Shown here piece after piece: positions 1-64,000 of a DNA stretch of 64,000 nt. Source of the DNA: Mactra quadrangularis. Lineage: Eukaryota > Mollusca > Bivalvia > Venerida > Mactridae. The stretch lies in contig CM046307.1 in the NCBI GenBank assembly GCA_025267735.1, positions 54,803,395 to 54,867,394 on the forward strand, given 5' to 3'. Positions within the stretch are counted from its first letter, which is position 1, and the number at the start of each line of letters is the position of its first letter. Below the pieces are notes generated by a model that did no database searches, was not told where the DNA came from, and saw only the letters and a list, made by a program, of their open reading frames with translations. The translations under genes were made by a program, and so were the position numbers.

Positions 1-3000
1 AATTAACCTTTGGAAAATAATTACTATGGTTTGTTAGGAAGGAATATTAAAATCAAACAATTGTATTACTGGTCACTTTTTTTGGCATAATGTGAAAATT
101 TGACCAAGTATACCAACTTAGTGCATACAACATAAATATTACAATGATAGATTTAGCATTATAATGTAATTGCAAATTGCTACGTTTATTTCAACTAATG
201 CCAGTTATGGTAAACTTCTTGTTTAAATAGAAATGCATGACAAAACATTCATTTTGGCTAAGAACTAAAAGCTTATTAAAAAAACATCAGAAAAAAATGT
301 AAGAAAAATAAAAAACAAAATCTTCCATATACAATCTATTCCAATAGATTTCTGGTAAAAAAAGAAAACTCTTTAATGTCACAAATTAAACTAGAAAATA
401 CTCTTGTACCTAGGGAGATGTAAAATACTAACAGAAATCTAATATAATCATTACAATACTTGATTAATTATCAAAGTATAAAAATGACCAAGGTTGGTAA
501 CTCATGTTTGAAATATTCTCTTTTTAACTGTATTTAATGCTGTGTCAATACAATTATGGTCATTTTATAGCTACTCAAAATTAGAAAATTATAGAAATAA
601 TATTCCCAATAGAAAGTTGGAGTAAAAACCAAGCTTGGCTTGATTATTAATAAATCATACATGAGTGACCAACCAATATGAACAAGTAAGAGTTGTATTA
701 AAATAGAACAGTACATAATATCCTGTTATGAATAGAGTAGACTAGCTGCATACTAAATCACTGATTATTTATAAAAGCATCTATAAATTATTAATAACTA
801 AAATAAGACATTTTTAACTAAAAAATAAGAATATCAAATAAAAGAATTGTAGCAACTTTATTTATTTCCTTTAAATCTTGTAGGGCTATACACAATATAG
901 GGTTAAAAGTGTTCCCTTACAAACTAAGTTGAATATTATCCAGCAATCTATATTAATTATATACAGACGGAAAGATAGTTTTCTCTGTTCTTTAAAAAAA
1001 CTAAATTTTAACAAAAATGAAGATTAAATCAAACTCGTAATGAAAGGCTCAGTTTGGCATATCATGCAACACACTAAAGTCAGAACATAAAAACTTAAAA
1101 AACTAATCACCGATCAATTTAATTGGTTGACTTAATACTGTATCTCAGCCTTCAGCAAAAATTGTTTTAGTTTTTTTAACCTATACCTTGTCTTAACACT
1201 GACAAATATCATAACAAAAAACGGATAAAATTAAAAATTGCAATATGAGCAAAAAGTAGAAAAAACTACAAATGATTAAGACATTGTTTATGTGTTTTTA
1301 AATGAATTGTGTACAAGCAACGATGAAAGAAAACTAATATGATATAAATACAGGGACAATCTGAACACATCTTTAATCCAACATATAAAATAATCATGAA
1401 AAAAATAAATAAGAATATTAAACAGTCATTATACATAAATAAAATATGGCATACTTTCAGCAAATATAATCACAAAATAAATATGACTACAATCATTTTT
1501 ATATATGAATCAAGGCAGACTATATATCTTCAACTTCTTTATAAAAAAACTATTCAAATAAGTTACCTCCCTTTCAACAACACTAAATTGGTTAAGAAAA
1601 CTTTTCTTCTTGAATATCTACAAATTGCATACTACACAATTCAAACAAACTAATGTAATACTAACTCACACTCCTCACTAACGAACACTAGTTAAAGGTA
1701 AATAGAATGCCTTCAAAACAAATACAATATATAAAAAGGGAATTCTTTAAAGGAGCAAATTAAGATCTAATATAAACATCTTCAAGGTAATTGGTTGAAA
1801 AATATAAAATCCTGATTTTCACAATTTCTGTTGTTTTCACATAAGAAAAAAAATCTTCGCTTCAGGACCAAATCAGAAATTTTCCATACAGAAAACTGTC
1901 ACTATCTTGAGATAGTAGGCATTTGTGCTATTTTTGTGCCAGCTGAACTATGTGTATAATTTGCATACTAGAACCAATTGGGCAACAATTAATGAAAAAC
2001 AGAGGTTGTGATGTATACTTTGATATACGAAAAAGCAAATATTTTCCTTAAAAGTAAATTTTGATTTCTTTATCCACCCAAGTTTCTGTATATAACTACA
2101 GTAGTATAACAGTACCTTAAAACACTGACCAACAATAGAAAAAGAAAATTATCACAATTTTGATAACACAAAAATAAATAATTGTAATAAGCTGTTGTTT
2201 TTCATAATAAATTTGATTTTTAGTGCTAAGAAACAAGTGAGAAATAAAGGGCAATTTCTAACAATAAAATAAAAAACCTCACTAACTACGAAAATATTAC
2301 AACAAAATGAAAATATTACATAAATGATAAGGTTCATTTCATCAAATTGCAGATTTAAATACTAAGTACATTTTTCAAGGCCCCAATAAAACAACAAAAC
2401 TAAAGAGTTTATCATTGATTATAACATCCCTTACATTCAGGTTCAAATATAAATCTATATACACATACCCTGTGCAGACTAGCTATTGTAATGGATAACC
2501 AAAATATTTTGTACCAAGCAAAAATCAACACATACAAACTGATCACTTATTCTTCAACTTTAAAAAAACTATTATCACTACAGCCATGAGCAATACTTTA
2601 ATCTTGTCTCAGCTTAACTTTAGATTACTTTAATACTTTAAATAAAATTAAAATTGATTTTTCAAATTTTCATTCTTCATAGCTACAATTTAGTTTTCTA
2701 ATCAGCAGGGCTCAATGTTAACTTTTAAAACATGTTGCCCCGGAGGCAGAAATAAATTATGATTGCCTGATTGGACAACATATGGTGAAAACTTGTAGAC
2801 CGAAACCAAAGTTAGGATGTCAGACATTCGAAACATAGTTAATTTCAAGCCCTGATCAGAAATAAATTGATGCCTTATTCAAGCTAATAGTATTCTAGGT
2901 CATAAATTTCAATAATTGAGACAAGATGCCAGTATACAGACAGCATTCATTCATTGTGTAGACTGTCTGTCCTCCAAAATATAGGAAAAAAACTATAAAC

Positions 3001-3975
3001 ATTTAAACCAATACAAAGAACAAATGTATATAAATATAGTTCTATTTACAAAGATTATATTCAACTATGTACAAAAACTACAGAATGTTTTAGAAAACAT
3101 TGAACATTTAAACACAGTACAAAGTAAACATGCAAGCACAAAGAACAAAGTTTTTTAACTACTAACACTCACAAAAATGGTGAATAAAATAATGTCTGAA
3201 CACAAATTTGTCAATATAATAAAAACGAGCCAACTCAAAAACTATTACAGGGATTTAATAATTTTTCAGCAAACTGACAAATTAACAAGTTATTACTGAC
3301 GATAACCTTTCTGGTAACTGCCAACTTTCATATTGACTGGGTCGTGAGTAAGTATGACGATTTTTAAACTTACTCATAAGACCAAAACTTTTGTACATTT
3401 CTAGCACATTAGAACAGGAAAATATAAGTTTACAAATCATAGAATGTTAACACAAGCACATCTGGCTACAACAGTATTTACTGCATTGAAAAAATAACTG
3501 TAATATACAATTTAAAACAATACTAAATCTTTGTAAAAGTAGCCTGTGCACAAACCATTTTCTTCCATTTATCATAAGACAGGACTTTCTAAATCAGGCA
3601 ATATTTGCAAAGACTTTTGGGATGTTAAACTTGGACAATCATTAAAATATAAAATACAGTTACATTAAACTAATGTAACTATTATAAATCAATTAAAAAA
3701 CAAACAAACATAAAAACATTCAGTAAAAACTAAAAACAACAGTAACAACAACATGACAACAAGGAAGTTTGTACAGACTGTATTTAAATAAACAACAGTA
3801 TTTAAACAACAGTATCACACAGTGAGTTCCTTGTAAACCCTTACATCTCATCAAAAGAATCACTGATTACCACAAGCAAAATTTCTCTGCCCCATTATAC
3901 CTAAACTCTCTTATAGTCAGCTGCCAGTCAACAATTACCATTCACATTACATTCCCTATTCCCTAATCAATTTAG
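1..3975. other. RFX 3' flank, no further gene seen
   Basis: This is AT-rich sequence downstream of the RFX stop codon. Part of it is probably the RFX 3' untranslated region, but many AATAAA-like words occur on the minus strand and I cannot choose a cleavage site. The open frames here are short, low-complexity and lack family signatures. I see no repeat with clear ends. Confidence 0.5.
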
Positions 3976-6900
3976 CTATTCTATTTTGAATCGTTTTGCA
4001 GTTGTACCATCTCCAGCAGCAAAATTGTTAGACACTGGCATAACAACAATAGTCTTTGCACCTCCCATGCCTCCAGTAGTAGTTGCAGTCTTCACTGCCA
4101 GAGTTCCAGTGTTTCCAGAGGACACTAAACCAACGGCACCATTATGGTTAGCAGTGCCTGCTGTAGTTGCACTAAGCACCATCAACGTTGTTGCTCCAGA
4201 GTTACCTCCAAGATTCTCTGCTGTTGATCGTGTTATAAGCGATGTTGCTCCAGCCAATGTTTTGTTTAGCGGAGCTTGTATGAGCGTAGGTTTGGTGACG
4301 ATTGCGCTGGTAGTTTTGTTAATAGATTGCGCCACTGGTTTCTCTATGTCTGGTTCAGAGAAACTCATGGCAACTGCACTACTGAGATCCACAAACTGAA
4401 AATACAGACAAGATTTAGTTAAAAAAAATTGTAAATTATGTTGAATAATATAAACAGGGTTTCCTGTAATATACAAGCAAACAATTTACAGAAGACAGCA
4501 AGCTGTACATAATGAAGTTATACAGTTAGTACATTGGTTGTTATTTAGAATTTATCTTTTCATGAAAATAATTACAAAATAGAAATTCTTTTTAAATATT
4601 TTTTTCAAAAATAGTACTTCATTTATATTTTTCATGTAAATTTAAATTAAATTGATAGTAAGTGCATATCATTATCAAACTGTAGATTTCGCAAACAATT
4701 CAAAATAGAAAATATACCTTAAAAGAAATAATTAATGAAAAGTAAATCTCACTGATTGATCAGACTAAATTGACTTATATATAGCAGTCAGTCAACCTAA
4801 CCGCCATTCCAGGAAAAGCTAAATTTCTAGATTAAGCTGGTACCAGTTTCAAGGCAATACCTCCTACATGAGTGACTGACAACTGCCTTATATCATTTCA
4901 AGTCAGTAGTAGGAGGGTGAATTGCTGTAAAAGTAATTTCATGACCAAACTCTTTGAAAGTATGCCCACCCAGGATCAAACGTGCGACCTCTCAATAAAT
5001 AGACTATACATATAAAATATATATAAAAAGCTACAAACTGAGCTAGCCAGATAGGATATGATCATAAATTACAAGCATTACAAACCTCTCCCATCACAGC
5101 TATAGGAGTCTCCCCAGTTGCTGAGGCAACTTTATGTTCAACAAGATAAAACATATATTCATCATATAACAACCGTATCAGATGAAATGAACCAAAACTT
5201 GCAGCACTTCTCAATGTAAGATCTCTGATAACCATTGAGCTGTAAATACAACAAACAACAATTTAACCAAACTTAAACCTTAAACATGGAGTTTGAATAT
5301 AAAGTTAAATAGAAGTTATGTTTTAGGTATCTAATCAACGGCTATATTTTGTAACATGACTTTGTGTCACAGACATAAAATCAGAGTTCAAAGATTATGA
5401 AAATGTCATGCAGTCGTAACAAGTAAACAGTGCTTTGCTGAGTGCTTAAATATAAAATGTGAGCCTACAGCCCAGTAGGTTTGAATTGTTGGGGACATTT
5501 AAAACTTATTGGGGCCCAAAAAAAATTTTGCTTCTGGTGCAATTTATATTGGTAATTATTAATTAGCAAAATCCTTGGCTAAACACTGCATGCTGACCTA
5601 TCAAAACTTTAACACTATCATGAGTGGAAGTTGAAAGTTTTGAAAATACTGAAAATCTACTTTCAGAATACTGAAAGGTACAAGGAATAAACAAAATGGC
5701 TGAAATATGTACTTGGTCATATGACAGTCAGTCACCAAAAAAGTTCAATTTGATGATCCTACCTGTAGAAAGACCACTTGAGTAAAAATTGTCTAGCAGC
5801 CTTTGGAAAGTTGGCACTTCCTTCATGTGGTTTAAGGACCTGATTAACTACACCTTCAAGCCATATAGCCCATTGTTCTAAGGAATTTTGAGCTTGTAAT
5901 GTTTTCTTGAAATCTTGTTCTAATTGCTGCACCATGCTATCATCGCACTGGCATACCCAACTTGCTTGCTCCTGAATAAATTGATAGATCATAGTGTTAA
6001 CAAAGTGTACATTGCATGGACATGTAAAATTAGGGCAAACAATGCCTTAATAAAATAAATATTCCATGGTTTCTGATGTTATATTTTATTTCACTGCCTA
6101 TAGTTTTTAATTTTTACTATTATATATATGTATACTTAGCCAAACAAATACATCTACTGACAAAACACAGTTTAGCAGAGTATATGAATTGGAAACTACA
6201 GAGTTAAATGTCCATCAAAAATGCAGCAACAAATATTCATAAACTATTTCATTAAAAGGCATATTTACCATTCTACTAATGGAACTTAATAATCCAAATT
6301 GTTTGGAAAGAACACTGAATCACATTGTCTCGGATTGAAGACCAATTGTTTTATCCAAATCAGACCAGAGGTGTTTACCCATTAACACACAAAATTTCAG
6401 CTATAATACTACATTGAAAATATGGATCCAGTCTTTTCCTAATTCCACAAGCCAGATTTGACCCTGGCCAGTGAAAGTTTCCTATTTCATATACTCAGGC
6501 AAGTGAGTAATAATCTTGGCTTATCACTATAAAAACATGATAGATCCGTCAAGTGCTGGTAAAATTCTACAATGAAGTCTGCTAATTAGTATATTAAAAA
6601 TCTGTTTATTACCTGTACATTAGCAAAGTCCACTCTATTTAAGTCTGTTAACATCTGATTTATTTGTGAGGTATTTTGAAGTACTGCCCTAGCAGCTTGA
6701 GCAAGATGGTTAAGGGACGTGTATCGTCTAAGTGTCTGGGCAAAGGCACTTACTGCTCCAAGCTACAAAATAAACAGTCAACAATAACTATACAGTCAGC
6801 ACAAAAATAGAATGTATTATTCTGTATAAAGCACCAGGGAAAAAACATTACTGCTTCAAAAAAGATGACCACACAATAAAGGTGCATATCAGATCAAAAT

Positions 6901-9900
6901 TCAAGCTTAGAAATATTTTGTCTTGGCTACTTATATAACTGGATTTAAATACTGCAGTACTTCTGTACTAATTGCCTATAAAAAATAGTTTTCAGTAACT
7001 ATGTACATGGGGATTATTGAACGAATATTGAGTATTTAAATCACCAGGCTTAATGTATGCCCCACTGACAATTGAATAAAATCTATCAATACAAATATCA
7101 TATTAGCAAGGGTGCAAGATGAAAATTTTAAAAAACCTGAAAACTGTAATTTGAAACCATTTTTCTTCATAATTTAATATCAGAACATTGCCTGATTTGT
7201 TGTGAAAAACCTGAACTTCAGGCATATGCCTGAAAACTTGCACCCATGTATTAGTATACAGATTATTTTTGTCTCAAAGAATGATTATATAACAGTTTTT
7301 ACCTTTGTTTTCATCATGTCATCAGGCACATTGGTCATGGCTCCTTTCAGCCAATTCTCTAAACTTTTGGCGAAGTTTCTAATAGCTTGAGTTAAAGAAC
7401 CTGTAAATAAAACAACAAATTAACATACAAGTAACAATAACTTAATAACTTTATTGTTAAGAAAGAACATTCTTCTTTTGTATGGTTTATGTCAGGTCAA
7501 CACAAATTATGGTCATTTTACTGCACCAGCTCACCCAACACTTATTCCAGTTTTCTGGACCCTTGTCTAGAACCAGTACTTGCCTATCCTTCTATAAGGT
7601 TGACAACATCTCCATATACCTTTACAAGAAGAAAAATGAACATAATTGTCAAATTTTCATAGAAGGTATAACCAGCCAGTATGGGCTTCTAATCTACGAC
7701 CAAACTCCGAGATTCCATATCCTGGGCATAGCCTACTGCCACACAGACACAGGTTACATGACAATAACCAGACTTTCAACTGCATGTTAACATTAACACA
7801 TGATAAAAGAATAAAGGAATAACAAACTTACTTGGTATGGGTCTAAGGACATCTGGTATAAGTACTTCAACAAGAGCTTGATAAAACATGTAATCAGATT
7901 TACGTACATAATTTTGTACTGGTTCGTACTTGCACATTGTATATAATTTTTCCCTGGGTAATCGTCTCTCATAATCATTATCAGTACTGTAATAAAACAC
8001 CAATATTCACATCATAAAACAACGATACATTATTGCTGCTACTTATTCATGGTACATTACCTTTATTACTCTTAATTTATCATCAGATAAAATCTATACT
8101 ATGTATAGCAAGTTATTTCAGAACATTTCAATTAGCAGAACTGAACTACTTAAGTAAACTATACAACTGATAAAACATATATTGAAGATTTTAAATCAAT
8201 AAAAAGGTGTAAGCTTACATATCAGGAATAGCAATAGTCAAATAACACAGGCCTACTACAAAGCCACAAGGCAAAAATAAGATTTTTTTTAGATTTTCAA
8301 ATATTTGTTATATAAGACACACCACAAACAATGAAACAACAACCTAAAGGGTTTCCGCCTAATTAAGGATGATTTTATTCACCCACTAATACAGCCAGGT
8401 GGGGACCTAGTTTCTTAACACATGAGATCTAAATGCAGATCAGTATTATACACTTACAACTATTTCAATCTGGAAATTAATAAACTGATTGGCAAGCTCA
8501 TGCTTAGTAAATGTGATTATAATAAGAAAATTGGAAAGTCAATATCAAAGGTTCCTGTCACAATATGCATATACATAAATCAAAACTAATATACAGAAAG
8601 GTTCCATTATAAAGACCACCTTAATTGGTTATGGCAGAATCATATGATTTTGACGACTTTTAAGTGCCAAATGCTTAATATGCTAAGAAAAGGTCCCTAT
8701 ATAAAACCATTCCACTATAAAGACCATAGATTATGATGATTCTAATAGTGAAACTTTACTGTAGTTAAAATCAGGAAGAAATTAACAAGGATGTACCATT
8801 TCTATTGACATAGACTAAGTCTATATGTACTAAATATGCTATCTATATGATAAATAAGACAATACCTATGATCTATGGATGCATTTCTCCAGAAGCCTTG
8901 CCATAAAGCTTCAATCAATGAGAACTGTAAGTTGACTACAACATCAACAATAGCCTGTAAATAAAAGTAAAACAATTCATTGTATAGTCTGTCTGCATTG
9001 CATAGGTGCTAGTACTATATTCCTGAAATTATTAAATTTCACAATTTCTGCAACAGTTTAATTAGAAAAGTACCGTTTTTCAGGAACTAAAACTTTCACC
9101 TGAGTGCATTTTTTAAAGTAATTTACTAATGCAATTGACAAAATATTACATGCTAAAATTTGTGTGTAAACCAACATTCAAAGTTATTGATGACAGTTTT
9201 ATGTACATCTATATGTTTGTTTGAACCAGTAGTTAACAAGATTTTACCATCAACTCTAGATGTGATAATTCTAAAGTATAAACCTGAAAATTAATCACTT
9301 TTTGGACTCACAGAGAATAAGTCTGTATAAGACCACAGAGTTGTTGATGATAACTCATCATTTACAAAAAAGTAAAAATGAATCAGACAATACATGTACA
9401 CTTCCCATACTCTGCTGTCAGATTTCATCCCATACTAAACACATACTTGTGCCAGTAGCTGACAACTGCCCTACCTAATACAGAAGTAGGAAGGTAAATG
9501 ACCAATTTCTATAGAAGTATGTTACTATGTAGGTCCTGCTCAGGAATCAAGTTCCAAACTTGTGGTTTCATAGTCAGATGTTCTACAGACTGACATAACC
9601 TGGCAGGTAACCTATATAAATTTTATGGTAATTAAGAAATAACAGACAGTTGCACTTGTTTTTATGCACGTAATTTATAACTCATGCTGAAGCACAACTT
9701 ATATTATTTTGGCACATCAAAGCTTGTGCCTATGTGTTATTCTATAACAAATATAGAAAAAAATGTACGTTATTTCCATTTTTCCATACAAAATTCTCTT
9801 TAGTTTTATAAAAGAGGGGGTAATATATAACAGCCATGTATTTGTTCAATATCAAAACATAGAAGACATCATATTTAATTTAGTGTGTTTGCATTAGCAG

Positions 9901-12900
9901 TGGTTTTTTCAGGCCATTTTGAAAATAAATTTTTAAAAAATCCTCCTTTTTCATTTTGGTAGCTATTTTCCCCTAAATAATGGCCCTCCAATATTTTCAA
10001 TAAAAGTGAAAAAAAAAACGCTAGTTAGAAATATAAATAAAGTATACCTCAGCATGTTCCCTATACATTTTTTGAAAGATATGTACATGATCTGGAGTAA
10101 TACCATCAGGTAGTGGTTGTGAAGATAAATCTATATCACCAAAGTTGGGTATAGCTCCTGATGCATCACCAAGAAATTGTTGATGTTGGTGTTGTTGTGT
10201 AGTTGGACCTTCTGGTTGGGTTTGACTCTCAGAGCCACCATAACCACCATCACCACCTTCAGACTTAGGTCGGAATCTAAAATTTATGTTTAAGTGTTGT
10301 TAGTACGTCATGTTTCAATGTTTGTTTGGATTAGGTATAAACATCATCATTACATGTCAACACTAATTATGGTCATTTTAAAAAAGCCAGCTCACCCAAC
10401 CTGGTTTTCCTGGACCTTATACAGATCTACCCTTGTAAAAGGTTGATTTCTGCTCTACTTATAAATTGCAGAAAATCAACAATATTGTTGAATTTTCAAG
10501 GAAGGGTATAACTAGCTTCAAACTTGCAATCCCTTCAGGACACTAGATTTGAAATCCTGCACCTAGAAAATGATTTGATACAAAATTGATTCTATTTTCA
10601 TTTGTACAAATACAGTACTTGCATGCATGTAACAACTCATAATTGGACGTTACCAGTCAATCACAAAGTCAGCTTGCTATAAGTAAATTCAAAGGTAAAT
10701 AAATTAGAATTCTAGAAGAAGTCTATAGCTTATAACTGCAAATGACAAGATTATAATAACAGAGAATATTACAATTAATTTTCAAAAACTTACTTTTTCC
10801 CTTGATATAATGGTTGTTGTCTCATAGCCATTGTTTGATCATCAGTAAATTGATTGAGAGGTGAATTAGCTTTTATTCTGATACCATAATAATGGTACTT
10901 GGAGTTACCCCTGAAAATATAACCAAACAATGTTACATCATCTTTGACAGTACAAATAATCATATATGATAGAAAATGGTAAAGTGTATCAGGTCCCTAT
11001 GGTTATCTAGAGGCAAAACTCGACAATGTATTATTTAGACTAAGTCACAAGTTATCTATAACCTGTAAAATCCTATTTGTGTATAAGGTTTATCAAATTC
11101 TGTAACTGAAGCATGATTTGTAACCTTAAAAACAAATTGCCTCCTTTTTGTTCCAATATTCAGAAGTTTGCACAAAATTAAAGGGCCTTACAAAATTTCT
11201 ATGACTAACGAAATTAGCACAAAAACTGAAATTGCATACTGCAGGTAATTTAACTTTTATTAAAGCATATTCATATAAGTTAACATACTCTGAACCATAC
11301 AATTATTCAGTATTTGGGGAAGGGGACAAGGGGCTTACTATATGTACAACATTACCGGAAATTTTATTGCAGTTTCAAGGCAAAATAAAAACATCCAAGA
11401 TAAGCTCCAATTCGGGGAAAACTTAATGATTTTAATGAAAGGGTAAGGGTCCTCTTAACAGTTCAATTATATCAGGAAAAAAAGTCCCGATACTTAAAGA
11501 CTATCCAAGTTTAACTTACCTTGTACCTAAACGTCTAGTTCTCAGACCAAGGAATACAGATCTAATTAATTTACCAAACGATGCTGGATTCATAGGATCT
11601 AAATTTTGTTCTTGGCAATGTCGTAAATAATGATTATACAAGGTACTTCTAGGTAAACTAACGCCATCAGCAGTCTCATAGTTATCTATCAACCATTGTA
11701 CCTACATAAATATAACATTTATAAATATATGCTTTGATCTTAATCACATGTTTCATTTCTTAATTAATTTCTATTTTTCAATTCTTAAGGTTAAACACAA
11801 AAAAAACAAATAACAATTAACTGACATAAATTGAACATTTTTATCTTGAAGCTGATTGAAGAAGCATTATTTCAGAATCACAGTAAAGTTCTGCTCTGAA
11901 GATAACATAGATTATAGCAAAATCATGCAATTTATGATGATTTTCAAGTCCAAAATGCTTTATTTGAAAACAAAAAAGGTCACTATATTAAGACCATCTA
12001 TTTTGATGTCACTTACAGCAAATTTTACTGCACATGTATACAACTATAAAATAGCAATAATTTTTGAATGAATAATTATTTATATGACTACCATGAGGTA
12101 ATAGAGTAATGGATCATCATACTATAATAAATCACACATTATGATTCATAAGTTTTGAAGTTTCTTATATCGGAACTTTACTGTAAATCACAATCATTAA
12201 AACATTAAAAGATTATTCTTATAGTTGTTCCACCAGCAGAATTATATCATAGAATCTAGACTTAAATGTCAGACAGTATAGTAAGTATATAATGACAAGG
12301 TATGTAAGTACATTACAATTAATTGACTATCGTTCTTTTCATGTTATTTCAAGTGGAAACCTTAATCATCATCATTTATTTCTTACTACATCATATTACA
12401 CATTACCACATTATTACAGCACGGTCATTGGCTTACAGACTTCAAGTTGTATGCATATGATAATTTTAATACTAATGGAAAATTAATAGAATTGTATATT
12501 GAGTAAAGTTGGAACATGTCGATATTATAAAAAATTTAAAGCATAAAAAACACATTCCAAAATGAAAAGTCATGCATTGCACAATGAAAAAAAACACCAT
12601 AAGAATAAAACATTCACAATTTTATGTTTGCTTAGCGCCTGACTAAGAATATATGCAAGGTCATCATGATACCATGAGCTAAGTTTCATACCAGTCTGAA
12701 AATTTAGCTAGTGTACTAAGAACTGATTCTAACCTATAAAAGTGCTTGAAAATCCATTCAGTTTTTCAAATTAAACAGTCAAGTGGTTATTTGGTACAAT
12801 AAAATTTGCAATTTGCCAAACTAATTTCCAGTACGAGAAAAAGTTTTTAGTGAAGAATGCATACATTAAGAAATCATTACTTATAAAATGCTTGAGTGTA

Positions 12901-15900
12901 AACATAATATGAACACAAAGTATAAGGAAGTTATTACAACAAATCAAGGATGTTTAAAATACCAACTGAATACAAGCATCAAAATAAAATATAAAAAAAC
13001 ATGCTTTTATTTGTCTAAAACACTGAGCATGTTCAAACTGAAGATAAAATAAAGTATAAAATCTTTCAAATAAATAATACATATACAGATAACATAACAT
13101 GTTACATAGAAGTATTAATCTAAAGTTATGTTTCTAAAAAGCACATGAAAATCTAAAGAGAGCAAAAAATGAAACCAACTATAAAATGCCAACAACCACC
13201 CAAATTTTAAATGAATCAAAGGAAATTGATGGCTCAGGGCAACACTAATCTCCACTTTTTTATTTACAAATAGTAAGACTAGTTTTACACTAACCCATCA
13301 AAATGGAAATAAAAAGCCGAGTATCCTAAATATGTTTTGTAATCATAGGAGCCATTGAAAGAAAACAATTACACATATAGTCAAGAATGAACTTAGAACT
13401 TTTAAAACTTCAATTTTGTACCACTTTGATAACAACCCTTTCATGTGCTTTTTTAAATTCTTGAGACTAAACAGAACCCAACCACCAGTAATATACTAGA
13501 ATAGCATGCCATCCTAAAAAGCAGAGGGTCGACAAATTAAGGCCATCCCATGCCCTGTCATGCAGCCTAGGAACAGGGCAACAATATACAATACATTCAC
13601 ACCAGATACAAAATGTAGTGGATAGCAGACTGACAGTCAATGTTATTTATTCAACTTAGAATAAAATGAATGCCTAAAATTTTCCGACTATTGAATTGAT
13701 TAATGTATAATCAAGTCAAAATTTAAGCCACAAATATTGTAACATAATTTTTTTTTACTTAAGAAGAGTTATTTTGAAATTTTTAACCCAATGCTCAATT
13801 GACCAAATATTTTCAATACATCATTTTTGCGAAAAAGTTAGGCAAATATAAACCTATCAAATAAAGACTCATGATCGAATATCTTAGAATCATCAAAGTT
13901 TAGTAGCTATTAAACTTAAAATTCTGTTAAGTAGTCAACATAAGACTGCAAGAACGAATTTTTATACAGCAGTCCTCACCTTAATCCACAAGCACAAAGT
14001 GGGAGACAAGTGAAAATAGAGTTATGCTAGTGAAAATGGTGTATTTCATATATTAAATCAGGCTAGTTGATAGTTTCACTTATTACTATAAAATACAAGA
14101 TATTGGGAAACAGCTTTTGTAAAATTTCAAGGCCAAGACTAATACATTTATTATCCGATATGCAATCCACATACATTTGTATCCAGTTTTATTAAAGTAT
14201 ATAATAATCATGTTGGATTACCCCACTCTTGAGAGATGGAACATCAAGGTTTACAGAGCTACCCTTACTCTCGAAAGTACTGGCATATCTAGCCAGAGCT
14301 GACTGCTGTAACGATGAAAAGGCAAAAAAAACATGGATCAAAAGATAGACAAGTCTAGAGTCAATACAAATCTCTTGTCATCAAGACAATGACAAGTTAT
14401 TATTCAATTTACATAGAAACAATTGTCACAACAAGTAACTAGAAAAATTTGGCATGCACAACGTTAACAAATATATCAAAATTGAGCACACTAGCTGTAC
14501 TATATAGTTCGAAAAAAAAAAACAAGAAAAAAAATCAAAAGTTATAATATAGAGATCTAAATGTTATGTACAGCATTAATTTAGTATTTCTACAAATATG
14601 GATAATAAAAACAATGAGAAAATTTTTTGATGTAAATTGTAATGGCAAATCTTGTCATTTTTCTATCTAGTTAAGTTAAGGTTAAGCTCTGTAAACGATT
14701 GATTGAACAGGAAGAATGTTTTTAGAATAATTAAAATAGTCTACAGGATGACAGTCTATCAACAACAATCAGTGATAGGGGTAGCAAATATCACAAATTT
14801 TGAAATACTCGGTGAATTTAATGTGGTTTTTTGATAACAAGTGGAAATTTCAAAACTTGTTTTTTAGAAAAAGTGCAGCATATACAATAATAATCTGTAA
14901 AACATGTATTACTAGTATAGGAAAACAAAAGCGAAAGTCAAAATAAACATAGTAGTTGTTGTTGATGACTGAGAAGTTAAAACAGTTTTAGCAAGTCAGA
15001 GCTACTAAAAATATATGTAAATAAATATACAGGAAATTTGTTTTCCAGTTTGAAAATCAAGAAAATTGAAAAGAAGAATAAAAAGACAAGATCTCCCATT
15101 GATGCGTTATATATAAAACATAGGATACCTTCTCAGATGTTGAACATTTTAAACACAATCACAACATCAATATATACCAACAAGTGTATTTTTATCATAT
15201 ATACAACAGAACTGTTCTTTTTTACAAAGGGAATATGTTTTTAATAAAAATGCACATATATGTTTGTTTGTTTTTACAAAATACGCATGTGTAAGGGTAA
15301 TTAGATACAGAACAAGTATATTTATATATACTACAGTACAAAGCACCAATGGGGCGATCTTTGTTTTTACAAGAAAAAAATCTTCAGTATAATTTAAAAA
15401 ACTTTCTTTTTATTTTTTACATAACGTTTTCGTACACAAAGCATTGTAATCACAACATAGAAGCATGCTTTATACACCGAAACCAGCCTTGACAGCATAG
15501 TATTGAAATTATCATGTAATATTTTTAAAAATGAAATCGCTGGTTTAGTGCAAACAGTCGTAACTCATTATAAGAAGAGTGAGTTACGATTGTTTTGCGC
15601 TAAACCCGCAAAATGATAGTTTAGTGCAATATACAAAATCATTTCAAATTATAACATGTATAAGATAGATAAGTATGCATGCAATAACTGTTTGCACTTT
15701 TAAGATGATTTCAAAATTACCAATCTGTCCCGAAAACAACAAATCATGTTGAACGAGGCCAACGGTAAATTTTGTATTTGCTTGCAATGTATCAGCATTG
15801 AAATTAACGAATTTATTTGTAATCATATATTGTAAAAAGACTGAAGTTCAGGGAAGACATATACATTTACATATGTAGATAAAAAAAAGCTAAAATTTCT

Positions 15901-18900
15901 TGATTAATAAGTTGTAAAATTCTGGCTGGAAAATTACAAAATTACATGACTTCACAATAATATAAATGGACAAGATTTATAGAATATTTTCAAGGATAAT
16001 GTAAGTGCACTATGTAATATTACAGTACTTACTTCTTGACTGCGATTGTACAACTCGTCCTACAAATATATAATGATTGAAAACCTAGCATAGTGGAAAT
16101 ATAACATAACCTTATCATGGGCTGTGTCTCTAACATGTAACAGATCATAGTAGTGAGCGTAACATCCTCAGTTTTGGTTGTCTTTGTTCAACAGACAAGG
16201 TATCCTTTGTTAGTTTGGATTAAACTAATGAGTGCCGAAATAATAAACCGACAAAATGTATTAACAAATAAATGAGGGGAATGAATGAATGATATGAAGG
16301 TATGAATTAATGAACAAGTAAAATGAATGAAAGAAGGATTTATTCAATGAACATGTAAAATCAGTCATCGCCTTAACCCACCATCCTGAAGTCAAGGGCT
16401 AGAGAAAACTGCTTATTTCATACAGTCTGGCAAGTTGATAATTTTGCCCTTTACTAATTTACATTAAAAATCAGGCTAGTTCATAGTGTTAAATTTTCTC
16501 CAACACTATGACTAGCCTTATTATAAATATACACATGTAATTATAAAATATTAAGGCAATGACTGTACATAATATGAATGAGAGAATGAATGAACAAATG
16601 AACATGTAAAATAAATGAACATGTGATAACATAGGAAAACAGGAATGAATGAATGAATGAATAAATGAATTAATGAATGAATGGTAATGAAAAAATGATT
16701 GGTGGTTAAATGCAGAAAATAAAATCATTAATAAACTAACTAAGACTGTAATACAGAGCAGTTTGGAATTCTTGATATATATAAATGTAATCTAGAATGA
16801 ACACTTCAAACAACAGGGTGGTGTGATTGTTGATAGATGAAGTATTCATCTAGAGAAAGCCAGAAGCCAACAAGACGGAGATTGAGTGGGGGGGAAGGGT
16901 TTAACTAAGTGAATAGCAATTCAATAGCAGGTAATTCCTTTAATTTTTTTCAGGGAGAAAGGGAGAAACATAATTTCAACTCAACAGTCATTTTAATGGG
17001 TAAGAATGAAAAATGTATGAAGAAATGATTGGCCAACATAGTCCCTCATAGAACAACACACTTAAAAAAAACTCCCCTTCACCTAATCACATCAAATCAA
17101 CACTTCAAGTTCAATAGATACACGTAAACGCACTAAAAATGAAATAGATCTCATCCCAGGCTGACTAGAGCATACCGAGAGTTGTGGCAAAGCTTTTTTT
17201 TATATATAAAACATGTAATATATATGTCTTATATGAAATTAGAGTGATATTCTAATAAGATTGTAAAGCAGGGTACGACACCAACTTTGCCCCAGGATTC
17301 CAAGGATCCCCAAAACTTGGGAGGAAGCCCAGTGATGCTTAGCTTGAGATTTTGCAGGATTCCATTAAATTACCATTGTTACATAAATTTGAGTTTCACA
17401 ACCATTGTTCATCACAATTTATGCCTGCAAATCTGTATCCATTTTTTGGGTCAATTTTTTTGGAGGAATCCCTGATGTTAAAAAGGAATCTTTGAAAAAC
17501 TGACAACAGATTCCTTCTGGATCCTTAGTAAAACAGTAAGTGTCAAACCCTGTTAAGTTATACTTGGATGTCATTGTGACCTTACAATCTCACTGGCAAA
17601 TTAAAACTAATCATAATTACAGAGTGCCAGGCTGAGAAAAAAAGGAATAAACTGCACACTAAGTGTTGGTAATCTTTTACACTAAGTAAGAGACAGCAAA
17701 GATGGCTTGTTAACCATACCATGATATTAGTTGTGTCTGAATGTAGGTTATAAAAACCTGAGCAATGTAAGACTTTTAACAAAGTTCATGGAATATTGCA
17801 ACAAAGTTCTCCTTTGGGAATATTGTTCACAAAGTTCTACTTTTGGAACAGTGTTCAACAAGTTCAACTTAAAGATCAGAGTTCACAAAGTTCTACTTTT
17901 GGAACAGTGTTCACAAAGTTCTACTATAGGAACAGTGTCCTTAAAGTTCTACTTTTGGAAAAAAATTCAAGAAGTTCAACTTCTTACTTTTATCATTTCT
18001 GTAGTAAAGTTGGATTTAAATTTAATGTTTTAAGATTGTTGAGCACTTACATTTCAATATTCCATGTAACAGGAAGAGAGTTTTTAAGAAAACAATTTTG
18101 AATCAATTTTCCTATATCACCAATTAGAAATCAAACTACATATATGTAGTTATAAGTTTTTGTCATAGATGTAATCCAGAACTCAAAATTGGTTTTTTCA
18201 CAGCACTGACCAGGAACAAACAACTTCTTTTGGAGAATAATAGCTCAAAATCATGTGCTACAAAATTTCTATTCATTTGCAACCATAGTTTTCATTGTAC
18301 CAGTACATGTATGTGCATTGTAGGGAAAAACCCATAGATTTGAATTTTTGGATAAAATCTAGTGAGTTTGTATACAAGTTATTAAAACAGACACATCTAA
18401 TATCCTAGATGGTAAATCCAGTGTGAGTAAAACATAGAGATATTTACCGTGGCAGGTGAAGCTCTTGTTGTATGTGTTAATGGAGTACCTTCACCATCCA
18501 TTGTTCCACCTTGTATTAGATATGTGTTACCTCCTTGCTGGGTTAATATATGACCTTGCATTGTTTGTATTGTAGTTCCCATACTTGGAATACCTTGGGC
18601 AACCTACAGTAGGAATAAATATAATTATGAAATATAAACAATATGCTGAGGTATACAGTGCTATAAAAAAATTACCTTTACAAATATTAAACATTTTTGA
18701 TACAAAATGGAAATAAATGCACATTGCTCATTGCTTAAAATGTAGGGTTATTTAGACTAGCTAAATAGATTCTTTAATAATTCCTGAGGAGATTTAGAAT
18801 ATTGAACATAGAAGTTAGACTGGCAGATTTAGTTTTCAAATTAAAATGTTGATACATGGCATTGTCATTATTCAAAACAGATGTTTGAGCAATTTCATAG

Positions 18901-21900
18901 TTTTGAGAAAAGAGCATTTGAAAGTTCAAACAGCCAGTATTAAGCATGGCTTATAATATTATTTTCATAGGATTAAATTATTGTATAGAATAGTTTCACA
19001 GGAATATAACCCTAAGAGTTGTGAAGAGCTTAAAAAAACTAACATAATGGTACTAATATAAAAAGAGCGCTATAAAAATGTGGTATATAATAATAACATA
19101 AAAGTACCAAACACTCAATATTGCCAAAAGTTGACTTACATCCCTCTGGAATGAGACCAACTATGTATGTACATACCTGTCCACTTCCAGTCTGGTAATA
19201 TGTACCAGATGATGTGTTATATACTGCTGTCTGTCCATACTCACTACTGTATTGTCTACAAAATAAATATAATATGCAATAAGACATGGTACTTCAACTG
19301 ACTGACTTAAAAAATAACATATAATGGAGCCTCAGAAAAACTGAACAGAAAGTTTCATTTTCCAAGGTGCAGTTTATTTTTCTGAGATTCCAAAGTAGAT
19401 ATATAATTTAGAACTCAATAAAAAAAACAAATTAAATAATTTGATGAAAGAAAAGTACTAAAACAAGTGTAATAAATCAAGTCAATGATCACAAAAACTG
19501 ATCTTGGCAAAAGTTTAATAATGACTACAAATACTTAAAGACAAGATCCAAGTATTGACTATAGGTTAATTAACAAAAAGTGTAAAATCAATGTAAAATC
19601 AACAAAAACAAGTCAGTACAAACACAAAACAACAAAAATGAAATTTATGCAATCAACAACACTACAATCAATTTGATTATGGTTCATCACACAAACATAA
19701 ACCTACAATCCCCGACTAAGCTTTTATATCATTTAAAATTCCATATGATAATACTATAAAATTAAACTGCGCTATATCAGGTATGTGCCAAAGTGAATAT
19801 GAGTACATTGATTACTCTATCTTCTCCAAGATTATAGTTTGTGCATTCACTCTTAATTTGTGTATTAACAAAATTAACCCATTGAAACCCTTAAAGAAAA
19901 GCCAAATGCTGAGCTTCATAATTAACTGAATACTTTATGGGAGAACAACAACCACAACATATAAAACAAAATCAATTTACCCTTCATTATTCCAGCGAAC
20001 CCTGTCAAATTAACAAATAAAAGCCTACACATGCATTCATTCAAAAACAGAAGGCAAAAAATAAAAACAATGGAAATTAAAAGTTACTTATAAGTACTAT
20101 CAAAACAACAATCAAATGATCCAAAGTAATCACAAGAATAATAACAGAAAATGCTTTGGGCAGACAAACCAGATAAGTAACCCGTAACAATGTGTCAGTT
20201 AAACTTTTAACATTACAGCAACTATTGATGCAATTGACATTACGCCAAGGCCACTATAACTACATTTTAAGACAAGTGGCTAATGTATTTTTCATTTTTT
20301 CATGTGTGAACGAAATTATTAATATTTAGAAATGGGAGGTCTGGCGTAATGTCAGTTAGTACCACATTTAAACCAACACTTTACTACAACTGATGTTATA
20401 AGTTAAATTACTATTGAAAGTTAATACTTCGTTTTAACTAGTAAAAACACAACATAGTATTTAATAAATTTCATACAAATCTACATTACATAATCTATTG
20501 ATCCAATAAACATAATACAAAAGTTTTTAATAAACACTACAAGTCATGCAAAACATAAAACCAGCAGCCATTGCCTTTACTCACTAGCCCGGAACAAGTG
20601 AAAATAAATTCTGGCTAGTGGAAATTACTAATTTTATTTAGATGGGCCAGTTAATAATTTTGAACTAAACCCACTAATTCAAAGTATGGGACTACCAGAC
20701 TAGTAAAAATTAATTCTGGCTAGTGGAAATAACTTATTTCATTTATTTGGGCCAGTTGATAATTTTGCCCTTAGCCCACTAGTCCAAAGTATGGGATTAG
20801 TAAAAATTTAATTCTGGCTAGTGTAAATAACTTGTTTCATGAAGTTGACCCAGTCCAAATTTTGCCCTCAACTCACTAGTCCAAAGTGCGAGACCAGTAG
20901 TCCAAAGTATGGGATTAGTAAAAATTTAATTCTGGATAGTGTAAATAACTTGTTTCATGAAGTTGACTCAGTCCAAATTTTGCCCTCAACTCACTAGTCC
21001 AAAGTATGAGACCAGTGAAAATGAATTCTGGCTTGTGGAAATTACTTATTTCATATAGTCAGGCTAGTTGATAATTTTGCTCTGACTATATGACAATAAA
21101 GTGGGCTAGTGCTGGAGAAAATAAGGCAATTACTGAACCAGTGATTTCTACTTGTTAAAACAACATCTAGTGACAATTTGAAAACAATAACTGAAGAGAT
21201 TAGATCACACACACACAAAACAACATAAGTGAAAATGATATATTGAAAAAAAGACAAAAAAGTCAAACTAGATAATATATACTAAAAATAAAAACTCTAG
21301 AACTTAAATTATGAACATCAACTAATTCAAAGTTGAAGTAATAATTCAAGTTATCTTTTCTTGTCTTACAAACAGTCAAATTTGAGTTTTGTTTTCAGAT
21401 TTTTATACTTGTATCATTTTTGGTGGCAATCTAGATGTGTAATAAGACAAACACAAGTTCAATTCAATTTGGTTCGAATGAAATGGAGGCATAAAGTCAT
21501 AGACATTTCTGTTTCTTAGGTAGAATCACAAAATTGCAATTGTTTTTAAATTTAGATTTTAATCCATAAACCAACATTTACAAACTTGTATCAACTGCAG
21601 ACAAATCAGTAGAAACTCAATGAAGTTTCTACAAGTAAGTAAATTATTCAAAACAACTAGACATTGAATGTAAATATATTTATATGAATTGGTTATAAAT
21701 TGAATAGATTGTATTTCATTTTGCTCTCAGAAACACAGTGCAGAGTCTCTGAGGAAGGCAAAATATCATATTCAGTTATAGTTGTATAAAATACATTCAT
21801 TTGAATTTTTATGTATAAACATTCAATGTGCTTTTTTCTGACCCCCAAAAGTATGTATTTTTTGCCTTCAAAACAAAATTCTCTAATATATTGTACTTAA

Positions 21901-23853
21901 ACGGTAAACCTATGCCACCCTTCTTCTTAATAAAGTAGAAATAAAATGCTAACTTGATGCTAGCTAAAGCCAAGAACTGAGATACAAAGAACATGTTGTT
22001 GTCTACTACACATCTAGATATTTCTCCACAATGTTAGTGAGATTTTGGATAAGAGAACAACACTTCATACAATACTGCAATATGTATAGATTTATACATA
22101 ATGCAGTTAGGAAAGCCATGCTAGACTGACAGCAGCACCACAATGTCAAACGGAGCACCATCACGTCTAGATCATGTTAGTATCATACATTTGACCGTTT
22201 GTAGATGCGTAGATACTTGGATCATTGCCTTCTACATACTGAACATGTGCTGGATAGATTGTCTGGCCTCCTGGATGAATGGCTATATTCTCTTGGTTAC
22301 TCTGATTCTGTTCTGTCAAGGCTTCAGCCACAGATGCTGTTAAAAAAATAAAATATTCATTCATACATTATAAAGTCAATAGATTTGATTCAAAACTTCA
22401 GTTGATGGTTTTTTTTCCAGCAGAAAAGCTTCTTTTGTACCGGATGTACACATGATTAACAAAGTTGAAATAAAAATGTGAGTAAACAGAACAGTAGGAT
22501 TTAATCTGTGCAGCATTCTTTTTTTTTCAAGAACATGTAAAACATTTAGTTCTGAAGGGATGCATTCAGTACAAACAATCTATTTTTTACTTGAAAAAAA
22601 ATTGGTGCTCTTATTGAGTTCAACTAATGAATACCATCAAAGTACTCATAAAGGCTCACTGAGCTAATTGACCGGCAGATATAAACCAACTTTGAAAATA
22701 GAAATGATATTTAAAAAGAAATGATACATAGTTAATAATATAAGTTTGTAGACCTTCATAGAATTAGATGTATAAAATGATAACAAATAAAGCATTAATA
22801 TCACTTAATCATAATTAGAAAAAAAGTATAATTGAAATAACACAAGTCATATTATATTTACAGCAGTAGAAATATACCAATGTCTTATAAATATAGCACA
22901 AGAAATTTGCATTAGAGGTAATAGCTCTAGCAAAGGGGAATAGCTCTTCATGTTAATGAATTATTTCAAACTACATCTTCATCTAATTTAAAATATAAGC
23001 AAGCAGTTGACCTTTACTCAAATAAATTTCAATGAGAATTCAACTACAATTACAAACATGACGACCAACAATTTTCTTAGAATCGAATCAACATGTTTAT
23101 AACTAATTTAATTTGAAAGCTACTCTCAATGTTTAAGTTAAAGCTTGATTAAAACAAAATTACTTGATGTATGAATCTGTCTAATACTATAAATTAAGTA
23201 TTATACTGATAACTTGAATTTTCAACAACTTACTTGTAACAATAAACTGCTGCTGGCCTGAATGGGCCTGAGCAGGCTGTATAATAGTTGCAGTCTTTTG
23301 ACTCTGGGCTGCCTGTGATGAAGCTGGTGACTTGGAATTCTACAGAAAAAAAATATACACAACTTTAATCAAAGGCAATCTGGAAATTCTAGACAGTTAA
23401 TTACTCAAAGAGCAAAATACAAGAAAAAATGGCATTTTAACAGATTGATAAGTTATTGGTAAATCAGGACTTAAATAGCAGATCGCTAAATTACCGTGAC
23501 CAGTTCAAAAGGTGGAATTATTTACTTAAACACATAAACACACTTGAAAGTGACAACAGGTTCAAGAAAGAGCATACAACTTACCTATGCAGACAATTTT
23601 TTACATTTGAAAATTACAATCACTATTTCAGACACAATTTTGAAAAAGAGTCATTTAAGACTTATACATTGTATTAGATGAACTGTGTTGTGAAGTACCA
23701 TTTGAAATGTCAATTGACTGATAAATATAATTATGCACTATATAAAAGTGATGTATTAGTATTTATAGAGACACTAACCTGGTTCACCTGATGTACTTGT
23801 ACCACTGTTGGATTCATTGCTTGTAGGTCGGTCACAAATGTCTGTGTGGCCAT
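3976..23853 (-). CDS. RFX-family winged-helix transcription factor (RFX1/2/3 group)
   Basis: Sequence-specific nuclear regulator; RFX1/2/3 proteins bind X-box motifs and in animals drive cilium genes (family knowledge). Coding exons, 5' to 3' on the minus strand: 23853-23779, 23339-23234, 22336-22189, 19255-19177, 18603-18448, 11701-11520, 10910-10794, 10276-10048, 8954-8866, 7986-7832, 7400-7303, 6762-6613, 5971-5763, 5239-5086, 4395-3976. All splice sites are GT/AG, phases join, and the total is 2367 nt (788 residues). Recognisable blocks are an N-terminal Q-rich activation region with [10 protein letters not shown], the linker [10 protein letters not shown] (ends residue 188), the DNA-binding domain (about 189-262, with [18 protein letters not shown]), then the conserved B/C/dimerisation region ([73 protein letters not shown]). 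The last exon is a poorly conserved Ala/Thr/Gly-rich tail ending KRFKIE. I chose the Met at 23853 because the upstream frame has no other Met before a stop. Which RFX1/2/3 paralogue it matches is unresolved. Confidence 0.93.
4780..5055 (-). repeat. tRNA-derived SINE copy 1
   Basis: Read on the minus strand, the head has an A-box-like GGCTAGCTCAGTTTGTAG (5048-5031) and a B-box-like GTTTGATCC (near 4980), then a body with TGGTCATGAAA and GGCAGTTGTCAGTCACT. The same body occurs in four other copies in the window. It lies in an RFX intron. Confidence 0.7.
7494..7760. repeat. dispersed repeat family B, copy 1
   Basis: Shares blocks AATTATGGTCATTTTA, CCAGCTCACCCAAC, TTTCTGGACC-like and AAGGTATAAC with 10355-10575, in the same order and spacing. 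Its high-coordinate end has a B-box-like GGATATGGAATCTCGG on the minus strand, so it may be another SINE. Confidence 0.5.
8592..8763. mobile_element. short MITE family C, copy 1
   Basis: Terminal inverted repeats: ACAGAAAGGTTCCATTATAA on the left and GTGAAACTTTACTGT on the right. The interior words AAGACCA and GACTTTTAAGTGCCAAATGC match copies at 11880 and 30787. RFX intron. Confidence 0.6.
9410..9605 (-). repeat. tRNA-derived SINE copy 2, diverged
   Basis: Shares with the other copies the body segment GGCAGTTGTCAGCTACTGG and, at the high-coordinate end on the minus strand, an A-box-like CAGTCTGTAG followed by a B-box-like GGAACTTGATTCC. It lies in an RFX intron. Confidence 0.55.
10355..10575. 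repeat. dispersed repeat family B, copy 2
   Basis: Second copy of the family seen at 7494-7760, about 60 bp upstream of an RFX exon in window coordinates. The shared order of conserved blocks is the evidence; ends are approximate. Confidence 0.5.
11880..12186. mobile_element. short MITE family C, copy 2, with insertion
   Basis: Left end ACAGTAAAGTTCTG, right end CGGAACTTTACTGTA, with shared interior TTTTCAAGTCCAAAATGC and AAGACCATCTATTTTGATG. It is longer than the other copies because of extra sequence before the right end. RFX intron. Confidence 0.55.
14222..14305 (-). other. candidate 84-nt cassette exon of the RFX gene
   Basis: On the minus strand a long pyrimidine tract and TTACAG acceptor precede 84 nt that are open in phase 0, encoding 28 residues beginning [13 protein letters not shown] and ending VPSLKSG. 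A GTAATC donor follows, weaker than consensus. The insertion point, just after RASPAT and before the DNA-binding domain, is where I recall vertebrate RFX2/RFX3 carrying a cassette exon of similar size. No clear sequence match to that exon is visible. Confidence 0.5.
15542..15606. repeat. imperfect 26-bp inverted repeat (hairpin)
   Basis: Arms at 15542-15567 and 15580-15606 (GGTTTAGTGCAAACAGTCGT against its near complement) are separated by 12 bases. It lies in the large RFX intron between the two candidate cassette exons. Confidence 0.6.
16033..16059 (-). other. candidate 27-nt cassette microexon of the RFX gene
   Basis: On the minus strand a TTTGTAG acceptor precedes 27 nt encoding DELYNRSQE, followed by an excellent GTAAGTAC donor. 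It lies inside the phase-0 intron between exons 18603-18448 and 11701-11520. Its length is a multiple of three and it is open in the only usable frame. Including it would insert nine residues directly before the DNA-binding domain. Splice-site quality and phase are seen in the sequence; actual use is inference. Confidence 0.55.
16560..16700. repeat. ATGA-type microsatellite tract
   Basis: Runs of GAAT/AATG tetramers, purest at about 16642-16684, with a related looser stretch at 16270-16340. It lies in the large RFX intron. Confidence 0.7.
17800..17985. repeat. about 28-bp tandem repeat, 6-7 copies
   Basis: Unit resembles TTCACAAAGTTCTACTTTTG plus GAACAGTG. Two overlapping open frames of about 100 codons here are repeat artefacts because the unit is not a multiple of three. 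RFX intron. Confidence 0.75.
20235..20354. mobile_element. 120-bp MITE with 13-bp perfect TIRs
   Basis: TGACATTACGCCA at 20235-20247 and its exact complement at 20342-20354. No clear target duplication. RFX intron. Confidence 0.6.
20580..21115. repeat. degenerate about 100-bp tandem array
   Basis: Four to five copies of a unit containing TTCTGGCTAGTG, AACTTGTTTCATGAAGTTGA, CCAAATTTTGCCC and CACTAGTCCAAAGTATG. Related single pieces occur near 6470, 14035, 16400 and 58655, so the unit belongs to a dispersed family locally amplified here. Confidence 0.7.
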
Positions 23854-25515
23854 TAAGTCAACGTCCTCAATTTCCTCATCCGAATCAACTATGAATAAAA
23901 AAATACAAAACACACAATTTATAACATTTTTCAAATAAAATCAAAATTAAACTTCTTTTCATTTACAACTTAAATATCTTCCACACTAAACTAAGGGTAA
24001 CAACCCTAATACAATGTGTCTCATAGAACTACTATAAACTTGAAGATAATAAATAAATGATAACAGGATTTAAAGATTAATGTATAATGTACCTGTATTA
24101 GTATAATCCTTTTTCCTGAACAGCATGATCAAACAAGGGTATTTAACTTTAAGTTTCCAGTAATGTGTGATTTAAGTACAATCATTCATCAGTATCAAAA
24201 GAAATCCCTAAATTTGTATGTCTATCAATCAAAGTGCTATAAACAAAGAATCAAACAAGATGTACATACTGGCCTTTTAAACTACATCACACCTTCACAG
24301 AGCAAGTTTAAACAATGTCCTACCATACACTACAGATTAATTTGGTTTCAAAATGAATAGATACATGAAGACACTGGATGTATTGTTTTATGTTAAAAGG
24401 CTGCACAAAAAAAAAAAAACAGAATAAACTATCCATCAAAATCCATGTACTGTAACATTTTTCCAATACAAAGCAAATATTTCATATCCAAAATGAGTTA
24501 CATGCAGACAAACATAAACAAAAATCTATTTTTAAAATCATAACATCAACATTGAATGACTCATTTATAAAACCTGAGTGTGTTTACATTATGAGTTTGA
24601 GTTTTAATTGCTTCAAAGGAAGAAAATTAGGAAATGGGGTTTTAACAAAGAAAATGATACATCACAGTAGTGACATCTTCCACTAAATAACCATATGACA
24701 ATGCTTATAAACAATATTTTTGTATTTTTTTTCAAAACATGGGAATTGGTTAATAATAGAAATTGACCCAAATACCAAACTAAATATTAAGTGTTCTTAG
24801 CTAGAATTACAAAATAAATAAAGATTTTGAAGCAAGTTTAGCTTAGAATGTCAATAAAACTTGATTAATTAATAGTCAAGGATATAATAACACAACAATA
24901 AGAAGAAAACAGAATTTAAGATTAACATGTCATTTCATGTCTTCAAGATGAAATCTAAAAATAAATTTCAACTTAATATCCTAATTTAAGCCTTATTATA
25001 CATCAGGGAGAGATAAAAGTGCTTAAAATGATAACAGACACATGTATATCACATTTTCCACCGCCCATCAACATTATCTAGCACATCTTTAGCATCTCTT
25101 AGCAACCCGACTTTTCCCCTGGTAGCGTCTACGCATCCATGGTATTTGGACGCTTTGATCAACCATTTTGAATGCCCCAATTCCTCTAATAACACGACGA
25201 AAAGTGATAAAATATAACATATAAAATAATTACATATAGTATCCATGATTATTTTTTATAAAATAGGCTATTTATCCATCATAATCCAATAATATATTCA
25301 AAACTACCGCCAATTTCTAATAATTTCACTAAAAAATTGGTTGCAGTGCTCACGAAGGCCTCGCCATTTTCTGTCAACAAACCAAGACGGATTATGGCCG
25401 ATTATAACGCCCAACATTTTTAGGGAAATGTAGAAAAATACATATAAAGACATCAACAAAAGTGATGCTGGTGACATGATACGTGATACTACATACAAAA
25501 TGAAAGAAAAATCAC

Positions 25516-25600
25516 CTGTAACGTTGGTGGGTAACAGTCGTCACAGCTACCGTGTCTATGGCGTTTATTCCTACGGCAACAGTTGCCAGACTCTCGCGTC
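25516..25600 (-). promoter_or_regulatory. probable RFX 5' non-coding exon and promoter region
   Basis: On the minus strand, sequence ending CCAACGTTACAG is followed by GTGATTTTTC, a plausible donor at 25516. Joining it to the acceptor before 23888 gives a reading frame with no Met and an upstream stop, so it would be 5' untranslated. The area is locally richer in CpG than its surroundings. The outer limit is approximate. It also contains GGCAAC-A-GTTGCC (25575-25587), two RFX half-site-like words facing outward. Confidence 0.35.
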
Positions 25601-26767
25601 ACTAAATTTTGTATTCATACACCAATCTTAAACCGGAACTTGCATATCAGATTTTAAATAGGAATCGCAATTTTGTTTAACACTTTAAAGAAATTTAGAT
25701 TTATAACAGTCTTAATAAAGTTTTATTTCAGAATAAACCATATCATTTCAGGTGATCCGTTTATTTACACAAACTTACGAACTATTTTCTTTCAAATCTT
25801 ACACGAAAACGTGATTCGACACGAACTAGTTGAAAGACAAAATGGCGACCAATTTCGCGTAGCGTCTTGACAACTGAGGAATTTTATTGGGCTTTCCGCT
25901 AGGAGACTTATTTTTGTGCAAGATTTCGAGTTTATAATTTTGGAAGTATAAGATTTAAAGGCGTTAAATGCATTTCTGCATATTATGTTGCGTTCTTGTG
26001 CATTGTTTTCTTGAAAATAACCTTGAGGTCACGTGGAATTGTCTCCTCCTTTGTCACGTGACTAGCAAGTGCACGCGAGGTAGCTAATGGGGAAGCTGCA
26101 ATTGGAGGGGCCTTCTTTGTAACCAGGCATCTCGACAATTTTAATGCTATCGGACCTAAATTTGTAGAAATTGAGAGAAAAAAAACTAAAACACTACTTT
26201 ATGTAGAATTATTTTTTTACAATATGCGTATTTTGTCCCATGTTCCGTTTTATACCCTTTAGGCTATTTATAAATATAAGATAGATCTGTACATGAATAA
26301 AAATTTGTATACAAAGTTTGCTTTGCTATATTTACTTATTTTAGGTGGAACTTCTGTGACTGGTTTCATGCATGTAAATAAACTCTTGAATGCAATATTC
26401 ATAATCTTTCAAACAGGCATATTCTTATGTGTTTTTGCCCTTCTGAAAAATACTTTGGGATCTATCAAGGACCCCATATAATAATAGTTTGATCCGTTTA
26501 CGTGCCAGGGGAGGTAACTGCGATAAAATCTACACTGTAAGTAACTTAGTGACCTCCCGTTCTCTTTAATTATGTGTACAACTTGGTATATTCTACATAA
26601 AACGCTTATTTTTTGCTCGGTGTTTTATCACAAAAAATAAACCTTGCTTAGTCTATTAATTAATTGAACTAAGCCACGATATTAAATACTCAGGATGTCA
26701 ATAAAATATTACGTAGTATTAATTTCAATATGTTTTATGAGTGTCTCAATTAGTGTTGGTGTAATGG

Positions 26768-26849
26768 CATTCTCGTTCCCATCTAGTCTAGTAGGATTCT
26801 CAATACTAGCTAGTATTGAGAATCCTACTAGACTCTGGGAACGAGAATG
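26768..26849. mobile_element. 82-bp hairpin MITE with 9-bp TSD, copy 1
   Basis: Nearly whole-length palindrome beginning CATTCTCGTTCCC and ending GGGAACGAGAATG, with centre ACTAGCTAGT. It is flanked by the 9-bp direct repeat GTGTAATGG (26759-26767 and 26850-26858). The 9-bp duplication fits Mutator-like transposition (inference). Confidence 0.8.
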
Positions 26850-27118
26850 GTGTAATGGTAGATCTAAACTGTTCTACCATTACAAGCATGATTGACTAAG
26901 GGGGTAGTGGTTTATCCGTCATACTGATTTTGTTAAAATAAACTATAAAATCTTAGTTTCAATACTGCACAACCTTTGGAGTGAATTGGTTTATTTTAAT
27001 GTTATCACTAACACATGTTATTTTGTACGAACTATAGATCTGCTACAGGTATTGAGTCACTATGTCCAATATCTTCATTCAATGATATAGCGACATCACA
27101 TGACAATCTGCAAGTATT

Positions 27119-27187
27119 CATTCTCGTTATCAAGATTCTCGATCTAGCTAGTATCGAGAATCCTACTAGACTCTGGGTACGAGGATG
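27119..27187. mobile_element. 69-bp hairpin MITE with 9-bp TSD, copy 2
   Basis: Same family as 26768-26849 (shares CATTCTCGTT, CTAGCTAGTAT and GAGAATCCTACTAGACTCTG) but with a damaged left arm. It is flanked by a different exact 9-bp repeat, GCAAGTATT (27110-27118 and 27188-27196), proving a separate insertion. Confidence 0.8.
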
Positions 27188-27310
27188 GCAAGTATTGGAT
27201 GTGTACAAGTTGTAGTTATGTTACGATTTCAAATAGGAAGATTAAATCCTGCTTAAGGTTGCAATTTAGATCGTTCACACGACATTTTTGAAGAGGTTTA
27301 CAATCTTATA

Positions 27311-27601
27311 GTGGCATATTTCTACCACCAGATAACCACTTAACTAGCAAGTTAATTTAGTGGTTATATTTTTTTCAATCAATAATAGAAAATATACATG
27401 TAAACGAAAGAAAATAAGTGCCTACTACTGTCATTTTTTGTAATATTTAACTAGCTTAATGTTAATTGGTTATCTAGTTATGTAACTAGATAATCATTTA
27501 TCAACTAGTTAATTATTTAGTTAAATAATTACGTAATTAGTTGACCACTTAATTAATGAACTTGTGAGTTATGTGGTTAACCTGTGGCAGAAATATGCCA
27601 C
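27311..27601. mobile_element. 291-bp MITE with about 29-bp TIRs
   Basis: GTGGCATATTTCTACCACCA on the left and its near complement on the right. The interior is made of repeated TTAACTAGTTA-like words. It lies about 160 bp upstream of the alkaline phosphatase start codon. Confidence 0.6.
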
Positions 27602-27759
27602 CATATTTTGTAGATAGTTCATGATATAAAAACTATGTATGACACGGTCACCATGACGGTAGGTATGTTTCCTTACTGACTGACCTTCAACTCACGTTCG
27701 TCGAGACAGAAAGATAAGACCTGAAAGGACTTCAGTTCTTGTTCAAATATCGGACCACG

Positions 27760-30700
27760 ATGAGCTGTAAATTAAGAGCAGATATTTTGCTCGTTGCTTT
27801 GTTCTTGTCAGTGGTGTCGGGATTTCTTCTTGATCCCAAACAATACTCAGGGAATGGCGAATGTAAGTTTTATTTTTGTAAATTCATTTCATTCCGTTAT
27901 GTACTTAAAATTCCCATAAGATCATGTTTGGTTCTGTGCCACGTCAAGCCAGTTCTCATTTCTGGTTCTTGTTAGCCGGCCATGGAATAGAAAACATTAA
28001 ACATATTTTTTATTTGGGAACGTATCACTTTTTGGCTGATTGAAGTGACAAAACGTGCAAACCCTTATCAAACAAAGATTCAGGAACAGCATCAGTAAAA
28101 ACACATACCTTCCACACAGCTAAAAAGCTAAGAGGAAGATGTTCAAGATTTTAAAAATTTTGTTATATAAAGAATGCTACAAAGAAATTATGAAAACAAT
28201 AGACTGAGGAACTTACGCCTTGGATTGGAGAGTGGAAAATAATTGTTTAAACCTGCAGGTTCTAGGCTGCACCAATCTCACACTCGCCCGCGACAGGTTC
28301 ATGTAAGAACTAACAGTAACAAATTGTCTTTATGTAAAAACTTCAACCCACTGTTCTCTTGACAACACTACGTGCATGAAAGAGGGATGCAAGCAAACAT
28401 TGCTTAATTGTGGTCTTCAAACATATGGCAAGGTATTAATACTTGCTATACATATATAAAACAGATTGGAACAACTCCATTCCGGACTCCACGGCGATTT
28501 TCTACGCAAAAAATTCTTTGTAAGAGATCGCCGTGGTATTCCGAATGCATCAACTAATGTTTCGTAAAATTCATAATCGATAGGAAGATCCGGGGGACGC
28601 CCCCCTAAAATTTCCCAAGCAAAGTTTTTTTCTATCATGAAATATGATTTTTATAGGAAAATATAATATAAATGTTAAAAAAATTTAGCGGCGCTATGCG
28701 TGCAAAAAGTTATGAGACTGTAAGTACAGTAATACAATGACAAAATGTACAATTCACGAACAATTCCTTCTCAATTTAAGATCTTGACATTATCCAACAG
28801 CTGTTACTAAGAAAAATATAAGATATATCTAGATGCTTTTTATTTTATATCCTGGGAAAGGATAGTTGAAGATCTGGAAATGTGCCTGAATCCCTTAGAA
28901 ATTATCAACACTCGGGAGCTTCCGGAGGTCTCCGGCCGCCTAGACCCTTGTCTACTTGTTCCTTTTCCGCCCCACCCCTAACTAGATATCCTTGATCCGC
29001 TTATGAAATCTGGACTTATTCCAAATGGAGAATTCTAGGATTCGCAGGGGCGGATCCAGGATTTTTTTCTAGGGGGTGTCCGAACTTTTTCGGAGGGGGG
29101 GTCCAACCACAACCACATTATACACAGTTTGCAGAATAACGCAGCATATTCATAATAAAAACTACATAACCATTAGTTTTGCTGTTAAACACAAAGACTC
29201 ACAGTTAAAAAATACACTCATGGACGGGTACATTTTGGAAATTTCAGGGGGTCCGCACCCCTGACCCCCCGCTGGGTCCGCCCATGAGTCGTTAAAATTG
29301 CAATTGGCAGTCAATGTGACTTCAACTTGTTTGCCGTAAAAGAACTAACAGTTGGTAACGAAAAAAACATATACACATATAAGTATATAATAAACATATT
29401 AAGAGGTGTTGAAAGGAAAAAATCAGCAAAGAGTGAGAAGAATAAGCAAAAGAAAAGAAATGATACCCGTTGCATTCATTTTAGAATGATGGATTAAAAC
29501 ACTTTAAATTTACGACAGCGGTCTATGGGATATATGTCTACAAAGACTGGACCGAGCGGATTCGACGCTTAACTGGAAAACTAGCTCCACGTTTGCTCGA
29601 ATCCTATGCAAAATCACCCCGTGTTTTTTAGAAAAAAAATTAAACTGCGTAGCACTATGAGGCGGACTTGCGATTTAATAATGTAACATGTACGAACTTT
29701 TTGCACTATAAAGCTAAAATAAATCGGTTTATATAAGATCGCCTTATTTGACAAAATCTGTTACATGTGACTGATAAGAGAGAAATAGTTATATAATTAT
29801 TCTGACATGAAAACGTCCCATATCAGGGACATTATAAATCATAATAAGTTTCGACATACATGTAGTTTCTGAGAGTCATATGTGAATCAAGTGTGAAGAA
29901 AGTAGAGAAAAAGAGATAAGATAGGTTTGACAAACTTGTAAAACATTGGGTATTTCCATATATTCATAAAAACTCAATATTTGAGTATAGAATGTATAAT
30001 ATGACAAAGAATTTACTGTACTAAAAATATATATGATCTCTTTTATCAACGTAATAGTTTCATCGGTAGTTCATTAAAGTCACTATATGAAGATATATTC
30101 ATCAACAGTAGACTTGAAAACTGTTTTACAAACATGAACTTGAAAACTGTTTTACAAACATGAATTTATCAGAATATAACATGCATTAGAGACAGAATGA
30201 ACAGTTCAAACGATTCTGGTTTCTAAATTTGAATTTGACCAAGTGTCTATTTCTTTAAAAAGTGGGGCACTTCTTTTAAGAACACACTATATTTATTTAT
30301 TCGCTAATGTTCGATGTACATGTACCTTATCAAAAATAGTTTTAGAGCTTACTTATGCAATTTGGAGCAGATTTTTTCTATAACAAGTCTTCATCTTAAA
30401 CATACTGCGATCAAAACTATTTAATCAAGTATTGACAACCAAATTCTACTTTCTACGTTCACTTTGAAATGCAATAAATAACATAAACATTTTTGTGCAA
30501 TATTTGCATTTAATAACACAAATCTTATTGTTCATAAGAGGTCTTTGAAATAAATAAATATATTTTCTTTGCAGTCCAAAAACAGTGTTACTTTTGATAA
30601 TGGGGCTTTAATATAAATGTCTCAGATTTTCAATTTGTAATAAGCACATGAGTGCTCATTATAATACCTATTGGTCTATATATATAGAGACTAGAGCGAG

Positions 30701-33700
30701 TTTTGTTCACACGACACATGGTTTGTTATTTAAGAAAACCCAACAGCTTTCACCAGTCCCATCGAGAGAGTCACATCCAGAAATATAGTAAAGTTTCATT
30801 ATAAAGGCCACATACAATGTAGGTTATTGCAAAATCACGTGTTTTTTTGCGATTTTTAAGTCCCAAAATGCTAATTTTAGACGAAAATGGTCTCTGTAAT
30901 ACGACCATTCCGCTATTAAGACCATTGATTTTGATGGTCATAAAAGTGGAACTTCCTTATAATTATGAAAAATATGAAAGTTGTTTTACCTGTTTTATAC
31001 AGCACCAACATTTTGGAGGACTCAAGCTAAGAACAATATCTTGAAGAAAGTTGGTTCACCACCTATAGTTGGCAAAGCCAAGAATGTAATGATATTCCTT
31101 GGAGATGGTATGAGTATCCCAACAATCTCTGCTGCAAGAATACTCAAAGGTCAAATTGCAGGCAATACTGGAGAAGAAACAGTTCTTAGTTTTGAACAGT
31201 TCCCATGGTCAGGTCTTTCCAAGGTAACATTATACCTAGAAATCTTGTGTTTAGGAAAACTCGTCCATTCCTTGCAAATCTCACCGATCCTGATTGTTTT
31301 TTTTTCAAAATAAATAAGATGTTTACCTTCAATAATAATGAATAAAAGAGAAGACTATCCATAGCCCGTAGGAACAGGGGGGGGGGGGGCTTAGCCCCCC
31401 TCAATATTTTTAGCAGTTATAGTGATTAAGGATCTTTATTTAATCTGTAACACTAAATTGATTGTTACATATATGTGTGCTTTTTCGGCAAAATCAATAT
31501 TGCAAACACTTTTATGGAACAATTAAGATGCTCAAATGCAGTGTAAAATTAAACTTAAACATAAGTTCTGTAACATTAAGAAACGTTTTCTTTTTCTCAA
31601 AATAAATCTCAACGAATTAGCCCCCCGCAATATAAAAATGCCTGCATATTACATTGTTTAGTGAACATCACGATTGGCTGCTAAAAAAACTTGTAGCCTA
31701 CCCTACCTAACATTGTTGAACAAGGTTGCCCTAAACACATACTTTTTTACCTTAATTATACTTTATCAAGCAATACAAAAAATGTGAAACTGAAGTCCTT
31801 ACAGTCGATAAAATATTCATAATTATGATTAAAAATAACATTGTTGATTTTTTTTAAAGTCCCTTTTAACTATCGCTTTTGAGTCGTGACACATTATATT
31901 ACATGTATAATAAGCTGTGGCGTGACTCTAAAGACTCATTCCCACTTAGAATGTACATTTGATGTCTCCAACGTTTATCATGTTTCCAGGAATTTAACTT
32001 ACATAATTTATGTAAATGAAATGCATATTTACAAGTGATAGTGCTATAGTAAAAGTATAAACGACATATTTCGTGAAGAAAACTTCGACTTTTTCAAAAT
32101 AGTATTTCTTAATTAAGCTAGGGTGTAGAAAATCCCTATGTCTCCAATGACAAATTCTTACAGTTAGCTTCAAATTGTTAAAAAATTCAGACAGATTTCC
32201 AATTAAATATATCTTTAATATGTCAATTATTACTAAATCCTCAAGAAAAACACATATTATAATGTACATTCAAAAATAATTTTCCACACCTCATACAACA
32301 AACGTTGTCTCCAAACTCCGATAACGTACGGGACATTTATTTAAAGGCTTCATTAATCTCACAGCTTTGCACTCTTTACAAACTATTTCTGTGTAAGTGA
32401 AGTCCATAAAGTTATATCCTAATGATAAGATATTCATTTTAGCTGACATTTTATTGGTATCGGTAATTTATGAGCTCATTTATTAAAAAAATGAATCGTA
32501 ATTTTCACCACGTAACGAACGGGACAATTAGTAAAATCAAATTATCTAACAAACCTTTCTAAATAGATATATAAATTCTTCATTGAACTGATCTTCAATG
32601 ATTAAATGAAAAGTTTATAAAGAGTTTTTGTAATCCATTTAAAGTGCATATTTGTGACACACACAAAGCAGTAATATACCTACAGAAGATGAAATGAAAA
32701 ATAACGTACGAGTCCGTAACGTACGGGACAAAATGTGACACAATAATTGATAATCGTCTGAATATTTATGATAAATTGCTTTTGTAAGGTTCCTTAACAT
32801 GCATTTAATCTTCACAAACGAAAATATTATGGGAACGGCAATTATAATGAAACAGATGATGTTCAAAAGTAACTAACAAGAGTGACGGGAAAAAAAGTTA
32901 TAGTACTTATTATTAGCAATAAATGATGAATAGTTTGCATTGTTCTTAATTGAATACCCCCTAGCTTTGAAATGATAAAATAAAACAATGCCTCGTTTGA
33001 TCAAATCATAACTTTAGAATCATTTTAGCACACACTGCAATAATTTGATCAGGTTAATACATTATCTTACTTATTTAATAACGTACGGGACACTGTAGAA
33101 TTGTCTAAACATGCATTTGCCTGATGATTTGATGGTTGTAAATCACATGTTACCCCACTACTAAATAGCTTTTATTAGTTTATGCGTTAGCTTGCTATGT
33201 TTCTTTGTTAAACTTGTCACAAAATTGTTGAATGTTGTTCTCTTGGAAAAATGAAAATGGTTCGCGTAATTATTGTAATTGAGAGATATTAATGTAGTTT
33301 TATATGTAAAACACAAGTACACAAAAACAAATTACACAACAATGTAAGTTGTATTCTTGCAGTTTAACTTAGTTATCAATAGTTTAGATGACCAAACTTA
33401 AGTATATAACGTACGAGTCAATTTTGCTAACGTACGGGACAACAATTATATTCTTTATTGGTTGCTTTGTGGTGGTTCACATGCACACAACATTTTGTTA
33501 TAACACTAAGACAATGGTATCTAACTATTTTAAACAGTTTCATTCTATATTTAACTTGTTTGTATCGTTCTGGAACAGTTGATATGAATGACATTTTTAA
33601 AACAAATAAAACTAATGGAAATAGCTAATTCAATATTTATGTTTTTCTGAAAGTACCTGGCTTACTCTTCAGTCATTATCATTTATTCCGAAACATAATA

Positions 33701-36700
33701 CCTTATAGAATGCAACCGTATTGAATTTCTCAACAGTCTGACCATTACTACTTTTAAATAAGTGAAATTTACAGCACATGTTCGATTTTCATAAACACAT
33801 TTATTAATGCTAGGTGTGACTTTTCACCAGCCTATATCTGAAAAAGTATACTAGCCCAGCTGAAAAGATTTTTATACTGCGTACAGAACATGTCTACAAT
33901 GCCTTTAATTGATTTAAAACTCATATTTGATGACATGAAAAAAATGAAAAAAAATATGCCCATATGTCCACCTTAATTGGGATTGAGTCTAAAGCGATAG
34001 TTAAACATGGGCCGTTATGTTTCTATGTTTCTCCACTAATGTTATTTTTAATCATAAATGTGAATATTTTATCCCATATAAGGACTCCAATGCCACTGCT
34101 TACCACATGACTTGAAATCTATGTCAACAGAAGATAAGTTCAGAAAGTCTAAAAAACTTGTTTTATTCTCAAATTTCACGAATAAACATTAGATGTTTTA
34201 AAACTGTGATTTTATTTGATTAAATGTGAATTTCTTTGTGATTCAATGTGAAGCGTAATCGACAATACATGTATAGACTAAATACAGAACCATTCGTAAT
34301 TACTTTTACACTTTTGTGTACGTTTGATTTGTTTAAAACTTTACAAATGCTTGAGAAATAAAAAAAAACATATTTAAAGATAAATGTAGATGTTAAACAA
34401 TTACAACTGTATAAAGTATCATTACTCTGTTTCCAAATGTTACTTTCTATCATAAACACCCTAATGCGTAAAAACATCTAAAATACAATTTCATTACATT
34501 TATGTAAAAATGTAAAGGTAAATTTTGATGACACGGTTATTTCTGCACCATATACATGTACTAGTAAATGGAGTTTGATTTTCTTTAATAACTACAGACA
34601 TACTGTCAAGACTCTCAAGTTACAGACTCCGCCTCCTCTGCTACAGCTTATTTGTGTGGTGTAAAAACAAACATTGGTACTATTGGAGTTGATGCAAGTG
34701 CTCAGCATGGTAACTGTGTTAGTTCGAAAGGAGCTGAAGTCACATCGATCCTTGATTGGTCAATGGCCGCAGGTGAAAACATTGATGCTATTATTTAGGT
34801 TTAGAATAGTAAAAATCATCTTTTTATGCAAATATTACATGTACATTACCTTAACTCCGCTGATTTAAATATTTTTAGCGATATTGAGAGTCAAAAGGCT
34901 TTATATATATATATATATAAAGTATAAGTACTCAATAAATCTTTCTTGATTGTGGTGATTGAAAGCGGTCTTTGAATTTATTACTACATGTAAAGATAAT
35001 GTATAAAATATGTTGGTGTCATTTAAAAGAGCAAAGTATATAATATATATTGTTTATTATTTATTATTATTATTGATATGTATGCGCTTATACTTTGCTC
35101 TTTTAAATGACACCAACATATTTTATACATTGGAGAAACTGACCACTAATTGATCTTGGGTAAAAAACTACCTTTTGCATAGGAATATACACGCACACTG
35201 ATACTGTAGCGTTCTTAACCAGAAACCATGCCGACACGACCGCCTATAGATGACTACGAACTTTTATCATTTGTATATTCTATATTTTAGGTAAATCTGT
35301 AGGATTTGTAACGACAACACGTGTTACACATGCCACACCCGCAGGTTTATATGCTAATGTTGCTGCACGTAGCTGGGAAGGTGATTATGACACACATAGC
35401 TTGGCTGGTGGTTGTAAGGATATTGCTTCACAATTAATTGATGATTATAAAAATGTACAGGTGAATATATAAGACTCCAACTAGTAGGGGCTAGTTTTAA
35501 AGAGAAGAAATGATGTTGGTATGCGCGCATCAGGGGCAAAAGGTCATATACTCGACGCCTAAAGGTGGATTGGTACCTGGCTCGTAAAACGGCTGAAAAA
35601 AATCATTTAGCCCCGATCATGATAGCATAGACACGTGCGATTTCACTACGAGTATATGTAAACAATCTTATTTGATATGATACGATCAGTATGCAAATAA
35701 TTGGAGTTTTCAATTTCTTCAAGCGCACGCACAAGTACTATGAATTGAAATCCCATGCATAGTATAGTTCAATTTTTGACTGAACTTCTGTCATTTTTGC
35801 ACATCAAATATTTCTGTTGAAGAGGACATGACAAGGTTCACGATAAGGAATCTTGATAACCTCGAGTGCACATCGCTGTTCTTTTACTTATATCTCATAA
35901 ATGGGTCACAAAGATAAGTTAATGTAGACAACGTCTAGGTCGATATGTACATTGGCATATAGAGCACACTGATTGCTTTACTTTTATTCAGCTCACGGTC
36001 AAAAAATCTAATAAATGCTCAGGCAATGACAACAATATACCAGTGCAATCAAAAACTGCTACATGTACAATCAATAACTACTTCATCTGCAATCAATAAC
36101 TACTTCATCTGCAATCAATAACTAATTCATCTGCAATCAATAACTCCTTCATCTGCAATCAATAACTACTTCATCAGCAATCAATAACTACTTCATCTGC
36201 AATCAATAACTTCTACATGTGCAATCAATAACTACTTCATCTGCAATCAATAACTACTTCATCTGCACACAATAACTACTTCATCTGCACACAATAACTA
36301 CCTCATCTGCAATCAATAACTACTTCATCTGCAATCAATAACTACTTCATCTGCACACAATAACTACTTCATCTGCAATCAATAACTACTTCATCTGCAA
36401 TCAATAATTTCTACCTGTACATTAACCACTGATTGAACAATCAACAACTACTACATGTGTAATTAATAACTACCATGTGCACAATAAATAACTACAGTGT
36501 GCACAATAAATAACTACTATGTGCAAAATAAATAACCACGATGTGCACAATAAATAACTACATGTACTACTATCTGCACATGTGAAATAAAAAACTACAA
36601 ATAACTATCGATAAATTATTCGTGCGCATGGAATATATTAAAACTACCATAACGCTATAGAAACGAAGTAAACTATTTAAGATTACAAAACTGTTATGCA

Positions 36701-39700
36701 TGACTTAAATGACCCTGATCGTTATGAATATCATTGTATCAGTGTTAAAAAAACTTAAGACTTTGATAAGAAGTCAAAGACTGAAAGGTCAATCAGAGGA
36801 GCTCGGTGCACGTCTAACTAGGGCCTATAATCAGATAACTTGCACCACACACTTATTTTTGTACATACATGTATATTGAAACAGTATTTTTTGCCATGTA
36901 GTTACATTTTATGTTTTTTCACGAACTCTCTCCTATTCCGCATGATTCAATTTTCAAAAAAAAATCCTTTTGGAAGTTATACTAGACGAGGATCGAGATA
37001 GATCCCTCAATACTCTGATAGATATTCCATTGTTTTGCTAATACTTATATAGTTGGAAATAGCATATAATTTCTAAAATAATACGAGTATTGTTTCGTAG
37101 TGGAATTTGATGTTTGCAAAATTATTTATTAATCAATTTATTCACATGTATAAACCATGTTGTAATTCTTGACCATGGAGAGGATGTATATAGGCATTAT
37201 TATGCCTGTTATCTTATCCAATATTTTCAATAATTGTTTTATGTATTAAAACAAACAATGTCATGTGTTATGTTATAGGTTATAATGGGTGGTGGACGTC
37301 GTTACTTTAGAAAGTTTGACCAACCTGACCCTGAACATGGTTCTAATGCTCATTATGGACGTAGAGATGGTAGAGATTTAATTCAGGTAATACTTCTACA
37401 TATACGTACTTCACATATGATGTCAACGGTTTTGGTTCGTTTTTTGCAGCCATCTTGGTAGGCATTGGCTTGAGCTAATACATGTTTCTACTATCTTTAG
37501 ATTACCAGCAGATTTTTATATGCAGAATCCATAATTGTGAAAATCAAATTGCAATACGTAGTTTATTATAAGATGATGAAAACTCTGTAGTTATGTTATT
37601 CACATAAATATTCCTCATACTTGCCTACCAAGATAGCCACTTAGCCATCAAGATAAGGAAAAACTATTTGATTTTATCATGATGTTGGAAGCATGTATGG
37701 AGTATATTATATAATTAGTACAATGTTGCTGGGTGTGACCAGAAGAATATTTTCATGAAATATATGACTTGCATTTTCACGGTTTGTTTAGCTCAGAACG
37801 TGACCTCTTTAAGATACCAAAGTCAATTTACTACTGCCAGGTGCCAAAGTCAATTTACTATTGCCTGATGCCAAAGGCTATCTATCATTGCTTAACGAAA
37901 AAGTCGAAATAATTGAAAATATCAAAATAATGTGATTATATACGCCGCCTTTTGATGGAAAATGTCCACATTGGTCAAACAACATGTATTTCAATAGAAA
38001 TTTCAAGTTAACCATTTTGATTTCTTTTTAACCCACACAATGCTTTTTTTCAAAATGACCGAAGCCCCTGTTCACTCTTAAGGATTCGTGGTTTTTGCCT
38101 GAAATAAATAAATAAATAATTGATTTCACAAGTTTATTTTAACATACATGTATATGCATATAGGAATGGAAGGATGGTCAAACGCAACTTGGCCGTACCC
38201 ATCGTTATGTTTGGAATGAAACCGACTTTAACAGTGTTGACCCTGCAACTACTGATTCAATTCTAGGTAACAATATCATTTTTCTAAATTTACACTAGAC
38301 TTCACGTGATTAACAATTTAATTTCGAGTTGTATTTGGCGAACTAGTCACTCAACTGTAAAATATTCTACTTTTGTGCATTAGTTCATCCCTTCCTCAAA
38401 ACATACTACTTTATGTCATGCATGAACTTCAGTTTACTTTTGTCCGTCTAACAGCATCCAAACCCACTCTAGACTCGATTTGAACTATATTTTCAGGTTT
38501 TGGAATTTGTCGATAAGTTATGATTGCATCCAACTCTATACACTATATTCATCACACTGATCAATTGTGAATTCAGAGTAACATAGTCAGTAGGGAATAC
38601 TTCCCGTTCGGGAAACAAGGGGATTCCCCTTCAGTGCTTCCCGATCGGGCAGCAAATGTCAAAATGTTTCCCGATCGGGAAGGATTTTGACCTTTTTTGA
38701 CGTACCTTACTTAAAGTGACCGCTGCATAAAAGTATTTAATCTACAAAAATATGAAAAACACCATCTGATACAGGAAAGATGTATCTAAAATTCTACCGA
38801 GTCGTTTTCTTTTAAAATGCCTACAATTTAAATAATCCGAAATTGAAATTCAGAAAAAAATATGACTTCAAAGAAAAAAATTGTTTCCCGTTTTGGAAAC
38901 ATTGCTTCCCGATCAGGAAGCAAGTCATACTATCTTTAATATAGTTTGTATGTAATCCAAATTAAACTTCAGCTATAGACATTTTTTTGTTAATGGAAAT
39001 TTTCATTGATTCCAATGCATATGTTAGAAACACCTTTCACAAGTACCATTCATAGTAATTTATAGTAATTTAGCTGTCCCTTAAAGGTAATTGTATAGAA
39101 ATTTAATCACGTTTCAATTTTTATATGTACATGTATAATCATGACATCCCAAAAGATATTCCAATAAGTATACTTATTATCAATTTAAAGGTTTGACATG
39201 TGTATAAATGTAAAGTATCATTGATTGGTTTTAACACCGTAGCAACACATAGTTTATGTTATGTTTCATATTACATCTGTAAGTCAACATACTCACTGTT
39301 TTTGGAAAGGCTAATCTCTGAACTGAGCAGTTCACTAGTTATTAAGCACATACTTGGTCAGTTACTGAAAGCTGGTCTACATGATTTAAAATCAGTGGTG
39401 AGAGGGAGAATAGTCGTAGAAAATATTTCATGACCAAGCTCCTTGAACCCTAAATCAGTAGATTAGTATGCTACCAGCCTAACAACTAATCTAGACCAGC
39501 AGTATACTTAACGATTTTTACAAATATAAACTGATAAAAACTTATCACTAACATAAAATTTCAAATGTGGTTCAATTCATTTGTTACAGTTTCCTATTAT
39601 TATACATTTACTTGAATTATTGCATTTCCAGTAAAAATAGACTACATTGTATTAGGCATTTATGTCTTACACCGATGCCTATGTGGATGTCCGATGTTGA

Positions 39701-42700
39701 TAAAATACTTGGGGGGTTTTCTCAAACGTATTTACACAATGTCAATGTAAACACAAGACATGGTATTAGCTGATTAGGCATGTTATGAGATTGGCAAGGA
39801 AATCAGGTGATGAGAGAAGAAAGTGTAGAAAACTTAATAGACTTGTGAGAAAATGTAGTACGGGGATAGAACACGCCATTGGAGAAATTAAACAATACGA
39901 AAGTACAAGTTCACTATTGAGGCATCCGAGAAATCTTCTATCTTCCACTGTTAATGTTTGTGCTGCATTAGTCTGCAGACGCAAACAATTAGAAATTATA
40001 TTGTAAAAATAAACAAACTGATTCAAAATATAAATTCTTTGTTTGTCTTTATTTCTATCACAGTATATCATTCTACAATCGTAGATAACATCTCTTGCCA
40101 ATCTCATAACATGCCTAATCAGCTAATACCATGTCTTGTGTTTACATTGACATTGTGTAAATACGTTTGAGAAAACCCCCCAAGTATTTTATCAACATCG
40201 GACATCCACATAGGCATCGGTGTAAGACATAAATGCCTATTAAGGAGTAAGCAACGACCATGGCGGCCATAGGTATATCTTTTGCTATAAAAATTAAGTG
40301 TGAGCTGTATTGTAAAACTATGTTTACAAGTAAAGAAATGGTAATCATATTTCCATCCTGCTTGCTATGTTAAAATGGGCATAGGTCAAATGACTTACAT
40401 AAATACAGCATATCTAAGGATATGTGTGATATTTTCAACTTTCTAGGAAAATAATGTGAATGCTTAAAGCACAGTCACATCATAATTTCTATCATTATTT
40501 CACAAGAAATAGACTACAAGAGGTCCAATAACCTTTTTTCCAGTATGTAATCCCATTTAAAGTATTTTTGTTCTCAATTCATAAATGCTCGTTGATTTTA
40601 TTTACATGTTCTTTTAAAAAACATCATGCAAAACACTTGCTTTTCCAATTGTTAGCTATTTATTTTTAAAACTAGCAAACAATATTGAACCCAATATTCA
40701 TTATTATTTTTTTCTGTTAAAACATTAATGAGAATCTCGATAGTTTGTATTTATTTTATGTAATTATATTTCAAATCATACTATAGAATTATCATGCATT
40801 GCATTTGAGTTTGGTCAAATTTAGAAAATAGAAATGTTTAATGGTGCTTAAGAAATTATGGATTCGTCGATAACCATATCATACTGAATAGTAAAGAATT
40901 ATTTTCTTCATTCAACATATTGCAGAAATTTTACTTTTCAATATTAAAAATCTCCCGAATTAACATACAAAATATACCTGACAGGGAATGGCTCATATGT
41001 ATTACAAAATAATTAATTCTATGTCATTTTGTTTTCAAATATAGTGTAAGATTTATTTTAAAATTATTATATTGCTTTTTGTTTTGCTAGCTCGTCTGGT
41101 TAGAATTATGTACATATGTAGAGTAATGAAAAACATAGTAAGTCCAGCCATCTACGATTAATTAAGTACCAACATAAGTCCAGCCATCTACGATTAATTA
41201 AGTACCAACATTTGACAACCAAGAATACCAGACTTTCCAGCCTTGGCTCATTTAAATTTTCTGATAAAATTGTCATAAAATTACAGATTTAGGAAATGAA
41301 TCAAATATTATGGTATTTGTATGTGATATATAGTTTATATTACTAAATATATTCACAACTATGTTCATAAATAAAAGTTTAATTGGACAATTAATTTTGT
41401 TTTGATCAGATTATTCTGGTAGAAAATCAGAATGTTTATTTAAAGTGTATGTGTTAGACTCTTTGTTACTATCCTGACTGGAATATATAGCCCTAAATTC
41501 TTTACAAATAAATAGACAGTCTCTTGCTGAAATTAGTTTTGCATTAAATACAAACTATATTAAAAATAGTATGACTTGCTTCCTGATCGGGAAGCAATGT
41601 TTCCAAAACGGGAAACAACTTTTTTCTTTGAAGTCATATTTTTTTTCTGAATTTCAATTTCGGATTATTTAAATTGTAGGCATTTTAAAAGAAAACGACT
41701 CGGTAGGATTTTAGATACATCTTTCTTGTATCAGATGATGTTTTTCATATTTTTGTAGGTTAAATACTTTTATGCAGCGGTCACTTTTAGTAAGGTACAT
41801 AAAAAAAGGCCAAAATCCTTCCCGATCGGGAAACATTTTGACATTTGCTGCCCGATCGGGAAGCACTGAAGAGGAATCCCCTTGTTTCCCGAACGGGAAG
41901 TATTCCCTACTGATAGTCAATACTCACAAATGATGATTATTCACAAGCATATATACATGTATACGAGTATTGTGTTCACTCAAATTTATTTTTCCACAGG
42001 ATTGTTCGAGTATTCCCACATGCAGTATGACTTAGAAAGAAAAGATCCACACCATGAGAGAGCCGGTGAACCTTCTTTAGCTGAGATGACAGAAAAGGCT
42101 ATTAAAATATTAAGCAAAAACCCTAAAGGATTTTTCTTGTTAGTCGAAGGTCAGTTATGTTTGTTTCTAAGGACGACTCCTCGAAACAAACTCAGAATTG
42201 AGACATACTAGTAAGATTGCCGTAGAACATATAAGTTGAATACGGAGTTTATCATTTAAAATGAAATATACAATATGATCTATTTGTCCAACATATAAAT
42301 GTATCGATTGCTCATTAACTGAGTTTTCTTTTCTAGATTTTTGAAACAAACACCCATTTTATTATCATATGATAAAACAAGTTGGCAAAACGTCTAACTA
42401 CAGGATTAAATCTATGAACATCAGCTTTAATTGTGTTGATGCGGTGCATAAAAAACTCACTTATGTGACATGTACATGTACTTTAAAATTTAATTGGTTG
42501 TAGCTAAGGTAATACCATGTAGGGGTTGCCATAAAAGACTGTATGGCTGTGTTTTCTGAAGTTTCAAAGGGTGGTATCAAGTACAGCAGATACTTTGAAC
42601 TTAAGAAACATTTCTGGTTCTTTTGCGAACTTAATGCAATTGTCAACTTCTGGCTAAAGTATGTGCCTAGTATAAGACTGATAAGACTAGGGCTAGAGAT

Positions 42701-45442
42701 ATGGATCTCTTTATTGTACACATGGGTAGGAGTACTGACCGTCGCTATATGACTGGTACTAAATGTGGACGTTAAAATGTGGCGTAAGACACCAGCCATT
42801 ACATTTCGTGACATTCTCTTTCCAAACATAAACTGTTAATTGAAGATCCTACGAAACAGGTAAAGGTGTTGACACCTTTGTTTGAATAATCAAAATGATC
42901 GGAAATTTCAGTTAAAATTATTCCAGTAAAACTCTTTCCCTATCGAATCCTCCTCCATAGTGAAGAGGATATGATATGTTGGTGACTTTTGCTTCTGAAG
43001 AAGGCTGTCAAACGTCAGTAGAGAAAAAAATGCATTAACATTTTCATGTAAAAAAATGTATTTTAGGAGGAAAAATTGATCTCGGACATCATGCTGGCCG
43101 TGCAAAGATGGCATTGTATGACACGATTGCTTTCCAAGATGCAGTTGCTAAAGGAAACGAACTTACCTCAGAGAGTGACACATTGATTGTTGTGACAGCT
43201 GACCACGCCCATACAATGGTATTTGCCGGATATCCATCTAGAGGCAATGACATTCTTGGTAAGGTTTTAATATCGCTTTCAAATCTACTCGTACGCACTC
43301 AATGACCAACATGATTTAACAATGTTTTAATTAAGAATGATTTGAGTGCAAGTCTTAACTTCAAGTTAAACACAGACTTCCCCATTTTTGTCTTCTCTGT
43401 CTGCCAACGTAAGAATAGTAGAACATTAATTAGGAAAAGCAAGATCTTTATGGAATAAATTGTATACATCTCTTACATTTTATCTAGTTTATTACCTATC
43501 AATATACATCGTATGTCTTTTGGTGCAAATGCATAAGAATGAGCATGAACTGATGATTATGAAACAAGTGGAACGAACACTAGACCATCTGCTATTGATA
43601 AATTAGTAACCGGTATGATAAATATGTAAGTATGATAAGTCCGATGTAAATTATGTTTTATTAATTTTTTATGTGTAATGCTTATTGCAGCACTTTGGAT
43701 CATTATATGAATAACTTTGTTTAGAAATTATCAAAAACTGGCTAAGCGTTTTGCGGATGTGGAAATCAAAAATTGCATCCAAGATGGCCACCGATTTCCC
43801 GGTTCAATCTCATTCATTACTTCTATGGTCATTTAAACATTTGATCAAAATCGAAGACAATAACCGTAACGTTCAGTATGCTACTTATTAACGATTTATC
43901 ACTCTGCTAACCATACACACAGCTATAAATAAACTGTTGTTATGTTCAGTATAAATTAACATCATTATTACAGGAAAAGTTGATACTAGCCGTGGATCAG
44001 ATAGTTTACCATATACAACATTATTGTACGGTGATGGTCCTGGATATAAACTAACCAATGGTCACAGAGCAGATATCACCCACGTTGATACAAGTATGTT
44101 GTTTTTTCTTTGTTTACGTCTAGACGAAGAGTAATACTATTATTCATTTACATACATGTACTCTATCCTCATCGTTGCCTTCACTCGACTATGCTGTGAA
44201 TGAGAATAAGTCCAGAACGATCTTGTGTTTAGGACAAAGGTCTGGAAAATATTTGGTAGGGTAGGCTCTAAGTTTTTGTTACAGCAAGTTGTGAGTTTCA
44301 CTGAAATCTTTTTGTCATTATTCCTAAAGGTAAAATTGAAAAGAATCTTAGGTAAGCGAGATTTAAACTGAAGTTAAAAACCACTTATAATATATTTGCA
44401 ATATCTAAGTAAACTGTGATAGCCTAGATACCGGTACTTATTTTTGTGATATATTTAAAATACAATTCTCCCTGTGATATTTAATTGTAATTTTTTATAC
44501 GGTTTTATCTATGTCTAATTCTTAATTTATTGTAATTATTTATTTTTACGAGCCTTCCCGAGTCTTTCATCCCAGTTCATTTCTTTTCTTTTGTTTGTTA
44601 CCATGGACTACAATGGAAATAAGAGTGTTCTCTTTTTTGTGTCATCCACAGTATATAAACACATTTAACATGATTGAACTCTCCATTTATTTAAATAATT
44701 ACAAATATGTTTTATAAAGTATTATAAAATCTATTGAGTGCAATTTTTAACAATCTTGTGATATTTTTTTTTATTTCATCTTATTTAATTGTATGAAATT
44801 CTTAATTGAAATGTAATAGATTATTTTATGTCTGATTCACGTGTTTTACATTGTGTACCATGTTGACTGTGATTTATGCTGAATTAAAATTGTGAGGTAG
44901 GTTCGAACTCCCTTCAACACCGGAATTTTCAGTGCCATTAGTAACAAATGACACTTCATTTGTATATTGCAATAAGGACTGTCTTACTAGATGCAAAAAC
45001 ATCAACACTATTAATACGATCCATTATGTACTTACGTTGGTCCGTGGAAGTGTTTGCTAATATCATGTTAAAGAGTCACAATGGACTTCGGTTAAAAACA
45101 CTCATTTTTCTTGTCGTCCATTTAGTATCATGCAATTAGTAGCCATCCTAAACTCCACGTATAAGTATTTAATTGATAACTGATGTTATGTGCAATGTAT
45201 TTTAAATATTGTGCATATTGTATGTCATTACAGCTGACAAACACTACGAACAACAATCTGCCGTCCTTAAAGACTCAGAAACACATGGCGGTGATGATGT
45301 AGCTATTTATGCTCGTGGACCAATGGCTCATATACTCTCGGGAACTCACGAACAAAACGAGATTGCTCACGTTATGGCTTATGCTTCTTGTGTTGGTGAT
45401 TACGCTAATAGTGCTGATTGTGCCGCTTCGTTGACTGGTTAA
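27760..45442 (+). CDS. alkaline phosphatase, secreted, complete
   Basis: Zn/Mg-dependent phosphomonoesterase of the secretory pathway or cell surface. Exons: 27760-27862, 31003-31223, 34598-34772, 35291-35460, 37279-37386, 38164-38266, 42000-42149, 43067-43258, 43974-44093, 45234-45442 (ten), all GT/AG and phase-consistent, total 1551 nt (516 residues). The signal peptide is about residues 1-21. By alignment from memory to mammalian enzymes: D69 (FLGDG), nucleophile S119 in [16 protein letters not shown]182 in THATPAG (Ser in mammals, Thr in E. coli), E343 (LLVEGG), D348 and H352 in KIDLGHH, D389/H390 (TADHAH) and H465 (ETHGGDD). All primary metal ligands are present; a second-shell His in the mammalian DHGHH motif is Leu here. 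The C-terminus (ADCAASLTG) has no hydrophobic GPI-addition tail, so a soluble secreted form is inferred. The gene is intact despite introns full of mobile elements. Confidence 0.95.
28480..28552. repeat. imperfect inverted repeat in alkaline phosphatase intron 1
   Basis: ATTCCGGACTCCACGGCGAT and, after a short loop, ATCGCCGTGGTATTCCGAAT pair as an imperfect hairpin. Nothing else in this part of the intron is recognised. Confidence 0.5.
29045..29286. mobile_element. inverted-repeat element family D, copy 1
   Basis: Begins CAGGGGCGGATCCAGG and ends GGGTCCGCCCATG, with G-rich and C-rich subterminal runs. Family members are at 51589-51871 and, reversed, at 48772-49067. Flanks ATTCG and AGTCG allow a diverged 5-bp duplication. 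Alkaline phosphatase intron 1. Confidence 0.65.
30112..30164. repeat. 26-bp tandem duplication
   Basis: ACTTGAAAACTGTTTTACAA followed by ACATGA occurs twice in immediate succession. Alkaline phosphatase intron 1. Confidence 0.7.
30787..30955. mobile_element. short MITE family C, copy 3
   Basis: Left AGTAAAGTTTCATTATAAAG, right AAAGTGGAACTTCCTTAT, interior TTTTTAAGTCCCAAAATGC. It ends about 45 bp before the acceptor of alkaline phosphatase exon 2. Confidence 0.55.
31792..34088. mobile_element. 2.3-kb diverged inverted-repeat element with a 13-mer array
   Basis: Outer arms at about 31792-31965 and 33955-34088 are diverged inverted copies (shared blocks: AGTCCTTA, GATAAAATATTCA, ATGATTAAAAATAACATT, TTTAACTATCGCTTT). 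The interior has no convincing reading frame but holds seven AACGTACG-type words between 32323 and 33441. It lies in alkaline phosphatase intron 2. Boundaries and target duplication are unresolved. Confidence 0.6.
32323..33441 (+). repeat. dispersed array of AACGTACGGGACA motifs
   Basis: AACGTACGGGACA at 32323, 32718, 33080 and 33429, AACGAACGGGACA at 32514, and the variant AACGTACGAGTC at 32703 and 33408. Both variants precede a standard copy closely (15 and 21 bp start to start). All seven are in the same orientation. Confidence 0.75.
35000..35129. repeat. perfect 41-bp inverted repeat
   Basis: Arms 35000-35040 and 35089-35129 are exact complements, starting TGTATAAAATATGTTGGTGT, around a 48-bp AT-rich loop. 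No target duplication seen. Alkaline phosphatase intron between exons 34598-34772 and 35291-35460. Confidence 0.8.
36060..36570. repeat. 22-bp minisatellite, about 23 units
   Basis: Unit CAATCAATAACTACTTCATC plus TG, fairly uniform to about 36410, then degrading to ACAATAAATAACTACTATGT-type units of the same period. Alkaline phosphatase intron. Confidence 0.85.
39226..39505 (-). repeat. tRNA-derived SINE copy 3, inside a larger element
   Basis: Begins with the shared TTTTAACACCGTAGCAACAC end and carries GAGGGAGAATAGTCGTAG and TTTCATGACCAAGCTCC blocks. It is inserted inside the 3.3-kb long-TIR element in an alkaline phosphatase intron, so it postdates that element or travelled with it. Confidence 0.65.
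39655..40237. mobile_element. 583-bp Harbinger-like remnant with 144-bp TIRs
   Basis: Arms of about 144 bp (39655-39798 and its complement ending at 40237) are practically identical. The element is flanked by TATTA on both sides, which contains the TTA expected for Harbinger. The middle holds the transposase fragment listed separately. It is nested in the 3.3-kb element. Confidence 0.75.
39785..40006 (+). pseudogene. C-terminal fragment of a Harbinger/DDE_Tnp_4 transposase
   Basis: An open stretch of 73 codons contains [20 protein letters not shown] and [19 protein letters not shown]. This matches the end of the Harbinger/HARBI1-type nuclease, where a conserved I-E-x-A-I/F-G-x-L/I-K motif supplies the last acidic residue. 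It starts within the left inverted arm and lacks the rest of the catalytic domain, so it is not functional. Confidence 0.65.
41140..41211. repeat. 36-bp tandem duplication
   Basis: Two exact successive copies of a unit starting AAGTCCAGCCATCTACGATT, inside the 3.3-kb element. Confidence 0.8.
42520..42830. repeat. possible SINE-like repeat
   Basis: Contains GTACTAAATGTGGACG and AAAATGTGGCGTAAGACACC, which resemble the tail of repeats I associate with bivalve genomes. The overlapping open frames on both strands look like by-products. Weak call from memory only. Confidence 0.3.
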
Positions 45443-45468
45443 AATAACTTATGTATTAAATAAGATTG

Positions 45469-45478
45469 AATAAATAAA
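45469..45478 (+). promoter_or_regulatory. alkaline phosphatase polyadenylation signal
   Basis: Two overlapping AATAAA hexamers (AATAAATAAA) begin 27 bases after the stop codon. This would make the 3' untranslated region very short and end it before the convergent gene's last exon. Confidence 0.6.
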
Positions 45479-45730
45479 ACAAAGAACGTGAAATATGGCC
45501 AATGTTTATGTGTGTTTTTATTGTTTATGTTCTTTCTAAACGGAAGACGAAACGTCTTACCAAATGTCAGGGTTTTGGGAGGAAAAAACTCAAACTACAG
45601 TTGCAGGTGCGTTAGCACTTCCACACAAATATTTTTATTTCAATTCAGAGTCCTCGATTCATTTGTAATACAAAACTGAAGCAAAACCGATATCAAGGAC
45701 ATACAATTCATATTTGGTGCCTCTGGCAGT

Positions 45731-48700
45731 TCAAGCACTGAAAGGTGATGGCTTATAAGTGCCGGTAGAAGGTGGAGTAACAATAGTTGCTGAAAAATAC
45801 AAAATTCATTTTTTGCGATAGAATCATGGATACTTTCGCCTGATGATGTTATACATCAACATAATATGATAAATTGAGGTGATGTGTGATCATAACGAGC
45901 TAGGTAAAAATAATGTAACAAAAATTGATAATAATTATAATAATTAACAATCCGTCTTGAAACATCTGGCTGCCGTATCGAATTGAATCTACATGCTAGT
46001 TAACAGTATAACTAGTACATTTTAAACATTTTGTAGGAAAGGGAAGGGTCACATAAATACAAATTTAGGGATAACTGAGGTGCGTTCAACATGGCTAGCG
46101 CTCAAGCAAGCGCTTGCTTTGCAAATTGTTAGGCTATTAAAGACTGCAAGCGCTCGCTGTAAAATCCAGCATGGCGTCAATTAGCACATTATTGAAAATA
46201 GCGGGTGGGGGAACAATTTTATCTGCTGAAGAGATCTTTCACATTTTTTATCATAAATGAGTCATAATGATCGATACAATTGTACCAACTGTACCAAATA
46301 AATTATATTATATACATTGCGTGGATATGTTATGTTGAACAAGTAACACACAAGTTTGCGTCCCACATTTTAGGGATAATTCTTTGAGATAAAAAATTAC
46401 ATTTTTCCAGCCACCATCTTTGATATCTAAGCGAAACACCTCTCGAGTTGAATCTCGAGCGCTCGCGAGCACTCGCTTGGGCGCCGGCGTTCAGAACGAG
46501 AGCGCTCGATGTCGTCCCGAGCGATCGCATTGTTGAACGCACCTCTGATAAATATAATAATTACAATTTATAAATTATTCACTCCATATTATATTCAATA
46601 TATCAAAAACAAAAATCAAAGCACTGGAGTGCTGGAGGAACGATGTCCTGGACTGATTTAATAAATAAAAATTATAATTATGTAAAAAATCAAACTTGTG
46701 CAGCAATATTATCTATAAAATAATGTAAGAAGTATCAATTAATAGAATTTAACAAGAGCACTCCAAGGATAGAACTAGACTTTTCGAGTAATTTGCTAAT
46801 TGCAAGGTTTATCTTACTTTATCAAACAAATAAATCAGTCAAAGAATAATAAACCAATTCATATAAATATAAAAGAGGCAGAACTGCTATAACATAAGTC
46901 TATAGTAACGTCCCTTCAAAGTTAAGAAGACGTACCATCAATTAATTAGCACATCTATTTTCATGTTGATATCTTAATTGACTTAAAGTATGCACATGTT
47001 AACTAGACACTTTATGATTATGTCATTGCAACAATTGTTCCATTTTGAGATAGAAGTCTAGGCTAAAACCGAACTCATGCCGTTTTATGGAAAAAACTCA
47101 CGACAAGTCAAGGAAATTTATGATAGTGATCAAATGATTTGTCTTAGACCACTGTGAGAGAGGCTAGTGACTTTAAGTATTATTTTTTCTGTTTTTAGTT
47201 CATTTTTATCGGAGTTCCACGTGCACATTTATGTGTTACGTTTGGGAAGGAAACGGGTTTTTGGTAGATCAGATAGGGTACGATTAAACGTTTTTTCCTG
47301 TTTAACGTCAGATAACTTTCTTCATTTGCTTTTCATTAATAAGCTTTTATATGCAATCGACAAATTAAGCATTTGTTTGATAAATAAGACCAAGTTTTTG
47401 AAAATCTTAAATTAATCGGACACCTGCAGTCTGCATCGCGTAATCTTTGGAACTTGACTATCGAAACTATCGTTTACATTATTTTGTAAACTAGTCAATC
47501 GCTGTGGTCGTTTACTACCATTCCATCGATTGGAAAACCATCGATTTTGAAATTATTGCATATGTACATTACTCGATGTCAAATGAACAACATTTTTGTC
47601 TTCAATATCTGTACAGTCGCTCAAACAGTGTGACATTTAATTATGTTTGTCTCTAATACGACTAGAACGATTTCTTCTTCTTTCTAGAACTATTTAACGA
47701 AATAGTTTAAAGAGACGGACGGGCACAGAATAAACGAAAGTCGTTAAAAACCCTGATCGATTAGAGACACGAACATGAAGTCCCTGGTCTGATATAGGCA
47801 AATAGCCATATTTTCGTCGAGTGCGCCCGACGGGCCCAATAGACGTTTGACATTATGTCATTTGCGTACATAAGGGTGCATTTGCGCAATGGTGCGCTTT
47901 AGATTGAACACTGGATTTATACAGTTAAATCTCCGATTCGCCAATGTCTATTATATTTCGTCCATTTGCGCAGAATTCTCCATTGCGTGTTTAAGTCGTA
48001 TCCTGTTGTTTTATTGCTGATAATATATTAACGCCCCAAAAAGTTATTTAACAATTAAAACTTCATTTCGCTACTGACTGCTTTCGTCCATTTTGCCCCT
48101 AATTCTCTGTTGCGTGTTTTAGTCATACCCACAGTAAACCGTATCATGTTGCTATATTCGCTACTGACTGCATTTCGTCCATTTTGCCCCTAATTCTCTA
48201 TTGCGTGTTTTAGTCATACCAGCAGTAAACCGTATCATGTTGCTCTATTGCCGCATGAAAAATCAAATCTATGGAAATAAGTAGCAAGCGATTATCAGGA
48301 TAATATACTTACCGGAAACATCCGAATCAAAATTTGCAGTAATGATATGCGGAGTGGATCGGTTTTTTTGCTTAGATTCAATGCTTGGAGCCGAAATTAC
48401 GGTTTGTTAACTCTGGAACGATGTTAAGACATCGTTCCAAAAAGTTCAAGGCATCGGATCAAAACATCGAAAGTGACTGGCATCATTTGTTACAGCAGTT
48501 GATTTAATGAAAAACAATCACACTTGATTAATAACACATCAAACAATAGTTCAATACAATTAATCATGCAAAAATGAAATTTATCGTAGACCCTTTTAAA
48601 CAGCTTAAAAGTTCTTTAAGAAGAAGTACAACAAGTTTAGTGCTTTACTTACCTTTTCAGGATTTTCTGGTAGCGAGGAATCTTTGTTATCCTAGCCAAT

Positions 48701-51123
48701 GAAATATCGAATATCAGGTTCATAGAAGCCTGAAAACAAGACAACAGTAACTTCATATCTGTGAGTATTATCCATAGGCGGATCTAACGGGGGTCCGGAC
48801 CCCCTCCCTAAATTTTCAAATTTTACCCGACCACGAATGTATTTTAAATGAAGCCAATTTAAAGTAGCAATTTTTCTCGGACTCGCTTTGCTCACCTTTG
48901 TGTTTAACATAGATCTACATGTAATAGTTATGTAGCTTTTTATTATGATTTTGTAGTGTTATTCTGAAAATAGTGTATATTGTGGTTGTGGCTCGAAAGT
49001 TTGGACCCCCCCCAAAAAAAAAAGTTTGGATCCCCTCCCCCTAGAAAAAAACCTGGATCCGCCAATGTTGTCGTTTGCGATTTTTATTGAAAACGCTCTT
49101 CATAAGTAACAGTAGTAATGTCTCACCCAACATCTTATTATAATGTGGCATAAACTGGAATCTCTCATGCTAAGCCTATACTTGTCATTACTGCATGCTT
49201 TGTTAAAATATTTCTAGAAGAATGAGTGAAGAAAAGGTAAAAAAAGCTTAATATGATTATATAAACCTTCATTCTTTGGTAGTGTAACTCTTATATTTAA
49301 TGCATCTTCAAAGTCTAAATATTTAGATCTCATCTCTTTAACTATGACCTTTTCTTCGCCATAACTGAAGTCAATTTCCAAAGACTTCTCGGCAACAACA
49401 AGTTTTCTTTGATCACATTCTTCCTCGTGAAGTACATCAACCACTTTATCCATGGGTGTGTTTGTTTCTTTCCTTGCTAAGTTCAGCCAGTGATGGTTTT
49501 TGAAACTGGCAACATCTGGTTGATTAAACAATCCTTTCGTATTTCGATAATCAGATACCTTACTTCTATATGGTCTAACCAAACATGCTGTATAGTCAAA
49601 TATAGAGTTTGGAGGTACACTGTAAAAAAGAAATCGTTCATTGTTCAAACATGTCAAGACAAAGGGCAGAAATTTCAAAATGGAAGCTCTTTAAATAGAT
49701 AGTTATCGTAAAGTCATTATTAAAATTTGGTTTTAAGTTCAGACAGGAGCGAATCTTTATTATGTGTGTCATACTATATAAGAGTCCACTAAGTATGATA
49801 TTGTATTCGCGTGAAAATTGATTTATCTTTCTACAACGATTTCATGATTATTAAATTACTTAAGACTTGGTGTTGTTTTATTGCAGCTCTGATTTTAGAT
49901 CTATGGTATAAAACTACCAAACCCTGTCGCGTATTTATCCCGAGGAGTCAGGACCCAGAAATTTTTAAAAAGTTTAAGACGACTTTTAATTGAAGTATCT
50001 AACTAAAACATTTTCTCCATATATCAGAGCTCCCGTTTGTTAACGTATGGGTGGAGTTACATCAATCTTAGACAGTAATCTCCGGTGATATTTAATCCTA
50101 AAATGATTCCGCTCACCAGAAAGACCTTTAATCCGAATCGTCAACTTTAGACACAAAGTTGCATATTTTGTAAACAGGAGTGTAAAAACAACAGAAATAA
50201 CAAAAGTAAAACAACCTATCTAGCTTCCACGCAGTCAGAAATCAAAGAGGAAGATGTTGTTGTTTTTTTTTAGATTTTTAGTTTTGTTTTAAAAAGGACG
50301 TCACAAACAAATATTGAAAAAAAACACAAATTGGAATTCTGTCTTGGAACGGACAGAGGCGAAGTAAATAACAACGAAAAGATAGAACTACATGTATAAT
50401 ATTTTATTACAACTTACAATAGTTCCAATGTCCATTCATTAAATCCTATATAGTTAGCAGATCTCAGTATATTATAACATTTTATAGTATTATCATTATT
50501 TTGTACTTGTAATGTTCCACTTATACCAACGTGTTCATCAACAACATTAAAACTAGCTTTGTTTATATCAAAATAGAGCCGAACTACTTCAAACATACGT
50601 GCGTGTGACGATTGAAACTGAAAATGTAAGAAAACAAAATGATTTTTAAGCATTGTTGTGTTCAATGTTGTTCAAATCAAGGAAGGCACTTGTAACTTAA
50701 CAAACTTGCCAGATGGCGATACCATGCTACTACTAATTATAATGATAATAACGACTTTATCTAACGAGGTTACACATTTGGATAATTTCAGTCTTACATT
50801 TGGACCTCTGATAAAAACATGGTACAAGTTTTCTTTACAAGACATATATATTCACATAGAGAAGCACATATATTGAATTAACAATTTAAAAGATTAGTAA
50901 AATGATAAAATGTCACACAAACCTGAAATAAAACATCGAAAAATTATAAAGATCAAATATCTCCGGTGGACAAAGAACGTTTTACATTTTGTTAAATTTC
51001 CATTGAATGTATTGATTTATATTGCATGTACCAAGACATCAACTCAACTTTATTGTGTTGTCGAACCTAAATGACATGTTTATAAATAATAATGAAATCT
51101 AAAAAGACAAAAATGTTTACCAT
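45731..51123 (-). CDS. unrecognised spliced gene, tentative model
   Basis: No family recognised. Best-supported exons on the minus strand are 50617-50418 (acceptor TTTTCAG, donor GTAAGT) and 49619-49289 or 49267, which join in phase to give about 176 residues, including RLYFDINKASFNVVDEHVG, NEWTLELFVPPNSIFDYTA and HEEECDQRKLVVAEKSLEID. Likely further exons: 48729-48653 (ASMNLIFDISLARITKIPRY, strong acceptor and donor), 48383-48313 (weak CCAAG acceptor) and terminal 45789-45731 (ends PPSTGTYKPSPFSA, stop TGA). Phases fit if the second exon ends at AGA/GTTACA (49289). A possible start codon sits at the edge of an exon at 51121-51123 (ATG then GTAAAC); otherwise an internal Met in exon 50617-50418 starts the protein. 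The beta-rich first part faintly resembles a carbohydrate-binding (CBM20-like) fold, which is weak inference. It is divergent from UTP3 and convergent with alkaline phosphatase, 288 bp between stops. Confidence 0.42.
46077..46545. mobile_element. 469-bp CpG-rich MITE with 15-bp TIRs
   Basis: GAGGTGCGTTCAACA at the left and its exact complement at the right. Subterminal regions are rich in AGCGCTCG and GCAAGCGC palindromic words, unlike the AT-rich surroundings. No clear target duplication. Intron of the tentative minus-strand gene. Confidence 0.7.
46560..48060. other. intron sequence, no gene seen
   Basis: Between the 469-bp element and the 48.07-kb duplication I see no exon signal or clear repeat on either strand, except a diverged partial copy of the following unit near 47945-48015. 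It would be intron of the tentative minus-strand gene. Confidence 0.4.
48067..48253. repeat. direct duplication of about 95 bp
   Basis: Two close copies of a unit starting TTCGCTACTGACTGC, containing TTTTGCCCCTAATTCTCT and AGTAAACCGTATCATGTTGC, with a more diverged partial copy just upstream. Confidence 0.8.
48772..49067. mobile_element. inverted-repeat element family D, copy 3 (reversed)
   Basis: Starts ATAGGCGGATCTAACGGGGG and ends CCTGGATCCGCCAATG, the opposite orientation to the copies at 29045 and 51589. It lies between two proposed exons of the tentative minus-strand gene and may disturb its structure. Confidence 0.6.
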
Positions 51124-52671
51124 TTTTCCAAAAGAAAACTGACACAGTACGGAATCACCGAGGACAATGCTAAACATATTTTTGTTCTGATTTTAAATAG
51201 AGCTTATATATGTAGCTGGAAGCATCTATCAAATATTGCCATATTTAACTGATCATGTTATCACATGTATGGCTGTAGGTAAAACTACAGTACTAACTTA
51301 AAATGTTGGTTGGTTAATTATTGATACCTGCATGTATATACTACATGTATTAGTACATCTATTATGTCATACGTTACAAGACAACTACATGTAATCCTGC
51401 AGACTATAATGAATTATGTTCATATAGTAATGTAAAAGAATTCAGTGTGATCAAGGACCATATAGCGTCCTTGATGTGATTCTATTGCGTATATAACTGT
51501 ATAATAGCTTGTATACTCGACTTTATACTCCAAAAAAGTCCCGATATTAGCGTAATTTGCAAAATAGGACACATAAAAGAATAGTTCGCAGGGGCGGATC
51601 CAGGGTTTTTCTAGAAGGGGGGGAGTCCGAAATTTTCTAAGGGGGGCCGAACTTTCGACCCTCAGCCACATTAAACACATTTTGCAGAAAACATGCAACA
51701 TATTAATAGTAAACACTACTTAACCATTAAATCTATGTATAGCACCAACAAAAATTGCTTCATGCTGTTCTTAAAATGACTTACTGTCAAGAAATACTCT
51801 AATGGACAGTTACATTTTCCGAATTCTAGGGGAGTCCGGACCCCTGACCCCCCTCGCTAAACCCGCCTATGGTTCGTCTTTTAATTGTTGTGGAGAAACA
51901 TTCATCGCATTCGCAAAAAAAAAACATTTAGACACTTTTTGTGAAATTGCGAGGATCAAAATTTGAAATAACTAATGCCGTAAGTAGCACTTGGTAGGTT
52001 TATTAGTGATGCTATTTACATAACATATAATATTTAACTATACTAGAAAACAAATAATATGATATAAAGTTTTTTCAGTACAGAATAGATGCATAAAAAT
52101 GTGTTGAGTAAAAATGTACAATATATTATTAAGGTACAGATTAAATCCAGCAGTACAAAAAATGCATCACATGATAGCCTACAAAGTCCTAAGACTTATT
52201 TCCAATGGTTCTTTTGCCTTAAACCATAATTTAATCATAAAATACACAAATATTATAACTACCTAGATTATATGATAATGAATAATATAGAAAATTAACA
52301 GTAGTACATGCACATAAAAACAATGACAAGATGATAATCTGATTTCTCGACATTGCTTATCTGTTCGATTTTGATAGCATTATATAAGACGCGAAAAATA
52401 AAAAAATAATTTTATATCAAATGTTCTTTTATTTCGAAAACGTATGATTTTTGGCGGCACACATATGATGTTGAAAAAGGAGGCGGAGTTTACTTGAAGG
52501 CGGGGTTAGTTTTTAGAATTCTCGATTAGCCGGTGTTCATTTTACTTGCACATCGTGAGATTAAAATTTTCTATCTAACACATGTTGAATGTAAACATTT
52601 ACGCTTTAAGTATTTTCTCGTGATATATCGGGAATTGATGGTTTTGAAAAACGAAATAAGTTGAAGCCAAA
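51124..52671. other. divergent intergenic region upstream of UTP3
   Basis: Presumed shared upstream region of the unrecognised minus gene and UTP3. It contains one 283-bp inverted-repeat element (51589-51871). Two GGCGG words occur at about 52482 and 52499, some 170-190 bases before the UTP3 start. Nothing else is recognised. Confidence 0.4.
51589..51871. mobile_element. inverted-repeat element family D, copy 2
   Basis: Starts CAGGGGCGGATCCAGGG and ends ACCCGCCTATG. It is flanked by GTTCG on both sides (51584-51588 and 51872-51876), a likely 5-bp target duplication. It sits between the minus-strand gene and UTP3. Confidence 0.7.
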
Positions 52672-55600
52672 ATGCCACGGTAAGTTTACAGTGTCATTTT
52701 TATACGTTTTACCTTTAAGATCTAGCGATTTGTTCGCTAACATATTTTGTCCGAAAAAAATGTCCGAAAATGATGACACTTCTGTTTTATAATATTAGTT
52801 CAGGCTTAGACCCTAAACAAGCTAATCAAAACTCTACAAATGTGTATGATCGAGGTCCTATCATAGCGATCGGTTCAATATGGGAATCATGCCCTGACAA
52901 CATTTCATTTTATAGTCTAATTCAAGCCCAAATTATATTTGATAAACTGTAAATTTCTCGTTTATTTTTACAAATGAGGATAACTCTACTGTCTTTAGAC
53001 AGAAATGACATGATTGTGTGGTTAATAGTATATAATCATGAAATGGAGTGACTACATGATAAGCTAGATTTTCTTCTTTGTAGACCTGTCAAGAGAGGTG
53101 CCAGTAAGGCGGGTGAAGTAAGTGAGAAGATTGTAAAGAAAGGAAAGAAGAAGGGTATAACTAAAGCAGTACCTGAGTATGTTAATGATGATGCAATATA
53201 TGGTAACTTTGATGATGATCCTGATCCTGAATCTAGAGAATATATGTATGATGATATTGATGAATTTCATAATGCTAGAGAAAAGGTAAGTACAAGCAGG
53301 GCTTTTTTCAGTAGTTGGAGAAGGGGTCTGGGGAAATTTTATCGCAATTTCATTGATAGGGGAAAAATAAATCCAAGTTGAACTCCAAATTTGGGGAAAA
53401 CTGCTTGATTTCATAGACATTTCAAGAGGGGAAGGCGCCTGTAAACGGCCTCTGTTATATAAGGGAAAAAAGGTCTGACAAGATACAACAAACTTTATTT
53501 AAAGGCCGTGGCTAGAGCTACAGGAGTGCTGTAACCCTTGACAGCCCTTACAATGAAATGCTAGAGTTACTGGAGTCTATTAACATGAGTATGTTTCAAC
53601 TTTTAAACAACAAACATGACAATATAAGGTTGTCGTCTTTGAAGTGTTACATTCTTAGTGTTCTTAAGTGTTCAGTTATATATAACAAAAATGAGTATTA
53701 GCTAATAAACTATTTTCCAACAATTAAAGTTAAGACTATAAGCGTTCAGTGCTTTATATCTCCACATGTAGGGAAAGGTGGCATGCCCTTTTTAAAGGGA
53801 AATTAGTGACAAAAAATAACAGAATGGCTTTTTTAATTTTCTAGATCTAAAACATACACTGACAAAGCTGTATTTGCAATTATTATTATTTCTGTCTTTT
53901 GTTTGAAAATTTCACATTTGAAGCAATATCTAAGTCTGAAGTTTCTCAATGATAATACAGAAACAGCAAAAAGCATTCATAAGTAGAAAATTTTTAAGAG
54001 AGAAGAATTTGATTCAGCAAATGGGGGTGGAATATATACTTAATTTGGGAGAGGAAGGAGTCAAATTTTGGACTTGTATATAAATTATATTTCAGATGTT
54101 GCTAGATTCTGGTTATGAGTTAGAAGAAGATGGAGAGGAGGAAGAATCAAATGAGGTAACTGTTATTTATTGAGATTTGTTGTGCTTAGGGTTAAGTTTT
54201 AGTATGGTTTCTACAAAAAAAAAAGATAATTAAAATCAATGCATCATTGATTTTTAAGAATTTTTGTAAATTTTTATGTCTGCCTGACCTAACTTGATGA
54301 GCACTGTAGGAAAACAGGGTTCAACACTTACTATTTTTTCCAGGGATCTGGAAGGATACTCTAGTCAGTTATTCAGGGTAAGATCACTCCATATCATTAG
54401 GGATTCCTCCAATAATTGCAAAATTTTTGGTTAATACAGATTTACAGTCACAAATTGTTCATGGGAGTTCAAATTCATGTTGGAATAGGACAATTAAAGG
54501 GATCATGATAGAATCCCTAGCTAAGCATGTCTTTGATTCCTCCAAAGTTTTTGAGATCCTCTAAATCCCGGACATTGTTAGAGTTGAACACTAACATAAA
54601 CTTTTCCTACAATATAGGAGGAAGTATTAGCTCTAGACTCAGAAGATTCTGATGATGATGAAATCAGAGCACTGAAAGCACAACTACGACAAGTTAAACA
54701 ATTTCAACGTAAGAAAGTAATTGATAGTGATATAGAAGATCAATCTGAGGAAGATGAAGAAGCAGGTATAACTTTAAGTCTATTTATTTTAGATTCACAT
54801 CACCTGTATGAATGTCAGACGATCCGTCCCCAGTCACATCCGTCCTTGGACGATTCGTCCTTGGACGATCCGTCCCCAAATTGGGGACGGATCGTCTAAA
54901 GAATGTTAGGATGATTCGTCCCCTTATGTGTATAGCCCAATGAGCATTATTAATACGACCTGATATAATATATGTGTATTCTGTGTTTATTCTTTTATTT
55001 TTACATTATTTTATAAATCTTTTTTTAAATTTCATACAAAATTACGACACAGAGAACAGCAAATTTAATTTCATAAACATTTTGTACTGGAATGAAGCTC
55101 AAGTACTATGCATTGTTGAATAAAGATGTAGTTTAATCAACGTGATTAATACAATTATAATTCATTGCTTCAAATTGAAAAATAAAAAAGTAAGCAATAG
55201 ACCTATGAACATGTTACATTGTTATAAAAAGATGTGTTCAATTTAATGAGATTGGTGAATATAAGATAAAATAAAATTAATTTCAAAGTTGTTCGTTTTA
55301 TTTTCCTATTTGTATTGGTGAATATGAATAAAATAAATTTAGTATTAAAATGTTTGTTTTATTCTCATATTTGTATCACATTATAACAATTTTGATATAG
55401 ATCTATGTCACGTCCTCTTCGGTGAATACTTACCTCAAACATGTAGGATTGTATTGAAATAAAACATCAATTGGCAAAATCTAATCAAAAGATGAATATC
55501 TGCACATAAATCTTCTATTATTCGTATAAAATCAATTCCCGTATACACTTTTATAAAATGGGGACGAATCGTCTAAACTCTGATATTTTGGGGACGGATC

Positions 55601-58600
55601 GTCCAAGGACGAATGTGACTGGGGACGGATCGTCTAGAGGGAGAATAGTCTTGGGGACGGATCGTCCGTATACCACCTGTATCCTTAAAATATAGTTAAG
55701 TTCCATTGTTAGGATAATCAAAATTGTTGGTCTTACAGTAATTGCGGAATAGTCTTAATTAAAGGTTCCATTTTCTTCTCAAATAAAACATTTGATACGT
55801 GTGTTGTATAAAGCTCTTGATTTTGCATCAATCAAGGTGATCTTAAAAGGGAAACTAGATTGTGTGTCTTTAGGTGTGTTATATTAATTTATTTTACCTT
55901 GTTTGTTAAACAAGGGTCTTAGATTTATCAGTTATCACTGTTGAGTCTGCTTCCTGGTGCCCCTAGTTCTGAGCTAGTAGGAACGATAAAGATTCTTGCT
56001 CAAGGAAACAATGAGGTAGGTTTTGGGTGTGATTTAAACCAACAGAGTTGGCTATATAATTATTACCTGGGCAACACCATAACCATTTGGCCAGGCCCAC
56101 TCTTAAGCAGAGCTTGAAGTGTGGTGGTTAGCATGTTCAAGCATGATATCCAGCTTCTATACCTGTACTTCACAATGATAAGTAACACACATGCAACTTG
56201 TGGTTGTTGTTAATCTTAGAACTAGAAATTAATCAGTAAAACTTAAACTTAGTATTGTATTTTTTCATTTATTAGTTATTGAATGTATATGTTTATTTAT
56301 TTTGTTCAGGTTTACCAGATAATAAAGCATGGGGTAGTCGAAGAAGCAGGTACTATGGTGATGATAATATAGGTAAGTTGTGATGACTTTGCACCAGTTT
56401 GCTATGTTTCTTCTAGGACTGCGTATCTTGGCCAAGGTCGCGATACGATACGTATCACGATTCATGCCTCCTGATTACGATATTAATCGCGATATGATGT
56501 AAGTTGTAAATTTGGTATGAATGCATTGACAAATTATGACATTTTTATCAAACAATCATAAAATAAAAAAAGTTATTAATTTGCCATATTTGGCACAAAA
56601 TAAAATCAACAAAACAAATGTTATCTTTGTTTAATGACTATTGAGAATAAGAAGTAAATTAAAAGATTTGCAATTGCAAGTTAAATGCTTTAGATATATA
56701 GTATATTTTGTTTTTAACTGATTTCTTATAAAGGGCCTTCTGAATCGCAATTTTTTAGGACACGATTGGATACATCCGTATCGGACAGTCGCAAATACAA
56801 TTTCACGATGCATATGTGAATGGTTACAGCCCTAGTTTCTTCAATGTATCCAACAAAAAAACTATGTTTTATGGCAGCAGTGAAATTCTATTAATAGTTT
56901 TACTTGTTTGTATATTGTATTTCTTAATGTTTTACCATTTTAGATTTTTAAATAATGTCAACAATTTCATATGCAAGGGAGTTAATTACAACCTCATGTT
57001 AACAGTTTTTAAAATATTTTTTAAATTACAATGTTATGTAATGAATCTGATCATCCATACACATTGCTTAAACATAGTTTAATGAATGAAACATATTATG
57101 TTTTGTTAGCTTTTATCATACTTACACAAAATTTAGTTTGAAGTATTTATGTCATTAGAGACTGCATACCTTATATACTGTTTTCCTTGAAATCAGTATA
57201 AGCCACAATGTGTTTGAAGTTGTGTGCCAAATGTCACATCCACACCCAGTTTCGTTCCACTGCAATATTAAAATAAGCCAAAGGTTTAGTTATAATTCAA
57301 TATTGTGTAAAAACTTTTTGTATTGGCTCTATTGTTAGTGTCTATATAGACATAACTTTACCACTGCATGCCTCCCTAAGAATGAAATTATGAAAACATG
57401 TGTATTAGTAATAAAGATTACTTATTGAATGGAAAGCAAAAACATCATTCCCTAATAAGTTTTAAATGCCTCCAACCTATATGGACACCAGGTTCAACTG
57501 TTAAAAATCCTTGGCAAAACACTGCAACAAGAAGTCTTTAACCTGTCAAAACACTGCTCCGAGAAGTCTTAAACCTGTCAAAACACTGCTTCGAGAAGTC
57601 TTTAACCTGTCAAAACACTGCTTCGAGAAGTCTTTAACCTGTCAAAACACTGCCCTGAGAAGTCTTTAACCTGTCAAAACACTTCTTTGAGAAGTCTTTA
57701 ACCTGTCAAAACACTGCTCCGAGAAGTCTTTAACCTGTCAAAACACTTCTTCAAGAAGTCTTTAACCTGTCAAAACACTTCTTCAAGAAGTCTTTAACCT
57801 GTCAAAACACTTCTTCCAGAAGTCTTTAACCTGTCAAAACACTGCTCCAAGAAGTCTTTAACCTGTCAAAACACTGCTCCAAGAAGTCTTTAACCTGTCA
57901 AAACACTGCTTCGAGAAGTCTTTAACCTGTCAAAACACTGCTCCAAGTAGGCTTTAACCTGTCAAAACACTTCTTCAAGAAGTCTTTAACCTGTCAAAAC
58001 ACTGCTTCGAGAAGTCTTTAACCTGTCAAAACACTTCTTCAAGAAGTCTTTAACCTGTCAAAACACTGCTTCGAGAAGTCTTTAACCTGTCAAAACACTT
58101 CTTCAAGAAGTCTTTAACCTGTCAAAACACTACTCCGAGAAGTCTTTAACTTGTCAATATTACAATGTTTACTCTTCAGTGATGAGGAAGATTTTGTCTG
58201 ATGACGAGGAACAAGAAGCTTTATTAGAAGAGAAGGAAGCTCTGAGAATACAAAAACAAATGGCTGAAGAATTAGATGACCAGGACTTTGGTCTAGATAT
58301 GTTTCAGGTCAGATATAGTGATAATACATCAGTCACTGCAAAACATTGCGGACCTACGAACGGACTTACGAATTCTGTAGATAAATAGAAGGTCTGTCTA
58401 GATCTGCAGTTTTATAAGACCGACTGTCTGGGAAAATATTTGATCTTCATCCACACTGTTTTCAAGTCATCAAAATATGTTGTGTCGTTATCTAGTTTGT
58501 ATGATTTGGTTTGGTCCTGTTTTATTTTGATCTTAACAGGACCTACTGTCCAGTAATAAACTGTAGAGTTTCTCAGTGACTGCAATACACACAGTGTGTA

Positions 58601-61600
58601 TTGTCTGACAAACCTTAACCTACTAGACTAAAGCCAGGAATTGTGGAAATTGATTGCCACTGGTGATTATTACTTTTACATATAGTCTGACTGGTGGATA
58701 ATTTAAAATACAAACTCAGGCTAGTGCTCCAGAATAGTTAAGGAAATGACTGCTTACACTGCTGAGTTTCATTACATGTACAAAGATTTCATGTTGTGGT
58801 GTTTAAATCAATTGCAATTGTGAAATATAGTATTTTATCACATGAAAGCAGTTTTTGTGCAGATTTTGATAATTTTCAGTCATGTCACTGTAGCCACCCC
58901 TCCTAATAAACTGTCCATGATGAGGATTAGGTCTTTCAAGTTGTGCTGAGCCATTACATGCACTATGACCTTTCAGTCCATACAATCAGTCACAAAAATC
59001 CCCTCTATTCTATTAAACTCAAACAAAGTCAGTACTTTCAGTGCTGTAATACATATTGTCATTATTTTATTTTAGCCAAGTGAGAAGACTACACAAGAGA
59101 CAGAAAAGAGTGAACAGATAACGAAAGATCTCTCTGCTTTGACTGAGAAAGAAAAATTAAAGGTAAGATTTCCTATTTGAAAACTGGTCACCTGCCTTTT
59201 TTAAGCTTTATGGTACAACATAATACTAGTAAATTTGATATGCTTTACTGGAAAAAATAACTTCTTTGCTTGTTTAATGCCTTTTGTGTAAATTTGAATG
59301 GACGAAACATGGGTATTTACTAAAAATAACAGGTACTTCACTTATTCAAATAAATGTCAACCATTTGCTAAAAGCATTTAAAGCTAACAGTCCCAGGTAA
59401 AGTCTAGATCTCATGACCCAAACTTTTAATCCAGTACTAAGCATAAACTCTAACCAGTGGTTGATAACTGCCATACTTGATACTGAAGTAAGTTGGAGAA
59501 AGGCCGGAGAAAGTATATCAAGATTTAACCCCAGGAAGGTATGTAGTATCCACCCAGAAATTGAACTTGTGATCCATGTACTGAGCTATCCTAGTGGGTA
59601 TCATTGACCTTTCCCTGTGTGACCTATTTTTTATTGAATAACAATATGTTTTCCCATAATCATGACTATGTTCTTTATTATTTATACTTTGTTTTGGAGA
59701 CAATTGACATTATGTCGGACTTCCCATTTCTAAATATTCATAATTTTTTCACCAATGAAAAAAATAAGTGTATACTAGGACAAACATAGTCATATGTTTT
59801 GGGACACAAAGGATTACTTTATCCAACAAATTAGCCACTTGTTATAGTAGCCTCAGCATAATGTCCATTTGAAATTTAGACCTTTGTTAAATATCATATG
59901 CTATTAGATAAAGTCATGAAAAGGTCTATTAACAATTATATATTTAATTTTCAGTTAATCAAGAAAAAATCACCTGAGTTATTGACATTGATTGATGATT
60001 TTAAAGATAAGGTTAGTAATTTTATATTGTTCAATTTTATTCAACTGTCAGTGGCGCATACATTAACCCCATTGATTTAAATACTCATCAATGCATTAGT
60101 TCTGTACTCATGATTGATTTAAATCAGTGTGGTTAATTTATGCGCCACTGACTGCTGAATAAAATGTAACAACAATACCTTCTGTTCACTTAACTAGGCA
60201 AGACTGTTTGTAGGCAATTTTCACCTCTGTTGTTCAAGATTGATTAAATTCTCTTTGTTTTTTATCCTTCTCGCATCTTCATTCATTAGATTTGTTGAAT
60301 TGTTCCTGCCTTCTGTTTGTTAAGTATTTTAATAAAAAAATGCATCACATTTGCTTGACTGATTTCTTGAATCATTTATTAAATCATTTAGATAACAATA
60401 GGGCCATAGACTAACAAAAGACTACATCTGGAATTCAAATATTTTGGTTTTCCCCTGCGGTTCAAATAAACTTTCACCGTCTCAATGAAAACTTGTTTAC
60501 AAAAAACAATAGAATTTAATCATATTCTGTGTTTTTAAACAATAATGCCTTGCAAACTATGTATCACTTGAGCATGAATCGAAAAAAACACAAATTAGAG
60601 TTCTGAATTAGGTCTTTTTTACAAATGATCACCACCTGCACATCTAGAAAAAGAAATATGTAGTCTTATTTTTTAATCACCAGCTGGTGCTAGTGTGGAT
60701 TTTAGGATTGGGTTAATAGGTGAATAATTATTCATTCCTTGACTTGGTACTAAAGTATAGTCCAACAATATTAACCTGAGCTTGAACTACCTAATTATAA
60801 TAATTACACACTTCACTTACATAAAATCGTGAGTTTCCGTATGCGTGTATACGGTTATACACGTGTTTATAACAACCGATGTGAGTATAAATCAATTTAT
60901 TAAAAGCAGCATGTTATTGTACGTATAATTTTGGACACATAAGTTTTTGGGTAAACAAGTAAGTCAGCAGTATTATGGCACAGTTTCAAAGTATTTATTC
61001 TTATGAAAACAACATTAATTGTTTAGTACGTGTATTTTGACGAAAGCTTCCGATACTGCGTAATTTACAAACTATGACAAAAATAGACTGTAAATGCTTA
61101 GTTTAATATATTCTTGCATAAAGGTCAAGCTCAGGTTAATTCTGTTGGACTATAATAAGCTTGACATAATTATCTTGTTTTGTGTTTTATGTAGAATTGA
61201 ATTGAATCAATCATTTTTTCATATTCTTTTGCTGTATATTACTCATATCATTAAATTTTATTAATCTGTTGACAAATACATTAACCATACTGATTTAATA
61301 CTCAATATTTGTTTGATAATTCCCTATTACTAATAAATGAATATGGGTATCTATGTTTATGGATTGTGAGTACAGAAGTACTGTAGTGAGTTTTAAAATC
61401 AGACGGTTAATAATTCATAAGAATCTCTTACAGTTGTATAAAATTTAACAATATCAATTTTTTGTTGAATGTTTACAAATAGATGGCAGAATTTCAGAAG
61501 TTATCTCTGGTGAAGGAATGGATAGAAAAAGAACACCACACAGGAAGTGCTGTTGATTATGTCTATACTAAAATGAAATTGAATCTAAAGTAAGTGTATA

Positions 61601-63696
61601 ATTATTACATGTACATTTAAAGTTACAAATAAATCTTATAAAACTCTCAATTCATTAACTAATTAACCAGCTTCTCTAAATATATTGTAAAAATATACAT
61701 ATAATATAAAAGCCATCAAGAAATGCTTCAGATGATAAATTTAAAGGCTACTTAAGGGAGGTTATTCTGATTTTATAAGGAACAAATAAGGAATTTGAGT
61801 TTAGCATGACTTGCAATTGTAAGAATAGTTTCTCTTTATTAAGTTTATTTCACTATTCCAATATGGCTTTTAAGATTCTGATACGATAGGCCTATGGCAC
61901 ATGCTATATGGTTTCACAATACAACCATTTTAGGATGCAGCCATTATAATTAGCTGGATTTTTCAACGAAAAAATTCGGCTTATAGCTTGGCGAAACCCG
62001 GGTAGGCAGGCAGTTATCCCGTGTCGTTATCAATTGCATTTAAGTTTTTTCTTTACCATATATTTCTGCTATTTATTGTCAGATCTTTATGAAACTTCAT
62101 ACAATGATAACATACCATGTAATGAACATAATTAGAAAGTAACCTTAACTCTACCTGGCTTTATTATGGATTATTTCCCTTTGTAATTTTTGTGTTAAAG
62201 TTTTTTTATGTTGGATATCTTTGTCATTTATGATCAGATCTTGATGAAAATCCGGCATTAATGTGGTTTCCACATTACATTTCTTGTCATGATAATAACT
62301 TAGTTATTTTTCCAGTGATTTTGTAAATTGATGTACTAAATGTTTATCATGTACTGTAAATTAATGTGTTGTGCCTTTGATATTTCAAGACCTTCTACAA
62401 GAAAACAGGAACTACTCTTTAGTACAGAAAATTGCCTCACTATAATAAACTCTTCCTGTGATGCATGTGACATAATATTTCTAAGTGTAAATTATGAGTA
62501 TGTTATATCTACTTACAGCCAAATGTAAAAAGACAATGAAGTTGTTATAAAGTGTAGTTTATCTTGTTTATACTTTCAGTTATTGTACAAATATTGTGTT
62601 TTATTTAATGTTAAAATCTAAACAAATTGAAGTAGAAAATCATCCTGTTATAAAGAGAATTCTACAGTATAAAAAGGTATGTTTTGTTGTTTTTGCTGGG
62701 TTTAACACCGTAGCAACACATTGTATAGGTCATATAACGGCGGTCAGTCAACCTACTCACTCCTGGAAAGGCTAAATCTATGGATTTAGCTGTTTACCAA
62801 CTACTAAGCGCATACTTTCGTCAGTGACTGACAACTGCCCTACATAATTAAAAATCATTGGTAGGAGGGAGAATGGCCGTTGAAATATTTTCATGACCAA
62901 GCTCCACAAAAGTATGCTCCGCCCGGGAATTGAACCCACGACCACTGGATCAGTAGACTTAAAAAGGTTTGATTAGACGTTTTGTTGTATAGTAGGCTAG
63001 CTTACGTATAACTTGAATATATGCAGCAAAAAATATTGTTTCTAGTCATGGACTTCATACTTGATAGTTGGATGAATCAGATTCTCACTTCCTGACCTCT
63101 GCATGATGTACCTGATCTCTGCATGATATACCTGACCTCTGCATGATATACCTGACCTCTGCATGATATACCTGACCTCTGCATGATATAGTGTTTATTA
63201 AGATCAAGATTGTATGTATTAATTTATTGTTAATCTGTCCTTGAAAATACAAAATGCTACTGTAGTTGACCTCCATGACGTAAGAAGTAGTTTGTCATAA
63301 TTTAGTCTTGTGACTGACAGATAATGCAGCATTGCCAATGGGGTTTCCATTTAAAAGATCAGTTGGTTGTAAGATAAAATTAGATAATATTTGACAGCCT
63401 TAGGATTGTAAAATGAAAAAAGCTTTTTTAAATTATCAAAAAATTATTGATAGTCAGGTTAAATTTGTAAAACTGTACAAAATAACCAAATACAGAGTTC
63501 TGTAAATAAATAAAATTGTTTTTTTATGCTTAAATTCATTTTATATGCCAAAAATTGTTATATTTTTCCATTATTAGATTTCTACACAATTAGAGGTAGC
63601 AGATAAACAACTTAAACCAGAAATAGATGATATAGTATCACAACTACAGAATAATGGAACTGTTAAATTACAAGATAAATCTAGACCTGTATCCAG
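52672..63696 (+). CDS. UTP3: UTP3/SAS10 small-subunit processome protein, 5' part
   Basis: Nucleolar protein of the U3 snoRNP/SSU processome, needed for 18S rRNA maturation (family knowledge). Coding exons: 52672-52679, 53084-53285, 54096-54155, 54618-54765, 56310-56372, 58180-58307, 59076-59162, 59955-60011, 61483-61589, 62580-62676, 63578-63696; all GT/AG and in phase, 358 complete residues. The first coding exon holds only eight coding bases (MPR). Visible order: a basic start (KKGKKKG), an acidic region with DDIDEFHNAREK and EEEVLALDSEDSDDDE, WGSRRSRYYGDD, a coiled acidic stretch ending DDQDFGLDMF, then the Sas10/Utp3/C1D domain (about 229-345) with KLKLIKKKSPELLTLIDDFK, LNYCTNIVFYLMLKSK and HPVIKRILQYKK. 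The C-terminal Sas10 basic domain lies beyond the window, so the gene is cut by the edge (phase 2 at 63696). Confidence 0.93.
54810..55673. mobile_element. 864-bp element with 9-bp TSD and clustered terminal 14-mers
   Basis: Flanked by CACCTGTAT on both sides (54801-54809, 55674-55682). Both ends carry several copies of GGGGACGGATCGTC in both orientations (about four at each end). The middle is plain AT-rich DNA with no transposase. UTP3 intron. The 9-bp duplication suggests Mutator-like movement. Confidence 0.8.
56414..56834. mobile_element. 421-bp hAT-type MITE with 8-bp TSD
   Basis: Left end TAGGACTG, right end CAGCCCTA, flanked by exact GTTTCTTC (56406-56413, 56835-56842). The ends resemble the TAGGGCTG ends common in animal hAT elements, and the subterminal CGATACGTATCACGATTCAT fits too. 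UTP3 intron, 42 bp after exon 56310-56372. Confidence 0.8.
57516..58155. repeat. 32-bp minisatellite, exactly 20 units
   Basis: Unit of 32 bp containing AAGTCTTTAACCTGTCAAAA and a variable centre (CTGCTCCGAG, CTGCTTCGAG or CTTCTTCAAG types). The array is 640 bp without length change and ends 24 bp before the UTP3 exon at 58180. Confidence 0.9.
59385..59600 (-). repeat. tRNA-derived SINE copy 4
   Basis: On the minus strand GGATAGCTCAGTACATGGAT (A box) is followed by CAAGTTCAATTTC (B box) and the common body. It lies in the UTP3 intron after exon 59076-59162. Confidence 0.55.
60034..60165. mobile_element. 132-bp MITE with 35-bp TIRs
   Basis: ATTTTATTCAACTGTCAGTG and onward to ATTAACC pairs with the right end with three mismatches. 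It starts 22 bp after UTP3 exon 59955-60011. Confidence 0.7.
60756..61154. mobile_element. about 399-bp MITE with TA flanks
   Basis: TATAGTCCAACAATATTAAC at the left and its near complement at the right, both including AACCTGAGCTTGA. TA at both edges would fit a Tc1/mariner-type element. UTP3 intron. Confidence 0.65.
62698..62958 (-). repeat. tRNA-derived SINE copy 5, best preserved body
   Basis: The minus strand reads GTGGTCGTGGGTTCAATTCC (strong B box), then GGCGGAGCATACTTTTGTGG, GAGCTTGGTCATGAAAATAT and the GGCAGTTGTCAGTCACTGAC core. The A-box end appears truncated. It shares its far end (TTTAACACCGTAGCAACACA) with copy 3. Confidence 0.75.
63091..63190. repeat. 20-bp tandem repeat, five copies
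   Basis: CCTGACCTCTGCATGATATA repeated exactly five times over 100 bp with two substitutions in the first two units. UTP3 intron. Confidence 0.9.
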
Positions 63697-64000
63697 GTAT
63701 GATAACATCTGTATCATTGACTTTCTAACAGCATTTATTTTTCACATTTAAGGGAAATGTGATAGGGCCCTTTTTAAGAGGATTATAGCTACAAAAAAAA
63801 AATTTTGGGAATTTTTTTTTTTTCGTTTTCAATACTTCAGATAATATCCACTTAAAGAGTAGTTTTTTAAAGGAATATTTCTGTCTTTATATTTTAAATT
63901 TTCATTTGTTCTTAAATTTCTCAATAATAGTTATGAATTTGGCAAAATGAAATGAATATTACAAAATTTAAAGGGGAGGGGAATTTTGCTTTAGGGAAGT
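63697..64000 (+). other. UTP3 intron running off the window
   Basis: Begins with a GTATGA donor after exon 63578-63696. No further exon is visible before the edge, so the 3' half of UTP3, including the C-terminal Sas10 domain, lies outside. Confidence 0.7.

Follow-up and report, generated by a model that had tools for sequence, protein, structure and literature searches.

A heterodont clam gene of the RFX1/2/3 type

The window analyzed here is the whole stretch of 64,000 nucleotides from contig CM046307.1 of Mactra quadrangularis. Its minus strand carries an RFX1/2/3-type gene (3976..25246) with 19 coding exons, three cassettes counted in, and the host organism is a heterodont clam. RFX proteins act as master regulators of cilia. 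Depending on the combination of cassettes, the gene product comprises 804 to 848 amino acids. The RFX DNA-binding domain is encoded by the winged-helix exon (11520..11701, minus strand), which begins with VQWLIDNYETADG. PF02257, the RFX winged-helix DNA-binding domain, matches this exon with 87.3 bits, above the cut-off, and the clam domain matches 1dp7 (RFX1) with an E-value of 2.5e-42 (phmmer). Of its 74 residues, 73, 74, 74 and 74 are identical in the four closest proteins. Assignment to the RFX1/2/3 subfamily is also based on the conserved regions C-terminal of the DNA-binding domain up to the dimerization region, which show 38–96% identity (tblastn pieces) to an RFX3-like probe. Over the part following the domain, the four closest clam proteins share 439–484 of 526 residues with the Mactra protein.

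The upstream exon (18448..18603, minus strand), whose 3' end codes for TTRASPAT, is separated from the winged-helix exon by a phase-0 intron (11702..18447, minus strand). This intron contains two segments of 27 and 84 nt which, judged by their sequence and its conservation, are real coding exons of the minus-strand gene. Their coordinates, lengths, phase and open frames (16059–16033 and 14305–14222, both inside the phase-0 intron 18447–11702) are as reported in the first-pass annotation of this DNA.

The 27-nt cassette microexon (16033..16059, minus strand, phase 0) encodes DELYNRSQE and is identified by conservation and by its splice sites. It is preceded by atttgtag and followed by gtaagtac. 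Splice sites were scored relative to 14 constitutive internal exons of the same gene (leave-one-out, range −0.9 to 21.1), and the log-odds sum of 17.0 is good. For comparison with chance, open multiple-of-three AG/GT pairs, 12–150 nt apart and with positive site scores, were counted on both strands of the window. Nine pairs in the whole window and none inside the host intron reach or exceed the score of the 27-nt exon. The flanks of this exon differ at 3 of 299 positions; because 21 of 246 intron windows are equally low, this conservation is not a distinctive sign of splicing control.

The 84-nt cassette exon (14222..14305, minus strand, phase 0) encodes QSALARYASTFESKGSSVNLDVPSLKSG (QSALARY...LKSG) and is identified by conservation. 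It is flanked by cgttacag and gtaatcca, and its acceptor is a NAGNAG (ttacag/cag). The near-ideal splice sites described in the first-pass annotation hold for the 27-nt exon; those of the 84-nt exon are weak (log-odds sum 5.9). As 237 pairs in the whole window (both strands), nine of them inside the host intron, score equally well or better, the 84-nt exon is unremarkable by sequence alone. Its reality is settled by the conservation of the peptide in related clams and not by splice scores.

A third cassette, a 21-nt microexon (19981..20001, minus strand), adds VRWNNEG in a phase-2 intron and was identified by homology to the proteins of Mya (P0001) and Mercenaria (P0003). In both, 8 of 8 residues match; the peptide is missing from P0002 and P0004. 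Microexons have a length of 27 nt or less. The 27-nt and 21-nt exons, both in frame, fall within this limit and the 84-nt exon does not. All eight in/out combinations of the three cassettes keep the frame open. The previous estimate of up to four isoforms was thus too low, and with the third cassette the ceiling is eight. Neither the 21-nt microexon nor the weakness of the 84-nt splice sites had been noticed in the first-pass annotation.

Conservation and variable inclusion

DELYNRSQE is identical at 9 of 9 residues in Mya arenaria P0001, Dreissena polymorpha P0002 and the contig protein P0004, that is, in three of the four closest proteins, and is missing from the Mercenaria mercenaria model P0003. 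The 84-nt peptide is likewise found in three of the four (25/28 residues identical in P0001, 25/28 in P0002 and 26/28 in P0003) and is missing from P0004. Conservation in related molluscs, which had been named as a check, is thereby established for both peptides. Between Mactra and Mya, the cassettes (9/9 and 25/28) are better conserved than the surrounding N-terminal half (99/126 and 65/78). A second genomic copy has no substitution in the 27-nt exon (0/27) or the 21-nt microexon (0/21) and one, synonymous, in the 84-nt exon (1/84). Over all cassettes this is one synonymous substitution in 132 bases, compared to 706 in 18086 aligned bases of the introns.

That the segments are pseudoexons, i.e. 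open AG/GT pairs never used in splicing, is extremely improbable. The nine open rivals of the 84-nt exon in its own intron would suit such an explanation, and for this exon splice scores alone are unable to reject it. It is rejected on conservation, as three named clam species and one contig protein carry identical or near-identical peptides at this very junction.

Both peptides are present at the SPAT/VQWL junction in Mya and Dreissena, the Mercenaria model carries the 84-nt peptide only and P0004 the 27-nt peptide only. Inclusion therefore varies from one animal's model to another's. Mercenaria and P0004 share 94.3% identity and yet make opposite cassette choices, which argues against exons that are real but constitutive in M. 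quadrangularis, with absence elsewhere caused by lineage loss or incomplete gene models. In favor of constitutive use, Mercenaria X4, lacking the 27-nt exon, and P0004, lacking the 84-nt exon, are each one protein of one animal, and none of the clam species examined showed both forms among its protein models. On the other hand, the length of each of the three cassettes is divisible by three, so that skipping preserves the frame. The splice sites of the 84-nt exon are weak, as is frequent in optional exons, and the clam clusters contain 13–16 member sequences, which may be isoforms. Furthermore, Centruroides vittatus, Limulus, Tachypleus tridentatus, three Mytilus species and Ptychodera flava each have models of both kinds, with inserts and without; these NCBI isoform models are automated predictions. 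Constitutive use is considered unlikely, and the clam RFX exons beside the DNA-binding domain are probably optional. In M. quadrangularis itself, inclusion is presumably regulated. The initial proposal of cassette candidates before the winged helix is borne out on three points: the two exons are real, related bivalves conserve them, and their presence varies among clam models. It is likely that both are genuine, functionally constrained cassettes and that splicing sets the hinge linking the N-terminal half to the winged helix.

The insertion slot before the DNA-binding domain

Among the matches listed, 40 of 68 dereplicated RFX1/2/3 proteins carry inserts of at least three extra residues in this slot, 37 of them distinct. 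The next-highest of the 477 scanned positions has an insert in 15 proteins, and the other exon junctions in the scanned part have inserts in none or one, again among the matches listed. The count is based on 69 rows retained by an automatic filter from 151 proteins of two protein searches; near-duplicates, rows without a recognizable core and cores below 400 residues were removed, and 107 vertebrate RFX2-type entries were left out. The cassette region served as seed for one search, and the proteins are not a random sample of animals. An earlier count on 32 rows hand-picked for insert variety gave 20 of 31. The slot is an insertion hotspot at one exact residue boundary. Different peptides occurring repeatedly at one boundary suggest structural tolerance or a regulatory need.

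Vertebrate RFX2/RFX3 carry a 25-residue segment (IEMAIENLQKSEGITAHKSTLLNSH type) at the exact clam junction (SPAT/SPGT followed by LQWL), of similar size. An optional exon at this point in vertebrates had been mentioned in the first-pass annotation. The segment itself is confirmed and is probably a separate, skippable exon; a human RFX2 isoform is shorter by 25 amino acids. All 107 of 107 RFX2-type entries contain the segment in some form, a proportion biased toward inclusion by the query P0108, which itself contains it. The ray RFX3 models P0093, P0099 and P0113, from three species, differ from one another at the segment. Most RFX2 entries examined have one block, whereas the clams have two.

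Both clam peptides were compared with 11 insert groups in shuffle tests (33 comparisons), and none of these revealed convincing homology. In comparisons of the 84-nt peptide with the vertebrate peptides, 584 of 2000 shuffles reach the score of the form in this window and 1525 of 2000 that of the Mya form, so that the similarity is not above shuffled controls. The lowest row, Haliotis against the 84-nt peptide, has 50/2000 with the form in this window and 1273/2000 with the Mya form. Heterobranch snails reach 153/2000 against the 27-nt peptide, and chitons 230/2000 and 274/2000 against the 84-nt peptide.

Since the clam–vertebrate similarity does not exceed these controls, the evidence leans towards independent inserts in a common slot rather than one deeply conserved exon. 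Both origins had been left open before; independence is favored and shared homology is unsupported by the shuffles. The identical junction, the similar size and the similar predicted arrangement of helix, loop and extended helix 1 would fit true homologues of the vertebrate segment, diverged beyond recognition and descending from an optional exon of the first bilaterians. This is nevertheless quite improbable: the 84-nt peptide is no nearer to the vertebrate peptides than shuffles are, the slot is empty in the models examined from oyster, pearl oyster, Solemya and several snails, and the inserts differ in further lineages.

Predicted structure and related systems

For the clam and shark inserts, AlphaFold predicts a similar shape: a helix followed by a loop, with helix 1 of the DNA-binding domain lengthened. 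Confidence in the insert region ranges from low to moderate, with 10-residue block means of 46, 69, 53 and 59 for clam residues 201–240 and of 51 and 53 for shark residues 191–210; it falls below 50 at residues 227–234 and 199–205. The helical shape of the inserts, and its likeness to the vertebrate segment, is thus a prediction of low confidence.

The RFX2-like isoforms of Mya arenaria, Dreissena polymorpha and Mercenaria mercenaria, known here from database protein models only, have the same peptides in the identical place; in the literature searched, nothing was found on them. The 27-nt and 21-nt exons resemble the neural microexons of the eMIC/SRRM4 program in being short and in frame with a UGC nearby upstream. 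In flies, short length and a UGC close to the 3' splice site distinguish eMIC exons, and further marks are a long AG exclusion zone, a branch point and a UCUC tract (PMC8797185). A UGC is located 19–34 nt upstream of the 3' splice site in 3/3 clam cassettes and at most 35 nt from it in 1/15 other exons of the gene. This limit was set post hoc, and a limit of 60 nt gives 3/3 cassettes compared to 5/15 others; moreover, the length of the 84-nt exon exceeds that of a microexon. Membership of the microexons in the neural eMIC (SRRM4-type) program, with a neuron-specific included form, is a tentative proposal and less likely than not.

A close known system is that of DAF-19A/B and the ciliary isoforms in C. 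elegans. The long forms DAF-19A/B are described as active in non-ciliated neurons, partly as repressors (PMC10393296).

Possible function of the cassettes

Splicing would alter the hinge in length and composition and leave the DNA-reading residues untouched. If both cassettes are skipped, SPAT would run straight into helix 1 of the DNA-binding domain. If both are included, helix 1 would be longer and preceded by a short helix and a flexible loop. The likeliest effect would be a tuning of RFX docking with partners, of the seating of the dimer on X-box DNA, or of a switch between activation and repression by cell type.

More speculatively, and with considerable doubt, the slot may be a splice-regulated socket before helix 1 that exists throughout Bilateria and was repeatedly filled with unrelated inserts in different lineages. 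These inserts would converge on a helix and a lengthened helix 1, and one RFX gene could thereby serve ciliary and non-ciliary programs. Such a socket would have grown via new cassettes, donor extension or exon duplication, with two inserts in series in several cases (clams, chelicerates, sharks and rays). With a splice-controlled hinge next to a DNA-binding domain that is otherwise almost frozen, a single factor would have a simple means of doing several jobs.

Gene structure and cassette exons

A complete RFX1/2/3-type gene lies on the minus strand of the window, from the ATG at 25246 to the stop codon at 3976. The exons were identified with a tblastn probe and joined manually at GT/AG borders; the first short exon (25246–25234) was assigned from its analogy to the protein N-termini of Mya, Dreissena and Mercenaria. 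The winged-helix exon (11701–11520) matches PF02257 with 87.3 bits, and the domain aligns to the solved RFX1 domain 1dp7 with an E-value of 2.5e-42. The closest full-length proteins among the matches listed are those of Mercenaria (92.3% identity over aligned residues) and the contig protein P0004 (90.8%), followed by Mya (86.5%) and Dreissena (85.3%). RFX domains are also found elsewhere in the genome (contigs C3, C7 and C12). On the plus strand, an open frame at 30978–31313 contains KNVMIFLGDGMSIPTISAARILKG, presumably an alkaline-phosphatase-like stretch.

The first-pass annotation placed two candidate cassette exons in the phase-0 intron 18447–11702. This intron interrupts the junction SPAT|VQWL, here called the slot, directly before the DNA-binding domain (DBD). 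The positions, lengths, AG/GT borders and open phase 0 of the 27-nt exon (16059–16033, DELYNRSQE) and the 84-nt exon (14305–14222, 28 residues) are confirmed. A third cassette was found upstream of the slot, where the Mya and Mercenaria proteins contain MVRWNNEG. The corresponding 21-nt microexon (20001–19981, minus strand) lies in a phase-2 intron, flanked by gacag and gtaaat; the peptide is absent from Dreissena isoform X4 and P0004. All eight combinations of the three cassettes are open and encode 804 to 848 residues.

Splice sites were scored with weight matrices trained on introns of the same gene, excluding the cassettes. The 27-nt exon scores 17.0, compared to −0.9 to 21.1 for the 14 other internal exons (leave-one-out). 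As a chance control, open AG/GT pairs 12–150 nt apart, in multiples of three, were scored. None in its own intron equals the 27-nt exon, and nine elsewhere in the window, counting both strands, are equal or better. For the 84-nt exon the score is only 5.9, a value equalled or exceeded by nine open pairs of the same intron. Thus, sequence alone gives the 27-nt exon moderate support and the 84-nt exon hardly any. The acceptor of the latter is a NAGNAG site (ttacag|cag, 14303–14305), whose downstream AG would remove one Gln from the insert. This Gln is retained in all three clam proteins having the exon.

Within the 979 Mb genome (447 contigs), the contig of the window carries a second, inverted copy of most of window positions 1–44274 at a distance of about 13 Mb (C15:67940001–67989990); its ends lie beyond the stretch compared. 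Identity is about 94% in the longest blocks and ranges from about 73 to 97% in the remaining ones. This copy is either an uncollapsed haplotype or a large inverted duplication. Between the copies, 706 of 18086 aligned intron bases of the gene differ, and 23 of 2547 bases over all 19 exons. The cassettes differ at 0/21, 0/27 and 1/84 positions, the single change being synonymous, as expected for coding sequence. Positions 36008–36598 align to the second copy at numerous overlapping offsets, resembling a tandem array, which seems to be longer in that copy.

Conservation in other clams

In a protein search over about 5.8 billion proteins, four clam proteins rank first among 120 matches listed. 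These are already existing database models. In isoform X3 of Mya arenaria (P0001) and isoform X4 of Dreissena polymorpha (P0002), SPAT and VQWL are separated by both peptides, arranged as in the window gene. Isoform X4 of Mercenaria mercenaria (P0003) has the 28-residue peptide only and P0004 has DELYNRSQE only. P0004 derives from a 3003-base contig (source tag lgn) with an unbroken 780-residue frame; this frame spans many exons of the window gene, which makes a spliced transcript the most likely nature of the contig. P0003 and P0004 are 94.3% identical, hence the opposite exon choices come from close relatives.

DELYNRSQE is identical in the three proteins having it (P0001, P0002 and P0004), and the 28-mer is identical at 25, 25 and 26 of 28 positions in P0001, P0002 and P0003, respectively. 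The flanking N-terminal parts are less conserved, with 99/126 and 65/78 positions identical to Mya. Judged from these sequences, conservation at the same junction decides that both exons are real; they had been spotted and translated correctly. Mya and Dreissena belong to Myida and Mercenaria to Venerida, all three within Imparidentia. The Potamilus model (Unionida) has VSSSSRE at the slot instead, and the oyster models read have no insert there. Two alternative forms within one clam species were not seen, with one representative read per cluster (13–16 members in the three named clusters).

Each cassette has a UGC upstream of its 3' splice site, at a distance of 34 nt for the 21-nt exon, 31 nt for the 27-nt exon and 19 nt for the 84-nt exon. 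With a post hoc cut-off of 35 nt, UGC precedes all three cassettes and only one of the gene's 15 other exons; at 60 nt, these numbers are 3/3 and 5/15. According to PMC8797185, hallmarks of the fly eMIC programme are short exons and a UGC close to the 3' splice site. Owing to the post hoc cut-off, the UGC pattern of the clam cassettes is suggestive only.

The slot as an insertion site across animals

Many different inserts occupy the slot in the proteins found. For counting, 151 proteins were reduced to 69 by an automatic rule and aligned; the pearl-oyster protein P0042, which lacks an insert, served as the reference. The scan covers 477 positions, starting ten residues upstream of the ASPAT motif and extending through the conserved region, with the N-terminal half lying outside. 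At least three extra residues are present at the slot in 40 of 68 proteins (37 distinct inserts), a fraction that is no census as the seed search was centred on the slot region and favored molluscs. The next positions, which all lie in loose stretches C-terminal to the DBD, have inserts in 15, 14 and 14 proteins; six further positions have one protein each and the rest none. In a smaller hand-chosen set, eight other junctions, all downstream, have inserts in 0 or 1 of 31.

Slot inserts are optional outside clams too, judging by annotated models that differ within single species. Centruroides vittatus and Limulus models have none, one or two segments, and Tachypleus tridentatus models none or two. 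Models of three Mytilus species have VSAT or none, those of Ptychodera flava DYHPQ or none, and Macrobrachium models differ by VSET. RFX3 models of three different ray species have IEMA... alone, AGML... alone or both (P0099, P0113 and P0093). These segments are known from proteins, and each may be encoded by one or several exons.

Several origins may be considered for the inserts. In Strigamia maritima (P0081), the insert EGVAYLVQGSSVDGDGHHLTHATRVSPQT repeats the preceding segment GGTYLIQGSGTMDGDAHTLTHASRASPQT, with ...RASPQT and ...RVSPxT copies, which suggests exon duplication at the slot in arthropods. P0091, P0130 and P0136, among other crustacean models, resemble this arrangement. Inserts starting with V (VSA, VSAT, VSET and VRPL) look like the use of a further-downstream donor, since the GT of the old donor can encode V. 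Apart from the inserts, the oyster RFX models P0032 and P0036, of about 1000 residues, also contain PF05670 and are perhaps fused neighbouring genes.

An optional exon of vertebrate RFX2/RFX3 at the same point had been mentioned in the first-pass annotation. All 107 further RFX2 entries contain the 25-residue segment in some form, the query itself having contained it. It is very uniform: by pattern match, exactly 25 residues are present in 100 entries. Six entries with altered SPAT gave more, as anchoring of the pattern shifted upstream, and P0187 is longer by two residues. Shuffle tests of the clam peptides against 11 other insert groups gave no convincing similarity. AlphaFold models were compared for the Mya protein (alignment depth 32) and a shark RFX2 (alignment depth 28). 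In Mya, a helix (205–224) comprises all of DELYNRSQE and residues 1–11 of the 28-mer; in shark, a helix (186–200) ends with IEMAIENLQKSE, both predicted with low to moderate confidence. After a loop, a second predicted helix (236–248 in Mya, 204–220 in shark) starts where the insert ends and extends into helix 1 of the DBD. Given this confidence, an insert shape common to clam and shark is a lead only.

No cassette or insertion hotspot at the RFX slot was found in the parts of the open-access literature covered; subscription papers fall mostly outside it, so the evidence for novelty is weak. The wider slot is a more interesting result than the exons themselves. DNA target recognition should stay the same across splice forms, as the winged helix is identical among clams at 73–74 of 74 positions. 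Splicing would rather change the hinge adjoining DBD helix 1. The extra helix predicted for the inserts could contact a partner, the other subunit of the dimer or the DNA backbone, and in the favored model the slot acts as a tunable hinge with its spacing set by splicing.
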